From assembly GCA_001899315.1 (NCBI GenBank), contig MOYA01000004.1:233159-297158 (forward strand): DNA of 64,000 nt, in the 5' to 3' direction. The stretch's first letter is position 1; every line of letters begins with the position of its first letter. The notes under the pieces are model-generated. The model did no database searches. It worked only from the letters and a program-made list of their open reading frames with translations, and was not told where the DNA came from. This DNA comes from Candidatus Obscuribacter phosphatis (lineage in GTDB: Bacteria; Cyanobacteriota; Vampirovibrionia; Obscuribacterales; Obscuribacteraceae). Of the stretch, positions 1-64,000 are shown piece by piece. The translations under genes and the position numbers were made by a program.

Positions 1-65
1 GTCTCACTCATTATTGGCACACAGGGATTTCATGATCGCAATGGGGTCGAGCGCGAGGAGCAGTT

Positions 66-959
66 ATGGTAAGAGTCAAAGTGGCTAGTCCTTGTCCAAT
101 GCTTTGGGACCGGTTAGAAAGAACGGAAGCGCAAGGAGTGCGCTTTTGCCATGAGTGTTCTAAGAACGTCTACAACATCATTGAAATGTCGGAAGCTGAT
201 TTGAATACCCTGCTTGCTGATGCGAAGACAGGCGCTTCGGTTTGTATGCGTCTCTATCAGCGTGCCGACGGTACTGTAATTACAGGCGATTGTCCAGTCG
301 GCCTTAAGAAAGTACGTCAATTTTGGCAGCGTATGAAGGCTGGTGCAGCAGCTTCTCTAGCCATTTTGTTCTCTTCGACGCCGGTTGTGCTTGGTCAAAA
401 CAAAGATAACCCATTAAAGAACGCAAGCAATCCAAGCAACAAAAGCTTTAAGTTGACCGGTTCTGTCAGCCAAAACAACTCTAGCTTAGAGTCCGCCTAC
501 ACAGTCAAAAGACAGTACAAACTAGTTGGTAGTTCGCAAAATGACAGAAATGTTTCTAGCATCATGGGTGGAGTGTCGAAGCCGCCCACTCTAGAAGAAA
601 TTAGAACGCAAATGAGGAGCACCTCGTCGCCAGTAAATAGTCAGTTCGATTACCAAACCAGTTCACAGTCGACTCCTGTCTATACAACTTGGGCAAGCCG
701 AGCCAAGAATGAAGCAGGGGAGAAAGCTTTGCTTGTGCGTCTGCGTATGAAACAGGCTAAGCAAGTGGAAGCGCAAGGGGATCAAAATACAGCCAGGGCG
801 GTTCTAGACCAGGCTCAGATTGAGGCTGATCGGCTTGAGAATCGCTATGATCTGCAACAAGAAGTGCTGCAAGCGCGGCTTGCTTTAGCTCAGAAGATGG
901 GCAAGAGTTGGCTTGGTCCTGTGCCTGTGTCTTCGCCGGTTAAGGCTAAACGGTTTTGA
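66..959 (+). CDS. Cys-motif N-terminal domain protein, single membrane segment, coiled-coil C-terminus
   Basis: 297 aa; ATG preceded by GAGGAG about 6 nt upstream. The first 80 residues form a compact module with five cysteines (C10 in SPCP, C28 and C31 in FCHEC, C60, C76 in GDCPVG). The same layout (PCP..W, CxxC, C..LYxRADGT, DCPVG) starts many otherwise unrelated proteins of Planctomycetes, Acidobacteria and relatives; metal or cofactor binding is an inference. A hydrophobic segment (about 92-109) suggests membrane insertion with the cysteine module cytoplasmic. The middle is Ser/Asn/Gln-rich and low complexity; residues about 220-285 are charged and helical, probably coiled coil. Function unknown. 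It converges on the TonB-like gene that ends 7 nt away. Confidence 0.8.
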   Translation: MVRVKVASPCPMLWDRLERTEAQGVRFCHECSKNVYNIIEMSEADLNTLLADAKTGASVCMRLYQRADGTVITGDCPVGLKKVRQFWQRMKAGAAASLAILFSSTPVVLGQNKDNPLKNASNPSNKSFKLTGSVSQNNSSLESAYTVKRQYKLVGSSQNDRNVSSIMGGVSKPPTLEEIRTQMRSTSSPVNSQFDYQTSSQSTPVYTTWASRAKNEAGEKALLVRLRMKQAKQVEAQGDQNTARAVLDQAQIEADRLENRYDLQQEVLQARLALAQKMGKSWLGPVPVSSPVKAKRF

Positions 960-965
960 TGGCTT

Positions 966-1454
966 CTACTTCCTAATGTTGTAGTCAAACGAAAATTCGA
1001 TGTCGACGCTCTCGGTTGATCCGGCAGGCAAGGGCGCAAAAGGTGCAGCAGTGATAACGGCTTGCAGGGCAGCTTTGTCGCAAGCCGGCGAACCGCTCGA
1101 TTTGACCAATTTCAAGTTATGAATCTTGCCGGTTTTACCGACGCTAAATTGAACTTTGAGATTTTTGCTGGAAAATTCTTCGCTGGGATGCCAGTGTTTC
1201 TTGATCTTGGTCTGCACAGCCTGCATATAGCCGCCCCAGTCAATTTCGGTTTTGCTTATTTTGCTTTGTGGGGCGGCGACCTGGCTTTGCTGCTTAATAG
1301 TGGGTTTGCTGAGCCGCCCGGCAATTGGATTGATTACTCTAGAAACGGCAAAATAGCCAAGAATGAGCAGAAATGTCAGTGCGAGAATTCTTGCCGATCT
1401 GGCGCCACTGGTGTCATCAGTAATTAGCTTATTCTTGAAATTTGAATCGTTCAT
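966..1454 (-). CDS. TonB/TolA C-terminal-domain protein
   Basis: 162 aa. One transmembrane helix at about residues 22-40, a short Gln/Ser/Lys linker, then a TonB/TolA-type C-terminal domain (about 72-160) with the typical W..Y...V...I...W start, the central 'V.F.V...G.I....V..SSG....D.AAL.AV' pattern, and the final 'APFAPLP.......I.F.F.Y' strand. This topology is that of a periplasmic domain anchored in the inner membrane. No ExbB/ExbD genes lie nearby, so an energy-transducing role is not shown; many such proteins in diderm bacteria are short envelope proteins of unknown role. Probably transcribed after the 1516-1953 gene. Confidence 0.8.
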   Translation of the reverse strand: MNDSNFKNKLITDDTSGARSARILALTFLLILGYFAVSRVINPIAGRLSKPTIKQQSQVAAPQSKISKTEIDWGGYMQAVQTKIKKHWHPSEEFSSKNLKVQFSVGKTGKIHNLKLVKSSGSPACDKAALQAVITAAPFAPLPAGSTESVDIEFSFDYNIRK

Positions 1455-1515
1455 TATTGAGCGCCTTTATCTAGTTTGTTCGAAGTCAATTGGAAAAGCC
1501 AGAAGCACATTTATA

Positions 1516-1953
1516 TCAACTCTTTCGGGCTTTGTCTTCAATGGCACTGCCTTGTTTACCGGTCTTACTGTCTGCTTTTTGAGTGCTCTTGTGAATCTCT
1601 TTATGAGTCACTTTATGAGTGCTTTTGTGAGCGCTCTTGCTATTAATAGTTGTTCCCGTTTCTTTAGCAGGCGGAGCATCTTTAACCAAGTCTTGGATAA
1701 AGACTTTGTGCGGTGCAGTCGGCTCTGCTTGGAAGCAAGAGATGACAAAGGCTAGTCCACCGCAAACCAAAGCAGCTGAGAGAATATAGAAAAATCCATT
1801 GAAATCTCGGTTGATATGCTCGTATTGGTGTTGTCTGCTGAAAATGCGACCGGAAAACCAGTCATAGTCTTCGCAGAGATCATCCACAGTTCCTAAAATA
1901 GCGAGTCCTATGAATAAAACTGCGATGAAAACAGTAAGAAAATTGATTTCCAT
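1516..1953 (-). CDS. Two-helix membrane protein with His/Lys/Thr-rich tail
   Basis: 145 aa, family not recognised. Hydrophobic segments at about residues 5-24 and 50-68 flank an acidic/aromatic loop. The C-terminal third is a low-complexity run of HKxTHK-type units followed by Lys/Gly/Ser residues, which could bind metal or nucleic acid, or simply be a flexible tail. The gene sits between a TPR protein and the TonB-like gene on the same strand, with about 60 nt to the latter. Codon use looks normal for the low-GC gene class. Real because of its length, plausible topology and same-strand context; function unknown. Confidence 0.65.
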   Translation of the reverse strand: MEINFLTVFIAVLFIGLAILGTVDDLCEDYDWFSGRIFSRQHQYEHINRDFNGFFYILSAALVCGGLAFVISCFQAEPTAPHKVFIQDLVKDAPPAKETGTTINSKSAHKSTHKVTHKEIHKSTQKADSKTGKQGSAIEDKARKS

Positions 1954-2047
1954 TTATTTGAAGTAGCTCCTGTGGAGAAACTTCTATGATGATACGCTGC
2001 CGCTTGACAACTATCTTTGGTCTTAACTCCTGATTAACTATTGCAGG

Positions 2048-2977
2048 CTAGATCTGCTCAGACTTGCTTAGATCTTCTCTGGCTTTATCTTTGTTTCCAA
2101 GCTTAGTCCAGAGCGAGGCTCGTTTTTTATAGGCGGCTGCGCTGGGTGAACCGCTAATCAACTTGTTCAAGTCTGCCATTGCTTCCTTAAGGCGACCTTG
2201 TTTCTCATATAGCTCAGCCCGCTTTGTCAAAGCAGCCTCGTCGTCTTCATTGCCTTTTACCGATAACATATTGGTAAAAATAGCCACAGCTTCTTGCAGT
2301 TTGCCCATTTTCTCGAGCACTCTCGCCCGTTGAATTTCAAAGTCTCTGTCCTTGCCTGGTTTTTCCAGCTTGTCCAGGGTGGTTAGCGCCTCTTGATACT
2401 TGCCGTTATTTTCTTGCAGATTGGCGAGAACCTTTAGCACCCGCGGATCATCTTTGACTATAGTGGGTTGGGCTCTGAACTGTTCAAAACATTCGAGGGC
2501 CATTCTGTCTCTTTTGAGGTTGCTATAGGCGATGGCTTTGTATTTAAGAGCGAAAGGGTCTGGATTTGGGCACTTCAAGGCTTTCTGGCAGTATTCGACT
2601 TGCTTTATGTAGTCGCCGTCTACGCCAGCTAAATCACCTAGTTTTGTGTAAGCTCGGCTATGTTGAGGGTCAAGACTTAAGACTTTCAAGAAACATTGAC
2701 GGGCTGAACCTTCGCTGCCATCAAGCAAACCGAGGTCTTGATAGGCTTCTCCAAGCAGATACCAAGCCAAAGTATTTTTTGGTTCGGCTTTCACTATCTC
2801 TAGCAAGAGGGGCTTGGCTCGGTCTGGGTGGTCCCCGCGGACAAGCTTTTCGGCGATTTCCAGTTTGCTTGGTTTTTGTTCTTTTTTGCCTGCCGGTGCC
2901 GCCTGTGCTTGCAAGCCCAAGATTAAGGCGGCAGAGGCGATTGAAAGAATTGAAAAAGGAAATGGCTTAACTGGCAT
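2048..2977 (-). CDS. Secreted TPR-repeat protein
   Basis: 309 aa. A Sec signal peptide (about residues 1-26, cleavage after AQA) is followed by tetratricopeptide repeats over almost the whole mature protein, e.g. 'AWYLLGEAYQDLGLL', 'AYTKLGDLAG', 'ALKYKAIAYSNLKRDRMAL' and 'RAELYEKQGRLKEAMADL'. TPR arrays are protein-interaction scaffolds; here it would act in the periplasm or at the outer envelope. No catalytic domain is visible. The upstream hairpin at 3023-3057 separates it from the preceding minus-strand gene, so it likely has its own promoter just downstream of that terminator. It resembles the TPR protein at 3898-5247 in style but is not an obvious copy. Confidence 0.85.
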   Translation of the reverse strand: MPVKPFPFSILSIASAALILGLQAQAAPAGKKEQKPSKLEIAEKLVRGDHPDRAKPLLLEIVKAEPKNTLAWYLLGEAYQDLGLLDGSEGSARQCFLKVLSLDPQHSRAYTKLGDLAGVDGDYIKQVEYCQKALKCPNPDPFALKYKAIAYSNLKRDRMALECFEQFRAQPTIVKDDPRVLKVLANLQENNGKYQEALTTLDKLEKPGKDRDFEIQRARVLEKMGKLQEAVAIFTNMLSVKGNEDDEAALTKRAELYEKQGRLKEAMADLNKLISGSPSAAAYKKRASLWTKLGNKDKAREDLSKSEQI

Positions 2978-3022
2978 TTTGCGGCTCTGGCTTTCGTCTT
3001 ATTTGGTTGCTTGCCTAATGGT

Positions 3023-3057
3023 AAAAGAAAAGAGTGCACTAGGCACTCTTTTCTTTT
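3023..3057 (-). terminator. Bidirectional-looking intrinsic terminator
   Basis: Perfect 15-bp inverted repeat (3023-3037 with 3043-3057) with a 5-nt loop. Its outer arms are A-rich on one side and T-rich on the other, so a U-tract follows on either strand. It lies directly after the repeat-protein gene 3091-3774 (minus) and before the TPR gene. Confidence 0.85.
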
Positions 3058-3090
3058 GCTTCCTTTATTTTAGCGGGTCTTCAACCGGTC

Positions 3091-3774
3091 TTAGTAGAAG
3101 GCTTTGGGCAAGACTTTCTCAGCCGGCTTCATGTTCGGAGTTGCGGGGAGATTTTCGAACTGTGGTTTCGGTTTTTCAGCTTTGTTCGGGATGAAGAAGG
3201 GAATATTCTCGAACTTGGGGGATTTCTCTGTTGGTTCGAAAGGGAAGAGTGGTTTTTTCTCTCCATCTTGCGACTCTGTGCCTTTCTTTTTGCCTCCTTT
3301 CTCTTTGGCTTGAATATCTAGGTCTTCCTGTTCTTCGGCTTTTGCTCCGCCGTCCTTACCTCCTTCTTTCTTGAACCAATCTTTGATGCCGCCGTCTTGG
3401 TTGGGATTTTTCTTGACGCCGTCTAGGTCTTGAGCTTCAGCTTTGGGTCCGCCGTCTTGGTTGGGATTTTTCTTGACGCCGTCTGTACCTTGAGACTCAC
3501 CTTTAGGTCCGCCGTCCATATTGGGGAATTTCTTTATGCTGTCTGTATCTTGAGACTCACCTTTAGGTCCGCCGTCCATATTGGGGAATTTCTTTATGCC
3601 GTCTTTGACGATGCCGTCTTTGATGATGTCTATCGAGGGTAGAAACTTGTCTGCATTGTTTTTGTCGCCTTTGGTAAGGTTGCTACCCAGGAGGGAGTAG
3701 GCTTCCGCTTGCATGCTGCTCGGTCCTCTGCCAACTTCGTTGCGGTTGCTAAAGTCTTCGGAAGTCTCTTTCAT
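3091..3774 (-). CDS. Low-complexity protein with four 20-residue tandem repeats
   Basis: 227 aa from the ATG at 3774 (MKETSEDF), chosen because GAGGA lies 8 nt upstream; an upstream in-frame ATG at 3867 would add 31 unconvincing residues. No signal peptide or membrane helix. The centre has four near-identical units of the type KK(F/N)PN(M/Q)DGGPK(G/A)E(S/A)Q, each encoded by exactly 60 bp. The C-terminal part is Lys/Gly/Glu-rich and then Pro/Asn/Phe-rich. Such composition suggests an intrinsically disordered cytoplasmic protein or a contact-exported protein; no family recognised. It ends just before the terminator at 3023-3057. Confidence 0.7.
   Translation of the reverse strand: MKETSEDFSNRNEVGRGPSSMQAEAYSLLGSNLTKGDKNNADKFLPSIDIIKDGIVKDGIKKFPNMDGGPKGESQDTDSIKKFPNMDGGPKGESQGTDGVKKNPNQDGGPKAEAQDLDGVKKNPNQDGGIKDWFKKEGGKDGGAKAEEQEDLDIQAKEKGGKKKGTESQDGEKKPLFPFEPTEKSPKFENIPFFIPNKAEKPKPQFENLPATPNMKPAEKVLPKAFY
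3367..3606 (-). repeat. 60-bp tandem repeat inside the 3091-3774 gene
   Basis: Four in-register copies with a period of exactly 60 bp (equivalent points at 3391, 3451, 3511 and 3571). The two left copies and the two right copies form closer pairs, so the array probably grew by duplication of single units. It keeps the reading frame (20 codons). Confidence 0.9.
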
Positions 3775-3897
3775 TGGTATGGTCCTCATTTGGGGTAGAA
3801 AACTGCGCTCGGTGCGCTTCATGGCAACAAAGTACCGCCCCAAGTTGACATGAAGTTGACATGTCAAGAAGGTGCGGATTTCTTTTTCCTAGCGCTC

Positions 3898-5247
3898 TCA
3901 GCGCAAGCTCTTCGCCTTTTCCAGGTCTTTTTTCGCTTGCTCTTTTAGACCTAGCCCCTGCCAAACTTTGGCCCTTTCCTCGTACCATGGCGCATAGTCG
4001 GGTTGCGCGGCTAGTCCCAGGTTAATATTCTTCAGGGCTTTGGCGTTAAGCCCGAGTTTTCTCTGGACGCAAGCCAGAACATAGAGGGCGGGTAAGTTAT
4101 TAGGCTTGTAATAGAGAAGTGCTTCCATATCGGTTGAGATTTCTCTTAATTCATTTGCGTCGAGCCGGTCGAGGCATTTAACTGCCAGCTCTCCTTTTTG
4201 CAGCAAGAGCTTTGGACTGGAGCGGGCTAGCTCTCTACTTATAGTAGGGCTTGGCGGTGCGGCAGTTTTGCCGACAGTTTCACGCAAAAGTAGGCTTTGG
4301 GCTTTATAGGCGTTGAAATAATCGGAGGAATGCTCGTAAATGCGACTCATCAAGCCCAAGATATGTTTGTGCTCTGACGGTAGAGTCGCTTGCTTGAGCA
4401 ATTGTTTGCAGTCGGCAGCCGCCGGTCCGGCTTCGTAGAGATCCATATAGATTCGGGCGCGCAGCTCTCGACCCCACCAGTGATTATTTCGCTTGCTAAG
4501 CAATCTATCTAAAAGTTTGATGGCTTCTTGATAGCGCGCCTGTTTGCGCAAGTTCTCGGCGCAGATTATCAGGACGGCGCTATCGGTGCCTTTCTTTTTT
4601 AGTATCTCTTGTATTGTGCGATAGGCAGTCTCGCTGCTCAGGGTTTGATAAGCGGCTGTCAGTCTCGCTACCAGTATTCTAGCCGTCTCATCATCGTTGC
4701 CCCAGCTTAGACTGGACATCTTCTTTAGAAGATTTTTGGCGCTTTCTTCATTGTCTAGTACTGTATATGGTATCGCCAGCATAAGGGCGAGGTTTTCAGT
4801 CAGGCTCTTATTTGGTGCAGCCTTTTGCAGTTTTTGAAAGAACCGCACAGCCAGTTTCTTGTCTTTAGAAAGATAGGCGGCAAGGGTAAGGTTGGCCAAG
4901 GCATCGCTAGTTAAGTCGGGCTTTTCATACAAGCGATAATCTCTGATCAAGTTGAGACATTGTGGAAGAGATTGACACCGTGCATATACCAAGGCTTGGG
5001 TGGCAGCAATCTCGGAGGCTTGTTCGGACCTTGACTGTTCGTCCCTTGATTGGTTAAAGAGACGCTCGGCCACGAAGAGGTCTTGTTCGTCAAAAGCCTT
5101 AAAAAAGGCTGCGGCGTTGTCTGATTTGGATTTGTCGCTTTTGGGCGCTGCCCAGGACGGTGGCATTGTCTGATTCGGCAAGAGTGGCTCGAAAACAGCA
5201 AACGCTATAGGCAAAATTGCGGCAACAACTAAGGAAGAGTGCCGCAT
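3898..5247 (-). CDS. Secreted TPR-repeat protein coupled to the histidine kinase
   Basis: 449 aa with an N-terminal hydrophobic signal (about residues 5-35, ending near SWAA) and a long all-helical region with degenerate tetratricopeptide repeats; the clearest units are C-terminal ('ALYVLACVQRKLGLNAKALKNI', 'PWYEERAKVWQGLGLKEQAKKDLEKA'). The ATG overlaps the stop codon of the histidine kinase by one base (TGATG), so translation is probably coupled and both are made from one mRNA. A periplasmic scaffold that affects the sensor domain of the kinase is a reasonable inference but is not shown. Confidence 0.85.
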   Translation of the reverse strand: MRHSSLVVAAILPIAFAVFEPLLPNQTMPPSWAAPKSDKSKSDNAAAFFKAFDEQDLFVAERLFNQSRDEQSRSEQASEIAATQALVYARCQSLPQCLNLIRDYRLYEKPDLTSDALANLTLAAYLSKDKKLAVRFFQKLQKAAPNKSLTENLALMLAIPYTVLDNEESAKNLLKKMSSLSWGNDDETARILVARLTAAYQTLSSETAYRTIQEILKKKGTDSAVLIICAENLRKQARYQEAIKLLDRLLSKRNNHWWGRELRARIYMDLYEAGPAAADCKQLLKQATLPSEHKHILGLMSRIYEHSSDYFNAYKAQSLLLRETVGKTAAPPSPTISRELARSSPKLLLQKGELAVKCLDRLDANELREISTDMEALLYYKPNNLPALYVLACVQRKLGLNAKALKNINLGLAAQPDYAPWYEERAKVWQGLGLKEQAKKDLEKAKSLR

Positions 5248-7052
5248 CAGTTGCCCGCCATATAAAGAGTAAACCAGAACTGGCTGCCCAGTCCGACCTG
5301 GCTCTTGACGCCAATCTTACCGCCATGTGCTTCCACTATTGCTTTGCAAATCGGTAAGCCCAGTCCGCTGCCTTTTTGGTCAGATTGGCTTTCGTCTACG
5401 ATTTGTTTGTACTTTTCGAAAATCATGCCCAGCTTATCGGGTGCTATTCCTTTGCCGCGATCTGAAACAATAATTCTGATGCTGTCTTTTCCTGCTTCAG
5501 TTATTACTTGTACTATTTCGCCGGGGCCGGAAAACTTAATGGCATTTGTCAGTAAATTGGTGAGAACTCTGACAATGCGCTGCGGATCGCATTCTACTGG
5601 GTAATTGTTGCCTCTGGCTTCTAGTCTGATTCGACTCGCCTCGGCTTGTTCTCTTACCAGTGCAAGCGCCTGTTCGATAAGTGTTTGGCTTTCTGTCTTG
5701 CTTATATGCAGGTTGATGCCTGTCACTTCGAACTTTTCTAGTTCGAGTAAGTCGTTTACTAGTTCGACAAGATGAGCGGCTGATTGACTGGCTCGGCTTA
5801 GTCTGCTCTTTGCCTTCTCGGGCAATTCTCCCAGTCTGCCTGTTTCCAGCATCTCTAGGGTGAGATTGAGTGAGGTGAGCGGTGAGCGCAAGTCGTGCGA
5901 GATCATAGCCATAAAGTCGGCACGCATTCTCTCTAGTTCTTTCGCTTTAGAGACATCTCTGGCCACGCAAAAGTATGTTTGTAATTCATCTGAAAAGCGT
6001 ACATTGAAGGCGGTGTCGATTGGTCCCTGAGGGCTTTCCAGCCTGATCTCAAAAGAGCACTCGTTGTTGGTTTTATTGAGATTGGCTAAGTTGGCATGCA
6101 AATAATCTCTATCTTTTTCAAAAATAAGCGAAGCCAATGAGCGCCCTAAAAGTTCTTCTTCTGTCAATTGCCAGAGTCTTGTCCCGGCTGGGTTGATGCG
6201 ATTGATGCGCATAGATTTATCTAGCGATAGAATGACGTCGAGAGCATTTTCAACCAAGGCCTGCTCTTGTTCACGGGCTTGTTTGAGAACGCTGGAGGTC
6301 TGATGTAGAATCTGATCTAGCTCAGCCATTTCATCAGAGCCTGAGATCTTTGATGGCAAAGGCTTGTTGAGACCTAGTGAAATGATATTGTTTTTTAGCT
6401 GGGCGAATTTTTTGTTGGTGACTCTATTGAAATAAACGAGAGCCAGAGCCAAGAAAAGAATGTTCAGTACGAAGGTCAATGTAATCAGATTGAGCAAATT
6501 ATGGCGAGCCTGCAATTTAGCAGACGAGTTTGCCCGTCTTTGATTTTGCATGTCTTGCAGCAGATCGACATAAAGTCTATTGACCGAAATCAAAGTGCGC
6601 CTGGTTTGCAAAAGTGCTCTGGCTGTGTCGAGCTGACTTTGAGAGAGCACTGCCGATTCGCCTTGGGCAAAGGATTGATCAAGAGTTTGCATCAAGCCGT
6701 CGAAAGCCTCAGCCTCTTGCTTAGAGCGACTTTGTCTGTGTTGTTTTTCTCTAAGCGGAGCCACCTGGGACAAAAGCAATCTGTAGGATCGATCGAATAT
6801 TTGTGCGTCGCGCTCTTCTCGGCTGATGTGATAGACAACCTTGGCACTTACACAATTCATCAAATCTGAAAGAAACTTGACCATGTCCGAAAGAAATTCG
6901 CTGGCCATAGCTTCTTTCTCGTAAGAATCTTCTAGCGAGTGAAAGCTGGAATTTAAGGCGAACAAAAAGACAATCTGGGTGAGCACTGGCAAACTGATCA
7001 AAAGCAGGATTTGCCTGGAGAAGGTTAGTTTTTGTCGACCTTTTGGCTTCAT
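5247..7052 (-). CDS. Membrane sensor histidine kinase with PAS domain
   Basis: 601 aa. Order of parts: cytoplasmic tail, TM1 (about 12-34), a helical periplasmic sensor (about 35-185), TM2 (about 187-208), HAMP-like linker, PAS domain (about 265-370), HisKA dimerisation domain with the phospho-acceptor His in SHDLRSPL (about 386), and HATPase_c with N box (NLLTNAIKFS), G1 (DRGKGI) and G2 (GSGLGLPI). All catalytic motifs are intact. It phosphorylates a response regulator; the obvious partner is the OmpR-type regulator encoded divergently about 110 bp away. The ligand is not predictable. Confidence 0.93.
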   Translation of the reverse strand: MKPKGRQKLTFSRQILLLISLPVLTQIVFLFALNSSFHSLEDSYEKEAMASEFLSDMVKFLSDLMNCVSAKVVYHISREERDAQIFDRSYRLLLSQVAPLREKQHRQSRSKQEAEAFDGLMQTLDQSFAQGESAVLSQSQLDTARALLQTRRTLISVNRLYVDLLQDMQNQRRANSSAKLQARHNLLNLITLTFVLNILFLALALVYFNRVTNKKFAQLKNNIISLGLNKPLPSKISGSDEMAELDQILHQTSSVLKQAREQEQALVENALDVILSLDKSMRINRINPAGTRLWQLTEEELLGRSLASLIFEKDRDYLHANLANLNKTNNECSFEIRLESPQGPIDTAFNVRFSDELQTYFCVARDVSKAKELERMRADFMAMISHDLRSPLTSLNLTLEMLETGRLGELPEKAKSRLSRASQSAAHLVELVNDLLELEKFEVTGINLHISKTESQTLIEQALALVREQAEASRIRLEARGNNYPVECDPQRIVRVLTNLLTNAIKFSGPGEIVQVITEAGKDSIRIIVSDRGKGIAPDKLGMIFEKYKQIVDESQSDQKGSGLGLPICKAIVEAHGGKIGVKSQVGLGSQFWFTLYMAGN

Positions 7053-7163
7053 AGTCAGGCTTATTTTAACTCGTTTAACTCAATTCTCTCGGTAAATAGG
7101 TAAACTGTGGATCAGTACACCAATTCACCAGTACATCACTACATAGATTGGCAGGGTAGTAGA

Positions 7164-7829
7164 TTGGCAAAAATTTTGCTGGCGGAAGATGATTTGCTTG
7201 TGGCGGAAGCTGTCACTGATGCTTTGTGCAGCGAGAACCATACAGTAGAGGCGGTTATTTCGGGTGAGGAAGCCGCCGATAGGCTGAAACTTTATGACTA
7301 TGACTTGGTCATTCTTGACTGGGGTTTGCCCGGACAAACAGGAATTCAAGTTCTGCGCAATTATCGCAGTCGTGGTGGCCATCTGCCTGTACTGATGCTG
7401 ACCGGCAAGAATCAAGAAGAGTCGCGGGTAGAAGGGCTCGATAGTGGCGCCGACGATTATCTTTGCAAGCCCTTTTCGTTGCGCGAGCTCTCGGCGAGGG
7501 TACGCAGCCTGCTAAGAAGACCGGAAAAAATTGTCTCAGGCGATCTGCGGGTTGGTCCCCTGACAATCTATCCTGGCAAGCTCAAAGTTTTGCGGGATGG
7601 CCAAGAGATTGCTCTATTAGCTAAAGAGATGGCGGTGTTAGAATTTCTCGCCCGCCACCGGGGGCAGGCATACACAGTTGATGATCTGCTCAATAAAGTT
7701 TGGCATAGCGAATCTGATTCCACCGAAGATGCGGTAAGGCAGTGCATCACCAGACTAAGAAAGAAAATAGACAAAGGGCCTGATTCAATAATCAAGACCA
7801 TGCGCAATGCCGGTTATATGGTTGAGTAG
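7164..7829 (+). CDS. OmpR/PhoB-family response regulator
   Basis: 221 aa when started at TTG 7164 (MAKILLAEDD), which has AGGG about 7 nt upstream and gives the standard receiver N-terminus. A GTG at 7107 in the same frame would add 19 residues unlike the family. The receiver domain (1-118) has the acidic pair at E8-D10, phospho-acceptor D52 (VILDWGLPG) and the Lys of CKPFS. The C-terminal winged helix (about 125-221) ends in the typical 'RLRKKI....IKTMRNAGYMVE' wing. Divergent from the histidine kinase, so the shared 7053-7163 region probably holds both promoters. Confidence 0.92.
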   Translation: MAKILLAEDDLLVAEAVTDALCSENHTVEAVISGEEAADRLKLYDYDLVILDWGLPGQTGIQVLRNYRSRGGHLPVLMLTGKNQEESRVEGLDSGADDYLCKPFSLRELSARVRSLLRRPEKIVSGDLRVGPLTIYPGKLKVLRDGQEIALLAKEMAVLEFLARHRGQAYTVDDLLNKVWHSESDSTEDAVRQCITRLRKKIDKGPDSIIKTMRNAGYMVE

Positions 7830-7885
7830 CGATTAGTGGAGTAATAGGCGGTTGAGTTCTGCTTGTCTACGTGGCGATTGATGTG

Positions 7886-7922
7886 ATATTATAGAATGTA
7901 GTAGAAAAATCGAAAAAAGAGA
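7886..7922. other. AT-rich motif shared by several 3' regions (copy A)
   Basis: The stretch ATATTATAGAATGTAGTAG followed by an A-rich tract recurs almost exactly at 34390 and in diverged form at 49577. Each lies just beyond the terminator of a GC-rich minus-strand gene. Read on the minus strand it gives hairpin, T-rich tract, then CTACTACATTCTATAATAT. Role unknown; see findings. Confidence 0.5.
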
Positions 7923-7944
7923 GCTAGTGCTGGCGGTCAAACAA

Positions 7945-7976
7945 GAAAGAAGGGGAGCACGCTCCCCTTTCTTTTC
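7945..7976. terminator. Intrinsic terminator between convergent genes
   Basis: Stem AAGGGGAG/CTCCCCTT (7950-7957 with 7962-7969), 4-nt loop, T-rich on the right and A-rich on the left, so it can serve the response regulator (plus) and the small gene 7976-8374 (minus). Confidence 0.75.
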
Positions 7977-8374
7977 TACGGTCGGCTAGTGGGATAGGGC
8001 CAGGCGGCGACCATGGGTTGCGGCTTGGGCTTCTTATAGCTGAAGGTGAGCTTGCGGGCGTTCAAGATCGGCGAACCGTTGCGCTTGGCTTGCTCTTTCT
8101 TGATGGTCCAACCCATGCCTCTCATTTGCTTCAGGGCTTCTTCGTGGGCGGCGCACCAGTTGCGCACCGTGAAGGAACCGAGGCTGACGCTTTCGCCCGG
8201 TTGCGGAACCGGCAGAGGGGCTCCTTTGGTGAGGCGCATTGCCCAATCGCCCAGTACGGCTTGCACAGCGCTTTGGTGATTGGTTTGGCGATTAGCCAGA
8301 ATGGCTTCCGGAGTCAGATTGGCTTGATTCAGATTGGCTTGATTGTGATGGTAGGTGTTGCTGTGGGTGGTCAT
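7976..8374 (-). CDS. Small basic protein of unknown function
   Basis: 132 aa from ATG 8374 (MTTHSNTY). A longer frame continues to 8506 but would cross the icd terminator and overlap icd, so the shorter start is preferred; no clear Shine-Dalgarno is visible. The N-terminus is Asn/Gln/His-rich, with a direct repeat (ANLNQANL). The C-terminal half is a compact domain ('SFTVRNWCAAHEEALKQMRGMGW...KKEQAKRNGSP') ending in a Lys/Pro-rich tail. No signal peptide, membrane helix or known family. Composition is GC-rich like icd upstream. Confidence 0.6.
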   Translation of the reverse strand: MTTHSNTYHHNQANLNQANLTPEAILANRQTNHQSAVQAVLGDWAMRLTKGAPLPVPQPGESVSLGSFTVRNWCAAHEEALKQMRGMGWTIKKEQAKRNGSPILNARKLTFSYKKPKPQPMVAAWPYPTSRP

Positions 8375-8388
8375 GATGCTTGTGGGAA

Positions 8389-8418
8389 AAGGGAGGGAGG
8401 AATTTTCCTCCCTCCCTT
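8389..8418 (-). terminator. icd terminator
   Basis: 12-bp perfect stem (8389-8400 with 8407-8418), loop AATTTT, on the minus strand followed by TTTTCCC. Lies 36 nt after the icd stop codon. Confidence 0.75.
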
Positions 8419-8453
8419 GTTGAATTGACGGGGTGTCGGAGACTGACTGAGAA

Positions 8454-9899
8454 TTAGGCAGCGCTGCCGCTCTTTTCGGTGCCTGCCTGAGCCTTGCTTT
8501 CTTCACTCGGGCTCTCTGGCGCCGTCTCTTGGGCAGTCGGCTGGTCTTCCTGCTTGCCCTGAGCCATGTTGGCGATCAGGGTGGTGCCGAAGTCACTGGT
8601 GGAAAGAGCCTTGGCGTCGGTCATTAAGCGCGCCAGATCGCCGGTAACCGTGCGGGCGGCGATGGTCTTTTCCAAAGTCTCGACCACCAGTTTGGCTGCT
8701 TCTTGCCAGCCCAGGTACTCAAGCATCATCACGCCCGAGAGAATGAGCGAGCAGGGATTGGCCAGGTTCTTGCCGGCGATGTCGGGAGCGGTGCCGTGTG
8801 TCGCTTCGAAGATGGCGCTGCTGTCGCCGATATTGGCGCCGGGAGCGATACCCAGTCCGCCGACTTGAGCGGCGCAGGCATCGGAAAGGTAGTCGCCGTT
8901 CAGGTTCATGGTGGCAATCACCGAGAACTTTTCGGGCTTGGCCAAAACTTCGAAGAACATGGCGTCGGCGATGCGGTCGTTCAGCAGAATCTTGCCTGCG
9001 GGCAGAACGCCCTTATGCACGCTCCAGAGGTCGGCTTCGGTGACGATCTTGTCGGCGAACTCTTCTTTGGCCAGTTCATAACCCCAGTCGCGGAAGGCGC
9101 CCTCGGTGAACTTCTGGATGTTGCCTTTGTGCACCATGGTGACGGTCTTGCGCCCGGTCTTGATGGCGTACTCGATGGCGCGGCGCACCAGTCGGCGAGA
9201 ACCGGAGCGGCTCATGATCTTGATGCCGACCCCGGTGTCTTCGTGCAACTTGTGGCCCAGCTCTTCCAAAAGCTTGAGGATGCGCTTCGCCTCAGGCGAG
9301 TCGATCTTGTATTCGATACCGGCGTAGACGTCTTCGGTATTCTCGCGAAAGATTACCACGTTCAGATCTTGGGGGTTGATCACCCTTGAAGGTACGCCAT
9401 TGAAATAGCGCACCGGGCGAACGCACTGGTACAGGTCGAAGGTCTGGCGCATAGCCACGTTCAGGCTGCGGAACCCGCCACCGGTGGGGGTGTTGAGCGG
9501 TCCCTTGATGCCGACACCGAAATGGCGCAGAGCCTTGAGCGTGTCTTGCGGCAGCGAATCACCGAACTTTTGGCGTGCCTTTTCGCCGGCGAAAACCTCC
9601 AACCAGGAGATCTGGCGTTTGCCGCCATAGGCGGAGGCGACGGCTTTGTCGAGCACGGCGCGGCAGACCGGCCATATTTCGGCGCCGATACCGTCTCCTT
9701 CGATGAAGGGAATAATCGGTTGGTCGGGCGTCTGCGGTTTGCCGTCTTTGAAAGTAATCACCTGCCCGTTCGGGCTGGCGATGCCGTTGAAAGTGAGAGG
9801 TGCCGGTTCGGCACTGACGGCAGAGACTGGCACGGCTGGAGTTTCGGGAGCCGCTTGTGCAGCCCCATCAATGCGAACAGTTTCAGTAGCGTTGGTCAT
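8454..9899 (-). CDS. icd: Isocitrate dehydrogenase, residues point to NAD+ use
   Basis: 481 aa; E. coli Icd is 416 aa, and the excess is a Pro/Ala-rich N-terminus and an acidic Glu/Ser/Ala tail. GAGGA lies 5 nt before the ATG. Substrate motif [13 protein letters not shown] (Ser145 corresponds to E. coli Ser113) and the C-terminal EATHGTAP motif are intact, so oxidative decarboxylation of isocitrate to 2-oxoglutarate is expected. At the cofactor site the E. coli NADP-binding Lys344, Tyr345 and Val351 are replaced by Asp373, Ile374 and Ala380 (APDIAG...LAN), the pattern described for NAD-dependent enzymes. Tyr391 is Gly420; Arg395 is kept (Arg424). Monocistronic between a long leader and its own terminator. 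Confidence 0.95.
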
Positions 9900-10247
9900 A
9901 GTGTCCTCGCATGTGTTCTATCGATCCGAAGCTTCGGTCGGGTCGATGAGCGATAAGTTTAAGAACAGAACTGTTTTGAAGCTTTGAACAGCGAAATTGA
10001 TGACGCGGGAAGGAAAGGAAGACCGCGATACTCTAAATAGTCTTTCAAAAGCTATGCAAGGTGCGACGTATGAAGCTGAGAAAAGCCTCTAGAAGTTGGA
10101 TGTTGTCAGGAGTGCGAGGCTCGCGCTAACTGTAGTTTCAAGAATTAGGCACGAAGCCAAAGGTGAACCCGATCAAAAAACCAATCAAAAACCCAATCAA
10201 AAACCCAATCAAAAACCCGAAGCACTAACCCAAATCACTGACCCAAA
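9900..10247. other. 348-bp intergenic region upstream of icd
   Basis: No convincing gene. Contains a CCGAAGCTTCGG palindrome (around 9928-9939) close to the icd start, a GGCTCGCGCTAA string (10119-10130) also found near 21179-21192, and the short A/C-rich repeats at 10172-10247. Presumably the icd promoter lies here. Confidence 0.5.
10172..10219. repeat. Four copies of a 12-bp repeat
   Basis: ATCAAAAACCCA-type units in tandem, immediately followed by two or three copies of a 13-bp unit (ACCCAAATCACTG) that run into the stop codon of the 10248-11018 gene. Looks like replication slippage. Confidence 0.85.
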
Positions 10248-11018
10248 TCACTGACCCAAAAAGAATCTCTTCACCGACTTGAGAAAACCTGTCATTGAAT
10301 TTTCTTTCTTTGACTCGGTCAGGTCGGCTCTGGCAGCAGTGCTATTGGGGGCGACCAAAAGCTTAAGTCTGAGCAATTCCATTTCTGAGCGAAGCGACTC
10401 AATTTCAGAGCGCAACTCCTTAATTTCACGATTGACCTGCTCGTTTTCGCGGTCGGCATTTTGCAATTTTTGCCAGAGTTGTGCGGCTAGGCTAAAGCTG
10501 GTATCACCTACAGTATCGGCTTCAACCACCTGGTAAACCGTAGTTGGATCTTGATTGGGGTCTTGCGCCCTGCAAGAGTCGATATGAACCACACCGGTGG
10601 TGATGGTCTCTGGTTCTTGGCTGGCACTAGCCAATTGAGAATCCAATTGAGAAAGTGTCGTGCTTTCAAGGTGCTTTGCTGGACCAAAAAAGTCTTCCAG
10701 TCCGTCGATGGCTATATTGCTTTGGTGTATTTCGGTATCAATTTTGGTGGCTGATTTAGATCTATGGGCAAAACGATTCAAGCGTCTCTCGCTTGTTTCG
10801 ACGTGTCTTTCCAGCAGAGTCTCAAAGTCGCAAGCGTATATAAACCAGCAATACTCGCCATTCTTTTTTTCGTTGACAGTTCTTTTGACGCCCCTGATTT
10901 CGCCGCTTTCCAGCAGGCTCTCTAAGACCTTTTGATTTTCGCCAAGCAGGTAAGATGCCCTAGATACGGGCATAAGCGGATGAATTTTTAGCGCTGCTTG
11001 CCCGTCAAATGCCGACAA
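10248..11018 (-). CDS. Putative DNA-binding protein with coiled coil
   Basis: 256 aa. Residues about 15-75 look like a helix-turn-helix of the excisionase/MerR-like type ('VSRASYLLGENQKVLESLLESGEIRG' then a basic strand). The middle is Ser/Thr/Asp-rich and probably disordered. Residues about 185-228 are a regular heptad coiled coil, followed by a basic, hydrophobic end (KSVKRFFLGQ) that could be an amphipathic membrane or protein contact. No known family was recognised. A regulator or a cell-architecture protein of the bactofilin/MapZ kind are both conceivable; neither is supported by motif. Repeats directly after the coding end make this 3' boundary unstable. Confidence 0.7.
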   Translation of the reverse strand: MSAFDGQAALKIHPLMPVSRASYLLGENQKVLESLLESGEIRGVKRTVNEKKNGEYCWFIYACDFETLLERHVETSERRLNRFAHRSKSATKIDTEIHQSNIAIDGLEDFFGPAKHLESTTLSQLDSQLASASQEPETITTGVVHIDSCRAQDPNQDPTTVYQVVEADTVGDTSFSLAAQLWQKLQNADRENEQVNREIKELRSEIESLRSEMELLRLKLLVAPNSTAARADLTESKKENSMTGFLKSVKRFFLGQ

Positions 11019-11080
11019 AGGGTATCTTGCGCCTCACTGATGCGGTTGGAAAATAGAATCAAATATGATACCAGATTGAA

Positions 11081-11830
11081 TTATAGCTCTTCTTGTAATT
11101 TTCTCAAGAAGGCTTTATCGGTTTCATTCAAAGAAGCGCTCTCTAAAAGATCAGGGCGTCTCTCATAAGTGCGTCGCAGAGCTTGTTCTCGCCGCCAGCG
11201 GTTGATTTTTTTGTGATCTCCCGATCTCAATATCTCTGGCACTTCCATGTCTCTGAAAATTGGCGGTTTAGTATATTGCGGTCCTTCCAGTAAACCACTA
11301 TTGCCATCATTGAAAGATTCTTGATGCAAGGAAAGGGACTGCCCTAAGACGCCCGGCACTAGGCGGGCTACGGCGTCGATAATGACGAGCGCCGCCAACT
11401 CGCCGCCGGTTAGGACAAAGTCGCCTATCGATATTTCGTGGCTGGCTAGGCTATGAATGCGTTCATCAAAGCCTTCATAATGACCGCAGATAATGGTGAG
11501 ATTCTTTGCCTGGGCAAAGTTTTCGGCATCGGCTTGCTTGAACGGTTTACCCTGGGGGCTGGTGATGATTACAGGAGAATCCGGTTCTCTTTCAATTGCC
11601 TCAAAGCAGGCAAAGATGGGCTCGGGCTTGAGCACCATGCCGGCACCGCCACCGTAGGGGGTGTCATCGACGCGACGGTACTTGTCTTGGCAAAATTCAC
11701 GGGGATTGTGGCTCAGACATTTGATCAGTCCGGCTTTAGCGCCTCTGCCGACAATGCTGGTCTGGCAATAGCCATCGATTAGGTCGGGAAAGAGGGTGAT
11801 TACATTAAAGATTAGTCGGGGCGTTTCCAT
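11081..11830 (-). CDS. trmD: tRNA (guanine-N1)-methyltransferase TrmD
   Basis: 249 aa, the usual length. Makes m1G37 next to the anticodon from S-adenosylmethionine, preventing +1 frameshifting. Family signatures are complete: '[11 protein letters not shown]' at the N-terminus, '[18 protein letters not shown]', the trefoil-knot SAM site '[12 protein letters not shown]' and '[16 protein letters not shown]', and the C-terminal '[12 protein letters not shown]...[16 protein letters not shown]' block. Unlike many bacteria it is not next to rpsP, rimM or rplS. It starts 60 bp from a divergent unknown gene. Confidence 0.97.
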
Positions 11831-11950
11831 AACTGTTCATTATACGCACAGCCAACCGACATACACACTTTCGTTAATACGCTTTGGTCGATGAAATGGC
11901 GGCGGTTTTCGGCTTCAATAGAAAGGTGGCGAGTGACGAGGAAGCGCAAA

Positions 11951-12751
11951 ATGGTAAGGAAAGAAAGCAATACAACAAACAGACGTAAATTCGTAGAAAG
12001 CAGTCTGAGAGGGCAGTCTTCCCTTCCTCGCAACGTTGACCGCACCATGTTCGGTCATGGCGCCGCAGCCGATACATCTGCTTTCACTTCTGGGTCTCAT
12101 GTGGCTCATCTGGAACTGTCCGAGCAGGTTATATCTGGTTTTGGGCAGGACCGTTCGGCTGACATACTTGCCTGGATGGATGAGTTGAAGGCCGATTCTT
12201 CTCACTTTATCGAGTCTAGATTGGATGAGCTGGTTCTAGCTGAGTCACGCGAGCGTCGTTATCGCGAAGCTGTCACCGCAATCATCGACAAGATTTTCCA
12301 AGACCTGCGCTACTTTTCTTTTGAGTTCAACAAAGTTGCCCGCGGTACCTCGATGCAGATGATTGCCACCATTCTGGGTGATGTTACCGAAGTGCTGCAA
12401 GTCAACTCCAAGCGCGAAGTAGAGGCTTCGGCTACCTATTTCAGAGCGAGAATCTCCAACCGTCACTTTGGTCTTGTGGTAAGAGGTGCTGGGCGGGTGG
12501 TGGAATTTTATCTGGTTCCCACCCCGCAGCTCATGGGCCAGTCTGTAGTTGAGGCTCAGTATGAGCCGATAGCTGTCCTGGAAGTGAAGATGAAAGGCGG
12601 CGAGTTCTTTTGGAAGTTGGTTGATTGGGAAAAGCGGGTCAAGACTCCCGACACCCTGGAAGAACTGGCCATGCAACTCTTTGCCGCTCTTGTGGAAGTG
12701 ACCAAGGACGAAGTGCGTCGCATCGAGCAGGAGTGCGGCAGCGCCAATTAG
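11951..12751 (+). CDS. Unknown soluble protein
   Basis: 266 aa from ATG 11951, supported by GAGGAAG 6 nt upstream; the frame is open further upstream (to 11891) without a ribosome site. The basic, Ser-rich first 45 residues look disordered. From about residue 60 a mixed alpha/beta domain begins with 'LSEQVISGFGQDRSADILAWMDELKADSS', followed by long charged helices and a strand-rich part ('RHFGLVVRGAGRVVEFYLVP', 'YEPIAVLEVKMKG'). Cys occurs only at the C-terminus. No signal peptide or membrane helix. I do not recognise the family. It is divergent from trmD and is followed by a possible terminator and then coaX on the same strand. Confidence 0.75.
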   Translation: MVRKESNTTNRRKFVESSLRGQSSLPRNVDRTMFGHGAAADTSAFTSGSHVAHLELSEQVISGFGQDRSADILAWMDELKADSSHFIESRLDELVLAESRERRYREAVTAIIDKIFQDLRYFSFEFNKVARGTSMQMIATILGDVTEVLQVNSKREVEASATYFRARISNRHFGLVVRGAGRVVEFYLVPTPQLMGQSVVEAQYEPIAVLEVKMKGGEFFWKLVDWEKRVKTPDTLEELAMQLFAALVEVTKDEVRRIEQECGSAN

Positions 12752-12765
12752 TAGGCGGTTCTCAG

Positions 12766-12816
12766 GAGGTGCGCTAGCTTGACGATGCTTATATCGCGGC
12801 GGCGCACCTCTTGTTT
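12766..12816 (+). terminator. Possible terminator after the 11951-12751 gene
   Basis: 9-bp perfect stem (12766-12774 with 12802-12810) with a 27-nt loop, followed by TTGTTT. The large loop lowers confidence. The rest of 12752-13033 holds no visible gene. Confidence 0.45.
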
Positions 12817-13033
12817 AGTGTCTTGCCTGATCGAGACTTCAATCTGCCCTGGGTGTCCTGCTATGTCTAGAGAGTCCTTTATCTATCTCTAATTGCTGAC
12901 TACTTTCTGCCGGGTTTTTCTTCTCTCCTCTTCTTTCGCTAACCGCCTACTGTTTACGCTGCCATCGACGCCAAATTTTAGGCGCCGGTGCATATGCGTT
13001 TTCGGTAAGTGCTCTGCTAGAATCTCGTGAACT

Positions 13034-13828
13034 ATGAAACTGATTGTTGATATCGGCAATACCAATACTAAGTATTGCCTCTGGTCTGAAGACGGTGGCG
13101 CCCGAGCCGTGGGCAAGGTCTCCACTTCGCTTCAATCTTTCCAGTTGGTCGAAGCCGAACTGAAGTCTATTTCTCTTGATGACAAGCCGCTTGCCTGGCA
13201 GTTTAAAGATGCCGAGGTGGTAGTGGTGTCTGTGGTGCCCGACTGCGGCAAAGCTTTTGTCGCAGCTGCCAAAGAGCATGGCGCCTTGGTTTATCTCATT
13301 GAAGCCACCACTCAGCCGGTGCTCAAGGACATGCCCAAAGAGATGGGTGCCGACCGTGTTGCCGAAGCTATCGGTGCTTGGTCAGCCTATCGCAAAGAGG
13401 GGCGACCGATGATCATCATTGGTTTCGGTACGGCTTCCACTTTGTTCACCATCTCGGCTGATGCTGCTGTCGGTGGTGGCTTTATCGGACCGGGGGTGAA
13501 GATGCTGCTCACCGCCTTGGCCCGCGACTGTGCCCTTTTGCCCGAAGTGCGCCTGCCCGAGAGTGGCGATGTTTCAAATCTGGGTCTGGGGCATACCACT
13601 GAAACGCAGATGCGAGCCGGTGTCACCTTTATGTTCAAAGGCATGGTGCAGGAATGGCTGTCTCAGGCTCGTCTCGAGCTTAAAGGTGAGCCAGTGATTG
13701 TCGCCACCGGTGGTTATTCGGCTCTGGTTGCTAGGCTTTTGCCGGGTGTTTTCGATGCAGTCGACACCACCCTGGCGCTGAAGGGGGCTGCCTTTATCGC
13801 CGGCTCTATCGATAAAGCCAAGGTTTGA
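13034..13828 (+). CDS. coaX: Type III pantothenate kinase (CoaX-like)
   Basis: 264 aa. First step of coenzyme A synthesis: phosphorylation of pantothenate by ATP. ASKHA-fold motifs are present: phosphate-1 loop VDIGNTNTKY (residues 5-14), MGADRVAEA (104-112), GFGTASTLF (130-138), GGGFIGPG, and the adenosine-side ATGGYSALV. At residue 130 there is Gly where many CoaX proteins have a catalytic Asp before the F/x-GTA motif, so activity is likely but not certain. A TAGAAT hexamer ends about 10 nt before the ATG, which would leave a very short leader. It is followed by a strong terminator. Confidence 0.85.
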   Translation: MKLIVDIGNTNTKYCLWSEDGGARAVGKVSTSLQSFQLVEAELKSISLDDKPLAWQFKDAEVVVVSVVPDCGKAFVAAAKEHGALVYLIEATTQPVLKDMPKEMGADRVAEAIGAWSAYRKEGRPMIIIGFGTASTLFTISADAAVGGGFIGPGVKMLLTALARDCALLPEVRLPESGDVSNLGLGHTTETQMRAGVTFMFKGMVQEWLSQARLELKGEPVIVATGGYSALVARLLPGVFDAVDTTLALKGAAFIAGSIDKAKV

Positions 13829-13837
13829 CCGGCATTT

Positions 13838-13872
13838 AAGAAAGAAGGGTTAACCGCCCTTCTTTCTTTTTT
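13838..13872 (+). terminator. coaX terminator
   Basis: Perfect 12-bp stem (13838-13849 with 13857-13868), 7-nt loop, then a run of T. Placed 10 nt after the coaX stop. Confidence 0.9.
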
Positions 13873-13934
13873 AATAAGAAAAATAGACCGGTCGGCTGCG
13901 TTTTGCTTTTATCAATGGAGAGATTTCGGTGCGG

Positions 13935-14729
13935 CTATCTCAAAAGTTCATCCAACAAACTTTGCTTGGTTTCAGGAAAAAGTACCGAAGCATTGTCGCT
14001 CTTTTTGAAACCAGCCGGCACGGCATAGTCAGTGCTTTTCACTTTCTTTTTTTCGACTTGCAAAAGCTCAAGTGTAGGTTTTGCCGAAGGGCTTTTATTT
14101 TCGTTGTGTAAGTTCATTTGCAAAGGCAGTAAGCCTGTTTTGGGCGTGACAAAGAGGCGCTCTGTGATGGTGGCGGCGGCCGGCCAGGCAGTACCGTCCG
14201 GCATACAGGTGATGCTGGCATTTGATACCATGCCTTTACACCAAGAACGCTTATGGACGGAACCGATCCGTTGATAAATTTCACCGTTCAACTGAATGTT
14301 TAGGCAAGGCAAGCCTTTGATAATTCCTGCACTTCTAGCTCCAAGTCTAAGCTGTGTAGCATCTGATGGACTAAGAAGAGCGCTAGCCGTATTGTTGTAG
14401 ACCCATTTGGCTGCCTTGCCTTGATAGTACGACCTTTTCAGCGTGTTAATGACAGTGATATCTTCCGAATTTCGCAAACTGATAATTACTAGGTTCTGCT
14501 GGGGAAGCTCGATCTTCATGCCGGGCTGCGCTAGGTAAAGTTCAGAAAGACCTGAAAACTTAGATCGTTGTTTCAAGACGGTAGCATTGTATTCTTTAGC
14601 AGTAGCTGCTTTGTCATTGCCTGCTTTAGCCTCAGTTACCCAGACAAAACAGAAAAGCACAAGCAACAAAACTTTTGCAGTCATTAGTCCGAAACTGATA
14701 GAGATAGTCATGCGGCTGTTCAAGATCAT
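13935..14729 (-). CDS. Secreted protein, paralogue of the 33539-34321 product
   Basis: 264 aa with a signal peptide (hydrophobic core about residues 14-32, likely cleavage after AKA). Two in-frame ATGs (14729 and 14711) are possible; neither has a good ribosome site. The mature part is beta-rich: an early 'YLAQPGMKIELPQQNLVIISLRN' region, a middle 'YYQGKAAKW' segment, three Cys, and a C-terminal 'YAVPAGFKK.......LLDELL' motif. The same order, ending in FAVPTGLRK and ILLDV, is seen in the secreted protein at 33539-34321, so the two are probably diverged paralogues. Function unknown. Divergent from the TPR gene at 14769. Confidence 0.75.
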   Translation of the reverse strand: MILNSRMTISISFGLMTAKVLLLVLFCFVWVTEAKAGNDKAATAKEYNATVLKQRSKFSGLSELYLAQPGMKIELPQQNLVIISLRNSEDITVINTLKRSYYQGKAAKWVYNNTASALLSPSDATQLRLGARSAGIIKGLPCLNIQLNGEIYQRIGSVHKRSWCKGMVSNASITCMPDGTAWPAAATITERLFVTPKTGLLPLQMNLHNENKSPSAKPTLELLQVEKKKVKSTDYAVPAGFKKSDNASVLFPETKQSLLDELLR

Positions 14730-14768
14730 AGAATAAATGATAGCTTCTTTCTGCTTACAGGTGAAAGA

Positions 14769-15743
14769 ATGAGTCTTTATCGAACCAATTCAATTAGCTT
14801 TTTCTCCCTAATGTTTACTGCCTTGGTCTTTTTCGCCATTCCAGAGCAGTCGAGGGCAGAGTCTGCCAAGGACGCTGGATTTGAAAATAAGCAAGCTGCT
14901 GCTAAAGTCTATGAAGAGAAGAAGATGTATAAGGCTGCCATAGCTGAGTACGATTTGTTAATTGCCGCCAAAGAGAAAGAGTTGAAAAAACTGAATGGCG
15001 GCAAGATGACTTGGAGTAAGGACGAACTAAAGATTGCCAGAGATCTGGCGAAACTTTTATACAAAAGAGGCAGTTGCTATAGACGAATGGGCGCTTGGGA
15101 TGAAGCGATGCATGACTTTGCGCGCTGTCATTCCTTTGGCTACAAAGGTCGCCGCCTCGACTATTTCTTGGGCGAGGGCTATGCTCATTTCGGCAAGTAC
15201 AAAGATGCTCTAAGGCATCTAAGGTTGGTTTTGGCTAGTCCTGATAAGGATAATCTTGACCGAGATCAACTTGCTAATGTTTATTCCTTATGTGCTACCG
15301 CTTATGATGGCATCGGCGATCAAAAAAATAAACTAGATTGTCTGGATAATGCTATTGCAGTAGCTGAAAAGCCGGCACGCTTTTTGAAAGAGCGAGCCTT
15401 TTACTTTCAGAATAATAAGCAGTGGCAGAAAGCTGTCGATGATTTCAACAAATGCGAGACTTTGCAAGGTCTGACAATAAGTTCCTATTACGGCAGGGGG
15501 CGCTGTTATATGGAATTGGCTAAGTATGACCAAGCGGCTCTCGATTTTGGTTCATGCATCGAACTCGAACCGGAAAGAGGCGGTTATTATGCCGCTCGGG
15601 CTGCTGCTTATGAAAAGTCGGGCAAGAAAGAGTTGGCTTTAGCCGACCGCCGTAAGGTTGCTGAAATAGGCGAAGATTTTGCCCTGCCCTTGCGTCCCAA
15701 CAAAAATTCGGCAAAAGGCAGACTGCCGTCAAATAGCAATTAG
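14769..15743 (+). CDS. Secreted TPR-repeat protein
   Basis: 324 aa; AGGTGA about 6 nt before the ATG. Signal peptide with hydrophobic core at about residues 10-26 and cleavage near SRA. The mature protein is a run of about seven tetratricopeptide repeats ('LYKRGSCYRRMGAWDEAMHDF', 'DYFLGEGYAHFGKYKDALRHL', 'YYGRGRCYMELAKYDQAALDF', 'YAARAAAYEKSGKKELALAD'). No catalytic domain. A periplasmic interaction scaffold is expected. It shares a 39-bp divergent promoter space with the secreted protein gene at 13935-14729. Confidence 0.85.
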   Translation: MSLYRTNSISFFSLMFTALVFFAIPEQSRAESAKDAGFENKQAAAKVYEEKKMYKAAIAEYDLLIAAKEKELKKLNGGKMTWSKDELKIARDLAKLLYKRGSCYRRMGAWDEAMHDFARCHSFGYKGRRLDYFLGEGYAHFGKYKDALRHLRLVLASPDKDNLDRDQLANVYSLCATAYDGIGDQKNKLDCLDNAIAVAEKPARFLKERAFYFQNNKQWQKAVDDFNKCETLQGLTISSYYGRGRCYMELAKYDQAALDFGSCIELEPERGGYYAARAAAYEKSGKKELALADRRKVAEIGEDFALPLRPNKNSAKGRLPSNSN

Positions 15744-15794
15744 TCTTTGTGTCTTATAAGAAATAGTAGAGCCGGGCGAAAAAAGAGATTGAAA

Positions 15795-15855
15795 GAGAAA
15801 TTGAAAAAGAAAGCGGCGGTGCAAGAACTTGAGCAATCAAGCCTTGCACCGCCGC
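15795..15855 (-). terminator. Terminator of the 15885-16382 gene
   Basis: Perfect 13-bp GC-rich stem (15813-15825 with 15843-15855) and 17-nt loop; on the minus strand the stem is followed by TTTCTTTTTC. Confidence 0.9.
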
Positions 15856-15884
15856 AGTTATTTTGTGCTTACTCCGATTAGGAG

Positions 15885-16382
15885 TTAGCTTGCCTTGGGT
15901 TTGTCGTAGGCGCCCATCGTCACCGTGATGCCGTTGGCGTCTTGGTTGCGCATGATGCCCACGCCGTAGCCATCGCTGTTGAGCTTCTTGGTCACGGTTT
16001 CCACGGCTTCTTCGTCGATCTTGGTGATGTCGACATGCTGGCCGGAGCCGGCAGCCAAGTTGGCTCGCAGGCGCTGCTCCAGATCTTGCACCGCTTGGGC
16101 GAGCATGATCTTTCTGGCTGCCTCGGCTTTCTTTCTGTCCTGGGAGCTGCGAATGCGTCCACCCAGGAAGAGGCCGACAACCGGCAGAACGAAGCCGCCC
16201 CTGACTGCGAGCTCACCCAAGAAGGCCATGCCCACCATGCTCAGCATGAACAGGCAGAAGGTCAGATTGGGGCGAGCTTCGGCCCAGGCGGTCTTTTCCA
16301 TGACCGTCATGAAATAACCGATCGGCACCGAGATGCCGATCAGGAGAAGCATTTTGATGATTTCGAGGTTCTCGGTTTCCAT
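15885..16382 (-). CDS. Membrane protein of unknown function
   Basis: 165 aa. Hydrophobic segments at about residues 9-25 and 39-75 (the second probably two helices) are followed by a basic stretch (RIRSSQDRKKAEAARK), a helix and a small soluble alpha/beta domain that ends near 'YGVGIMRNQDANGITVTMG'. The C-terminal domain is probably cytoplasmic. No family recognised. It is GC-rich and lies last in the minus-strand series that starts with the MgtC-like gene at 20680, about 70 nt after the small membrane protein gene. Confidence 0.7.
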   Translation of the reverse strand: METENLEIIKMLLLIGISVPIGYFMTVMEKTAWAEARPNLTFCLFMLSMVGMAFLGELAVRGGFVLPVVGLFLGGRIRSSQDRKKAEAARKIMLAQAVQDLEQRLRANLAAGSGQHVDITKIDEEAVETVTKKLNSDGYGVGIMRNQDANGITVTMGAYDKPKAS

Positions 16383-16450
16383 TTTCTTCTCTTTTTCGGG
16401 CTGCGTTGAGAATTTTGAGAAGAGTGCTTCTCGTTGAACTGAGGTGATGC

Positions 16451-16711
16451 TTAGCGCAAGCGACCCTTGTAGCGGTCGGGGTTCTTGTTGGGGTCTTCGT
16501 CATCGGGATCGTAGTCGTCGAAGACGAAGGCAAGAATGACAAGCAGGCTGATCATGCCGCCGACAAGACCGGGCAGCTTCTCGCCGTCGGTCGTGCCGTG
16601 GTAGGCAGCGGTAAAGTTTGCGAACATCAAGATGAGGAAGATGATCGCAAGTATCCGATCTCGAACGAACTTGTTGTTCCAGACCTTCAAAATCCAGGTT
16701 TTCATTTTCAC
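16451..16711 (-). CDS. Small two-helix membrane protein
   Basis: 86 aa. Two transmembrane helices (about residues 20-36 and 47-64) joined by a short loop with Gly/Thr/Asp, and an acidic then basic C-terminus (DDYDPDDEDPNKNPDRYKG). No known family. It lies 90 nt after the Cys-rich N-terminal protein gene and before the 165-aa membrane protein gene, all minus strand and GC-rich, so co-transcription is plausible. A membrane-associated accessory role in the lipid group is only a guess. Confidence 0.65.
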   Translation of the reverse strand: MKMKTWILKVWNNKFVRDRILAIIFLILMFANFTAAYHGTTDGEKLPGLVGGMISLLVILAFVFDDYDPDDEDPNKNPDRYKGRLR

Positions 16712-16800
16712 TGGCCCTTCTTATGTTGACTTGGGGCTATTAAGCCATTCGGATAGAAAAATTGCGCCTGCGGCGGCTGTTCGGGCTGGCAGTCGAGTTT

Positions 16801-17331
16801 CTAGCTCAGACTGGCCAGCCCGTCCATCGACTGCAGGGCGCGGGCGTATTCGGCCACGCCGGCGTCCAGGTAGGAGCGCTGGTAGCGCTCGCTCACGCTC
16901 TTCGGGTCGGAGAGCACGAAGATGGCTTGCGAGAGAAGCTTGCGGGCTTCGTCGCGCGCCGACTGGTCGCCGCTCAGCACCAGGGTTTGACCGAGGTTGC
17001 CCTTGGCGATGGCCATGAGGGGGTCGTCTTCGGGCACCAGGCGCGCCGCCAAGGCGAGAGCAGAACGCGCATGCCGCACGCAGGTGGCGGGCGACTTGCG
17101 CGCCTCGGCCAGACCGATCTTGACCGTGGTCAGCCAGAACTGCTCGTGGCTGTTGGTGGCGCCGGCTTCGTGCAGAAGCTTCTGCCCGAGGTCGAGGAAG
17201 GGCGCCGCCAGCTCGGGACGATTGCGTCCGAGCCAGTGCTGGGCCAGGTGGGTGAGATTGGCCGCCTGCCCGAGCATGATCGACTTGTCGTCGGTGGCGC
17301 AGCCGCAGTTGGAGTGATTGCAGTTGGACAT
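16801..17331 (-). CDS. Helical-repeat protein with Cys/His N-terminus
   Basis: 176 aa from ATG 17331, supported by AAGGAG 7 nt upstream; the frame is open further upstream but that part overlaps the acyltransferase gene. The first 12 residues (MSNCNHSNCGCA) hold three Cys and one His, a possible small metal site. The rest is all-helical with TPR-like pairs ('LTHLAQHWLGRNRPELAAPFL', 'AKGNLGQTLVLSGDQSARDEA'). Function unknown. It begins 17 nt after the PlsC-like gene and is probably in the same operon. Confidence 0.7.
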   Translation of the reverse strand: MSNCNHSNCGCATDDKSIMLGQAANLTHLAQHWLGRNRPELAAPFLDLGQKLLHEAGATNSHEQFWLTTVKIGLAEARKSPATCVRHARSALALAARLVPEDDPLMAIAKGNLGQTLVLSGDQSARDEARKLLSQAIFVLSDPKSVSERYQRSYLDAGVAEYARALQSMDGLASLS

Positions 17332-17348
17332 GGTCAGTCTCCTTGTGG

Positions 17349-18272
17349 TCAGATGGCCTTGGGGCGACGCGAGTCGATCTCGGCAAGCATGGTTTCGATG
17401 CTCTGGCGCACGCATTCGATGGCGGCGCGCGGGTCGGACGGCAGGTCCTTGTAGGCGATGGGCTTGCCAATCGAGACATAGGCGCCGTAGAGCACCATCG
17501 ATTTCTTGACGTAGGAAGGCTTGCCGTTTTCCTTGATCACCGGCTGACCATCCGCTCCGAGCTCCTTCTCGCTGTAGCGGAAGGTGCGCACGAACTTCAG
17601 ACCGAGCGGATAGAACAGGCGCTGCAGCCAGGTGGCTTCGCGCTTGTCGGTCTTGTAGCGGATGGCCACCGGCAGGGCGTAGAGCGGGTCATCGCCGATG
17701 GAAGAGGCCGCTTGCGTGAGCATGCGGGAGGCGCCGGTGCGGAAGGTCTTGCTGCTGGTGTCGCCGCTGTAGACGAGCATGCCTTGCGGGAAGAGCAGCA
17801 TGCGGCTGCCCTTGGAGTGGGCGAGGATGCGGGCGCCGGTGTCGACCACCGCCTGACCGCCGCCATCCTGCGACTTGCCGCCTTCCACCTGCACACCGAC
17901 CGTGCCAATCCAGGCTGCCAGGGTGGCGATGACCGGATTCTTGATCTCGGCGGCTTTGGAGAGCTGCCGGTAGGAGAAGGGAATGGCCTTGCCGACCACG
18001 CCGAAGTCCCAGGTGATCATGTGGTTGGGCAGCACCAGACCGCGCCCTTTGAATTGGGCGTTTTCTTTGCCCTTCACATCGACGGGGCCGACGAGCAGGC
18101 GCGTGCCGACATTGGCCACCGCCTTGAAGGTCCAGCGCGCCAACTTGGTGGAGGGCGGCGTCATGTAGCCGCTCACTTGCAGCTTGCGCCCTTCCAGATA
18201 CCAGTAAACGGTGCGCACCAAGGCAAAGACGGCCAGCGCCGCCGCACCGCAGAGAAGAATAGTTTCTGTCAT
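17349..18272 (-). CDS. PlsC-type glycerolipid acyltransferase
   Basis: 307 aa from ATG 18272 (GGAG 6 nt upstream); the frame stays open into the upstream gene but that part is not coding here. An N-terminal transmembrane segment (about 5-25) is followed by the acyltransferase domain. Motif I is NHMITWD (catalytic His-x4-Asp) and the later FPQGM..YSGD corresponds to the glycerol-3-phosphate binding block (usually FPEGTRS). It probably transfers an acyl chain to lysophosphatidic acid or a related lipid at the inner membrane; the altered FPQGM motif leaves the acceptor open. Follows the DGK-like gene by 38 nt. Confidence 0.85.
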   Translation of the reverse strand: MTETILLCGAAALAVFALVRTVYWYLEGRKLQVSGYMTPPSTKLARWTFKAVANVGTRLLVGPVDVKGKENAQFKGRGLVLPNHMITWDFGVVGKAIPFSYRQLSKAAEIKNPVIATLAAWIGTVGVQVEGGKSQDGGGQAVVDTGARILAHSKGSRMLLFPQGMLVYSGDTSSKTFRTGASRMLTQAASSIGDDPLYALPVAIRYKTDKREATWLQRLFYPLGLKFVRTFRYSEKELGADGQPVIKENGKPSYVKKSMVLYGAYVSIGKPIAYKDLPSDPRAAIECVRQSIETMLAEIDSRRPKAI

Positions 18273-18310
18273 TAACAGCTCCAGGGGTTGGGTTTGAGAA
18301 TTGGTTGACG

Positions 18311-19288
18311 TCAGGAGACGATGATGCGAGCTGCACCGGGAATGGTGCGCAGCTCGAAGACAGAGGTTTCGGCGCCGGCATCCCCGTCGATATTGGGAAG
18401 GACCGGGCGGCTCGTCTCGATGCGAGCCCAGCCGCAGCGGATGCGCACGTAGTCTCTCGACAGGTCGACGCGTCCGCGCATGAAGCGATAGGAAAGTCTC
18501 GACAGCCTGCCGAAGCTGTTTGCTTTCAGTAAGACCAGGTCCATGAAGCCGTCTGAGGCATTGCAGCCTCGTGACAGTCCCATCATCTGGGGTGGCAGGG
18601 TGTTGAGGGCAAAGAGCGCCGCCGCCGTGCAGTCCATCTCTATGGGCGTGCCATCGGATGGCGACTGCTTGGCGGTGATGCGATACTTGACCGGCTGCGG
18701 GTTGAAGCTGGCCTTGAGCATGCCCCAGGCATAGGCGAGGGAGCCGAACCAGCGCTTCCACTTGGGGTCGGCCAGGGCGATGGCGTCGGAGAGCCTGCCG
18801 AAGCCGCCAGCCACGATGTAGCGCTGTGTGGTGAAACCAGGTGTCTCACTTTCGCTTGTCGCAGTCGACTTGATTTCGATCATGTCGATGGGCTGCGGCT
18901 CGCTGCGGCAAATCATGTCGGCGAACAGCTGCGGGTCTGGTACGGCATAGAATGCCCGAGCAAAGAGATTGCCGGTGCCCGACGGAAAGACCGCCATGGG
19001 CAAAAGCTCTCCTTGCTCTTTCTGCTCTGCCTGGGCCAGCGAGAGACCTTCCGCCACCTGGCAGACAGTGCCGTCGCCACCGCAGGCGATGACCAGATCG
19101 ATGTCACCCCGACTAGCAGCCGCCAGCGCCAGGTCTCGGGCTGAGCCTGGCGCGGCGGTGGTGGTCAACTGTTCACAACTGAGGTTGCGCTCGGTCAGTG
19201 CTTGCACAAGGGCTGCTATCTTGCCGCTGCGCGCCGAACCTCCGGTGGGGTTGAAGATGAGAGCGATGTTTTGGTGTCTGAACTGCAT
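18311..19288 (-). CDS. Diacylglycerol/sphingosine-kinase-like lipid kinase
   Basis: 325 aa, typical for the DagK/YegS family. N-terminal 'NIALIFNPTGGSARS' and nucleotide motif ACGGDGTV (about residues 80-87), then FPSGTGNLFARAF. The C-terminal beta-sandwich includes 'GLSRGCNASDGFMDLVLLK'. These enzymes phosphorylate diacylglycerol or related lipids with ATP, making phosphatidate that a PlsC/Pls system can feed on or recycle. The ATG lies one base beyond the stop of the PLD-like gene, indicating coupled translation. Exact lipid substrate cannot be read from the sequence. Confidence 0.9.
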   Translation of the reverse strand: MQFRHQNIALIFNPTGGSARSGKIAALVQALTERNLSCEQLTTTAAPGSARDLALAAASRGDIDLVIACGGDGTVCQVAEGLSLAQAEQKEQGELLPMAVFPSGTGNLFARAFYAVPDPQLFADMICRSEPQPIDMIEIKSTATSESETPGFTTQRYIVAGGFGRLSDAIALADPKWKRWFGSLAYAWGMLKASFNPQPVKYRITAKQSPSDGTPIEMDCTAAALFALNTLPPQMMGLSRGCNASDGFMDLVLLKANSFGRLSRLSYRFMRGRVDLSRDYVRIRCGWARIETSRPVLPNIDGDAGAETSVFELRTIPGAARIIVS

Positions 19289-19289
19289 G

Positions 19290-19907
19290 TCAATCAGATT
19301 TGTCCCAGGGGGTCTGGTCTTGCTTCTTCATGAACTCGTACATGCTCGCCCAGTACTTCATGAAGAAGTCGGCGCGCTTTTTCGAGTGGATGAAGTTCAG
19401 GTTGTTGGTTTGGAAGTCGGCGGAGTTGGAGTAGTTCCAGCTGCCGTCTTCCACCCACTCGCCGTCGCGAATGGTGACCTTGAGGTGCATGATTTGACCG
19501 CGCTTTTCGGAAGTGCCGATCACCACTTCGATGCCGGCGTCACGCAGTCTTTGCACCTGGGCTTGTTGGTAAGAGACGCCCGACTTGTTGCGACCGCCTC
19601 CCACCGATTGCGATCTGTCGACCAGGACGACGATGTCTTTGCCGCGTCCCTTCAGCTCGATGAGCTTGTCGACAATCTCTTCTTCCGTCAGCGAATAGAC
19701 AGCGATGCGCAGCGACGACCTGGTTCCATCGAGGAACTTCAGGTAGCGCGCCAGCCCGCTTTCGTATGGTGTGACCACGGTTTCGATGTAGTCCTGGGGG
19801 TCTACTCCCGCGCGAGGCAGGGAGTAGCCGTACCAGGTACCAGCGCCGAAAGTCGAGGCAAGCAAGAGTAGCGCCAAGAGAACTTGGCGCATGCGGGTCT
19901 TGAACAT
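19290..19907 (-). CDS. Single-HKD phospholipase D-like protein
   Basis: 205 aa. An N-terminal signal anchor (about residues 8-28) puts it in the periplasm. One HKD motif, HLKVTIRD, is followed by GSWNYSNSA and QTNNLNFI, the pattern of the Nuc/PLD family that works as a dimer with one motif per subunit. 'RIAVYSLTEEEIVDKLIEL' and 'VVLVDRSQS' are the usual preceding core strands. It could be a phosphodiesterase for phospholipid or DNA. In this lipid-gene context phospholipid is the better guess, but single-HKD proteins are often nucleases. Between the MgtC-like and DGK-like genes. Confidence 0.85.
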   Translation of the reverse strand: MFKTRMRQVLLALLLLASTFGAGTWYGYSLPRAGVDPQDYIETVVTPYESGLARYLKFLDGTRSSLRIAVYSLTEEEIVDKLIELKGRGKDIVVLVDRSQSVGGGRNKSGVSYQQAQVQRLRDAGIEVVIGTSEKRGQIMHLKVTIRDGEWVEDGSWNYSNSADFQTNNLNFIHSKKRADFFMKYWASMYEFMKKQDQTPWDKSD

Positions 19908-19939
19908 GACTTCTCCGTCTGGTTAGAGAATTCAGGCGA

Positions 19940-20680
19940 TCAGGCGCTCGACTCGTCGATGACTTCGATCGAGGTGACCGCCTCGTTGTTGACGTTGGAC
20001 GCGACAATCTGGTCGAGCTGGCGCAGGGTCATCTTGACGTTCATGCGAAACTCGAGACTGTCGTTGGTGCTGCGCGAATAGCGAGTGATGGCCGAGCCCT
20101 TGGGGAAGAGCTGACGAGCATCTTCGAACTTGTCGCGCGGGCAGACGATGCGCAGCACGTGCTCACCGGTGTCGTCCGGGGGGAAGATCCAGTAAGACAG
20201 CTGCATGTAGACAACGACGATGACCGAAGCCAGGGTCGCCCAGAGCAGATAGCCGAAGCCGCAGCAGATGCCGATGCCGGTGGCATAGAGAATCATCGCC
20301 GAGGTGGTGAGACCTTGCGTCTTCCAACCGTTCTTCCAGATCACACCGGCGCCGAGGAAGGCGATACCGGCCAGAAGCTGGGCGGGGAGGCGAGCGGGAT
20401 CACCGATGTGGTTGGTGTCGAAGACGACCAGGCCGATCATGGTGATCAAACAGGCGCTGACGCAGACCAGCATGTTGGTGCGCACGCCGGCCACCTTGTG
20501 ACGCTTGCGGCGTTCGAGACCCAGCAGGGTGCCGAGAGCCATCGCCATCAGGAAGGGCGGGAGATAGGTCTTGGAGTCGATCAGCTGAGGAGACGTAACC
20601 AGGTGCGAGAACCAGTTGTTCATCCAGGCTGGCACCCAGTTGGAAAGATTCATGGTGTATTGGTAGATACTGTCGAGCAT
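19940..20680 (-). CDS. MgtC/SapB-family membrane protein
   Basis: 246 aa; AGGAGA about 6 nt before the ATG. After an N-terminal helix, the conserved MgtC core is seen: 'MALGTLLGLERRKRHKVAGVRTNMLVC' region, 'AQLLAGIAFLGAGVIWKNG', 'QGLTTSAMILYATGIGICCGFG', four to five transmembrane helices, then a soluble C-terminal domain (about 165-246). MgtC-type proteins are linked to growth at low magnesium and in phagosomes, acting on membrane energetics or phosphate uptake. First gene of the minus-strand lipid group and preceded by an 860-bp region without genes. Confidence 0.9.
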   Translation of the reverse strand: MLDSIYQYTMNLSNWVPAWMNNWFSHLVTSPQLIDSKTYLPPFLMAMALGTLLGLERRKRHKVAGVRTNMLVCVSACLITMIGLVVFDTNHIGDPARLPAQLLAGIAFLGAGVIWKNGWKTQGLTTSAMILYATGIGICCGFGYLLWATLASVIVVVYMQLSYWIFPPDDTGEHVLRIVCPRDKFEDARQLFPKGSAITRYSRSTNDSLEFRMNVKMTLRQLDQIVASNVNNEAVTSIEVIDESSA

Positions 20681-21540
20681 GGGGCTCTCCTATGCATAGG
20701 GGTGGCTTTGCCCACCGACGAAAGGGCTACTCTCGTTCAAGAGATAGCCGTCGGCGGCTCCACCGCGATTGTTTGACTTGATACAGAGTGACGCTTCTTT
20801 CTCCCGCTTGAGCTGCGCCAGTTAGGCCGCCAGGTTCAGACCACTTCCACCTAGAGAGTCGAAGTTGGTGAGACACAAGCGCAAAGGCGGTAAACAGAAT
20901 GGTTTTTAGACCACACGGTGCAGCCAGGCGACTGTACAGTCGTTCAGCATGCGTCTAGTGTGTCTGTTTACTGGGTCTTTGGAGTACCGGCCTTAAAGAG
21001 AGCGAAAGAGTTAGCACTCATGATAGTGGCTCTTGTTGACAACCAATTGCCATAGCTTGATCGTATCTAGGGTGAATATATAGAAAAAGCTAACCTGGTG
21101 CAGATCTGCGCTAAGGGAAAGCCTGCTTGCAGTAAGGGTTTGCCAGGCTGTAAAGATGAGAGCCGCTTAGGCTCGCAAGGCTCGCGCTAATTTTGCGATT
21201 GTTCTTGTCCGCCGCTGAAACCTAAGCTTGGCTTAAGGAAGTGCCTTGGTATCAGGCAGCGAATCGTGGTGGCGTATCTGGTGCAGGTTTTTCGCTTAGG
21301 GGCGACTGTCTGAGTTGGCTCTTTTTATCGAGCAGTTTGCTTGCCCTCGGTGTCGTATATGGTGCAAAGCAAGACAAAGAGAAAGGCCCTTCTCAACGAG
21401 AAGGGCCCTTCAATGTGGGTTGAATTGACGATTACCTTACCTAATCCATCCTAATTTTTTTGCCTAGCCTAGGTCGAAAATCGACCTAGTTTTGGCTTAT
21501 TTTCAAGCTTTACCCCTTTTAGTTTGGGGTAAACGGTTGC
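20681..21540. other. 860-bp region without a convincing gene
   Basis: Contains the leader of the MgtC-like gene, a TTAGGCTCGCAAGGCTCGCGC segment part of which recurs near 10119, the HU terminator at 21383-21410, and two hairpins right after the HU stop: CTAGGTCGA/TCGACCTAG (21470-21490) and TTTACCCC/GGGGTAAA (about 21508-21533). I looked for a magnesium riboswitch before the MgtC-like gene but could not recognise one by eye. A 60-codon frame at 21241-21423 has no ribosome site or plausible composition. Confidence 0.5.
21370..21410 (-). terminator. HU terminator
   Basis: 12-bp stem (21383-21394 with 21398-21410, one bulge) with a 3-nt loop; on the minus strand it is followed by TTTCTCTTTGTCTTG. 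Confidence 0.75.
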
Positions 21541-21954
21541 TTAGCGTTTTTTGCCGCCTTTTTTGACAGCTTTTTTGGCCGGCTTAGCAGCGGCTTTTTT
21601 GGCGGGCTTAGCAGCGGCTTTTTTAGCCGGCTTAGCAGCAGCTTTGGGCTTAGCGAGATCGAGTGTCGGTTGCTTAGCGCGACCGTTTACGATATCTTTC
21701 AGCTCTTTACCAGCGCGGAAAGCCGGAACGCGAGCAGCCGCAATTTTGAGCGGAGCGAGGGTTCTGGGGTTACGGCCGGTGCGGGCTTTGCGCATGCGAC
21801 GCTCAAAAGTTCCGAAGCCAACGAGAGTGACTTTGTCGCCTTTGGCGAGAGCGCCAGTTACAGTGTGAATGAAAGCAGACAGGGTTCTTGTTACTTCAGA
21901 CTTAGGTTGTCCTGTTGCTTTTGCAACGTTCTCAACGAGCTCAGCTCGGTTCAT
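21541..21954 (-). CDS. HU-family DNA-binding protein with lysine-rich tail
   Basis: 137 aa from ATG 21954, with AAGGAGG 7 nt upstream. Residues 1-90 are a complete HU/IHF fold: 'MNRAELVENVAKATG' start, 'GDKVTLVGFGTFERRMRKARTGRNPRT' including the DNA-minor-groove arm, and 'PAFRAGKELKDIVNG'. The remaining about 45 residues are three AAAKPAKKA-type units and a final KKGGKKR, like histone H1 or mycobacterial and Deinococcus HU tails. It probably binds and compacts DNA non-specifically. The long leader (21955-22100) may carry growth-dependent control. Confidence 0.95.
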   Translation of the reverse strand: MNRAELVENVAKATGQPKSEVTRTLSAFIHTVTGALAKGDKVTLVGFGTFERRMRKARTGRNPRTLAPLKIAAARVPAFRAGKELKDIVNGRAKQPTLDLAKPKAAAKPAKKAAAKPAKKAAAKPAKKAVKKGGKKR

Positions 21955-22202
21955 TCTGATTTCCTCCTTGTTGGAAATGCTCATTCCAACCCACAGCCAG
22001 GGATGATAACACCATGATTCTCTTTAGACAAGTGATTCTGACTGGAATTTTGAAAGTTTTTTTTGGAGGGTGTATCTGAAAGATAGATATATACACGCTT
22101 ACAGAGATACCCTGAAAGCCCGGATTGCTGAACCATTGATGAATTCCAGTTCGGAGCCTGCTGCAAAAGTCCTCATTTAATGAAGCTCTGGTTCCATCAA
22201 TT

Positions 22203-22233
22203 TTGTGAAAGCACCGGTTACAAGTTCTATAAT
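22203..22233 (+). promoter_or_regulatory. Sigma70-like promoter for the beta-propeller gene
   Basis: A perfect TATAAT at 22228-22233 with TTGTGA at 22203-22208 (19-bp spacer, so a weak -35). About 80 nt upstream of the ATG at 22315. The region 21955-22314 also contains the divergent HU promoter, for which no clear hexamers stand out. Confidence 0.5.
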
Positions 22234-22314
22234 TGACTCTTGTTGTAAGCCGGTTGGGAAGCCCTCCCCAACAATCGACCGGCGGATCATTTTCGAGCTC
22301 AAAAGCGAGGTCTC

Positions 22315-23811
22315 ATGACATCCCTTCCAAAACCGGCAAGGCAAGCCAATTTAGCTTGTAAGGCTTTTTCTATAGCGATTTGTTTGGCTGTCTCAAGTCA
22401 AAATTTAATGCCGGCAATGGCCCAGGCAAAGCCGCAGGCTAAGCCGGTTACAAAAAAAGCAGTCGACCGGTCTAGCGCTCCAGTCAAAAAAGATAATTCA
22501 GTGACAGGCGGTGGTCAGCTCACTAAAACCGGCAACCAGCCAGGGCAATCTACCTCTGAGACCGATAAAGCGCAGCAAGCGCAACATGCTGCTGCCCTGC
22601 CTGCGGCCGAAGCAGCCAAGGCTACACAGGGCTTGACCAGCCAATATAGAGGGGGCTGGCAAATGTTCCTACACAATCCAAGTCGCACCGGTAATTCATA
22701 TATAGATATCCCACCAGCCAATCAAGGCAGCATCAAATGGAAGTTTCCGGCTGAGGGACCAATCGATTCTTCACCGGCTATATATAAAGGTGTTATCTAT
22801 TTTGGCTCTGATGATGGGCATGTTTATGCGGTTGATGAACAAAACGGCCGACTTTTGTGGAAGAGCAAGCTTGGCGATAAGGTCAAGTCTTCACCCGCAA
22901 TCTCTGATGGAGTGCTGGTTGTCGGCTGCGAAGATAAGAAGATCTATGGACTGAGTTATCGAGATGGAAAAATTCTCTGGAGTTTCGAAACTAGAGATAG
23001 GGTTTCGTCCTCGCCGGCTGTGCATGAGTCGGTAGCCTATGTGGGCAGTTGGGACGGACATCTCTATGCCCTAGATGCTAAAACAGGACAATTGCGTTGG
23101 CAGTTTCCCCAGAGTGAGGCGGCAAGCAATCCAGAGACAAGTGCCGATACCAATTTGTCGAATGGTGCCGCTCCTACTGGCACTAGCACCGCTGCCCCCA
23201 AGGCGGCAGATACAGCCGGTATTCCTCAGTCGAGTTTGGGTCGGATTACTTCATCGCCATGTTTAGCGCCGGGTGTGGTCATCTGCAGTGCGCATAACGG
23301 CTATGTTTATGCCCTTTCTACCCATGATGGCAAATTGGTTTGGCAGTTTCGCACCGGTGCCAAGCTCATGGCATCTCCGATGGTTCTTGACCATACTGTT
23401 TATTTCGGCAGTTGGGATCATGCCTTTTATGCTGTTGATTTGGCCAGCGGTAAGCAAAAATGGAAAACAGGCGCAGCTGAGTCATTCAGCGTGACTGCCA
23501 CCGGTGTGGGTGGAAAGATTTTCGCCGCCAATGACGACCTCAAGCTTTATTGTTTGGATGCTCATTCGGGCAAAGTACTTTGGAAGACTCAGATCAACTC
23601 GCCGGTGCCTTTGCTTTCTTCGGCCCCCGCCATTGCCGGTAACATGCTTTATTGCGGCAGCCCTGATGCCAATGTTTATGCCATTGATACTCGCAACGGT
23701 GCCATAAAGTGGAAGCTCAAGACCCAGCGTCCTATCGTTTGTTCGCCAGCGCTTACCACCGGCGGGGTTTGTATAGGCAGCCAGGACGGAAATCTTTATT
23801 TGATCAATTAA
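22315..23811 (+). CDS. Secreted PQQ-type (BamB-like) beta-propeller protein
   Basis: 498 aa; GAGG about 6 nt before ATG. Signal region at about residues 12-36 (ends near AMAQA), then a Pro/Lys/Gln-rich linker to about 105. From about 118 to the end run seven or eight propeller blades of about 40 residues with the PQQ-repeat signature ('SSPAIYKGVIYFGSDDGHVYAVDEQNGRLLW' and similar), interrupted once by a Ser/Thr/Ala-rich insert (about 265-305). No quinoprotein dehydrogenase catalytic residues were recognised, so a structural or binding role in the periplasm, as for BamB, is more likely than enzyme activity. Confidence 0.88.
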   Translation: MTSLPKPARQANLACKAFSIAICLAVSSQNLMPAMAQAKPQAKPVTKKAVDRSSAPVKKDNSVTGGGQLTKTGNQPGQSTSETDKAQQAQHAAALPAAEAAKATQGLTSQYRGGWQMFLHNPSRTGNSYIDIPPANQGSIKWKFPAEGPIDSSPAIYKGVIYFGSDDGHVYAVDEQNGRLLWKSKLGDKVKSSPAISDGVLVVGCEDKKIYGLSYRDGKILWSFETRDRVSSSPAVHESVAYVGSWDGHLYALDAKTGQLRWQFPQSEAASNPETSADTNLSNGAAPTGTSTAAPKAADTAGIPQSSLGRITSSPCLAPGVVICSAHNGYVYALSTHDGKLVWQFRTGAKLMASPMVLDHTVYFGSWDHAFYAVDLASGKQKWKTGAAESFSVTATGVGGKIFAANDDLKLYCLDAHSGKVLWKTQINSPVPLLSSAPAIAGNMLYCGSPDANVYAIDTRNGAIKWKLKTQRPIVCSPALTTGGVCIGSQDGNLYLIN

Positions 23812-23948
23812 AGCTGCCTTTATCCTCTTATATATAGTCTGATTGCGGCGGTCACAGTCTGGTCACAGCAAGGTCACTAGTCGGTTAGACCTCGGCTTTA
23901 GTATGTCTTCATTGAGACCCCTATTTTCTAAACCAAGAGGACAGATAT

Positions 23949-24212
23949 ATGCCGCAAGATGTTGCTAGAAATGATGATTCTCGCGTACTGCACAATGCTG
24001 ACAGAGAGGGCGGTGTTTCTGCCAAACTTTTGGATGAGTTTCAGTCGATGCAAAGAATGAAAGATGGGGTTAACAGTCAATCAGGCGAGAACAAGCAAGC
24101 CTTGAGTGGGGCTGAGGCTGCCGAGAAAATTCAAGAGCTTGGTGAGCGTGCTTGTAAGGCTCTGGGTTTTGGTACCTGCGAACTCTTCGAATCTGGTAAG
24201 AACAAGAAGTAG
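23949..24212 (+). CDS. Small soluble protein of unknown function
   Basis: 87 aa with AGAGGA about 8 nt before the ATG. Hydrophilic and acidic; residues 23-40 ('SAKLLDEFQSMQRMKDG') and 50-75 ('ALSGAEAAEKIQELGERACKALGFG') look like two amphipathic helices. Two Cys near the C-terminus (ACKALGFGTC) could form a disulphide or bind metal. No signal peptide and no known family. A probable terminator follows at 24236. Its start is about 135 nt downstream of the propeller gene, so it is probably an independent small transcript. Confidence 0.65.
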   Translation: MPQDVARNDDSRVLHNADREGGVSAKLLDEFQSMQRMKDGVNSQSGENKQALSGAEAAEKIQELGERACKALGFGTCELFESGKNKK

Positions 24213-24235
24213 CTTTGACAAAAATGACTTGTGTT

Positions 24236-24280
24236 GAAGAGAGGCGGACCTTGGTGCGTCTCTTTTCTTTTGTCTTTTGC
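24236..24280 (+). terminator. Possible terminator of the 23949-24212 gene
   Basis: AAGAGA/TCTCTT stem with a GC-rich inner part and a T-rich tail (TCTTTTCTTTTGTCTTTT). The stem has an irregular inner section. Confidence 0.55.
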
Positions 24281-24283
24281 ATT

Positions 24284-24346
24284 TGATACGATAGCATATA
24301 ATAAAAAAATTCAAAAAAATGGAGAACCGGGAAACCCCGATTCTCC
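24284..24346 (-). terminator. Terminator of the 24374-25195 gene with long T tract
   Basis: 11-bp stem (24321-24331 with 24336-24346; one U-G pair on the minus strand), then ATTTTTTTGAATTTTTTT, then an AT-rich TATTATATGCTATCG segment. The layout is the same as at 7886, 34390 and 49577, but the distal motif is only loosely similar. Confidence 0.85.
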
Positions 24347-24373
24347 TTCTTGTTGCAGCCTAGGGCGAGGTCG

Positions 24374-25195
24374 TCAGCCGAAGAAGACCTCGACGATGCG
24401 ACGCAGGGTGCCGTCGACATTGCTGAGCGGCTGGTCGTCGCTGCGCTGCAGGCGGGCCGCGGCGAGCATGGGGAAGAAGCGCTTGATGTCGGGCAGGGTG
24501 ATGCCGCCGGTCTTGTTGATGGCAGCGCTGGCCGAGCAGACCAGGAACATCTCGCGCTTGACCGAGTCGGGCACGCCCTGGCCGAGCACCGAGTCGAATC
24601 CGGCATTGCGGCAGAATTCGGCGGCCTTGGTGCCGGGGCGGGTGGCTTCGACCATGTCGGTGAGGCGCATGAGCACGCGGAAGTCGCCGCCACGGGTCAT
24701 GATGTAGAAGCCGCGGTGCAACTCGGTGAGGCTGCGCTCGGCGAAGTCGTCGCCTTCGCAGATGTAGTCGAGCAGGTCGACGATGGCGTCGGGGGCGAGG
24801 CTGATGTCGATGGAGATGCCGATGGCATCGTTCACTGCCTCTGTCGTAGCCGGTGCTCCGCTCTCGGCCACTTCGAAGAAGATGACCGGGCGGCCCGACT
24901 GGATTGCCGAGAGCTGGTCATCGATGCTGTCGTAGTTGCAGATGAGGCTGACGCTCTCGCCGGCGAACTTGCGCTTGAGGGTGCGATTGGGCGAGCTGAT
25001 CGGCTGGGCGGGGTCGTAGGCCTGCATGACCATGCGGTCGTTGACGAAGGTGGCGTAGGGGGTGCAGGGAACCATGGGCACCACGCCGATGCGGGCGGTC
25101 TTGATGCGCAGCGGCTTCTTGATGAGGAGGCTCAAAAGGAAAGCTTCCTTGATTGCCTTGCTCGTAGCGATGAAATCCTGGGTGGTCTGGTACAT
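24374..25195 (-). CDS. Soluble protein of unknown function
   Basis: 273 aa, GC-rich. No signal peptide or membrane helix. Mixed alpha/beta composition; notable stretches are 'VPCTPYATFVNDRMVMQAYD', 'GRPVIFFEVAESGAP', an acidic 'DAIVDLLDYICEGDDFAE' and a helical C-terminus with 'SASAAINKTGGITLPDIKRFF'. Four Cys are scattered and do not form an obvious metal motif. I recognise no family and propose no function. GGAG lies about 9 nt before the ATG. It stands alone between a 491-bp leader region and its own strong terminator, so it is probably monocistronic. Confidence 0.75.
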   Translation of the reverse strand: MYQTTQDFIATSKAIKEAFLLSLLIKKPLRIKTARIGVVPMVPCTPYATFVNDRMVMQAYDPAQPISSPNRTLKRKFAGESVSLICNYDSIDDQLSAIQSGRPVIFFEVAESGAPATTEAVNDAIGISIDISLAPDAIVDLLDYICEGDDFAERSLTELHRGFYIMTRGGDFRVLMRLTDMVEATRPGTKAAEFCRNAGFDSVLGQGVPDSVKREMFLVCSASAAINKTGGITLPDIKRFFPMLAAARLQRSDDQPLSNVDGTLRRIVEVFFG

Positions 25196-25686
25196 TCAGT
25201 TGTTCTCCAGATTGAGTTGACTTTGAAGTGAACAGGCAGTCGTCGATGCCGGTTCGAGGAGCGCTAGAGCTCTGACGTCTTCTTGCTTTCCGCACCATAG
25301 CCAAGCGACTAGCGGTCGCTTTTAAGGTTCTTCGATGGCACAAAAGGTGAGGGGGTGGGTTTGAGGATTCCTGAGAAAGACAAGAGACGAATATCTAGAC
25401 CATATTTAATGAGAGAACGCTAAAACAATACATAAAGGTGGTGTGTGAAGTCTCTGCCCTCTGATTTAAGGCAAGCTCGGCTAAGCTAGCTTGCGCGACG
25501 CTGGCGGGCTGGCACCACTGGTAATATCAGATGCAAATGCAAATAAGAAAGCTCGGCTTGAACCTGCATTCAGCCGAATTTAGAATTTTTCAATTAAAGC
25601 GATGATAGAAGCGGAGTTGTAAAAACGCCGTAAACGGATTCTTGTACGATGGGGGGAAGCACCACTGAGGCCGTGAAAGATCTAAA
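25196..25686. other. 491-bp intergenic region
   Basis: No gene seen. Contains the leader of the 24374-25195 gene and a GCAAGCT/AGCTTGC inverted repeat (around 25472-25496). On the right it contains the 3' flank of the M23 peptidase gene. Confidence 0.5.
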
Positions 25687-26376
25687 TTAAGGCTCCATGC
25701 TTGCCGGCGGAGTCTTCTCTTTTTCTTTCTCGCCTTCCGGCAGATCAACCGTTTCGGTATCTATCAATTTGGTATCGAACTTGCGGAAATTTTTCATATT
25801 TACCGAGCTGGCCAGCTGAGCTTGGTGTGAGCGCAATGCCATCACATATGATGGCACTTGTTTGATAAACATGAGGGGCTCGATGTATTCGTTTGTGTCT
25901 TCTTTGATGACTGTGTAGTGCACATGCACACCGGTTGAACGCCCGGTTGTACCAGCATAGCCAATCACTCTTCCCCTTGTTACCCAAGTGCCGGGCATAA
26001 CAGCATAGGCGTTGAGGTGACCGACAATAGTTCTGACATTGGGATAGGGATGGTAAATCTCTACGGCCACGCCCATATTGCCGCGCCAACCCACCCTGGT
26101 CACCATGCCGTCTAAAAGGCAATAAACTTTGTCGTTCAGTTTGGCCGAAAGGTCGACACCGTTATGAAAATCGCCGCGCCCGGTGACCGGGTGCACCCGA
26201 AAGCCGGCTTTGGAGGTAACAACACCCATGCCCACCGGTGAATAAGTACAGTCGTCGCGCAACTGCGAGACCAAAACTTGAGGCGAATAGTAGCCCTTAA
26301 AGTTATTAGCCTGCGCTTGGGCGCCGACCAAAAAAGCCGCCGAAACAGCCATCAACTTAAGTAAGCCAGCTTTCAA
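25687..26376 (-). CDS. Secreted M23 (LytM-type) metallopeptidase
   Basis: 229 aa with a signal peptide (about residues 1-23, ends AQA). The peptidase domain carries the zinc ligands of family M23: His and Asp of HNGVDLSA, and the HVHY motif near residue 172, with 'GMVTRVGWRGNMGVAVEI', 'VGHLNAY' and 'GTWVTRGRVIGYAGTTGRSTG' between them. These enzymes cut peptide cross-bridges in peptidoglycan; active-site residues are intact, so it is probably active rather than an EnvC-like regulator. It lies 59 nt after gatB on the same strand. The C-terminal 35 residues are Lys/Glu/Pro-rich. Confidence 0.92.
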   Translation of the reverse strand: MKAGLLKLMAVSAAFLVGAQAQANNFKGYYSPQVLVSQLRDDCTYSPVGMGVVTSKAGFRVHPVTGRGDFHNGVDLSAKLNDKVYCLLDGMVTRVGWRGNMGVAVEIYHPYPNVRTIVGHLNAYAVMPGTWVTRGRVIGYAGTTGRSTGVHVHYTVIKEDTNEYIEPLMFIKQVPSYVMALRSHQAQLASSVNMKNFRKFDTKLIDTETVDLPEGEKEKEKTPPASMEP

Positions 26377-26435
26377 CCTTTCACCTCGTTTGCGGTAAAA
26401 GTATTATGCCTCAGTGGCCGTTATTCTGCCTTAAC

Positions 26436-27884
26436 TTAAGCTTTGGGCAGCATTTCATCAAGCAACTTGTTAATAATCTGCGGGTTGGCTTTGCCTTTCA
26501 AGGCTTTCATTGCCTCACCAAAGAAATATTGACGCAGTTTGGTCTTGCCGCTTGCATAGTCGGCAAGCTGGCTGGGCGAGCGATCTAGAACTTCTTGCAA
26601 GATAGACTTGATGGCGCCTTCATCTGAGACTTGAGCCAGCCCCTTGCTTTCGATTAACTTGTCGACCTCTCCGCCTTGGGCAAGCAAATCGACCAGCAAT
26701 TGTTTGGCCACGCTAGAGCTTATCTTGCCGCCGCTGACTGCGTCAGCTAGCTCTTTCAGATGGCTGGGCGTCAATTTGGACTGGCTAAGCTCAATTTTGT
26801 TTTCGTTCAAATAGGCTTGCACAGGTCCGTTCAACCAGTTAGCCGTGGTCTTGGCTGGGGCGCCCAAATTAATCGCTTCATCAAAGAAATCGCTGACACT
26901 GCGGTCTTCTGTAAGAATGGCTGCGTCTTCTTCTGAAAGTTCAAGGGCGCTTTTATAGCGCTCTCTGCGACTAGCCGGCAGTTCGGGCATGGTGGCGCGC
27001 ACCGAGTCTACCCAGTCGCGGCTAATCGAAAGGGGCATCAAATCTGGGTCTGGAAAATAGCGATAGTCATGAGCTTCTTCTTTGGAGCGCATTGAATGGG
27101 TTTTACCGTCGGCTTCGTTCCATAGTCTGGTTTCTTGAACGATGCGTTCGCCTTTTTCTATCAGTTGGGTTTGTCTTTCGATTTCGCTTTGAATGGCTCT
27201 CTGCACTGCTTTGAAGCTATTCATGTTTTTGATTTCGGTCTTGGTGCCAAATTCTTTCTGCCCGACCGGTCGCAGTGAAACGTTTGCATCGCAGCGAAAA
27301 GAGCCTTCTTCCAGGTTGCCGTCGCAGACCCCGATATAGCGCAAAATATTGCGCAGCTCGGTGAGGTAGAGCCTTGCTTCTTCGGGGCTCTTGAGGTCGG
27401 GCTCGCTTACTATTTCAAGCAAGGGCATGCTGGATCGGTTGAAATCTACTTTGCTGTAATCTGAACCGTGCAAACCGGCTGCACCAGCGTGGACAAGTTT
27501 GCCGGCGTCTTCTTCTAAGTGGGCACGGTTGATTTGAATTTTGCGGCCGTTTACTTCTAAATGTCCGCCTTTGCAGATTGGATGCTCGTATTGCGAAATC
27601 TGATAGCCTTTGGGCAGATCGGCATAGAAATAGTTTTTGCGATCAAAACGGCAGATTTCGGCAATTGCGCTATTTAGCGCCAAGCCAGTGCGTATACCAA
27701 GCTCGACTACTTTCTCATTCAAAACCGGCAGCACACCTGGCATGCCCAAGCAAACCGGGCAGGTTTGCATATTTTCAGAGCTGTCGTCTGTTGAAGCAAA
27801 GTCGGTAGGGCAGCCGCAGAATATCTTGGTTTTGGTCTTGAGCTGAGCGTGCACTTCCAGCCCTATCACCGTCTCCAGTGCCAT
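26436..27884 (-). CDS. gatB: Aspartyl/glutamyl-tRNA amidotransferase subunit B
   Basis: 482 aa, normal length. GatB of GatCAB amidates Glu-tRNA(Gln) and/or Asp-tRNA(Asn) using ammonia from GatA. Diagnostic parts are the N-terminal GLEVHAQLKTKTKIFC with four cysteines (CGC and CPVC), 'KNYFYADLPKGYQISQYE', 'HLEEDAGKLVH', 'DFNRSSMPLLEIVSEPD' type region and the C-terminal YqeY-like helical domain. gatA and gatC are not in the window. The start is 18 nt after the MCE-protein gene, so gatB is probably transcribed with the lipid-transport genes. Confidence 0.97.
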   Translation of the reverse strand: MALETVIGLEVHAQLKTKTKIFCGCPTDFASTDDSSENMQTCPVCLGMPGVLPVLNEKVVELGIRTGLALNSAIAEICRFDRKNYFYADLPKGYQISQYEHPICKGGHLEVNGRKIQINRAHLEEDAGKLVHAGAAGLHGSDYSKVDFNRSSMPLLEIVSEPDLKSPEEARLYLTELRNILRYIGVCDGNLEEGSFRCDANVSLRPVGQKEFGTKTEIKNMNSFKAVQRAIQSEIERQTQLIEKGERIVQETRLWNEADGKTHSMRSKEEAHDYRYFPDPDLMPLSISRDWVDSVRATMPELPASRRERYKSALELSEEDAAILTEDRSVSDFFDEAINLGAPAKTTANWLNGPVQAYLNENKIELSQSKLTPSHLKELADAVSGGKISSSVAKQLLVDLLAQGGEVDKLIESKGLAQVSDEGAIKSILQEVLDRSPSQLADYASGKTKLRQYFFGEAMKALKGKANPQIINKLLDEMLPKA

Positions 27885-27902
27885 TTTAACTAATCCTCTT
27901 TC

Positions 27903-29201
27903 TTATCTCGTTTTTGATTTGTCGCTGTCTGCGCTTTGGCTCTTGGGGTTGAGTTTGCCCGGGCGTCCGAACATCATCTGCAAAAGCGGCGCCGGTTTAT
28001 CGAGTATCTGCTGCATTTGTTTGGCGGCGATATCGACATTATCGAAAGCATCTTTGGCTTTGACGATGGTGCCTTCAACATTGTCTTTCACCAGGGGCTG
28101 ATTCAAGATATTGTTGATTCTTTCCATGGCTTCGCGGGCGTTTGCCGCGGCGCCTTTGAGATCTTCTCTGAGACTCTCATCGTTTGCTAGTTTTTCTGCC
28201 GCTTTCACCGATCTCTCAATCGAGGTAACACTTTCGTTGACCTTGTTGAGCATGGTGATGATGTCGCCTCTCACCGCTTGATTGTTCAGTGTGCCGTTTA
28301 CTTCATGTACAGTTCTTCCAATCGAATCGGCGGTTTGTTTAGCCAGAGTGGCAGTCTCTTTCAAGTCGCCGCTCAGACCGGGATTGTCCAGAATTTTGCT
28401 CAGTTTGCCATTAGTCACTTTGGCATCTTTAGCCAGACTGCCTACGTTAGCGAGGGCTTCTTCGCCGCGATTAAAGAAGGCGCCGGCGCCGTGTACCGCT
28501 GTTTTGGTCTCAACTGCGGCATCGCCGATTTTTTTAGATGTATCGGTGAAAGTATCGGCTGCTTTTTCAAAGCGATCCATATTGCGATCGAGTTTCTTAG
28601 CGGCTTGGTTGAAAGCGCTCACAGCTTCGCCTGAATGTTTGAGGGCATCGGCAAGGCTGACACCTACTTCTTCTGAGCCAACCGAGGTGACTATATCGTT
28701 CAATTTCGTGGCGATTTTGTTGAGGACCAGCTCGGTTCTGATTGGGTCTTGACCGCGTACTGTTTCACCCGAGCCTATGTATTTCAGTTCTTTGCCGGGT
28801 GTATAGTCGGGCAAAGTAATCTCGATATACTTGGCGCCCACCAGACCCTGGGTCTGAATAGTGATAGTGGCGCCTTCCGGAATGGTTACTGCTTCTGTAT
28901 TGATCTTGAGATGGCACTTGACCATGGCTCGATTAGAATCCGGCTTGGCTTCTGCTTGGGGATCTGCAGCCGCCTGGGCTTGCAAGAGTTCGATTCTCTC
29001 CACTGTACCGACGCGAACACCGTTGATATTGACCGGCGCATTGTTATTGAGACCGGCTATGTCTGAAAAGAGAACATTGAATTTTTGCGGCGGATGCAAG
29101 ACCGAAAAACCCTTAAGCCAAGACCAGCCTGTCGTCAGCATAAACATGGCGATGACGAAAAAGAGTCCGACTCTGATTTCTAGATTGGGTTTTGGGTTCA
29201 T
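27903..29201 (-). CDS. mlaD: MCE-domain lipid transport protein (MlaD-like)
   Basis: 432 aa from ATG 29201 (GAGGA 9 nt upstream, overlapping the end of mlaF by spacing only). One transmembrane helix (about 9-28), then an MCE domain (about 38-150: 'KFNVLFSDIAGLNNNAPVNINGVRVGTV', 'VTIPEGATITIQTQGLVGAKYIEITLP'). After it comes a long helical region (about 175-410) of amphipathic repeats. MCE proteins form hexameric rings that carry phospholipids between membranes; the long helical part is like needle-type MCE proteins (PqiB/YebT/Mce) more than short E. coli MlaD. Confidence 0.92.
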   Translation of the reverse strand: MNPKPNLEIRVGLFFVIAMFMLTTGWSWLKGFSVLHPPQKFNVLFSDIAGLNNNAPVNINGVRVGTVERIELLQAQAAADPQAEAKPDSNRAMVKCHLKINTEAVTIPEGATITIQTQGLVGAKYIEITLPDYTPGKELKYIGSGETVRGQDPIRTELVLNKIATKLNDIVTSVGSEEVGVSLADALKHSGEAVSAFNQAAKKLDRNMDRFEKAADTFTDTSKKIGDAAVETKTAVHGAGAFFNRGEEALANVGSLAKDAKVTNGKLSKILDNPGLSGDLKETATLAKQTADSIGRTVHEVNGTLNNQAVRGDIITMLNKVNESVTSIERSVKAAEKLANDESLREDLKGAAANAREAMERINNILNQPLVKDNVEGTIVKAKDAFDNVDIAAKQMQQILDKPAPLLQMMFGRPGKLNPKSQSADSDKSKTR

Positions 29202-29205
29202 TTGG

Positions 29206-29940
29206 TCAATCCTCGACTGCCCCTGCCAACATCGGTCCTTCGCGAGTGGCATGAGCAAATTGTTTCATATAAGGGTCTTCTGAGCTAACGCCCTCTTCGG
29301 GGCTGCCTTCCCAGACTATTTTTCCGGCGTGCATGAGCAAAACCCGGTCGGCTGTGCGGGTCCAGGTAGAAAACTGGTGGGTGACCACAATTGAAGCAGC
29401 TTGCAATTGATGTTCTAGCTCTATCATGTAGTCTTCGATAATGGTGGACATGACTGGGTCTAGACCAGTGGTCGGCTCGTCGTAAAGAATTATCTTGGGA
29501 TCGTTTACAATCGCCCGGGCAAAGCTGGTGCGTTTCTGTTGACCACCTGAAAGTTTGGTGGGCGAATAGTCTTCAAAACCTGCCAAGCCGACCATCGAAA
29601 GTTTTTCTGAGATGATCTTGTCTTCCTCTTTGCGACTAAGCTTGCGCCTCTCTAGCGCAATTGCCAGATTGTCTCGCACCGAAAGTGAGTTCAATAGGGC
29701 TGAACCTTGAAAAACCAAGCCGATCTCGTCCGACCTCTTGATTACTTCGCCTTGGTCTGGTTCAAGCAAGCCGCAGATTATTTTCAAGATGGTTGACTTG
29801 CCGCAGCCGCTAGGCCCAATCAAACCAAGCATTTCACCGGCATAAACCTGAAAGCTGACACCTCGCAATATCTGTCTTTCGCCAAAGGCTTTGTGGATAT
29901 TGACTAGTTCTAGTATTGGTTCTTGCGATCTTGGTGCCAT
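29206..29940 (-). CDS. mlaF: ABC transporter ATPase of the Mla lipid system
   Basis: 244 aa. Walker A GPSGCGKST, Q-loop, signature LSGGQQKR, Walker B KIILYDEPTTGLDP and the switch His in VVTHQ are all intact. The 'LSGGQQKR' form and the neighbourhood (permease upstream, MCE protein downstream) identify it as MlaF/MkI-type. It drives phospholipid movement between inner and outer membrane, the direction being debated for Mla. The ATG follows the permease stop by 11 nt. Confidence 0.95.
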   Translation of the reverse strand: MAPRSQEPILELVNIHKAFGERQILRGVSFQVYAGEMLGLIGPSGCGKSTILKIICGLLEPDQGEVIKRSDEIGLVFQGSALLNSLSVRDNLAIALERRKLSRKEEDKIISEKLSMVGLAGFEDYSPTKLSGGQQKRTSFARAIVNDPKIILYDEPTTGLDPVMSTIIEDYMIELEHQLQAASIVVTHQFSTWTRTADRVLLMHAGKIVWEGSPEEGVSSEDPYMKQFAHATREGPMLAGAVED

Positions 29941-29951
29941 GGCTTATCGCG

Positions 29952-30761
29952 TTACCTCGGTGCGTAAGTGACTGAGGTAACAACAAAGTTGAGGATGAAA
30001 ATAGAAATCATCGTCCAAACAATTGTGCGGGTTGTGGCAATGCCTACATCTTCGGCGCCGCCGCGGGTGTTTAGTCCGATGGCGCAACTGAACATGATGA
30101 TCAAGGTGGCATTGATGATTGACTTGAGAAAGTGCACCGAAAAGTCACGGTCTAAGATGGTCTGTTTGACCGAATCCATAAAGGTGTCCGGGGGCACATT
30201 GGCAGCGCCTTGGGCGATGACAATACCGGCAACTAAGCCGATGAACATGGCATAGACCGAAAGGGTGGGGATCATCACCAGGGCGGCGGTATATCTAGGC
30301 ACTACTAGAAATTTGACTGGGTCTACGCGCATAACTTTGAGGGCGTCGATTTGTTCGGTAATCATCATGGTGGTGAGCTCAGCCGCCACCGACGAACCGA
30401 CTCTGCCGGCCACGATGACGCCGGCCGTGATTGGTCCTATCTCTCTGACGAGAGCCAATGAAACAACGCCGCCGATAGCTGTATCTGCCCCAAACTGGAC
30501 CAGCTCTCTTGATATCTGTAGGCTCATGGCAAAGCCGGTAAAGAGGGCAGTGATGCCCACCACCACAAAAGAGAGGACGCCGATCATATAAGCCTGGCGC
30601 ACTGTTTCTTTGAGATTGATTTGACCCCTGACCATATAAGAAACAGTCTGGAACCAGAGTATGAGCACCTGTCCAAGCAGCTTAACGCCCACGGCAAACT
30701 GGTTTTCAACCAGTCTGTATGGGTTGGGCAGGTTCTTTGCTTTAGCGGTTCCTGAAGTCAT
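29952..30761 (-). CDS. mlaE: MlaE-type lipid ABC permease
   Basis: 269 aa, five or six transmembrane helices. The conserved MlaE block is present: 'GAQVVLQL' position occupied by an equivalent, 'ALVREIGPITAGVIVAGRVGSSVAAEL' and 'EQIDALKVMRVDPVKFLVVPR'. It is the membrane part of the phospholipid transporter with the MlaF-like ATPase and the MCE protein encoded downstream. First gene of the run mlaE-mlaF-mlaD-gatB-M23, so its promoter should lie in the 117-bp space shared with the divergent M50 protease gene. Confidence 0.95.
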   Translation of the reverse strand: MTSGTAKAKNLPNPYRLVENQFAVGVKLLGQVLILWFQTVSYMVRGQINLKETVRQAYMIGVLSFVVVGITALFTGFAMSLQISRELVQFGADTAIGGVVSLALVREIGPITAGVIVAGRVGSSVAAELTTMMITEQIDALKVMRVDPVKFLVVPRYTAALVMIPTLSVYAMFIGLVAGIVIAQGAANVPPDTFMDSVKQTILDRDFSVHFLKSIINATLIIMFSCAIGLNTRGGAEDVGIATTRTIVWTMISIFILNFVVTSVTYAPR

Positions 30762-30877
30762 CTAGACAATTTTATGGGTAAAAGGTGTTTTTATCAGATG
30801 TTTGCGCAACACTTAATGTGGTGTTTGTTTTTAGATATATGATTGCAACTGTTATTTAGCCCTGAGTTGGACAAATT

Positions 30878-31708
30878 ATGGATACTGAAGGACCGTCTGG
30901 AACTTCGATGGGGGGCGAGATTGCCCCGGAAAATTCCGGAACTGGTAACGGAACTGGTAACGGTAAGCGGTTCTGGCTTGGGCCGCTTGCTCTTCTTGGC
31001 TTCGTCTTGCTCAAGGCGAAAGTTCTGTTGACGGCTCTGTCATTTGCCAATCTCGGCAGCCTCCTCTTTAGTTTTTCGACGATGTTTCTTTCTTTTGGCG
31101 CCTATGGAATTGCCTATGGCTGGTCTTTTGGCGCCATGTTCGTCTTGCTCATTCTGGTGCATGAGTTGGGGCATTATGTTTCCATGAAGTTGGCTAAATT
31201 AGACCCGGGTCTGCCGGTATTTGTTCCATTTTTGGGTGCCTGGGTAAAGATGAGTAAATTGCCCGAGAATGAAGCTTTGAATGCCTGGGTCGCTCTGGCT
31301 GGTCCCCTTTTTGGTGGGCTTTTCGCCATTATTCTGGTCTTTCTTGGCTACTTTTCAAAAAACAGTTTTCTCATTGCTTCAGGCAATGTCGGCTGTATTC
31401 TCAATCTTTTCCAGCTCTTGCCAACTCGCCCTCTTGATGGGGGTTTTATTGCGCCGGTGCTTGGCAAATGGCAGCTGCTTTTGGGCTTGCTTGCACTTTT
31501 CCTCTTGGCTTTAATTTTGCAGGCGCCGATGCTGAGTTTGATAGCTTTGGTGGGCATATGGCCCCTTATATTGGCTTTTCGCCAAAACCAAAAGGGTCTA
31601 ATGCGAATGAAGCCGGCTAGCCCGATAGCGCGTTTTTGGCTTGGCCTTGGTTTCTTCGGTACAGCCGTACTACTTGGCTTCTTTGCGGCGCAGAGTCAGC
31701 CGAATTAA
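30878..31708 (+). CDS. M50 site-2-protease-type membrane metallopeptidase
   Basis: 276 aa. Zinc motif HELGH (His95-Glu96-His99) inside a hydrophobic helix, and the third ligand in 'LNLFQLLPTRPLDGG' near residue 186, as in the M50 family. About six transmembrane helices; no PDZ or CBS domain, so it is the minimal 'FtsH-free' SpoIVFB/Rip-like form. Such enzymes cut membrane-embedded anti-sigma factors or signal-peptide remnants. The N-terminal 30 residues are Gly/Asn/Ser-rich. The substrate is not indicated by the neighbours. Divergent from mlaE. Confidence 0.9.
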   Translation: MDTEGPSGTSMGGEIAPENSGTGNGTGNGKRFWLGPLALLGFVLLKAKVLLTALSFANLGSLLFSFSTMFLSFGAYGIAYGWSFGAMFVLLILVHELGHYVSMKLAKLDPGLPVFVPFLGAWVKMSKLPENEALNAWVALAGPLFGGLFAIILVFLGYFSKNSFLIASGNVGCILNLFQLLPTRPLDGGFIAPVLGKWQLLLGLLALFLLALILQAPMLSLIALVGIWPLILAFRQNQKGLMRMKPASPIARFWLGLGFFGTAVLLGFFAAQSQPN

Positions 31709-31793
31709 GCTTTTGGGGGGAAATCCACCATAGCCAGAGACTGTCCTTAAAGGTCTAATAAATTCGTTCGGTCTTACTTTTTGCAGGTATCCC

Positions 31794-32603
31794 TTGAACG
31801 AGCAAAATGGCGGTCAGTTTGAATATTTGCAGCCTCCTCTAGAGGGGCGCAGCTTGCAGCAAGAGCTTTCGAAAGAGCTGCCCAGTCTCTCTTTTATGAG
31901 TTTGAAAGGCGCCCAGGCTGAGATCAAAGAATTGCAGCTTGACCCTCGCTTTGCCATGCTCAGTACCGAACAAATAAGACAGATGATTGTTTCAGAAGAA
32001 ATGGCAAACAGAGACAAGTTCACTTTTGTTTCGGCCGCTATTTGTGGTCCATTGTTTTTATTTGGTCTGGGCGCTGCTTTTGCCCTTTTTGACGACATAA
32101 AAGCTGCCAGAGAGGCTAAGCTGCAAAAATTGCTCACCGGTCAAGACAGCGGCAAAGCTAGAGCCGGAGCGGCGCTGGTTCGTGCTGAAACTTTGGAAGA
32201 AACCAAGAAAAAGCAAGAAAGTATTATTGCCGTACCGAAGGAAAAGCCGGCTAACGATAAGACCGGCAAGCTGACACCTGAGGCCCAGAAGCTGCTTGGT
32301 CTGGAAAGCAATAGGCGAATGAAGCTTGAGGCAAGCGGCGGCTCTCATAGTCGGCGCGATTTTACCGGCAGAGTAAAAGAAAAGCTCTATACAGGCGGAG
32401 AGCGCAACTGGGAAGAGAAAGCCGCTGAGCGCTCGCTCAAGAGCTGGCTGAAAGCTGAAATACTGATGAAGCGCAAACAGTCTTTGCTGGACAATATGGA
32501 GCGCATGCGCGGTCAGGCACCGGGAGATTTTAGTCTCTATGCCGGTTTGGCTGCGCGGGTCGAGAATCTCGATAAACAGCTGAAGAGAATGGGCTACGTT
32601 TAG
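31794..32603 (+). CDS. Single-pass membrane protein with coiled coil
   Basis: 269 aa starting at TTG 31794, with AGG about 6 nt upstream; the first ATG in frame comes much later. After about 75 polar residues ('IKELQLDPRFAMLSTEQIRQMIVSEEM') there is one transmembrane helix (about 83-100), followed by a long charged helical region to the end (Lys/Glu/Arg-rich, 'KLQKLL', 'LLDNMERMRGQ', 'RVENLDKQLKRMG'). No known family. It could be a structural or scaffold membrane protein. Same strand as the M50 gene with 85 bp between, so perhaps co-expressed. Confidence 0.7.
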   Translation: MNEQNGGQFEYLQPPLEGRSLQQELSKELPSLSFMSLKGAQAEIKELQLDPRFAMLSTEQIRQMIVSEEMANRDKFTFVSAAICGPLFLFGLGAAFALFDDIKAAREAKLQKLLTGQDSGKARAGAALVRAETLEETKKKQESIIAVPKEKPANDKTGKLTPEAQKLLGLESNRRMKLEASGGSHSRRDFTGRVKEKLYTGGERNWEEKAAERSLKSWLKAEILMKRKQSLLDNMERMRGQAPGDFSLYAGLAARVENLDKQLKRMGYV

Positions 32604-32625
32604 CTAACTAAATAACTAACTGATC

Positions 32626-33390
32626 TTAGTTGGTGAAGAGTAGCTTGGTGCCGAGTATGGTGCCGGCAGCAATAAAAGCTTTTTTGACGAAATCAGAGCC
32701 ATATTTTTTGCCGATTTTGGAGCCTAGCCAGGCGCCGCTCAGTGAGCCGCAAATAGCCGGTAAAACTAAGCGTAAATCATAATGGCCGCCGGCTACATAA
32801 ATCGTCGAGGCAAAGAGGCACCAGGCGCAAGCAACTAGATAGTAATAACCGAGTGCTTCCAAAAGCAGAAAACCGCGCCCCATAGTTAGTACTACCGATG
32901 TGAAAATGCCGTTACCCGAACCGAAGAAAGCTTCATAAAAGCCAAGCGGTAAGGCAAACAAGGCGGTCTGGAGGCGGCTCAAGCTTGGCGGCTTGGCCTT
33001 TGTACCGAAGTCTTTCTTGATATAAGTGATTACCACCAAAAGTAGGATAAATGCTCCAAAAACTTTTTGAAGAGTTTGGGGATTGCTGTTCACAATTACT
33101 TGGGTGCCGCAGTAGGCGCCGAGCAAGCCTATGGCGATGAAGTTAACCAGTAATTTTTTATCAATTTGGTGTCCACGCAGATAATTCCTTGCTGCAATCA
33201 GGGTCCAGACCGAGCCGTTTAATGTATTAGATGAAATCGCCACCGGAAGCGGAAAGCCGAGCATCAGCCAGACCGGGGTAGTAATCATGCTGGAGCCGCC
33301 GCCGCTCATAGAACTGAGTAGTGTGGCGCCGAAAGCCACAGTTGTGATGGTTATGGTCTGAGATAAATCAAGGGAAGGGAGAGAGGGCAA
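32626..33390 (-). CDS. TauE/SafE-family membrane permease
   Basis: 254 aa, about eight transmembrane helices. Characteristic of the sulphite/organosulphonate exporter (TauE/SafE, formerly DUF81) family: repeated 'GGGSSMITTPVWLMLGFPLPVAISSN' and 'GSGNGIFTSVVLTMGRGF' halves, showing the internal duplication. Family members export sulphur-containing anions or act as general permeases; no sulphur-metabolism gene is near, so the substrate stays open. Convergent with the 31794-32603 gene (22 bp apart), with no clear terminator between them. Confidence 0.88.
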   Translation of the reverse strand: MPSLPSLDLSQTITITTVAFGATLLSSMSGGGSSMITTPVWLMLGFPLPVAISSNTLNGSVWTLIAARNYLRGHQIDKKLLVNFIAIGLLGAYCGTQVIVNSNPQTLQKVFGAFILLLVVITYIKKDFGTKAKPPSLSRLQTALFALPLGFYEAFFGSGNGIFTSVVLTMGRGFLLLEALGYYYLVACAWCLFASTIYVAGGHYDLRLVLPAICGSLSGAWLGSKIGKKYGSDFVKKAFIAAGTILGTKLLFTN

Positions 33391-33496
33391 GAAAGGGACC
33401 TTGTAGTTAGGAAAATTTAGGTAGTTGGTAAAATTGAGGAAGGCGGCTAGAGAGTTTTATTGGAAGACATCATTGAAAAAGTCTAGAGCAGATAGA

Positions 33497-33530
33497 GAGT
33501 TTAGAGCAGTTAAAGAGTTTAGAGCAGTTA
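33497..33530 (+). repeat. Direct repeat before the secreted-protein gene
   Basis: GAGTTTAGAGCAGTTAA occurs twice in tandem (period 18 bp) and a related GTCTAGAGCAGATAGA lies just upstream. Directly precedes the ATG at 33539; possible operator or slippage product. Confidence 0.6.
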
Positions 33531-33538
33531 AGCAATTT

Positions 33539-34321
33539 ATGTCTAAGAGAATTATTCCTTTCTTGCTTAGCCTAGTGCTTTGCCAGTCTGCTCAGGCCGA
33601 ACCACAGAGAAATACAAACTCTAAGCCGACTTCTGGTGATGAATGCATAGTGATTAAGCAGAGAGATTTCAAAGTCGGTGATATGACTGTTTATCTTTCG
33701 CCTGAAAGAGCGAGAGTCGATGCTATGTCGGGGCGCTGCACAATTTGTGCTTCTGCGCCCGATTGGCGGGTGACTGTTTTTAACAAATCTGGTCAGTATT
33801 ATATGGTGGAGCGCTCGGCTTGGAAGGCGAAGGGTTTGCATGGTCTAACAAGATCAAAACGCGAGAGCTTTGACTTTAAAGATGGCAAACCAGTCAAAAT
33901 CAAATATTTAAACCTGCAGTGTTTTCAGGTAAGCAGGTCTTCGCGTGGCACTGAACCTTCTACTGTCGATGTCGCTTTTCGTTCTGAAAAGTCTAAGGTG
34001 AGCCGTGATGCAAAGCCTATTAGTTGTGTGACTACATACATCGCAACCAGTGATCTGCCTCTCAGTCAGGGGGCGGCCGACTTTGTCGAAGGTCTTTATT
34101 TGACTGTCCCTCAAGCCAGAGTATTTCTTTTGAGCGAGACAAAAGGCCCGGGGTTTTTGCGCAAAGGTTTTGTCACTGAAAATATAACCAAAGCAAAACT
34201 GCCGCCCTCATTTTTTGCCGTGCCGACAGGACTGAGGAAGGCTTATTCTTTAGCAGCGGTTGCCACTGGTAGTGATATGGAAGATATTTTGTTGGATGTG
34301 ACCGGTGGGCGACATCCTTAA
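33539..34321 (+). CDS. Secreted protein, paralogue of the 13935-14729 product
   Basis: 260 aa from ATG 33539 (MSKRIIPF), which places a normal signal peptide at the N-terminus (hydrophobic core 5-15, ends QAEP). The frame is open to a TTG at 33425 but that part is repeat-derived. No strong ribosome site. Mature part: 'GDMTVYLSPERARVDAM', 'PDWRVTVFNKSGQYYMVER..WKAKG', four to five Cys and a C-terminal 'FFAVPTGLRKAYS....MEDILLDV'. The order matches the 13935-14729 protein. A beta-rich, possibly lipid- or ligand-binding periplasmic protein; function unknown. Confidence 0.75.
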   Translation: MSKRIIPFLLSLVLCQSAQAEPQRNTNSKPTSGDECIVIKQRDFKVGDMTVYLSPERARVDAMSGRCTICASAPDWRVTVFNKSGQYYMVERSAWKAKGLHGLTRSKRESFDFKDGKPVKIKYLNLQCFQVSRSSRGTEPSTVDVAFRSEKSKVSRDAKPISCVTTYIATSDLPLSQGAADFVEGLYLTVPQARVFLLSETKGPGFLRKGFVTENITKAKLPPSFFAVPTGLRKAYSLAAVATGSDMEDILLDVTGGRHP

Positions 34322-34389
34322 TAGAACGGAGTGGTGATAATTTTGTTGCGGTTGAATCTGAATTTGTTTGCTGGTTCTCTTTTGGGGCA

Positions 34390-34450
34390 TATTATAGAAT
34401 GTAGTAAGCAAAGCGAAAAAAGCAAAAGAGAAAGGAGTAAACTCCCTTCC
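34390..34450 (-). terminator. Terminator region of the PspC gene with shared AT motif (copy B)
   Basis: Imperfect stem (34431-34439 with 34442-34450), T-rich tract on the minus strand (CTCTTTTGCTTTTTTCG), then TACTACATTCTATAATATG, nearly identical to the copy at 7886. Confidence 0.65.
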
Positions 34451-34521
34451 CTTCTGCAGGACATTCGAACTTGCTTGACTCAGGTCAGCGTGTTCAGATG
34501 AAACTCTTCAGGTCGGCGTCT

Positions 34522-34764
34522 TCAGCGCTTGGGCAGAGCCAGGCAGCAGAGCCCGTAGAAGAGCAGAACGCCGCCGCCGGAGACCAGGGCGAAGAGCACG
34601 GTGATGACGCGCACCACAGTCGTGTCGAGACCGAAGTGGCGGGCGATGCCGTAGCAGACGCCGCCGAAGACTTCGTTGCCGCCGGTACCACGGGTGATGC
34701 CGGACTTGTTCATGAGGATGAGAATGACGGCCAAAAGAATGACCGTACCGATTGTCAGAGTCAT
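34522..34764 (-). CDS. PspC-domain membrane protein
   Basis: 80 aa from ATG 34764 with GAGGAA 6 nt upstream; the open frame upstream of it is not coding. N-terminal transmembrane helix (about 3-18), a short loop (NKSGITRGTGGN), then the PspC core 'GGVCYGIARHFGLDTTVVRVI' and a second helix (about 55-74). Phage-shock protein C-type proteins sense envelope or membrane stress and are usually linked to PspA; no pspA is in the window. Here it closes the 47.8-34.5 kb stress-type gene run. Confidence 0.88.
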   Translation of the reverse strand: MTLTIGTVILLAVILILMNKSGITRGTGGNEVFGGVCYGIARHFGLDTTVVRVITVLFALVSGGGVLLFYGLCCLALPKR

Positions 34765-34803
34765 GTGTTTTTCCTCGCAGTCAAGTGAGTGTTTGGTGTT
34801 AAG

Positions 34804-34835
34804 GCAAGCCTCGTCGTTTGAAGACCGAGGCTTGC
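34804..34835 (-). terminator. Hairpin between the 34866 gene and PspC
   Basis: Perfect 10-bp stem (34804-34813 with 34826-34835); no long T tract after it, so perhaps an attenuator or processing site. Confidence 0.5.
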
Positions 34836-34865
34836 TAAATGCTCTTGTTGAGAACGAAGCCGCCC

Positions 34866-36101
34866 TTAGTGGAAGTCGTAGACCTTGGGCGGCGAATCTT
34901 CGTCCTTGAAGTCGGGCAGAGGCGTGGGGCGGATGTTCTCCAGCCACTGATGCGGTATGTTCACCTTGGCGCCGTTGCCATTGGATGAACCTGCCAGTTG
35001 ACGGTTCTTGTTGTAGACTTCCACCGACTTGATGGTCAGACCGTCTTCGGAAAGCTTCTTGACGGTTTGTCCGCCGTTGGCCTCCGGGCAGCTGATCGTG
35101 GTTGGCACCAGGCCTTCCTTGTCCATCTGAATCTCGCAGGCGCGGTCGTTGGCGGCGTCGTAGTACTCGACTCGGCGCAGCTTGATCTTGTCGGCATCCG
35201 GTCCGACCGTTTGAGTCATCATCCACCGTTGCCGGTAGACCATGATCATCTTGTCTTTCGACTTTTCGTAGCCGCGCACTACGAGCTGATTACCCATGCG
35301 GCTGCCATCTCGAACTTGCAGCAGGTTGCCTGCTTTGTCCAAGAAGATTTCTTGCACGTTGTAGTAATCGCGCGCGTATTCGACGAGCATGGATTGCCCG
35401 TCGAGGTCGTAGACCTTGCCTCGTTCTCCGTCGATGGGGTCGCGGGTGAACGAAGCCGATGTGGTGCCGTCTTCGCGATAGAGCATGGTGCTCGTCTTGT
35501 TCGGGTCACCAGCCTCGGAATAGATCGAGGCGAAAAGAGTGCCGTTGCGGCGGAAGATCTTCTCGGCGCGATAACGCTTCTTCTCATCGAAGTTTCGCTG
35601 GCGCCAGACGGTTTTGCCGTCTTCGAAGTAGAAGGTGGAGTTGTATCCACCCATCGGCTGCAACTCGCCTATGCGTTCCATCGTACCGTCGGCGCGGTAG
35701 ACGGCGTGGTAGGTATACGACCCGTCGACGGCGAAGCGAGAATCGCTGCGCTTGATGCCGCGGGTGTCCTTACCATCGCCTTCATTGAGCGGATAGTATT
35801 CGATGGAGCTTGTCACCGCATTGGCCGGTCCACCAAAGGTCAGGTCTTCGATGAGACCGCTCTTCCAGAAGATGGTGCCGGAGATGCGTGTGAAACCATC
35901 CTGGGCGAAGCGAATCAGCTTCAACCGTTGACCGGTGGATGGGTCGGGAAGATAGGCTACTTCCTGTGTCTTGTCGGGCAGGACGACGCGCGAAATTTCT
36001 TTGTCGCGTCCAGCCAAGAAAACTACGTACAAGAGAAACAGTGTGCCGAGAATGGCGAGGCTTATGCCAAGCCACCTTTTGGCTTTCGTGGTGTGGGTCA
36101 T
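34866..36101 (-). CDS. Membrane-anchored beta-repeat protein, unknown
   Basis: 411 aa. An N-terminal transmembrane anchor (about residues 10-30) is followed by a large extracytoplasmic domain rich in short beta units with the pattern (Y/F)RxDGT, e.g. 'YRADGTMERIG', 'FRRNGTLFASI', 'YREDGTTSASF', 'LDKAGNLLQVRDG'. These resemble MORN-like or YD-like beta meanders but are too irregular to name. GC-rich and in the same direction as its neighbours. Function unknown; position in the run with processing proteases and PspC suggests an envelope role. Confidence 0.7.
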   Translation of the reverse strand: MTHTTKAKRWLGISLAILGTLFLLYVVFLAGRDKEISRVVLPDKTQEVAYLPDPSTGQRLKLIRFAQDGFTRISGTIFWKSGLIEDLTFGGPANAVTSSIEYYPLNEGDGKDTRGIKRSDSRFAVDGSYTYHAVYRADGTMERIGELQPMGGYNSTFYFEDGKTVWRQRNFDEKKRYRAEKIFRRNGTLFASIYSEAGDPNKTSTMLYREDGTTSASFTRDPIDGERGKVYDLDGQSMLVEYARDYYNVQEIFLDKAGNLLQVRDGSRMGNQLVVRGYEKSKDKMIMVYRQRWMMTQTVGPDADKIKLRRVEYYDAANDRACEIQMDKEGLVPTTISCPEANGGQTVKKLSEDGLTIKSVEVYNKNRQLAGSSNGNGAKVNIPHQWLENIRPTPLPDFKDEDSPPKVYDFH

Positions 36102-36194
36102 GTTGGTCCCCTGTTTTCTATTTATGCCTTTCGGGCAGGACCCTCCTTGAGATTACTCGTACTTACGGGAGGTACGCTTTGCAAGCAGTGCTTG

Positions 36195-36833
36195 CTACTT
36201 CTTCGAACCCTTGTCCTTCTTGCTCGACTCCGGCTTGTTGTCGTTGTCGGCGATGGTCTTGAAGGCGGCGATCATGACGAGCATGCGCTCGTCGATGGCG
36301 CCCTTCTTGAGCACGGTGATTGCCCAGGTATCGCTGAGGGGGTTGAGCCACGGGCGATCGAGGACGGCCAGCTTGGTGCCATCATTGGCGGTGATGGTGA
36401 TGCGGGTGCCCATCCATTCCGTCTTGTCCGAACTGGCGATCACCTTGCCGTTGGCGTCGGTGATGTTGTAGCCGTTCCAGGTCTTGCCCCAGCGCGAAAA
36501 GATGCGCTCTTGGATGCTGCCGACCGGATTGCCGCTGCCGTCCACGACGTTGATATCGGTGCCGATGGAGATGATGGCGATGCTGCCGGTGGCACGCTTG
36601 TTGCCTGACGCATCGGTCCAGGTCAGATGGCGCGTCACCTGGAAGATGTGCTCGGAGACGCTGCCCTGGTCTTCACCGTAAACCTCGACGTCGAGGGTGT
36701 CGGTGATGGACCAGAAGATCCGTTCCTTGAGTGTGATGTCGCCGCTCGGCCTGCCGAAAATCATGTTTCCGACCAGGGCGAGAATGGCAACAGCACCGAC
36801 GATGAACAGGATTCCTTTACGAGATATCTTCAT
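36195..36833 (-). CDS. Membrane-anchored LURP/scramblase-like fold protein
   Basis: 212 aa from ATG 36833 (GAGGAAATCG directly upstream). N-terminal transmembrane anchor (about 7-27). The rest looks like a tubby/LURP-one-related beta barrel: strand pairs with 'ITLKERIFWSITDTLDVEV', 'INVVDGSGNPVGSIQERIFS', 'YNITDANGKVIASSDK' and 'ITANDGTKLAVLDRPW'. The family link is by pattern only. Such domains bind phospholipid heads or act as scramblase-like proteins, which would suit an envelope-stress cluster. The C-terminus is Lys/Ser-rich. Confidence 0.65.
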   Translation of the reverse strand: MKISRKGILFIVGAVAILALVGNMIFGRPSGDITLKERIFWSITDTLDVEVYGEDQGSVSEHIFQVTRHLTWTDASGNKRATGSIAIISIGTDINVVDGSGNPVGSIQERIFSRWGKTWNGYNITDANGKVIASSDKTEWMGTRITITANDGTKLAVLDRPWLNPLSDTWAITVLKKGAIDERMLVMIAAFKTIADNDNKPESSKKDKGSKK

Positions 36834-36854
36834 CGATTTCCTCATATTTGGGTT

Positions 36855-36906
36855 GGAAGAAGAGAAGAAGGCTCCCCGCTTTGGCGGAGCTTGGGCGAGG
36901 AGCCTT
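36855..36906 (-). terminator. Terminator after the ParB-like gene
   Basis: Stem AAGGCTCC/GGAGCCTT (36868-36875 with 36899-36906) with an inner GC hairpin; on the minus strand followed by CTTCTCTTCTTCC. Confidence 0.65.
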
Positions 36907-36929
36907 CCTCTGATAGTGCTTTCGATTTG

Positions 36930-37259
36930 CTAGCCGACGATGAGAGCCTCGATGAAGCCCACACCAGCCTGCTTAGCGGCGATGACGCGATGACGGCCGT
37001 CTTCGACGTTGTAACCACCGCCGAAGCGCGGGCGCAGCACCACGCGCACCATATCCTCGCCGTTCTCGTAAGCCTGACGATACGCCTCGATCTGCTGGCC
37101 ATCGCGGGCGAGCAGCTTTTCGACGGCGGCGTCGGACATATAGACATCGGCGAGATTGACGTAGATGCAGTTCTCCGCAGCCTTGACCTTGCCGGTCTTG
37201 CGGAAAGACTTAGCATCGCATTCGACCGCGTCGTAGCGGTCACGGAACGACTTGCCCAT
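36930..37259 (-). CDS. Solitary ParB/sulfiredoxin-fold protein
   Basis: 109 aa from ATG 37259 with GGAGG 6 nt upstream. The C-terminal half carries 'YNVEDGRHRVIAAKQAGVGF', the ParB/Srx GRHR-type motif; the N-terminal half has 'NCIYVNLADVYMSDAAVEKLL'. There is no HTH domain and no partner parA, so it is not a chromosome-partition protein. Short ParB-fold proteins can be nucleotide-dependent (CTP or ATP) binding proteins or small nucleases. Its place among envelope-stress genes is unusual. GC-rich like its neighbours. Confidence 0.75.
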   Translation of the reverse strand: MGKSFRDRYDAVECDAKSFRKTGKVKAAENCIYVNLADVYMSDAAVEKLLARDGQQIEAYRQAYENGEDMVRVVLRPRFGGGYNVEDGRHRVIAAKQAGVGFIEALIVG

Positions 37260-37569
37260 AGAAAACCTCCAGGTCGGGAGGTCCCGGTGCAAGCCGAGCT
37301 ACGAGGCACCTTTCGGCTGATTTTGCTTTTCCCGCGAGCGGAAGCAACAAAAGTAAGATGAAGGACTGTTCCGATTAGTCTTTCATCGCCTCGGGCACTG
37401 CCACCATTGGCAGTGGCTCACCAGGACCTAACGCCGACTTAGCTTGGTAGCTGTCATGGGCTTTCTCCTTTCGGTGAGTTGATGAAAATCCCGCATCGTC
37501 CCAGCGCCGGCTTGTGCTGGGCTGGAACGATGCGGGGGTTGGATGCGGGGGTTGGTTTCGGTCGCCTGC
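37260..37569. other. 310-bp spacer with possible short peptide
   Basis: Holds the terminator at 37482-37536 and, after it on the minus strand, AAGGAG then ATG 37457 opening a 9-codon frame (MTATKLSRR, stop at 37428). The alternate frame continues as ALGPGEPLPMVAVPEAMKD to a stop at 37375. No other gene seen. Confidence 0.4.
37482..37536 (-). terminator. Terminator of the first S41 protease gene
   Basis: Outer 10-bp stem (37490-37499 with 37527-37536) continued by CCAGC/GCTGG; followed on the minus strand by ATTTTCATC. Confidence 0.8.
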
Positions 37570-39387
37570 TTACTTGTTGCGGCGTTCGGCTTCGTCCCGC
37601 TGCTTGCGGGTGTGATGCCAGAAACCGCCCAGCACCACGATCAGGGCGATCAAGCCCAGACCGATGCCGATCCAGAGGACCGAGTCACCGCCGAAGCTCT
37701 GTCCGCCCTGCTGGGCAGGCACCTGGGTCTGGCCGGCTCCGTTCATCTTGGTGATGGCATCGGAGACGATTTTGACCGCGGTGGAGAGCTGGTCGTCGGT
37801 AGCCTGCGAACCGCGCTTGTTGTCGATGGCGACATTGGGCGCGATACCCTTGCCGGCGATGTCGTTGCCGTTGGGGGTGAGGTAGTGCATGGTGGTGACC
37901 TGCAGGAAGCCGCCGGCGGGAGTGGGCATGACGATGAACGCCACGGCCTTGCCGAAGGTCTGCGTGCCGACCACGACTGCACGGTTGTTGTCCATGAGCG
38001 TGCCGGTCAGGATCTCGGAGCTCGAGGCAGAGCTGCCGTTCACCAGAACCACCATGGGCATGGTGTAGAGGCGGCTCATCAGGCTCAGGACTTCCGGCGG
38101 AACGCCCACGAACTGGTAGGGCATCGGCGCCTTGAAGGTGTTCTCGGTGACCTTGTTGAGCCGACCTTCGCGCTCCTGCTCCTTGATGAAGGAGCCGTCG
38201 CGGATGAAGATCGAAGCGATCATCTTGGCCAGTTCCACCGCGCCGCCGGAGTTGCCGCGCAGGTCGAGAACGATGCCCTGCATGTTGCCCTTGAAGTGAC
38301 CATCGAGCTTGGCGAGACCTTCCACGAAGGCGTTGCCGAGGGCTTCCACGCTACCCTGGTCGGAGCCGAAGGTGGGCAGGCGGATGTAGCCGATGTTGTT
38401 GGGCAGCGGCTTGAGCATGATCGGTGCCCGGTCCGGCTTCTCGAAGGAAAGATCGACCTTCTCTTCGATGCCGTCATGGGCGATGACCACGCTCACCTTG
38501 GTGCCGACCTTCTGCTGCAGCAGCTCGTCCACGTCTTTGGCGCTCAAGCCCTTGACGTTGACCGGCTGCGTGGCAGGGTCCTGCGGGTTGACGTGCACGC
38601 TCTTGAGCGTGTCGCCGGTGCGGAAGGCGTTCGACTTCCAGCCCGGGGTGCCGTAGCTGAGGAAGTCGATCTTGTAGGTGCCGTCCTTCTGCGGCGCCAC
38701 CGAGATGCCCAGGTCGACGATGTCGTTCTTGGCCCGGGCGCGGGAGCGCTCGATGGTATCGCTGGTGGTGTACTGCGTCCAGCGGTCGCCGACGCCGCCG
38801 AGCATCTCGCTCAGCGCCGACTCGAGGTCCTTCACCGTGAGCAGCTTGCCCTTGTACTTGTCGTACCAGGTCTCCCAGCCCACCAGCTTGGACTCGTTGT
38901 AGTACTTCATGGCCACCAGGCGCCAGACTTCATGGTAGAAGTCTTCCAAGTCCTGCGGACTCGGTGCCTGCGGCGCAGCGGCTCCCGGCATGGCGATGCC
39001 GTGCTTCTCGAGAAACTCCTTGAGCTTCTGCGGGTCATCGAGAGGAATTCCTTCGATGCTGGGCTGGTCGCTGCCGCCGTCGACCTTGGTCGAGTCGCTC
39101 GGCTGGGCCGGAGCGGCATTGGGGTCGACGGTCGGAGTCGGTGCCTTGGGGTCGACCGCCGGATTGGGGACGGTCTGTTGCGGAGCCGTCTTGGGCTTGA
39201 CCGAGGGACCGAAGATCTGGAGCTTGTTCGGCTCCTTGCCGTCGATGATGATGATGAACTCCTCGCCTTTGGCGGGAGCTTTCTGAGCGGGGGCGCTCTG
39301 GGCGAGACCCGGCGCTGCCGAGAGGCAGAGCAGGGAGCCCGCGACAACCAGAGACAGGGCCCGCGAGAAGAAAGACTTGTCAGTCAT
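37570..39387 (-). CDS. S41 C-terminal processing peptidase, membrane-anchored
   Basis: 605 aa. Signal peptide (about 10-30, ends LAQ), a Pro/Ala/Lys-rich linker to about 125, helical N-terminal part, a PDZ-type domain, and the tail-specific protease domain with 'IVLDLRGNSGGAVELAK', nucleophile block VNGSSASSSEI and the general-base Lys in GTQTFGKA. A final transmembrane helix (about 572-592) anchors it, unusual for CtpA. These serine/lysine proteases cut the C-termini of periplasmic or lipid-linked targets. Second of two adjacent S41 genes downstream of the Bat operon. Confidence 0.92.
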   Translation of the reverse strand: MTDKSFFSRALSLVVAGSLLCLSAAPGLAQSAPAQKAPAKGEEFIIIIDGKEPNKLQIFGPSVKPKTAPQQTVPNPAVDPKAPTPTVDPNAAPAQPSDSTKVDGGSDQPSIEGIPLDDPQKLKEFLEKHGIAMPGAAAPQAPSPQDLEDFYHEVWRLVAMKYYNESKLVGWETWYDKYKGKLLTVKDLESALSEMLGGVGDRWTQYTTSDTIERSRARAKNDIVDLGISVAPQKDGTYKIDFLSYGTPGWKSNAFRTGDTLKSVHVNPQDPATQPVNVKGLSAKDVDELLQQKVGTKVSVVIAHDGIEEKVDLSFEKPDRAPIMLKPLPNNIGYIRLPTFGSDQGSVEALGNAFVEGLAKLDGHFKGNMQGIVLDLRGNSGGAVELAKMIASIFIRDGSFIKEQEREGRLNKVTENTFKAPMPYQFVGVPPEVLSLMSRLYTMPMVVLVNGSSASSSEILTGTLMDNNRAVVVGTQTFGKAVAFIVMPTPAGGFLQVTTMHYLTPNGNDIAGKGIAPNVAIDNKRGSQATDDQLSTAVKIVSDAITKMNGAGQTQVPAQQGGQSFGGDSVLWIGIGLGLIALIVVLGGFWHHTRKQRDEAERRNK

Positions 39388-39430
39388 ATCGTTACTCTCT
39401 TTCTTGCGTTGAGGCAGGTTGTAGAAATTT

Positions 39431-39458
39431 GGGCACCGACCCTTGCGAGTCGATGCCC
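39431..39458 (-). terminator. Hairpin between the two S41 genes
   Basis: 10-bp stem (39431-39440 with 39449-39458, one mismatch-type G-T pair) with an 8-nt loop; the tract after it (AAATTTCTAC) is weak, so read-through is likely. Confidence 0.5.
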
Positions 39459-39491
39459 GGTTTACTAGTTCACTGGCTTAGCCGAGAGTTC

Positions 39492-41135
39492 TTACTCGTC
39501 GGATGCCGGCTGGTCCTTGGCGCCCACAGGGGAAGCCAGGATGTTCTTGCGCATCTCCACTTCCTTGGCGAAGTCGGCCTCGTGGCTCTTCTTGAGCTCG
39601 TCGCGACGCTTGGCCAGTTCGGCGGCGTCACGCACCGGCATGGGCAAGCCCATGATGCGACCGAGAATCTCGGCACGAGCCTGATTGAGCTGGGTGTCGC
39701 TGCTCGGAGATTCGGCGATGTCGACGAATTCGGGCAGCTTCACTTCCACGTCGGGAACGACGCCCACCCAGTCCATGACGGCGCCGCCGGGCAGGAACTC
39801 GAAGGTGGTGACGTGCAGATTGCGCTTCTTCTTGTCGATGAAGACCATCTCCTGTCCGACGCCCTTGCCGTGAGTCGGCTCACCGACAATGGTGGCACGA
39901 CCGTTGGCCTGCAGAGCACCGGCCAGAATTTCGGAGGCGGAAGCCGAGCCTTCGTTGATCATGATCACAACCGGCACGTTCTTCGGAACCACAAGAGGGA
40001 TACGCTGCGAGCGGTACTCGCGGCGAGGCGTCTTGCCGTCATTCACTTCCACCACCCGAGCGGCATAGCCTGGGGTGAGGATGGAAGAAGTGGTCTCGAT
40101 GTAGTCGCCCTTGCGGGAGACCTGCTTGAGCACGGTGCCCTTGTCGATGAGCATCTCGCTGATGTTCATGACCTGGTGCAGGAAGCCGCCCGGGTTGTTG
40201 CGCAGGTCGATGATGATGCCCTTGGTGCCAGCGGCAACGGCCTTGTTCAGCGCATCGTACATCTCCTGATCGCCGAACTGCGAGCTGAAGTGTTCCATCT
40301 TGATGTGGGTGATGCCGCCGTCCAGCTGCTCGGAACGCACTGCGCGCACCTGCACCTGGGCCCGGGTGATCTCCACGTCGAGGGCGCTGTCGGCGAACTC
40401 GCCTTGGCGCTTGATGGTGAGCTTGACCTTGGTGCCGACCGGACCGCGAATGAGCTTGACCGCTTCGTCGAGGGTCTTGCCGTTCAGGCTGACGCCATCG
40501 ACATGGGTGATGACGTCGCCCTTCTTGATGCCGGCCTTTTCGGCGGGAGTGCCTTCATAGGGAGCTTCGGGCACCCACATCTGGCGCTCGTCCGAAATCT
40601 TGCCGATGGGCTCGAAGTCGGAGGGCTTGAGCTTCTCGCCTGCCTTTTCGCGCTCTTTGAGAGCCTTGAAGGCGGCGACTCGACCCTTCATGCCGACCGG
40701 CATGCCCACACCAGCCATGGTGGCATTGATGCGGTCCGCTTCTGCCTTGGCGGCGGCGGGCGGATTGTAGTAGTCGAAGCGCTGACCGAGGCTCCACACC
40801 ATCTCGAAGATGGCGCGGTCGGTGCCGGCTTCGGTCTTGAGCATGTCGTCGTTGGCGTGCTTGTTCTGCCATTCGGCGATGAACTTGGCGCGCACTGCGG
40901 GGTCGCGCAGTTCGCGGTGCTTGTCGCGCAGGGCTTCGAAGGCCTCGCGGTAGATGGAGGCGCCGTCGAAGACCTGGGCCTGGGTAACGACCGGGCTCGA
41001 CTTGCCCTGTGCCGGATCGTCGGCCACAGCGGCGGTCGGGGCGATGAAGCTGGACCCGGCCAGGATGAGGAGAGCAGTGATTGTGCCGACCAGCCCGCGC
41101 CGAGGCGTCGCGCCGATCTTCTGGAAAAGTTTCAT
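39492..41135 (-). CDS. S41 C-terminal processing peptidase (CtpA-like)
   Basis: 547 aa from ATG 41135 (AAGGAAG about 8 nt upstream). Signal peptide about 10-35 (ends VADD). PDZ domain at about 215-300 ('GTPAEKAGIKKGDVITHVDGVSL'), then the protease core 'GIIIDLRNNPGGFLHQ', nucleophile region INEGSASASEI and Lys in GEPTHGKGVGQ, all intact. No C-terminal membrane helix, unlike its neighbour. It probably matures or degrades periplasmic proteins. A 300-bp spacer with a strong terminator separates it from the Bat-operon genes, so it probably has its own promoter. Confidence 0.94.
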   Translation of the reverse strand: MKLFQKIGATPRRGLVGTITALLILAGSSFIAPTAAVADDPAQGKSSPVVTQAQVFDGASIYREAFEALRDKHRELRDPAVRAKFIAEWQNKHANDDMLKTEAGTDRAIFEMVWSLGQRFDYYNPPAAAKAEADRINATMAGVGMPVGMKGRVAAFKALKEREKAGEKLKPSDFEPIGKISDERQMWVPEAPYEGTPAEKAGIKKGDVITHVDGVSLNGKTLDEAVKLIRGPVGTKVKLTIKRQGEFADSALDVEITRAQVQVRAVRSEQLDGGITHIKMEHFSSQFGDQEMYDALNKAVAAGTKGIIIDLRNNPGGFLHQVMNISEMLIDKGTVLKQVSRKGDYIETTSSILTPGYAARVVEVNDGKTPRREYRSQRIPLVVPKNVPVVIMINEGSASASEILAGALQANGRATIVGEPTHGKGVGQEMVFIDKKKRNLHVTTFEFLPGGAVMDWVGVVPDVEVKLPEFVDIAESPSSDTQLNQARAEILGRIMGLPMPVRDAAELAKRRDELKKSHEADFAKEVEMRKNILASPVGAKDQPASDE

Positions 41136-41260
41136 GATAGAACTTCCTTCAGGTTTGAACGCATGCGGAAGTCGCGCACGGGCGCACACCAAAGTGCTCG
41201 CCTGAACGACCTTTTGCGTTTGTTTGATTGAGCTTCTGACTGTTGTCAGGAATTGTCGTC

Positions 41261-41300
41261 AAAAAAACAGGCCCGCATTGCACCAGGGTGCGACGCGGGT
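41261..41300 (-). terminator. Strong terminator upstream of the CtpA-like gene
   Basis: Stem CCCGC/GCGGG continued by TGCACC/GGTGCG; on the minus strand followed by CCTGTTTTTTT. A second perfect 12-bp inverted repeat lies just before it at 41355-41366/41383-41394. It ends transcription of the Bat group. Confidence 0.9.
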
Positions 41301-41354
41301 CTGCCGAGGTCTCTCAGGAGAGCACTCTTTTACGTTGAATACTCTGTTGCCACT

Positions 41355-41394
41355 GGAGGGAGTTCCAACTCCTTTTGAGAGCGGAACTCCCTCC
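41355..41394 (-). terminator. Additional hairpin after the 41443-42693 gene
   Basis: Perfect 12-bp inverted repeat GGAGGGAGTTCC/GGAACTCCCTCC with a 16-nt loop and no T tract; may protect the 3' end of the mRNA. Confidence 0.55.
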
Positions 41395-41442
41395 TCGACA
41401 AGAAAGCTTTTACAGTGCTTTCCAACTGTTTGCGGTCTCGCC

Positions 41443-42693
41443 TTACTTGGCGTCCCAGGGACGGGGCACCAGAGTGGAGAGGTCGAGGAAGAGCTGATGC
41501 AGCTCGGCGTCGTTGAGCGACACCGGCGTTTCGCCGTTGCGCTCTGCGCCCGAGGCGAAGACCTCGTTCTCGCAGGTGGTGACTGCCCGCTTCACGGCTT
41601 CCAGTTGAGCCTGGTCGGCGTCGGGGAAGTGCGTGGCGATCTGCTCGATGGTGAGCGCGTCGATGCGCGGGTAGTTCGGCGTAGTGGCCAGGTAGCGCCG
41701 CAGGGCATGCGAGAAGGCCTTGAGGTGCTTGACCTTGAAGCCGTTCTTCTTGCCGTCGGCGTGGTTGGCCTCGAAGACGATCCAAGCCATGCGATTGGCC
41801 GGAATCACCTTACGCGGGCGCACACGGTTGAGCCATTTGACCACCGCGAGACCCGGGAAGAAGAGCATCAGGAAGACGCCCAGCGAGAGCGCCGTGATCG
41901 TCGGCCAGGGGAGGCGTTCCGCCTTCTGGCTGATGTCGCCTTCGAGCAGTTCCTCACCGTTGTCGGCCACGTTGCTGCGCGTGACCAAGAAGTCAGGCGT
42001 GGACATGGTCTTCCAGTTGGGAGACTTGCCGTCGGGCAGCATCTCGTAGGCATAACGCAGGTCGAGGACGAAGGGGATGCCCGGCTTGTAGACCATGCTC
42101 TGCACGATCACCTTGATGACGTACACCTTGCGCTGCACGCCGATCTTCTGGCCGGGATTGGCCGGGTCGGGCACGGTGCCGAACGTCTTCAGGACCGGAC
42201 CTTCCACAGTCACCGCTGGCGGTTCGCCGGCGGTGGGCTTGTAGAGTTCCCAGTCGGAACCCTCGAAACCGATGACACGCTGTTTGACGAGCGAGGTCAT
42301 GTCGATGGTCACCGAGGGGTCGACGTCGAGGACGATGGTGAGCGGCACCTTGTCCATGATGGTGTGACCGAAGTGCCGGTGCGAGGCGGGGTTGCCCTTG
42401 CCGTCGTCACTGGTGATGCCGACGAGCATGCGCACCTTGCCGTTGTCGCAAGACTTGCGCACCGGGTTGGCCGGCTTCGGCTCGGACGACTTGTCCGGCT
42501 GGTAGCCGTATTCGCCTTCACCGTAGTAGCTCGTGGTGGGCGCCTGCGACTGACCGCCGAGGGTGCCCGCGATGGTGCTGCAGGCCACCGGCGTGGGAGC
42601 CGGCGGTGCAGCCGTGGTGTCCTGGTTCTGCGCCAGCGCAGGTGCCGACAACGCTGCCAGCGCCAGAACAGTCAGATATCGAAGTTTCAACAT
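41443..42693 (-). CDS. Secreted, membrane-anchored protein of the Bat group (BatD-like position)
   Basis: 416 aa. Signal peptide (about 1-21, ends LAQ), an Ala/Pro/Thr-rich linker, a beta-rich periplasmic domain (about 70-260, with 'VPLTIVLDVDPSVTIDMTSLVK' and 'VYVIKVIVQSMVYKPG'), one transmembrane helix (about 274-296) and a cytoplasmic helical domain with 'RMAWIVFEANHADGKKNGF'. The layout and place right after DUF58 match BatD/DUF4381-type partners in aerotolerance operons, though sequence identity to a named family is not visible. It starts 19 nt after the DUF58 gene. Confidence 0.75.
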   Translation of the reverse strand: MLKLRYLTVLALAALSAPALAQNQDTTAAPPAPTPVACSTIAGTLGGQSQAPTTSYYGEGEYGYQPDKSSEPKPANPVRKSCDNGKVRMLVGITSDDGKGNPASHRHFGHTIMDKVPLTIVLDVDPSVTIDMTSLVKQRVIGFEGSDWELYKPTAGEPPAVTVEGPVLKTFGTVPDPANPGQKIGVQRKVYVIKVIVQSMVYKPGIPFVLDLRYAYEMLPDGKSPNWKTMSTPDFLVTRSNVADNGEELLEGDISQKAERLPWPTITALSLGVFLMLFFPGLAVVKWLNRVRPRKVIPANRMAWIVFEANHADGKKNGFKVKHLKAFSHALRRYLATTPNYPRIDALTIEQIATHFPDADQAQLEAVKRAVTTCENEVFASGAERNGETPVSLNDAELHQLFLDLSTLVPRPWDAK

Positions 42694-42712
42694 AGTTGTG
42701 TCCTTTCGCTTG

Positions 42713-43717
42713 TTAGGAGTTGCCGGAGAAAAGCTTGATCAGCTTGTCGCGGGCAGAGAGTCCCTCTTCGGTGGAGAACTCTTCCCACCGAATGCTCGCT
42801 TCCTTGAAGAAAGCGAAGAGCGCTTTGCGGCGCTCCCTGAAGTTGAGGGCGTACTGCTCGCGCACGCTGTTCTTGCTCTGGAACGGCCACCACTTGGGCG
42901 GCAGCCAGATGGCCTTGCTCGTGCCCTTGCGGATGTCCTGAAGCATGTAGATGCCCCAGGTGTTCGGCAGTTCACGCTCACGCAGGTCCTGCACGTACAT
43001 GCAGACGGTGTCGTGGATGCCGGCGGTATAGGCGAGTTCCTCCTTCTCGTCATCGCTCAGGTCGATGAAGTCGGAAATGATGAAGACCACCGCCCGCGAC
43101 TGGTTGCGAACGTAGCGCAGGGACTGGATCAGTCCGCTCGGCACGTCGCCCTCGCCGCTGTCGAGCACGGTCGGCTCGGGGGAATCTTCGGGGTAGAGAT
43201 GGCGCAGCCCCGGCTCGATGATGGCCGAGAGACAGGGCAGCTTCACCGTGGCGGCGAAGTTGGCGCGGAAGCTCATCGCCTGGATCTGCTTCTCGTCATA
43301 GACGAGATAGCCGACCTTGTCGTTGGTCTTCTTGGCCGAGTTGAGAATCGAAGCCGCCAGCTCGGCCGCCACCATGCGTTTGCTGGTGCGGCGCGTACCG
43401 AAGTCCATGGTCAACTTGGAGTCGACCAGGATGTAGAACTTGACCTCGCGGGGTTCCTGGGTCTGGCGAACGAGCACCTGCTTGTCGCCTGAGCGAGCCG
43501 AAGCTCCCCAGTCGATTTTGCGAGGATCGTCGCCGAACTGATAGGGCCGCAGCGAGTGGAAATCGAAGCCGTTGAAACCGCGGTTGCGGCTGGGCCTTTC
43601 GCCGGTCCCGCCGAAGATCTGGCTGGTACGCCAGCGGACGGGAATGGGGCTGTTGATGGCCCGCTCTTCGACGGCTCCGATCAGTTCCAAAATAGCGTTA
43701 TCTTTGCGTTCAGACAT
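42713..43717 (-). CDS. DUF58-family protein (von Willebrand-like)
   Basis: 334 aa. The family core 'SLRPYQFGDDPRKIDW' and 'ASARSGDKQVLVRQ' is present, followed by the vWA-like strand 'VKFYILVDSKLTMDFG', where the first MIDAS-type Asp is kept but the DxSxS pattern is DSKLT. Cytoplasmic; no transmembrane segment. DUF58 proteins always sit with MoxR ATPases and are thought to be their substrates or adaptors. Encoded 112 nt after the MoxR gene, with a hairpin in between. Confidence 0.92.
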   Translation of the reverse strand: MSERKDNAILELIGAVEERAINSPIPVRWRTSQIFGGTGERPSRNRGFNGFDFHSLRPYQFGDDPRKIDWGASARSGDKQVLVRQTQEPREVKFYILVDSKLTMDFGTRRTSKRMVAAELAASILNSAKKTNDKVGYLVYDEKQIQAMSFRANFAATVKLPCLSAIIEPGLRHLYPEDSPEPTVLDSGEGDVPSGLIQSLRYVRNQSRAVVFIISDFIDLSDDEKEELAYTAGIHDTVCMYVQDLRERELPNTWGIYMLQDIRKGTSKAIWLPPKWWPFQSKNSVREQYALNFRERRKALFAFFKEASIRWEEFSTEEGLSARDKLIKLFSGNS

Positions 43718-43781
43718 ATTGCACCTTTCTGGTTATCGAAGCAGGATCAAAGACAACCTGGCGCCTAGCGATGGGCAAGAG

Positions 43782-43805
43782 GGGCAGTTGCTTGCGCAAC
43801 TGCCC
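43782..43805 (-). terminator. Hairpin between MoxR and DUF58 genes
   Basis: Perfect 10-bp stem GGGCAGTTGC/GCAACTGCCC with a TTGC loop and a pyrimidine-rich but T-poor tail; likely an attenuator that sets the MoxR:DUF58 ratio. Confidence 0.55.
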
Positions 43806-43829
43806 TTTGACCTGCTCATGTCATGTCGC

Positions 43830-44840
43830 TCAGGCGCCGACGACCTCGATGCTGTTGTGGATGGCGGTGATGAAGTCGTCGACTTCGAACTTGGGCGCCA
43901 TCGGGTTCTTGGCGATGCGGGCACGCATGATGTCGCGCGAGACGAACTTGACGTCGTCCGGCTCCACCTTGCTGCGACCGTTCAGGAACGCCACCGCGGA
44001 GGCGGCGTAGGCGATGGCCAGCTGCGCACGAGGCGAGCAGCCCAGGCGCACCTTCTTCTCGAAGCCGTTGCCGTCGCGGTCACGGACCTTCTTGAAGAGC
44101 TCGTCGGAAGGACGAGTGGCGCGCACCAGCCGGTTGATGTAGGCCAGGATGTCGTTCGGCAGCTGGTCGACGATCTCGGCCACCTTGGCGCGGGCTTCGA
44201 GGATGTCGTCCAGGCTGACGACCTGGTTGACCATCGTGGTCGGGTCCTGGCGCAGCGAAGTGGCCATGCGCAGGATGGAGATCTCGTCTTCCGGCGAGAC
44301 GTAGGGCAGGCTCACCTCGGCGCCGAAGCGGTCGATCATGGCTTCCGGCAGCTCATAGGTGCCTTCCTGCTCGATCGGGTTGCGCGTGGCGATGACGATG
44401 AAGACCTTCTCCAGCTTGTAGTCGACACCGCGGATGGTGACCTTGCGCTCCTGCATGGCCTGCAGCATGGCGGCGTTGGTCTTGGGACCGGTACGGTTCA
44501 CTTCGTCGGCGAGGAAGACGTTGACGCCGACGATGGGGCCGAGCTCGGTCTCCCACTTGCGGGTCTCCTGGTTGAAGACCGGAATGCCGGTGATGTCGGA
44601 CGGCTGCGTGTCGGGCAGCATCTGGATGCGGCCGGCCTTGCCGCCGATGATGGTGGCGCCCACGGTGTTGGCCAGGGTCGTCTTGGCGAGACCCGGCAGC
44701 GAGGTGAGCAGGACGTGGTCGTTGGTCAGAAGCGAGCGGATGACGAGGGCAACCACGCTCGGGTAGCCCTTCACAACCTTGTTGACCTCGGCTTCCTGAG
44801 CCGCGAACTTCGGATGCGTGATCTGATGCATCTTATTCAT
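43830..44840 (-). CDS. MoxR-family AAA+ ATPase
   Basis: 336 aa. Walker A SLPGLAKTTL (about residues 44-53), Walker B VFLADEVNR, sensor 1 'VIATRNPIEQEGTYELPEA' and the C-terminal lid with 'GCSPRAQLAIAYAASA'. MoxR ATPases act as chaperones that insert metal or remodel vWA-domain partners. Here the partners are the DUF58 protein and the two von Willebrand proteins of the same operon. GGAG lies about 8 nt upstream of the ATG. The 177-bp leader contains two hairpins (44907-44949 and 44978-44997). Confidence 0.96.
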   Translation of the reverse strand: MNKMHQITHPKFAAQEAEVNKVVKGYPSVVALVIRSLLTNDHVLLTSLPGLAKTTLANTVGATIIGGKAGRIQMLPDTQPSDITGIPVFNQETRKWETELGPIVGVNVFLADEVNRTGPKTNAAMLQAMQERKVTIRGVDYKLEKVFIVIATRNPIEQEGTYELPEAMIDRFGAEVSLPYVSPEDEISILRMATSLRQDPTTMVNQVVSLDDILEARAKVAEIVDQLPNDILAYINRLVRATRPSDELFKKVRDRDGNGFEKKVRLGCSPRAQLAIAYAASAVAFLNGRSKVEPDDVKFVSRDIMRARIAKNPMAPKFEVDDFITAIHNSIEVVGA

Positions 44841-45017
44841 GGTAGTTCTCCAGTTAGAGGTGAATGATTCACCTATCAGTTGAGTTCAGGTTGACGGAAA
44901 TCACTCGGGGCGGCATCTAGTGCGGGTTGACCGCCTGGACACCGCCCCGGAGTGGGCAACTGCAGGGATTGCAGAGTCTCTGCGTTTGCACGCAGAGTTG
45001 TACAGATACAGAGAAGC

Positions 45018-46133
45018 TCAGGCTTCGTTCTTGCGCCCAAGCAGTCCGATACCCAGCAGGATGCCCATGATGAAGAGGGCCAGTGCCAGCGGGTACTGGA
45101 ACATCGGGTTGTCGTGCTTCTCGGTTTTGGTGTTGCCGAGAGTGCGAGCCCATTCGATCTTGACGTTGGGAGGCGAGTCGGGATCGACGCGAATGTAGTC
45201 GCCGCCGGTCTGTCCCACGAGGGTTTGCAGAGCGGCTTCGTCGATGGCGGTTTGCACCACCTTGCCTTCCTGTTCGACATAGCCCGTGACCTGTCCATCC
45301 TTGCTGTACTTGGGGATGGGAACAGGCGAGGAAGAGCCCATGCCGACGACGATGATCTTGATTCCCTCTTGACGAATCTTGCCGAGCACTTCGGTGAGAT
45401 TCTTCTGCTCGCCGGTGAAACCACCATCGGTGAAGAGCAGGATCACCTTCTGGTGTTGCGACGGCGGCTCGGACTTGAACATGTCGAGAGCCGTCTTCAG
45501 CCCTTCGGCGTAGTCGGAACCACCGCCGGGGGCTTGGTTGATGCCCATGCGCTTGGTCATCATCCAGTAGAGCGCGCAGTAGTCGTCGGTCAGCTCAGCC
45601 TGGACAAAGCCCTGGCCGGTGTAGTTGACGATACCGATCTTGTTGCGCTCGAGGGTGGGCATGATCTGCTTGCGCACCACGTACTTGGCCATGTCCAGAC
45701 GAGAGCCGTAGGGTCCTACGACCTTGTCGGCCGGAATGGTTTCGATGATGGTCTTGCAGTCCCGGATGATTTCCTTGGGGGGCATGACGCCGCGATAGTC
45801 TTCCGCAGCCATGCTGGGCGAGACGTCAACGACGGCGATGAGCTTCATACTGCCTTCCCGCACGACCTGCGGGGAATCGGTCATGATGGGTCCGGCAGCG
45901 GCGATGACGACCATGGTGACGGCGGACAGCCAGAGCGCGCCTTTGGCGAACTCTCGGGCTGCACTGAAGGGACGCGTGAAGCGTTCGATCAGCTTCTCCT
46001 CGCCCCACTCTCGCCGCGCAGCCAGTCGCTGCTTGTACGAGAAGTAGAGCAAGGTCGCCGTGAGCGGAAGCACCACCAGAAGCGCATACAGATAGTCGGC
46101 ACGAAGCCAGGTCAAATCATTGAACACGTTCAT
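45018..46133 (-). CDS. von Willebrand A membrane protein (BatA/BatB-like)
   Basis: 371 aa. Three transmembrane segments (about 14-31, 64-81 and 343-363) flank a vWA domain with a complete MIDAS start DVSPSMAAED, the Thr-bearing 'IGIVNYTGQGF' strand and Asp in 'ILLFTDGGFTG'. This is the aerotolerance (Bat) membrane vWA topology. It would bind Mg2+ and a protein partner in the membrane-periplasm complex with MoxR and DUF58. 11 nt after the TPR protein. Confidence 0.92.
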   Translation of the reverse strand: MNVFNDLTWLRADYLYALLVVLPLTATLLYFSYKQRLAARREWGEEKLIERFTRPFSAAREFAKGALWLSAVTMVVIAAAGPIMTDSPQVVREGSMKLIAVVDVSPSMAAEDYRGVMPPKEIIRDCKTIIETIPADKVVGPYGSRLDMAKYVVRKQIMPTLERNKIGIVNYTGQGFVQAELTDDYCALYWMMTKRMGINQAPGGGSDYAEGLKTALDMFKSEPPSQHQKVILLFTDGGFTGEQKNLTEVLGKIRQEGIKIIVVGMGSSSPVPIPKYSKDGQVTGYVEQEGKVVQTAIDEAALQTLVGQTGGDYIRVDPDSPPNVKIEWARTLGNTKTEKHDNPMFQYPLALALFIMGILLGIGLLGRKNEA

Positions 46134-46144
46134 GTGGGCTCTCC

Positions 46145-46738
46145 TTAGATGGTGTCTCGATTTCCTTTGCCAGGCATCGAGCCGGGGTCATCGCCGGGCA
46201 CAGGCTTGCCGTCTTGCGGCGGACCGTTGCCCTTGCCTTTGCCCTTGCCCTGCTTCTGAGCCTGCTGCGGGTCGTTCTTGAAGAGCAGCTCCAGGTCGTA
46301 CTTGACGACCATGGCTGCTTCGCGGAAGACCTGGTATTCCTTTTCGGTCAGGTCACGGCCCAGGTAGAGGTTGCCGGAGTTGAGTTCCAGCGATTCCTTG
46401 AAAGCCTGGACGGCCGGCGGCGCCTGATTGAGGCGCAGGAGCGACTTGGCCTTGTGGAAGGACGCCAGGGCAGCAAGCTCCTTATCGGGCTTGGGATAGA
46501 TGAAGCGCTCCGCCCAGTTGAGGTCCTGGCGCCCTTTGTAGGTGGACAGGCTGGTGTCGAAGTACTTGACCGCCACCTGATGATCGCCGGAGCGATAGGC
46601 GGCGATGCCCTGGTTGTACTGGGCGATCTGTGCGTCGCGCCAGGAGTACAGGTACAACCCGTACGAGAAGATCAGCGCACCGATGATCACAGTAGCAATC
46701 ACCGCCATGCGCCGAGCAAAAGAGACTTTTGTTTCCAT
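46145..46738 (-). CDS. Membrane-anchored TPR protein (BatC-like position)
   Basis: 197 aa. N-terminal transmembrane helix (about 11-29); then helical repeats of TPR type ('QYNQGIAAYRSGDHQVAVKYF', 'SFHKAKSLLRLNQAPPAVQAFKESLEL'); the C-terminus is Gln/Lys/Gly/Pro-rich and low complexity. A TPR protein next to vWA proteins is the usual BatC arrangement; here it lies between the two vWA genes (35 nt after the first and 11 nt before the second), so it should be part of the complex. Confidence 0.8.
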   Translation of the reverse strand: METKVSFARRMAVIATVIIGALIFSYGLYLYSWRDAQIAQYNQGIAAYRSGDHQVAVKYFDTSLSTYKGRQDLNWAERFIYPKPDKELAALASFHKAKSLLRLNQAPPAVQAFKESLELNSGNLYLGRDLTEKEYQVFREAAMVVKYDLELLFKNDPQQAQKQGKGKGKGNGPPQDGKPVPGDDPGSMPGKGNRDTI

Positions 46739-46773
46739 GTTAGTTCTCCGTTTACTTGGAATAAAGATGGTGA

Positions 46774-47790
46774 CTACACGTCCTCTCTCACGAGAGCTGC
46801 GGTCACGGTGAAGGCGAGCGCCATGATGGCGGCGGCGATGAGGAACAAGTGGAAGATATCGCGGAAGGTCGTGGAGGTTTCCACTTCCACCTGCGACTTT
46901 TCCAAGGCGTTGATCTCATCGAAACCGGCACGCAGAGCTGCTGCATCGCCGACCGGGATGACCTTGCCGCCCGATTCGAGGGACAGCTTCTTGAGGTCTT
47001 GCACGGAGGACGAATCTTTCACCCAGCCGTCAGAGACACCAAGCACGTAGAGCTTGATATTGCCCTGCTTGAGCTGGTCGAGCAGCTGCTGCATGCGCTC
47101 GGGCTTGATGCTGGCTTCGCCGTCGGAGACCATGACGATCACCTTCGACTTGGCCTGGCCGAGTTCCTTGAAGTGGTCGATGGAAGCCTGGATGGGCCCC
47201 ATCTTGACGAAACCGGCATCGTCGGGTCCGTCGAAGTTGGTACCGCCGCCTGTGTACTTGCCGAGGCGCGAGTTGCGCTTGAGCAAGAGCTGCAGGTCGG
47301 TGGTGAGCGGCCAGCTGAAGTAGGCTTCGTCGTCGAAGAGGATGAGACCGATGCGGTCGCCCTCACGAGTCGGAATGAACTTGTCGATGGCAGCTTTTGC
47401 AACTGTCAGCCGGGTGATCTTGACGGGCTTGCCGTCTTCACCGAGCTGGGTGGTGTTGGGGTCGCCGACCAGAGCCTTCTGGTCGGGGTCGGCGATGTCC
47501 GAGTCCATCGAGCCGGAGATGTCGACAGCGATCATGAAATCGCGGGTCTGCATCGTCTGGGTCGTCTTCGATTCGGGCACCACCGGCCGGGCGATAGCCA
47601 GGCAGAGAAGCACGAGGAAGGCGCTCAGACAGATGATCGGCAGTCGGCTGAGGATGAACATGGAGCGCAGGTTTTTCTGCGTCGCCACCTGGGTGTGCCC
47701 GTAGCTTTTCCGGCGCCGCGAGGCGAGGTAGACCAGGGCGAGCACAACAGGAACGAGCCCCAAAAGATAGAGATTCATGAACTGGATCAT
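46774..47790 (-). CDS. von Willebrand A membrane protein (BatA/BatB-like)
   Basis: 338 aa from ATG 47790, chosen because AAGGAG lies 6 nt upstream. Membrane segments at about 7-24, 46-68 and 313-333; vWA domain between with MIDAS DISGSMDSD, 'DRIGLILFDDEAYFSWPL' and 'VIVMVSDGEAS'. Paralogue of the 45018-46133 protein with the same topology. First gene of the Bat/MoxR operon and therefore downstream of the operon promoter, which must lie within the long 47791-49600 region. Confidence 0.92.
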   Translation of the reverse strand: MIQFMNLYLLGLVPVVLALVYLASRRRKSYGHTQVATQKNLRSMFILSRLPIICLSAFLVLLCLAIARPVVPESKTTQTMQTRDFMIAVDISGSMDSDIADPDQKALVGDPNTTQLGEDGKPVKITRLTVAKAAIDKFIPTREGDRIGLILFDDEAYFSWPLTTDLQLLLKRNSRLGKYTGGGTNFDGPDDAGFVKMGPIQASIDHFKELGQAKSKVIVMVSDGEASIKPERMQQLLDQLKQGNIKLYVLGVSDGWVKDSSSVQDLKKLSLESGGKVIPVGDAAALRAGFDEINALEKSQVEVETSTTFRDIFHLFLIAAAIMALAFTVTAALVREDV

Positions 47791-48539
47791 GTTCAGCTCC
47801 TTTCTACAGGGATGTTGCATTTGAAAGAAATCGCGCACACTCGCTGAGCTGAAGCGTCAAACGCCAGCCTCAAGTTTTGAGTGTGCTTAGTCGGTAGGTT
47901 TGTCTGCCCAGACTCGTACTAATAGACCGGCTAACAACGCGAAGTTGGCAACTATGCGCGGTCTCCGTCAAATGCTCGACCATCCCATTGGTCCCCGGAA
48001 GCTTCGCTCTCCGTTCCCTCTCCTTGACTGGTCGGCTACCTTGCCATCGAAGGCTTCTGGTCGCATACCGGTTCTTGGGGTGGGGTGGGTTTTCTGGGTT
48101 CTGGTTCTTGTGGTTTGGTTGGTGGAACAGACAATGCTCTTAAATTAGCTAAAGAGCTCATACTAAAGAAACTATAAAAGGCTTAATTATAGATTCCGCA
48201 TGCGTGTGCGGAACCTTTAGGCAGAGAGGAAAAGTCGCGCTTGCGCGTGTTAGTTCAACCAAAACTAAAAAGTAAAAGTTTTGTTGAAACCAAGGTCTGG
48301 CCAAACAGAACGCCTGCGCGCGGTATTTAGTCAAGTGTCTCTTCTAGATATAAAAATGTGTCATTGTTAAGTAAATATGAGCGTGCGTTTAACTGCTGGA
48401 CGGTTTGCCGGGGGGTCTTGATGGCTAGCGCAGCTAGCTTTTGACTGCTAGGTTAGTGCGGACTAATTTGGTAGAAGGACGTCAGGCAAACTTCAGAAAA
48501 GCCTCGCTAGCTGTTCCGAAAGCTTTACCTTCAATTGAT

Positions 48540-48588
48540 TGACGAAAGAAATGAGAAAGTATGCACCACTTATGGTGCATGCTTTCTT
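48540..48588 (-). terminator. Orphan intrinsic terminator
   Basis: 14-bp stem (48555-48568 with 48573-48586, one G-T pair) with a 4-nt loop, followed on the minus strand by ATTTCTTTCG. No gene precedes it on the minus strand for about 1 kb, so it may end an untranslated RNA that starts near 48600-49560. Confidence 0.7.
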
Positions 48589-48896
48589 GGCGCTGCTGTG
48601 GTGGTCTCGCTTGTCTCGCCACTGCCTAGCCCTTGCCTGGTCTGATTTTGCTCATTTTGCTTTCCCTAATAAGGACAAGGATCGTTTGGTTGATTACTTG
48701 ATTGATTTTGATTGATTGGTTGATCGAATTCGAAGAAAAAGTGGTAAGGTCGTGCGCTATAAAAAGATGCAAATTGGCTATCCACTATTTGTCTTTTGGG
48801 GGAAATTATTGACTGGTTTACTTGACCGTGCTTTAGGTATTTCTATTGCCAAAAGGCAGACTTGCAGGCAGAACGGATAAAGCTTTAGAGGCTGAC

Positions 48897-49290
48897 TAAA
48901 TTCTCTAGAGGCTCTCAAGGCGAGTGCTTATGCAGGCGCGGCGTCAGGCTTCTCTAGATACTTTGCTGCAAGTGATTATGTAGGCGTAGGTGTCAGGCTT
49001 CTCTAGGGACTCTACGGCAAGTGTTTATGGAGGCGTAGGCGTGAGGCTTCTCTAGGGACTCTACGGCAAGTGTTTATGTAGGCGTGGATGCCAGGCTTCT
49101 CTAGAGGCTCTAAAGGCAAGTGATTATGGAGGCGTAGGTGTGAGGCTTCTCTAGGGACTCTACGGCAAGTGTTTATGTAGGCGTGGATGCCAGGCTTCTC
49201 TAGAGGCTCTAAAGGCAAGTGATTATGGAGGCGTAGGTGTGAGGCTTCTCTAGATGTTCTAAAGGCAAGTGTTTATGGAGAGACTTCTCG
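48897..49290. repeat. 49/50-bp tandem repeat array
   Basis: About seven to eight copies of a unit with core AGGCTTCTCTAGAGGCTCTA then GGCAAGTGTTTATGTAGGCG. The anchor AGGCTTCTC begins at 48946, 48995, 49044, 49093, 49143, 49192 and 49242, giving spacings of 49, 49, 49, 50, 49 and 50. Two successive 99-bp double units (from about 49051 and 49150) are identical. First and last copies are degenerate. No spacers, so not CRISPR. Confidence 0.93.
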
Positions 49291-49570
49291 AAAGACTTCG
49301 CTGCACCTATTTCACGAGCGGTCACACTAGGTGTCACTAGGCAGGTCGCGGCAATTGGCTTGTATTGAGGTGTAGAGACTAATAGTTTGTGCCTATTCAT
49401 ATAGGGCTGGCGCTTGCAGGGCAGGCGCTTGCATCGAATCCGGAAGATTTATTCAGTAAGATTGATTCAGTAACTAACATCGAATCGGTATTCGAAAACA
49501 GTCGACTTGGCTGTTCGTAAGTATGCGGGCTGGGGAGTGATCAACTCAAGAACAGCCCATCATCTTCTTC

Positions 49571-49642
49571 TAGAAATATGATAGAAGATAGTAGAAAGTT
49601 TCAAAAAGAGAAGCCGACAGAACCTTGCGGTTCATATCGGCT
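49571..49642 (-). terminator. Terminator of the zinc-ribbon gene with shared AT motif (copy C)
   Basis: Stem AGCCGA/TCGGCT plus GAACC/GGTTC (49612-49642), followed on the minus strand by TTCTCTTTTTGAAAC and then TTTCTACTATCTTCTATCAT, related to the copies at 7886 and 34390. Confidence 0.8.
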
Positions 49643-49664
49643 CCCCCGAAACTGCCTGGGCAGT

Positions 49665-50213
49665 TTACTTCACGTCGAAGGTCGCCTTCCAGACCTTGCC
49701 GCCGGGAATCGGCTGCAGGGTCTGTTGACTGCCGCTCCAGCCCCAGCTCCAGGAACGCTGCACTTCGTGCAACTCCAGGGTGACTGTGCCGTTGGCGCGC
49801 ACCTCGTAGATGATGGTGCGGGTGCCGTACTGCGGGTTGTGCTGGTCGGGAGTGAAAGCGCCGCGGACCTTCTCGCGCAGACCGTAGGGCAACGACTTGG
49901 TCGCCCATTCCTTCCAGGCGTACTGGTCTTCCGGCAGGATGACGTGAATCTCCTCGCCGACGCGCATGTTCTTGAAGGTCCGGCCGTCGTCGACGTCACG
50001 GCAGGTGACGAAGGAGACGCCGGCTTGCGTGACCGCGAGTGGCGAAGATGCCCCGGCGGAAAGCGGCGTCTGGCACCATTCGCATTCGTCCTGCTTGGCG
50101 CTGCAAGCGTCGCACAGGCGATAGGCGAAGTGGGTGGTCAGAGAACCGCAGCTGGTGCACTTCCCCGGAACGTTCAGGGTGCTTTTGCCCTGGCAAGTCT
50201 GACAGAGTGCCAT
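49665..50213 (-). CDS. Zinc-ribbon protein with C-terminal beta domain
   Basis: 182 aa; GGAGG about 8 nt before ATG. The first 50 residues hold four CxxC knuckles (C4/C7, C19/C22, C34/C37, C44/C47), enough for two zinc ribbons, like DnaJ-type or rubredoxin-type modules. The C-terminal domain (about 65-182) is beta-rich ('VGEEIHVILPEDQYAWKEW', 'TRTIIYEVRANGTVTLELHEV.RSW', '...KVWKATFDVK') and resembles the chagasin/I42 immunoglobulin-like pattern, which is inhibitory to cysteine proteases; this match is by eye only. Last gene of the PrkA/SpoVR run. Confidence 0.8.
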   Translation of the reverse strand: MALCQTCQGKSTLNVPGKCTSCGSLTTHFAYRLCDACSAKQDECEWCQTPLSAGASSPLAVTQAGVSFVTCRDVDDGRTFKNMRVGEEIHVILPEDQYAWKEWATKSLPYGLREKVRGAFTPDQHNPQYGTRTIIYEVRANGTVTLELHEVQRSWSWGWSGSQQTLQPIPGGKVWKATFDVK

Positions 50214-50228
50214 ATTGTATGTCCTCCC

Positions 50229-50972
50229 TCAGAAGTTGCGGAACGAACCGCCCTGACGGCAGCCCGTGCAGGTGCAGACGAAGCTGGGGCGATGAGCCTT
50301 GGAGGGCTCGAAGCTCACCTCGTCATCGGGGTTGATCAGCTGCGGCGGCGGCACCATGTGGAGCAGACCGGCCGAAGCCAGGTACTCGTCATGGTCGGAG
50401 GGCAGGCGCATCTGGAAGATGGCCTCGTACTCCTGCGCCGGCGGCTTGAAGCCAGGACCGTCAGCCACCGCGAAGCGAGCCACGATGTGCACGATGCCCG
50501 CACCGGAAACCGGCTGCAGGGGAATCTGCACCGAGCTCTCTGCCGTGTCGGCGGCCACTTCCAGCGCCAGAGCCGCTTGCTCGCCTTCGCTTTCGCTGGG
50601 CGGCGCGGTCAGGGCGGCGATGGCTTCCGCGTCGGTGCGAGGCTTGATCGGCGCCTTCTCTCCCGGCTTGAGGAAGTAGAAGTTGGCGCCGTCGCCGTCG
50701 GTCTCGACGTAGTTGATGCCGGCAGGCAGCGAAACGCGGCTGCGCAGCTGCCCCTCCACGTGGATGAGCAGGTCGACTGCATGCCGGGACATGACGCGCA
50801 CGGCGTACTGGCCCGAGTGCATGCGGACGTTCAGATCAGGGCTGTTCTTGGTCTCGTAGTTGACGGGCAGAACCCAGTCGGCATCGGCACCGAAGACGGC
50901 ATTGGCTGCCGGCTTGGCCACGAGCGCGATGTTCATCGACCGTCCGAGAACCTCGTCAGTGAATGTTTTCAT
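50229..50972 (-). CDS. Unknown protein with C-terminal CxCxxC motif
   Basis: 247 aa; GGAG about 8 nt upstream. No signal peptide or membrane helix. The N-terminal 170 residues are beta-rich ('VRMHSGQYAVRVMSRHAVDLLIHVEGQLRSRVSLPAG', 'GIVHIVARFAVADG') and suggest a two-lobed sandwich. The last residues, FVCTCTGCRQGG, carry a CxCxxC cluster suited to zinc or iron-sulphur. No family recognised. It is 15 nt before the zinc-ribbon gene and 85 nt after SpoVR, so it belongs to the same group and may be an adaptor of the kinase system. Confidence 0.7.
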   Translation of the reverse strand: MKTFTDEVLGRSMNIALVAKPAANAVFGADADWVLPVNYETKNSPDLNVRMHSGQYAVRVMSRHAVDLLIHVEGQLRSRVSLPAGINYVETDGDGANFYFLKPGEKAPIKPRTDAEAIAALTAPPSESEGEQAALALEVAADTAESSVQIPLQPVSGAGIVHIVARFAVADGPGFKPPAQEYEAIFQMRLPSDHDEYLASAGLLHMVPPPQLINPDDEVSFEPSKAHRPSFVCTCTGCRQGGSFRNF

Positions 50973-50992
50973 AGATAGCTCCTTAGAGTTTC

Positions 50993-51036
50993 TGTTTACA
51001 CGAAAAGGCAGGCTCAGCGACGTTGCTGAGCCTGCC
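50993..51036 (-). terminator. Terminator after the SpoVR gene
   Basis: Perfect 12-bp stem GGCAGGCTCAGC/GCTGAGCCTGCC (51007-51018 with 51025-51036) followed on the minus strand by TTTTCGTG. Confidence 0.85.
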
Positions 51037-51057
51037 GAGCGAGGGTTCAGGTGGCTG

Positions 51058-52881
51058 TTAGAGCCAGCGTTCCTTCACCACGTCGCCGTCTTCCGTGAAG
51101 TACTCATACGGGCGCGGGGGTCCGATGGCACGGCCGCGCGGGTCGGTCGGGGGCTCCATCGTCAGCAGGCGCACCGGGTTGCCGCAGAGGCGACGGAAGT
51201 AACGCAGAGTCAGCCGCGCCTCCGACTGGAGAAGCGGACCGAAGTTCTCGTCGTACTCGTGCTTCAGGGTCCAGACGCCATCACCGAACTTGCCGGTGTC
51301 CTGGATGGAGATGTTGGGCACATTGTGGTAGGCGGTGCGCATGACCAGCATGCGACGCGCCTTGTGCTTGTTCTGGTCGAAGGCGGCCACGATCTGGATG
51401 ATCGTCGCCATCTGCTTCAGAGTCGCAGCCGGCACCGGGAAGTAGGGCGTGCCCATCTCCTCGTGGTAGAACTCGCTCGTCTCCTGCACCTGCGCCCAGG
51501 TCTGGATCACCTGCATGAGGTCCTCCAGCGACAGCGGCAGCGGGTTTTCGAAGACGTACTTGCGGTTCCAGCCGGAACGCTTGAGGGTGTTGTTGATCAG
51601 GACGATGACCCGACGCACCCACTTGAGCGTCTCGAGGTTGAGTTCCTCGAACAGCTCCTCCTGCATGAACTCGGTGACGAAGCGGTTGTCGTCGTACTCG
51701 CGCAGCACCTCGAACATCTTGTCGCGGTTGCGGCGAGGCACCTTTTCGGTACGCCACTTCTTGCCTTCGACGTACTCGCCGTCTTCGGCCTTGACCAGCT
51801 CCTTGAACCTGACCGTGTCCATGATGACGTTGCCGTCAGCATCCTTCTCGTCGAAGCAGTACTTGCGGTCGATGTAGGACCAGATGTTCAGGCCCATGGC
51901 GTAGGGGTCGAAGTAGTTCGCGACCGCCTCGCTGTAGTGCATGTGCCACGACTTGGCCAGGTCGAAAATGCGGTACTCGAAGGGCACCGACACTTCCGGC
52001 TGGAGCAGGAGGTCACGCTGCCAGAACGAGGCGAAGCCTTCGTTCATGAACTTGGTGCGTCCCTGCGGCTGGAAGTAGCGGGAGCGGTCACGCACGATGG
52101 AGACCAGCATGCGCGCCTTCTCGTGCATGTGCGGCGTGTTCTCGGGGTCCATCAGGAAGCCGAGCAGGTCGTGCGTCGGCTGGATGGGGTAGCGCTTCAG
52201 CGTCTGCTCGATGGCAGCCGCCTGGCGCTCCAGCTGTCCCTTCACCGAAGCCGAAACTTCGCCCTCGGTGATGATGCGACGCCGCAGGGTGGCGAGCTCG
52301 CCCTTGAGCTGCTCGCGCAGTTCCTTGTCGCTGAGCTGGTCCGGGATGGTGGGCAACCAGCCGGCATGGTTCTCCAGCGCGTGCAGAGCATCCATGTAGT
52401 ACTCGTACGTCTCCCAGCCCCAGTCGGGGTCCTGGGTGAGCGCATCGATCTTGTTGCGCGCCTGGGTGAGACGCGCAACGATCGACTCCGGCATGGTCTC
52501 GCCGAAGTGCCGGTTGGTGGTGAAGAAGACCACATGCCCGAACGTGGCGTGCGCCATGACGTGCAGCTGCATCGGCAGGGTGTTGGTCGTGGAGAGGTAC
52601 TGGATAGCCGGGTTGGTGTTGAGCACCATCTCATAGATGTGCCCACCATAGCCACCCCGGCGGTTCCGCTCCGCTTCCTTGCCCTTGGACCAGTGCACGT
52701 AGTCGTTCGGCATGCCGACATAGGGCAGCACCTGGCTGACCTGTTCGTCGGTTGTGAGCTTGTAGTCGATGGGGTAGTACTTCATGCCGATGCGTTCAGC
52801 AGCGGCTGCCATACGATTGTGCCACATGACCAGCAGCTCACAGAGCCGCTCATAGGTGAAATGCGGGTTGTAGTTGCTCAT
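51058..52881 (-). CDS. SpoVR/YcgB-family protein
   Basis: 607 aa; E. coli YcgB is about 510 aa. Family signatures include 'YPIDYKLTTDEQVSQVLPYVGMP', 'GGHIYEMVLNTNPAIQYL', 'MAHATFGHVVFFTTNRHF', and 'KFMNEGFASFWQRDLL' where NEGxAxFW is near-universal. The His/Glu-rich core suggests a metal site. SpoVR proteins are co-inherited with PrkA and DUF444 (yeaG-yeaH-ycgB); the role in non-sporulating bacteria is starvation and stress adaptation, mechanism unknown. It starts 11 nt after the DUF444 gene. Confidence 0.96.
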   Translation of the reverse strand: MSNYNPHFTYERLCELLVMWHNRMAAAAERIGMKYYPIDYKLTTDEQVSQVLPYVGMPNDYVHWSKGKEAERNRRGGYGGHIYEMVLNTNPAIQYLSTTNTLPMQLHVMAHATFGHVVFFTTNRHFGETMPESIVARLTQARNKIDALTQDPDWGWETYEYYMDALHALENHAGWLPTIPDQLSDKELREQLKGELATLRRRIITEGEVSASVKGQLERQAAAIEQTLKRYPIQPTHDLLGFLMDPENTPHMHEKARMLVSIVRDRSRYFQPQGRTKFMNEGFASFWQRDLLLQPEVSVPFEYRIFDLAKSWHMHYSEAVANYFDPYAMGLNIWSYIDRKYCFDEKDADGNVIMDTVRFKELVKAEDGEYVEGKKWRTEKVPRRNRDKMFEVLREYDDNRFVTEFMQEELFEELNLETLKWVRRVIVLINNTLKRSGWNRKYVFENPLPLSLEDLMQVIQTWAQVQETSEFYHEEMGTPYFPVPAATLKQMATIIQIVAAFDQNKHKARRMLVMRTAYHNVPNISIQDTGKFGDGVWTLKHEYDENFGPLLQSEARLTLRYFRRLCGNPVRLLTMEPPTDPRGRAIGPPRPYEYFTEDGDVVKERWL

Positions 52882-52892
52882 ATACAGACTCC

Positions 52893-54491
52893 TTAAACAG
52901 ATTGCTGCCGATCCTTGTCCAGGATCAGCTTGAATGCTTCGGGGACATCCGCAAGCGAATTGGCCTTCGCCATGCCCAGGTGAGCCTTGACGTCGGCCGG
53001 CAGACCCCGCAGAGCCTGACCACCGAGGCTGAAGCCACTGCGACCACCCCAGGACGTTCCCGTCTCCAGGTAGCCGACATAGTTGAAGGGCGCGCGAATG
53101 ATCCGGGTGAACCAGTCGCGAATCGCTTCTTCACCGTCGAAGAGGTCGCCGTCGGTGGCGTGGAACATGTAGCGGTTCCAGCTGGAAGCCGGGTAGGGAC
53201 CGGCGGAGTTGCCGGTGGTCTTCGAGCGGGCACCGAATTCGGCGATCTTGTAGGTCAGCTCCCAGGCGGGAACAGCCACGGTACCGCCGCCGGCACCAAT
53301 CTTGAAGAATTCCTCTTCGGTCTTCCAGAGGTATTCCTGCGCGTCGTGGCTGATGAGGGACAGGGCCACTTCCTTGTACTTCGTCTTGAGGAACAAGACG
53401 CAGATGAAGAAGTAGGCCTTGGCGATGATCATCGGATCACCGCTCATCGAACCGGAACGGTCCAGCACGAGAGCAACCCAGGCCTTGGAGTCCGGGTCGT
53501 CTTTCTCTTCGATGCGGTTGTAGCGCAGGTCGTTCTTGTGGAACGGCACTTCGGCCACGGTCGGGATGCCTTCGCCGCCACGCTCCTTGGTGAAGACGTA
53601 GGCAGCGACACGCATGCGCAGGTTGTCCTCCACCGTGTAGGGTGCGGTGACGGCGCCAGGCATGTCGACTTCGAGGTACTCGGAGATGGCCTTGAAAGCC
53701 GTCTCGCGGAACTCCGGCACATCCTCCGCTTCGATCGGGTCAGACGAAACCGCCTGCTCGACCTCGTTGAGGAAAGCTTCCACGTTTTCACGGGAGCTGC
53801 CGGTGCCGGTGAGCTTGTACGCCGGTTCGGGGAAGATGGGGTTGCCATCCTTGCCCGAGTGCATATAGGCCCAGAAGATGTAGGCTTCGAACACAGCCTG
53901 GCACTTTTCCTCGAAGTCCTCGACGAACTCCTCGGGGCGCACGTTCTTGGCTGCGGCCGCACGGCGCAGTCGGGCGACTGCGGTGGCGCGCTTGTTGATG
54001 CGCGAACGGGGACCGTGGTTGGTCAGACCGCGACGCTTGTGGGTCTTGACCATGGTCTGCGCGAACATCTTCTTGAGCATGTTCGGCAGCCCGATTGACT
54101 CGAAGAACATCTCGATGAACTCTTCGAAGTCCATCTCGACGTAATCGCCGGGGTCGCTGCCGGGCTTACCCTTGCCGGGACCGCCCTGACCCGAACCATC
54201 TCGGCCCGGGCGCCAGATCGGCTCCGCTTCGGGGTCAACCGGCACGTTGATTTTGCCGGGACGGGTGATGACCGGGTTGTCGCCGATGATGTCGCCAATC
54301 TTGCCCTTGATCTTGCCCTTCTGGCGCTCCTTGTAGCGCTGCCGGTCGCGTTCGGTCTTGTCGCCGCCGCGTCCGGGAGGGGTGATCGAAGGCTTGCCGA
54401 CAGCAAGCGCACGAACCAGGGAGTCATCGTCCGGAGCAACAATGCTGAAGCTGAAGGGCTTCTTCAGCTCCTTTGAAGGTTTCTTAGACAT
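52893..54491 (-). CDS. DUF444 / YeaH-YhbH protein with vWA-like domain
   Basis: 532 aa from the second ATG (54491), which places GGAGG at 8 nt; the first ATG at 54497 is too close. An N-terminal basic 'RDRQRYKERQKGKIKGKI' region typical of YhbH is followed by a Gly-rich linker, helical middle, and a vWA-like domain with 'VALVLDRSGSMSGDPMIIAKAYFF' (MIDAS DxSxS) and 'YMFHATDGDLFDGEEAIRDWF'. Longer than E. coli YeaH (427 aa). Acts with PrkA and SpoVR; may be the scaffold or substrate of the kinase. Encoded between PrkA and SpoVR. Confidence 0.95.
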   Translation of the reverse strand: MSKKPSKELKKPFSFSIVAPDDDSLVRALAVGKPSITPPGRGGDKTERDRQRYKERQKGKIKGKIGDIIGDNPVITRPGKINVPVDPEAEPIWRPGRDGSGQGGPGKGKPGSDPGDYVEMDFEEFIEMFFESIGLPNMLKKMFAQTMVKTHKRRGLTNHGPRSRINKRATAVARLRRAAAAKNVRPEEFVEDFEEKCQAVFEAYIFWAYMHSGKDGNPIFPEPAYKLTGTGSSRENVEAFLNEVEQAVSSDPIEAEDVPEFRETAFKAISEYLEVDMPGAVTAPYTVEDNLRMRVAAYVFTKERGGEGIPTVAEVPFHKNDLRYNRIEEKDDPDSKAWVALVLDRSGSMSGDPMIIAKAYFFICVLFLKTKYKEVALSLISHDAQEYLWKTEEEFFKIGAGGGTVAVPAWELTYKIAEFGARSKTTGNSAGPYPASSWNRYMFHATDGDLFDGEEAIRDWFTRIIRAPFNYVGYLETGTSWGGRSGFSLGGQALRGLPADVKAHLGMAKANSLADVPEAFKLILDKDRQQSV

Positions 54492-54577
54492 ACACATTGC
54501 CTCCTGGAGGTTAATCCGAAATAGACGTTTAAACTGCCGTCAAAAGCCTTTGCTGTTGCCGCCCTATACGAGGATGG

Positions 54578-54633
54578 CAAAGAAAGCCGGCGGCTTCCTG
54601 CAACCTTATTAGGGCTGCAGTCCACCGCCGGCT
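54578..54633 (-). terminator. Terminator between PrkA and DUF444 genes
   Basis: Stem AGCCGGCGG/CCGCCGGCT (54585-54593 with 54625-54633) with an inner CTGCA/TGCAG; on the minus strand followed by TTTCTTTGCC. The DUF444 gene then probably has its own or a read-through supply of mRNA. Confidence 0.85.
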
Positions 54634-54675
54634 CAGCGAGGCTCTAGACAACTGTTCTAGAACCCCAGGCTTGGC

Positions 54676-56847
54676 TTAGCGCTCGACCAGGAAGTCGGAG
54701 TTCTCCTCGGCCTCGCGCAGCAGCTGGTCGGCCGACCAGTCGGAGAAGCCGTACTTCTCGACCAGACGGGCCTTGGCGGCGTTGATCTTCGCCAGGTCCT
54801 CGTTCGAGCGGGCGCTCGTGGACGAGAACAGGCGGGCACCGGTGCGGACCTTCTTCAGCACGAACCGCTCGATGCACTTCTGCACGGCGGTGTGGCAGGT
54901 GTAGGGCACGCCCTTCACCTTGTTGCTGTCGCGGATCCACTGGTTGACGGCAGCCACGATCTCGGCGCGGAACTTCGGAGCCTCGGCCGAGGTCACGCCC
55001 CAGTCCGGATCCGACTCGATCTCGCGCATGAACTGCTCGTCACCGCCGGGCTGCGACTTGGAGTAGCCCGTGGCGCTCTTGACGCTCTGGTTGGTGGACC
55101 AGGCGACCACGTTGTCCAGGTACTTGTCCCAGGTGCGCTGGGCTTCGTCCTGGAAGCCTTCGACCATCGAGGCCAGCACGTACTGCGACAGGGTACGCTT
55201 GCGCACCTCGTCCAGCTCGTTGCGCAGCACGCCCAGGAGGAACTCCAGGCGCTTCTCGTCGGTCTGGGTGCCCTTGTACCACTCACGCAGAGCGTCGCGG
55301 ACCAGGGCGGAGGTGACGGTGTCGCCGCGGCCCATGACGTTCGCCGCCACGAGCTGCATCACCTTGTTGGTCTCACGGGGAGACTGACCAGCCAGGCCTT
55401 CACGCACGCCGGCGCGTTCGCGCAGGTCCTGCACCGAGACCTTGGTGCCCATGCCGCGCGCACGCTGCTCGCGACCGTCGTAGGCGTCGGCCTTGACGTT
55501 GAGCGGGACGCTCTGGTCGGGCAGGATGCGGGTCAGCACTTCCAGACGCGCCAGGTAGTCGAACACGTCGGGGTCGACGTGCACGCGACCGGCGAAGTCC
55601 GAGCCGCCCCAGAACTTCTCGATGACGCGGCGAGCCTGCGACATCTCGAGGGGGTACTTGAACCAGACGCGCAGGAAGCGGTCGCCGTACGGCTCGTTCT
55701 CGCGCACCTTCATGAACTTGTCGTACTCACCCTCGTTGGAGTGGAGGATGATCAGACCGTCGAAGAAGACCGAACCCGAGAGCGGGCTCGGCAGCTTGAC
55801 GCGGCGGCCCTGCAGGGCTTCCAGCAGGACGCGCTGGGCTTCCGGCGGGTTCTTCAGACCCTCGGTGAGGATCACGAGACCGCGGTTGCCCTTGTTGAAG
55901 GCGCCGTTCAGGTTGATCGAGCGCGGGTCGCCCTCGGTGAACTGGCCCAGCTGACCGATGTTCTCGGTGCCGATCCACTCGCCGATGTCGAAGTTGAGCG
56001 GCTGCACTTCGGCCACGTCGACGATACCGTTCGAGCCGGAGTAGTCGTCGGTGAAGCGCATGTACTCGATCGGGTAATCGGCGATCTTGATCGCCTTGCC
56101 CTTGAAGCCGTACTGGCCGAGCACCGCCGCCTGCACCATCGGCTCGGGGTTACCGACCGCGGAGCGGGTGGAGCGGGGCAGGCCGAGGCCGGCGACGATG
56201 GCGGTGACCAGGCTGTCGGACTCGAGACGAGCCAGACCCTCGATCGACGCGCTGACACCGGCACCGTTCACGACTGCCTTGAGGCTGGCGTTGTCGAAGT
56301 CGAGCAGGCTGTCCAGACCGCAGTCGGTCAGGATCTGCGCCTTGAGCTCGATGACGCGGTCGGTGAAGGCCTCGTCGAGGAGACCCTCGGCGTCGGCCTG
56401 CTGCTCGGCGGCGAACTGAACCATGTAGAACAGGCTCAGCGGGTTGTCGTGGATGCGGCTGTGCTTCAGGTACGGGATGGGAGCCGACTGACGGTACAGC
56501 TGCTTGATGCGGGTGACGAAGTCCGACTTGCCGGCGCCCGGAGGCCCGATGAGGACCAGGGCCTGCTTGTCGGTCTCACCGCCCATGGTGGCGGGGGTGA
56601 GGTAGGAGTTGACGATGCTGTAGACCCACTGGTCGACGCCGTAGAAGTTCTTGAACGCGTTGTACGAGACCAGCGAGTCGTTGCCGTAGATGCGGCGGGT
56701 ACGGGTCGTGGCGGCGACGTTCTCGCCGGCCTGTTCGACCAGGCGGAGCAGGCGGCTCTTCGAAGACTCGGTCTCCTGGACCAGTTTGCCCTTCGCAGCC
56801 AGCCAGGTCTTGAAAGAGAACTTGTTGGAGGTGGTGTTGGTTTCCAT
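54676..56847 (-). CDS. prkA: PrkA-type serine/threonine protein kinase
   Basis: 723 aa from ATG 56847 with GAGG 9 nt upstream (a GTG at 56862 is the only earlier start). AAA domain with Walker A GPPGAGKS (101-108) and 'NRGLVILTEGLKN' near the Walker B position. The C-terminal PrkA domain (about 590-723) is seen in 'VRDALREWYKGTQTDEKRLEFLLGVLRNELDEVRKRTL' and 'RFVLKKVRTGARLFSS'. In Bacillus and E. coli (YeaG) this kinase is autophosphorylating and acts in sporulation or starvation. Longer than the usual 640 aa. Encoded 22 nt after a second, divergent PrkA paralogue. Confidence 0.93.
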   Translation of the reverse strand: METNTTSNKFSFKTWLAAKGKLVQETESSKSRLLRLVEQAGENVAATTRTRRIYGNDSLVSYNAFKNFYGVDQWVYSIVNSYLTPATMGGETDKQALVLIGPPGAGKSDFVTRIKQLYRQSAPIPYLKHSRIHDNPLSLFYMVQFAAEQQADAEGLLDEAFTDRVIELKAQILTDCGLDSLLDFDNASLKAVVNGAGVSASIEGLARLESDSLVTAIVAGLGLPRSTRSAVGNPEPMVQAAVLGQYGFKGKAIKIADYPIEYMRFTDDYSGSNGIVDVAEVQPLNFDIGEWIGTENIGQLGQFTEGDPRSINLNGAFNKGNRGLVILTEGLKNPPEAQRVLLEALQGRRVKLPSPLSGSVFFDGLIILHSNEGEYDKFMKVRENEPYGDRFLRVWFKYPLEMSQARRVIEKFWGGSDFAGRVHVDPDVFDYLARLEVLTRILPDQSVPLNVKADAYDGREQRARGMGTKVSVQDLRERAGVREGLAGQSPRETNKVMQLVAANVMGRGDTVTSALVRDALREWYKGTQTDEKRLEFLLGVLRNELDEVRKRTLSQYVLASMVEGFQDEAQRTWDKYLDNVVAWSTNQSVKSATGYSKSQPGGDEQFMREIESDPDWGVTSAEAPKFRAEIVAAVNQWIRDSNKVKGVPYTCHTAVQKCIERFVLKKVRTGARLFSSTSARSNEDLAKINAAKARLVEKYGFSDWSADQLLREAEENSDFLVER

Positions 56848-56869
56848 GATAGATTTCCTCACTTAGAGA

Positions 56870-59149
56870 TTAGCTCTGCTTCCAGAGCTGATAGTCGTTG
56901 AAGTACGTGAGCGCTACTTTCGCGCAGTGCTCGCAATAACCGAGTTCCTTGAAGCGCTGCAGGGCATCGCGACGGATGACCTTGTCTTCTTCGGAAAGCT
57001 CGATTTCACTCTTCAGAACACGCTCAAGCTTCGTGGCGGCATCGTCGTTGAGTTTCTTCGCGATGCCTTCAGCCAGCTTGGGCAGGGTACGCCAGGTGAC
57101 TTCCCGTGCCTTGACCGCATCCTCGTCGCTCTCCTCGTCCTCCGCCGATTTGCTGGCGTTGATCGTGAGCTGAAGGATGTGACCTTCGACGGACTTGCGG
57201 AAGTCCTCCTTGTCACCGAGGCTCGTGAGCCCCATGTGCTTTTCCAGGTCGTCCAGGATGCCGTCGAAGTTGACCTTCACACGACGCTCGACGAGCTTGC
57301 CGCCCTGTTCCACCATCTCGACGGTCTCCTTGAGACCCTTCGCCGAAGCGATGGCGTGGATGCGGTAGCGCTCGAAGAGAGCACTGGCGCGACGCTCGAA
57401 GTCAGGCGCGATGACTTCGAGGAACTGCCGTTTCAGAACACGGCGGTATTCCTCCTCGATGAGGCCCGGCTTGTCGTCCATTCCCTTCGGCGGGCGAAGG
57501 TACTCGGTGCAATTCTCCAGGACCTGCTTCTGGGAGTCGGTCAGACCGGGCTTCTTCTTCATCTGCGCGATCTTGGCGCGCAGGAAGCCCAGCATCTCGA
57601 GGGTGCTGATGCAGGGCGCGTTGTCCGGACCGGCATCCTTCATGACGAGGGAAACCGCTTCCGAGATGATGTTCAGCATTTCCGGCATGTTGAGGCCGGC
57701 CATACCTTCATCTTCTCCCGCTTCCGCCCAGAACTCACCGACCGACCAGTAGGCGATCGCCTTCTTGACCGGCTGGGTCGAGGTGCTGGAGCGGCCGCCG
57801 TAGTTGGCGGTGGTGCCGAACGGGTTCGACGACTGGGCGTTCTGGGCGCCCGCGTTGATGTTGCGCTTCTCGACAGCGAGCTGTTCGCCGTCGTACATAC
57901 GCGCCCGCTTGACGATGTCGACCTCGGCGTGATCCTTCTTCATGCGGCTGATGACCGCCAGAAGTGCCGTGATCTTCAGCGTCATGGGATCGAAGTGGGG
58001 CTGCTGCCGCATCTCCGCGATGGCGGTGCGGTAAGCCTGCTCTTCCTCCGAAACGGACGTGATATAAGGAACATTGAAGATGGCGAGCCGGCGCAGGAAC
58101 TTGTCCGGGTCAGCCTGTTCCTTCATGAAGCGGGCGTAGGAGCCGTCGTTGGTCTGCCCGATCATCACCGCATCGAGCGGCAGGAAACCCTTGCGGGCGC
58201 TGCGGTCGTTGCAGGAGTTATCGTCACCGCAACCGGCAGGGATCTGACGGTCGTTGGTGGCTTCGAGCAGGATGTCCAGCTCCTCGACGCTGGCAGCGAC
58301 GCCGGCATCCTTGGTGGACGCGGCGGAGCCGAACAGCTCGGGCATGTCGACCACACCGCGGCTGCCCATCTCGAGGGACTGAGCCAGGGTGCAGTTGCGT
58401 CCCCAGGTGGCGATGCCGAAGCTACGGCTGGAGAGCCGCATGGCAGTCACCTTCACCTCGGCGAGGTTGGGGCTTTCCTTGTCCTGCATGACCTTCTCCC
58501 AGCAATGCTGGCAGGGCTGACCGGAGATGGCCAGCAGGTCTTGCAGGGTGGGCTTGCGCGCAGGCTTGGCGTCGGGGTTGCCCTTGGCGGCCCGCACTGC
58601 TTGCTTGTACTCTGCGTCGCGATCCGCCGCCGTCATCTTCAGCTGACGCTCGATCTGAGCGATGCGTTCGACAGGCAGAAGATTGAGCAGATTGATCGGA
58701 TTTTCGTGGACAGGACATCCGTCCACGGCGTAGACGACTTCACCTTCGAGGGCTTCCTTGAAGGCGTTGGCGAGAAAGCTCTTGCCGGAACCGGGTCCAC
58801 CCTTGAGGAGGATCGCCAGGCGCTGCTGGTAGCCGTTGGCGGCAGCGGCGCGCAGATGGTTGAGGAGTCGAGCGACGACGCGCTGCGAACCTCGCACATC
58901 CTTGAAGGCGTTCCAGGTCGGGATGCCCATTTTCTTGAGCATCTTCAGGTAGGGACGCAGTTCCTGCGGAGAGATGTCGATATCGACCTCGCCCTTGGAT
59001 TCGATGGCTCGAACCAGGGTCGCGGCGGCGGAGTCGGCCACCTCCGGGGTTTCCGTCAGTCTGACGAGAAAGTCCCGGTAGGAGATGGTCTCCACCACGT
59101 TTGACCGCAGGCCGAGCAACTCATGAAGCTCTTGGCCAGTAGATGACAT
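56870..59149 (-). CDS. Second, diverged PrkA-type kinase with extra cysteine-bearing segments
   Basis: 759 aa from ATG 59149 (AAGGAGG 8 nt upstream). Walker A GGPGSGKS at residues 117-124. 'CPVHENPINLLNLLP' after it corresponds to the PrkA 'C.MHEEPL.L.P' region. Two extra cysteine-bearing parts are visible: 'QPCQHCWEK' (C213, C216) and 'GCGDDNSCND' (C307, C313), and the C-terminus has another CEHC. Acidic and Lys-rich helices fill the region 560-700. It is probably the founding gene of the operon. The cysteines may bind zinc and give redox or metal control that the first PrkA lacks. Confidence 0.9.
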   Translation of the reverse strand: MSSTGQELHELLGLRSNVVETISYRDFLVRLTETPEVADSAAATLVRAIESKGEVDIDISPQELRPYLKMLKKMGIPTWNAFKDVRGSQRVVARLLNHLRAAAANGYQQRLAILLKGGPGSGKSFLANAFKEALEGEVVYAVDGCPVHENPINLLNLLPVERIAQIERQLKMTAADRDAEYKQAVRAAKGNPDAKPARKPTLQDLLAISGQPCQHCWEKVMQDKESPNLAEVKVTAMRLSSRSFGIATWGRNCTLAQSLEMGSRGVVDMPELFGSAASTKDAGVAASVEELDILLEATNDRQIPAGCGDDNSCNDRSARKGFLPLDAVMIGQTNDGSYARFMKEQADPDKFLRRLAIFNVPYITSVSEEEQAYRTAIAEMRQQPHFDPMTLKITALLAVISRMKKDHAEVDIVKRARMYDGEQLAVEKRNINAGAQNAQSSNPFGTTANYGGRSSTSTQPVKKAIAYWSVGEFWAEAGEDEGMAGLNMPEMLNIISEAVSLVMKDAGPDNAPCISTLEMLGFLRAKIAQMKKKPGLTDSQKQVLENCTEYLRPPKGMDDKPGLIEEEYRRVLKRQFLEVIAPDFERRASALFERYRIHAIASAKGLKETVEMVEQGGKLVERRVKVNFDGILDDLEKHMGLTSLGDKEDFRKSVEGHILQLTINASKSAEDEESDEDAVKAREVTWRTLPKLAEGIAKKLNDDAATKLERVLKSEIELSEEDKVIRRDALQRFKELGYCEHCAKVALTYFNDYQLWKQS

Positions 59150-60026
59150 AAGTGGTGCCTCCTTCTTGAGGAAGTTGCTGCAATGGCTCCCGCGGGGCGC
59201 CATCGCAAGTTACAGAATCAGGCGGAAAATCACTCGCGCAGAATCAGCCAACTGTCAGGGACAGCCAGCTTGTTTAGCACGGGCTCATCTTCGCCGCCGA
59301 CACAAAAACTGCCGTCACCCATGTCGAGTGATTGGCGGAGTTTGCGCAGCAGAACAGCAAAGGTTGGTACAGCTCTCACCAGCAGAACCAATGGCAGCTC
59401 GGTCAATCAATCAACACTCACCAACCTTGGCAGGTCGATGTTCACTGGGTGTGTTGACCGGACCTACAATAGGTGGGAGTTGAAGTTGTCTTTATGGCTG
59501 CCAGGGTTTGGGGTTTGGTGGTTTGTTTGGGGGTCCTGCGGTTTGAGGTGGAATACCAGTGAATATGTCCAACGTATCAGAAGTACTAATTACCTCAAAA
59601 TATTTGTTGGGTCTCATTTAGCGGTCTTTTCAACATCCTAAAGAAAAGGCTAACCGCTCTTGATAACACCCCTCGTTTGACGAACTTTAAAGGGCTGAAA
59701 TGCCTCAGCCTGTTTGATTGATATGGGGTTTGCAAGGGGGTGTTAGGGTTTGCCTTTTCTGGCTTATTTTTGGGGTATGGTGACCGACGGGAAACAACGG
59801 TGAAAACGCGCTAATAGTGTGGGTTTTGAGGATTGTGTTTACTTAATCCGTCTATGAGGTTCTTAGCGCGGTTGCGCGAGGTCTAGGGCGAGCTTCCTAG
59901 AGTGCTGTCAGGCATCAATATTGCTGACTATTACAGAAAGAACGGCACCTCTGGCCTGCTTGGCCGAGCCCGATCTTCTCCCTCTTTCTGAGTGAAGAAA
60001 ATATTGCTGTTCTATATATAAGGCGC
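59150..60026. other. 877-bp region without a convincing gene
   Basis: Leader of the PrkA operon: a G/T-rich (minus: C/A-rich) stretch at about 59502-59552, hairpin of AGCGGT..CTTTTC with GAAAAG..ACCGCT (about 59620-59662), and further GT-rich sequence to 59760. On the right are the 3' flank of prfB and a GCGCGGTTGCGCGAG inverted segment (59859-59873). Nothing else recognised; it is probably a long 5' untranslated leader. Confidence 0.5.
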
Positions 60027-61137
60027 CTAGTTCGACTGCGCTCGCATTCTCAAATAAGCTTCGATGAATTCATCCAGGTCGCCGTCAAGTACAGATTCGA
60101 CTCTAGGTGTTTCGACTTTGGTGCGGTTGTCCTTGACCAGGCGGTCGTCAAGTACATACGAACGGATGGCATTGCCGAAGGTGATTTGGACATTCTCGCC
60201 TTTTAGTTTTGATAGTTCTTCTTCTCTTTCTTGTTGTCTTAGGGCAAGCAGTTTTGACCTAAGCAGTTCCATTGCCAGAGCTCGGTTTTGCAGTTGGCTT
60301 CTTTCCTGCTGGCATTTGACGGCTATGCCTGTTGGCTTGTGCACAATGCGCACAGCCGATTCCACTTTGTTGACGTTCTGACCGCCGGCACCGCCGGATC
60401 TCATAGTGTCTACTTCGATATCGTCATCCTTTATATCAATAAGGTTGCCTATATCGTTCATGATCGGTGAGACGTCAACTGCGGCAAAGCTTGTCTGTCT
60501 TGAATCATTGCCGGCTTTGAAGGGAGACTTGCGCACTAGTCGATGCACACCCTTCTCGCAGCTCAGATAACCGTAAGCAAAGGGTCCGTCGACACGGAAA
60601 GTGACGCCCTTTAGTCCGGCTTCTTCGCCCGGTGATTGGTCTAACATCTCAATCTTGTATTCTCGCCTGTCGCACCAGCGTGTGTACATGCGCAAAAGCA
60701 TTTCGGTCCAGTCTTGTGCATCGGTGCCGCCGGCACCGGCGCTGATGCTGACGATGGCGGAAGAATCGTCATATTCGCCGCTCAAAAGTCGGGTGATTTC
60801 AAATTTGGTCAGCTGGGCATCGAGACTATTGAGACTCTTTGCCAGCCCCTCTGCCTCGTTCTCGGCTCCCTCTTCGATACTCAGTTCCAGTAAGACCCTG
60901 ATATCGGAGGCTTGCTCTCGCCAATTCTTCAATTGATCTAGGGTGTTTTTGAGGCGGCTCATCTGCTGAGTCACCTTTTGGCTTTCCTTTTGATTGTTCC
61001 AAAATTCTGGGTTGAGGGTTCTTTCAGTTAAATCATGTAATTCGGCTTCTATGCTATCTGTGTCAAAGATAGTCGCCGACTTTCGCCAAGCGCTCCTCAA
61101 TTAGTTCTAGTTCTCTTCTTAATTCGCTCAGGGTCAT
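60027..61137 (-). CDS. prfB: Peptide chain release factor 2 with programmed +1 frameshift
   Basis: About 369 aa after frameshift. ATG 61137 opens 24 codons that end TAT CTT TGA at 61063; shifting +1 at CTTTGAC (61062-61068) joins the main frame, which runs to 60027. Terminates translation at UGA and UAA: the SPF tripeptide anticodon is in RKSPFKAG and the catalytic GGQ in [10 protein letters not shown]. The frameshift is a well-known autoregulatory device: when RF2 is scarce, UGA is read slowly and shifting increases. A TTG at 61100 in the main frame is a weaker alternative start. 134 bp from a divergent flavoprotein gene. Confidence 0.96.
61062..61068 (-). promoter_or_regulatory. RF2 programmed +1 frameshift site
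   Basis: Minus strand TATCTTTGAC, identical to the E. coli slip site. The Shine-Dalgarno-like element before it (GGCGAC) is weaker than the E. coli AGGGGG. Confidence 0.93.
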
Positions 61138-61271
61138 GATTTTGCCGATTTTGATTTATGGGTAGAGTAGAATGGAATTTAGTTGTGAGTGTTTGCAGCT
61201 CTTAATGCTAGCTGCTTGGAGACCCCTGGCGAGCCCTTTATTCTCTTTTTTTACTGGTTTGTTTTGAGTGC

Positions 61272-62477
61272 ATGACCATATCTTTTTGGCTCAATGAAAA
61301 GTCGCAGGAAAAAAGCCTGCGCAAATGCGATCTTGCTGTAATCGGTGCCGGTCTCACCGGTGCCAGCACAGCTTATTTTGCCAGGCGTCTCAAGCCCGAC
61401 CTGGACATCATCGTGGTGGACGGCGGCAGGGTGGCTGGAGGGGCTTCGGGGCGCAATGCCGGCTTTGTTCTAAGGGGCATCAGTCGCTATTACGATAACT
61501 GCATAAAGCAATATGGAAGAGCTAAGGCTCGCCAAATCTATCAGTTTGGCGAAGAAAACCAGGCTTTGGTGAAAGAGTTTATGGCCGGCCATGGTGTATC
61601 GCTCGATTATGTCGGAAGCGGCTCTTACATACTGGCTTCTTCGATTGAAGAATTGGAAGAGCTATTAGCTTCAGCTGAACTGATGAAGGAAGACGGCTTT
61701 GCCCTTAAGTTTCATAGGCAAGACCCTTTAGACAGAGGCTTTTATGGGGCTATAGAGAACACTGACGATTTTGGCATCGATCCGGTCAAGCTTGTGAAAG
61801 CCTTGCTGGCTGCATCTGAAGCGCAAGTGTTTGAACAAGAAACGGTTCTGCATCTGGAATGCGATGGGCGAGTCAACCTTTACACTTCCTCTGGTGCAAT
61901 AGAAGCGGAGGCGGTTGTCTTAGCAAATAACGCCTTCATGCCGCTTCTCCTCAAAGAATTGCTCCCTCACATAAAGCCTGTGCGTGGTCAAATGCTGGCT
62001 ACGGCGCCGTTAAGAAAGCGACTTCTGGACAGGGTCTGTTATGCCAATTATGGTTTTGAATATTTCAGACAATTGCAAGATCTGAGGCTGCTCGTCGGTG
62101 GCTCGCGGCAGCATTTTGCAAAAGAAGAAGAAGGCTGGGGCGAAATGATCACCGCGCCCTTGCAGGAAGTGCTGGAGCATTACATAAAAGAGTATTTTCC
62201 TGAAGCTGCCGGAGTGCCGATTGAGTATCGATGGTCAGGGACTATGGCTTTCACCAATGATGGCTTGCCTCTGCTCGGTCGTTGGCTGGGTGAAGATGCA
62301 GAAGGGGTTTATTTGGCTGGAGCGTGTAATGGACATGGCTTAGGTTTGGCCATGACCCTGGGGCGTTTGGTCACCGAAATAATTTATAAGGGCTCTGGAT
62401 GCGACATTTTCGATTGCAACCGTTTGCGGTCCTCGGGTGTAAAGATGGAAAGAGGGCAGTTGATCAGTGGTCCTTGA
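61272..62477 (+). CDS. DAO-family FAD-dependent oxidoreductase
   Basis: 401 aa. Rossmann FAD motif AVIGAGLTGASTAYF (about residues 23-37), acidic ribose-binder VVDGG, and GASGRNAGF shared with glycine/sarcosine/gamma-glutamylputrescine oxidases. C-terminal 'YRWSGTMAFTNDGLPLLGRW', 'YLAGACNGHGLGLAMTLGRL' closes the FAD site. Oxidative deamination of an amine or amino acid is expected; the substrate is not clear, gamma-glutamylputrescine oxidase (PuuB) being the nearest type by eye. No neighbouring catabolic genes. It diverges from prfB. Confidence 0.9.
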   Translation: MTISFWLNEKSQEKSLRKCDLAVIGAGLTGASTAYFARRLKPDLDIIVVDGGRVAGGASGRNAGFVLRGISRYYDNCIKQYGRAKARQIYQFGEENQALVKEFMAGHGVSLDYVGSGSYILASSIEELEELLASAELMKEDGFALKFHRQDPLDRGFYGAIENTDDFGIDPVKLVKALLAASEAQVFEQETVLHLECDGRVNLYTSSGAIEAEAVVLANNAFMPLLLKELLPHIKPVRGQMLATAPLRKRLLDRVCYANYGFEYFRQLQDLRLLVGGSRQHFAKEEEGWGEMITAPLQEVLEHYIKEYFPEAAGVPIEYRWSGTMAFTNDGLPLLGRWLGEDAEGVYLAGACNGHGLGLAMTLGRLVTEIIYKGSGCDIFDCNRLRSSGVKMERGQLISGP

Positions 62478-62602
62478 CCATTGTCGCGGTCAAGCTGGTT
62501 CGCGATTTTCTTTTGGCTCTAGCTGAGCGCAGTGAGCGTCTACACTAGAAAACTAGCTCTTCTAGACAGCTGTTATAGTCTAGGGCTAACTCGTCTTGGT
62601 TT

Positions 62603-62640
62603 AGCTCAGACTTGTTTTAGCTCAGACTTGTTCTAGCTCA
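62603..62640. repeat. Short direct repeats at the 3' flank of the 62649 gene
   Basis: TTTAGCTCAGACTTGT is present twice with a 16-bp period, and TCTAGCTCAGAATC follows. Probably slippage-derived. Confidence 0.75.
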
Positions 62641-62648
62641 GAATCAGC

Positions 62649-63734
62649 TTAGTCTTGGAAAGTAACAGTGCCGGGACCTATCGATTCGCCTTTGGGAATG
62701 GTGCGCATGCTCAGATCTTGCTTGAGTGTATTTTTGGCTTCCACACCCATGGCTTTCAGCTTGATCACTACACCGTCTTGAGGGAAGTCTAGGTTCGGTA
62801 CCATCACTTCCAGGCTGGTGTCTGTCACTCTCGACACAGTGGCTTGTTGTCCATTGAAAGTAACGATGTTGTCGTTGGCATTTTTAGCAAAGCCTTTGCC
62901 GTAAATTGTTATTGGGCTATTGGCTGGACAGGCGACCATATTGGTGCCTGACAGTTCCGGCACTACCTTCACTTTGATAAAGAGTTGATCGCTCTTTACC
63001 CCGGCGATGGTGAGGTCTACAGCTTGCTTGCCTCCTTCAACACCGGCCGGCATGGTGAAGTTGATCTGTTTGTCGGTGACACTGTCTATAGTGGCAGTTT
63101 TCTTACCTACGGCAATCTGATAGGCGCTGGCGGTCTTAGGTAGGTTCTTACCGGATATGGTCACTTTCTCGCCCGGTGCGGCCAGATCTGGTTTGATCTC
63201 TGAAACTTTGATCTTAGGTGTTGTCACCACCCAGGTAAGTGTTGATCCTGAAGAACCGTAGGTTTGCACTTCCATCTGGGTGTCGCCGCCGGCAAGAATA
63301 TCGCTCATATTGAGCGATATAGAGTCTTTGCCTTTGAAATCGGCTTCCGAAATAATTCTTCTGCCATTAATAAAGATGCGGATGCCCTTTAGTTTTAGCT
63401 TGCCATCTGCGCCATTGCTCAAGGTCATGGTCAGAGGTAGCACGTCTTGTCCTTGCTTGAGGCTGACCGTGCTCATGCTCGATTTCCAGTTATTGCCCAC
63501 ATGGGTAATTGTGGTGGGGCCGGCTAGGGCAACCAGGTCGGCTGGTGCCTGGGTCTGCTGCACAGGGGCAGGTTGTGCCGGGGCTGGGGTCTTGCTTGTT
63601 TTGGTTTGGGCGGCAGCTGTCTGCGGAGCGGCTTTGGGCGCTGCTTGCTGCGCCTTTGCTTGACTTGCCAGCAAACCTAAAGCAGAGAGAGCGAGGCAGG
63701 TTGTAACGCCATTTCTGATACTTTTGCGATTCAC
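62649..63734 (-). CDS. Secreted IPT/TIG-like immunoglobulin-fold protein
   Basis: 361 aa. Signal peptide (about 8-28, ends AKAQ), a Pro/Ala/Gln/Thr-rich linker to about 68, then three to four immunoglobulin-like beta domains. Two clear IPT/TIG units: 'PDLAAPGEKVTISGKNLPKTASAYQIAVGKK' and 'VACPANSPITIYGKGFAKNANDNIVTFNGQQATVSRVTDTSLEVMVP'. Such folds are protein- or sugar-contact modules on surface or periplasmic proteins. No enzyme domain. Function unknown. It is preceded on the right by the terminator of another minus-strand gene. Confidence 0.8.
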   Translation of the reverse strand: MNRKSIRNGVTTCLALSALGLLASQAKAQQAAPKAAPQTAAAQTKTSKTPAPAQPAPVQQTQAPADLVALAGPTTITHVGNNWKSSMSTVSLKQGQDVLPLTMTLSNGADGKLKLKGIRIFINGRRIISEADFKGKDSISLNMSDILAGGDTQMEVQTYGSSGSTLTWVVTTPKIKVSEIKPDLAAPGEKVTISGKNLPKTASAYQIAVGKKTATIDSVTDKQINFTMPAGVEGGKQAVDLTIAGVKSDQLFIKVKVVPELSGTNMVACPANSPITIYGKGFAKNANDNIVTFNGQQATVSRVTDTSLEVMVPNLDFPQDGVVIKLKAMGVEAKNTLKQDLSMRTIPKGESIGPGTVTFQD

Positions 63735-63825
63735 TTTGGATGCTCCGTTAAAACTACCGCTGAATGCTTTCGATTATAGTCTCTTGGAAGCTGCCTGCGC
63801 TTCCAATAATAAATACTAATGCATA

Positions 63826-63880
63826 TAGCAAGAAAAAGGAAAAAGAAACTGCCGGAAGTAGCGTGAGCTACTTCCGGCAG
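63826..63880 (-). terminator. Terminator of the right-edge gene
   Basis: Perfect 14-bp stem CTGCCGGAAGTAGC/GCTACTTCCGGCAG (63849-63862 with 63867-63880), GTGA loop; on the minus strand followed by TTTCTTTTTCCTTTTTC. Confidence 0.93.
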
Positions 63881-63907
63881 CGAACCGATATCGGTTTCTT
63901 TTTGGGG

Positions 63908-64000
63908 TCAGTACTTTTCCATCACCTCGGGCGCCCAGAGGGTTTCCGCCACAGGGGTGCCGTCCAGACGGCGCAGGGCGAGGAAGTACATGGGTCCGCC
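63908..64000 (-). CDS. 3' end of a GC-rich gene running off the window
   Basis: Only the last 30 codons are visible: an open frame in step with the window edge that reads ...MYFLALRRLDGTPVAETLW then APEVMEKY before TGA. It ends 28 nt before a perfect terminator, and its composition matches the GC-rich minus-strand class. The end resembles a small beta-hairpin domain; too short to assign a function. Confidence 0.7.
   Translation of the reverse strand, partial: GGPMYFLALRRLDGTPVAETLWAPEVMEKY

Follow-up and report, generated by a model that had tools for sequence, protein, structure and literature searches.

A probable lineage-specific expansion of the PrkA–DUF444–SpoVR system in Obscuribacterales, with two putative zinc-stabilised accessory proteins

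The window analysed here, a stretch of 64,000 nucleotides from Candidatus Obscuribacter phosphatis, belongs to a 5.5 Mb genome of a non-photosynthetic lineage of Cyanobacteriota. Six genes occupy its minus strand from position 59149 down to 49665, in the order PrkA2–PrkA1–DUF444/YeaH–SpoVR–P247–P182. All six open reading frames (ORFs) were recovered and their families checked with Pfam, confirming the extended six-gene island proposed in a first-pass annotation. The AAA+ paralogues PrkA2 (56870–59149, minus strand; 759 aa) and PrkA1 (54676–56862, minus strand; 728 aa) both exceed the cut-offs of the AAA_PrkA model (4.5e-32 and 3.1e-56, respectively) and of the PrkA C-terminal model (6.6e-16 and 1.9e-31), PrkA1 being the better-scoring copy, and DUF444/YeaH (52893–54497, minus strand; 534 aa) and SpoVR (51058–52881, minus strand; 607 aa) match their families at 1.8e-50 and 6.4e-67. 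The last two genes encode P247 (50229–50972, minus strand), a new family for which the Pfam search returned no match, and P182 (49665–50213, minus strand), which has weak Pfam matches only. The length of 759 aa assigned to PrkA2 agrees with an ATG at 59149 downstream of an AAGGAGG ribosome-binding site; its residue numbers below are counted from a longer ORF of 777 aa. Defence-system models returned a trivial AAA match at the locus and nothing else. No separate canonical yeaG-yeaH-ycgB set was found in the genome, where the operon copy is the sole SpoVR. A candidate third PrkA, at G000:C1:152127, was rejected, the match being a 55-residue AAA segment inside an ORF of about 800 aa beside a clpX-like ORF; we take the ORF containing the match to be a Lon protease.

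The six genes constitute one co-inherited unit. A search of the order Obscuribacterales identified PrkA2 in 24 of 53 genomes, and among the fetched loci the gene order is identical in every complete copy, as far as the contigs reach, and holds down to less than 30% identity. Several loci are interrupted by contig ends, and presence was counted over assessable copies only; for G326 and G296, the missing part was supplied by a second contig bearing SpoVR–P247–P182. On this basis, P247 is present in 22/22 copies and P182 in 20/21, being absent from the G323 operon, so that within the order the two Cys-bearing proteins do accompany the paired PrkA, as the first-pass annotation had supposed; the refuting condition named there, a paralogous PrkA lacking them in most relatives, did not hold. 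Among the genomes of the order, SpoVR is restricted to those with PrkA2. The distribution is patchy, with about half of the genomes of the order devoid of the set and 11 carriers among the 22 genomes that are more than 90% complete. In a sample of 292 genomes of the phylum, PrkA2 was found in the present genome alone, and the same holds for P182 among 386 sampled genomes (1/386). In the phylum of G440, one weak match to P182, covering the zinc ribbon only, was obtained among 299 genomes, and neither P182 nor P247 matched plasmids; the contig scan used one narrow peptide pattern, which may miss distant relatives elsewhere. The GC content of the operon (0.60–0.63) exceeds that of its surroundings (about 0.50–0.54), but a recent horizontal island is not favoured, because both the raised GC and the position beside prfB, which adjoins the operon in most loci examined, are common to most relatives. 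A neighbouring oxidoreductase gene is likewise found in many loci. The retention of the prfB-side position in most loci indicates that inheritance was mainly vertical despite the raised GC.

Both PrkA copies retain conserved residues of the AAA+ ATPase motifs: K141 (Walker A), N352 and R372 are invariant in 24/24 PrkA2, 23/23 PrkA1 and 9/9 other PrkA proteins. The description of the family as a kinase, adopted in the first-pass annotation, is less secure. PrkA belongs to the AAA+ ATPases, and the carefully purified homologue from Bacillus anthracis displayed no detectable protease or kinase activity but gave rise to oligomeric species upon addition of ATP (PMC13001217), though Escherichia coli YeaG has been reported as an active kinase in vitro, according to work cited in PMC4664914. 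The second PrkA had also been described as Cys-bearing, with pairs in two insertions and a CEHC motif near the end. C163, C231 and C234 (motifs GCPVHENP and PCQHC) are invariant in 25/25 sequences; the Cys of the second insertion are not conserved (C325 in 6/16, C331 in 2/22), and the terminal pair, within GYCEHC, varies (C757 kept in 17/25 and C760 in 16/25). In the alignment, the three motifs correspond to CPMHEEPL, GDLCPVCR and GYCEHC of the sole PrkA with a solved structure (9xip, an ordinary family member named as a serine protein kinase), and all three also occur in the PrkA of Thermomicrobium and in a PrkA from a phage contig; they are therefore old features of the family, and the proposal that PrkA2 represents a newly Cys-bearing thiol or zinc branch had to be abandoned. 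By contrast, PrkA1 has mostly lost its Cys motifs, the first two being gone from most PrkA1 proteins. As judged from the alignment, PrkA2 is the copy that retained the ancestral Cys, even though it is the more diverged overall. A quick, midpoint-rooted tree, which has some long branches and lacks haloarchaeal sequences, places PrkA1 and PrkA2 each in a single group (support 99–100), apart from the nine other PrkA proteins, and the duplication is therefore older than the spread of the family within the order.

The DUF444 protein comprises a VWA domain with an intact MIDAS (D346, S348, S350, T406 and D449, invariant in 28/28 sequences), upstream of which lies an insert of about 140–150 aa (53550–54005, minus strand; about residues 165–316) homologous to the C-terminal domain of PrkA. 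Such inserts score 25–45 bits against the PrkA C-terminal model, compared with at most 6.7 bits for shuffled inserts and zero for DUF444 proteins without an insert; hhalign assigns the relationship a probability of 98.7–99.1%, with PrkA1 as the closest relative. Pfam alone detects the PrkA-like insert in the DUF444 of the window only, below the cut-off. The ten operons that carry it all fall within one clade of the PrkA2 tree, which has twelve members, two of them truncated, and L045, sister to this clade, has a DUF444 insert of comparable size to which the model gives no match. This pattern suggests that the PrkA-like insert was gained once, and the presence of a homologue of the PrkA C-terminal domain in the DUF444 proteins of one clade appears to be new. 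We infer that the insert may provide an interface shared by adaptor and motor. In SpoVR, residues H111, H116 and E281 are nearly invariant. A sequence search of the PDB yielded no match for SpoVR and no meaningful match for DUF444, and PrkA (9xip–9xir) seems to be the only component with solved relatives so far.

The Cys clusters noticed in the two terminal proteins are genuine and conserved among family members. P182 consists of a double-zinc-ribbon-like head with four CxxC pairs, in which seven of the eight Cys positions are kept in 17–18 of 18 members and one is replaced by P in five divergent members, followed by a C-terminal domain with a chagasin (I42-like) fold. Its AlphaFold model, based on 11 sequences, has a pLDDT of 81, and Foldseek matches the C-terminal domain of this predicted structure to chagasin and related inhibitors of cysteine peptidases (ICP), including EhICP, with E-values of 3e-7 to 5e-6 and a probability of 1.00. 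Pfam zinc-ribbon models match the head in few members each, weakly and below their cut-offs, and it is the paired CxxC motifs that point to zinc. P247 has a CxCxxC tail, in which two Cys are kept in 13/13 members and, among the closer ones, the third in 10/11. Some divergent members have a degenerate tail, and in divergent members the protein is a homologue of 340–395 aa. Its model is of moderate confidence (68) and beta-rich in the N-terminal part, the Cys tail being disordered (pLDDT <50 from residue 237), and a fold search gave no confident match. Judging by these motifs, P182 and P247 are probably zinc-binding accessory proteins. Both appear to be new, P182 as a combination of a 7–8-Cys head with a chagasin-fold domain lacking the inhibitor motif, and P247 as a CxCxxC-tailed protein that belongs to no known class. 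Other proteins of the order also make use of the P182 head by itself, and the whole protein occurs alone, without PrkA, in G298; thus, P182 is not strictly tied to the machine.

The spacing of the genes divides the operon further. Whereas the gaps within PrkA2–PrkA1, DUF444–SpoVR and P247–P182 are short (about 7–15 bp), those of PrkA1–DUF444 (178 bp) and SpoVR–P247 (85 bp) are long and structured. The former (54498–54675, minus strand; z −6.9) has hairpins at the equivalent place in relatives and is more structured than shuffles in 17/17 loci (z −2.5 to −9); the possibility that it is a dispersed repeat was dismissed, as the genome contains no second copy. The latter (z −4.3; −2 to −10 in 12/15 loci) holds a hairpin at 51007–51036 of the minus strand, a 12-bp stem followed by TTTT, which resembles a terminator or attenuator. 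Stems in both gaps measure 9–29 bp and differ in sequence. The operon is thus divided by hairpins into three pairs of genes, an arrangement that appears to be new, and the hairpins probably set differing expression levels; partial termination or RNA processing might yield three such levels.

Taken together, these observations make it fairly probable that the six genes specify an expanded PrkA AAA+/VWA (PrkA–DUF444–SpoVR) machine that is specific to the lineage and includes two zinc-stabilised accessory proteins. VWA proteins are partners of MoxR-type AAA+ motors, PrkA itself not being a MoxR protein. PrkA1 and PrkA2 would form a mixed AAA+ assembly, on which DUF444 would dock in the manner of MoxR-type VWA partners, with its PrkA-like segment as the interface; SpoVR may be an effector or client of this assembly, and P247 and P182 would serve as zinc-stabilised adaptors, the latter using its chagasin-fold domain for binding. 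If it resembles YeaG/YeaH of E. coli and PrkA of Bacillus, such a machine might act in survival of starvation or stress. More tentatively, and short of what we would call probable, duplicated PrkA motors could operate together with a VWA adaptor into which a piece of the motor's C-terminal domain was taken up, while the zinc-ribbon/chagasin hybrid and the Cys-tailed adaptor couple clients to them; with equal reserve, and as a part of this joint machine, the set may have six dedicated parts and be confined to Obscuribacterales as far as searched.

The Cys residues could instead have a sensory role, with those of P182, P247 and PrkA2 releasing zinc or forming disulfides under stress and thereby switching the machine. 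The near-complete conservation of the P182 Cys and of two P247 tail Cys agrees with this proposal, and the flexible tail of P247 would suit a labile metal site. Nevertheless, the PrkA2 Cys are ancestral rather than peculiar to this branch, its 757/760 pair varies, one P182 Cys gives way to P in the five divergent members, and zinc-ribbon-like pairs are usually structural, so that the motifs fit structural zinc at least equally well; redox or zinc sensing is accordingly rather unlikely. We also regard as unlikely the reading in which a terminator cuts P247 and P182 off from a core of four genes, so that they are mere downstream passengers. The SpoVR–P247 hairpin, found in most loci with a gap of sufficient length, and the lone P182 of G298 would accord with such a separation, but the gene order persists at low identity with both proteins in nearly all assessable copies and, because the PrkA1–DUF444 gap inside the core is equally structured, the hairpin does not mark the end of the operon.

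The chagasin fold raises the further question of whether P182 is a true I42 inhibitor controlling a PrkA-linked peptidase of the papain type. Besides the structural match to chagasin and EhICP, Pfam I42 is weakly detected in most P182 members (12/17; best 1.1e-5, below the gathering cut-off). However, the NPTTG(Y) inhibitory loop is found in 0/17 aligned members and the genome has no match to Peptidase_C1; consequently, inhibition of an enzyme of its own of the C1 type is unlikely, and the reading as a whole is highly improbable. The domain is more likely to be a binding module than a C1 inhibitor, in keeping with the proposed role of P182 as an adaptor of the expanded PrkA machine. Such a machine is of broader relevance, for PrkA, DUF444 and SpoVR have a wide distribution and are linked to sporulation as well as to starvation and stress. 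The domain shared by the VWA and AAA+ proteins and the two co-conserved partner families hint at which parts may touch, and provide testable predictions for the PrkA complex.

The closest known counterparts are the three-gene sets in which PrkA is accompanied by YhbH/YeaH (DUF444) and SpoVR, namely yeaGH and ycgB of E. coli, prkA, yhbH and spoVR of Bacillus, and TRD_RS13110–13100 of Thermomicrobium. The same three families occur in matching order in Thermomicrobium, Sphingobium and Pontibacillus, but with a single PrkA and without P247 or P182 listed alongside, and the PrkA-like insert was not detected in the DUF444 proteins of the known sets that were tested. YeaG and YeaH of E. coli act jointly in nitrogen starvation (PMC4664914), and YeaG of E. 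coli and PrkA of Bacillus are the only members with a known stress or starvation phenotype (PMC13001217; PMC4664914). The operon resembles MoxR-type AAA+/VWA systems in that an AAA+ ATPase adjoins a VWA protein whose MIDAS is intact; however, the PrkA and DUF444 families are distinct from MoxR AAA_3 and VWA_2/CoxE, and neither PrkA1 nor PrkA2 matched AAA_3 at E ≤ 1. A DUF58-MoxR-VWA-TPR-VWA cluster is also present in the window, at 42719–47838. The chagasin/I42 inhibitors share the fold of the P182 C-terminal domain but differ in having the NPTTG loop and no zinc-ribbon-like head, and the genome encoding P182 has no C1 peptidase match. Finally, PrkA, DUF444 and SpoVR co-occur widely, and all haloarchaea examined share, as a signature, a neighbouring pair of PrkA genes accompanied by DUF444 and SpoVR (PMC3102087), so that the paired PrkA, taken for undescribed in the first-pass annotation, is already known and, as such, is not bound to the Cys proteins. 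The two Cys accessory proteins are unmentioned for the haloarchaeal cluster, which is likened here by its published description; in these terms, both the haloarchaeal four-gene cluster and the present operon combine an adjacent PrkA pair with DUF444 and SpoVR.

Genes of the PrkA-DUF444-SpoVR set are also found on viral contigs. DUF444, SpoVR and PrkA are encoded together on an IMG/VR contig of 15344 bp (L087; 2191-3219, 3197-4546 and 6464-8323), which we presume to be phage-like on account of ORFs that read as terminase-like or structural-looking, and its PrkA retains all three ancestral cysteine motifs. SpoVR is likewise encoded by four uncultured phages with genomes of 595-642 kb. On another viral contig, of 340 kb (L088), the PrkA ORF (9866-13000; 1045 aa) has its HTNE motif interrupted by a long insert that begins with Ser and ends in VVCHN, followed by TNETE; judged by these boundary residues, the insert looks like an intein.

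One genome of comparison, G320, contains a second, divergent PrkA-DUF444-SpoVR cluster (locus L062, 5177-13195), comprising ClpP (PF00574, 215 bits), a 488 aa protein without a match in Pfam, PrkA, DUF444 and a SpoVR ending in NCCGCG. In two operons, P182, the last gene, is followed by an additional small Cys-rich protein (L054, 18618-18986, tail GGCGGGCGCK; L102, 1204-1500, tail CRCGGCGRC), neither of which matches Pfam. The zinc-ribbon-like head of P182 is itself a lineage-expanded module, which many proteins of the Obscuribacterales (L103, L104, L105 and others) carry in fusion with other sequences.

Just downstream of the PrkA operon, the window holds a tandem array of a 49-bp unit in ~7.7 copies (48901-49280). 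The nearby DUF58-MoxR AAA_3-VWA-TPR-VWA cluster (42719-47838), several genes of which have homologues near prfB in genome G323, is a Bat-like AAA+/VWA system.
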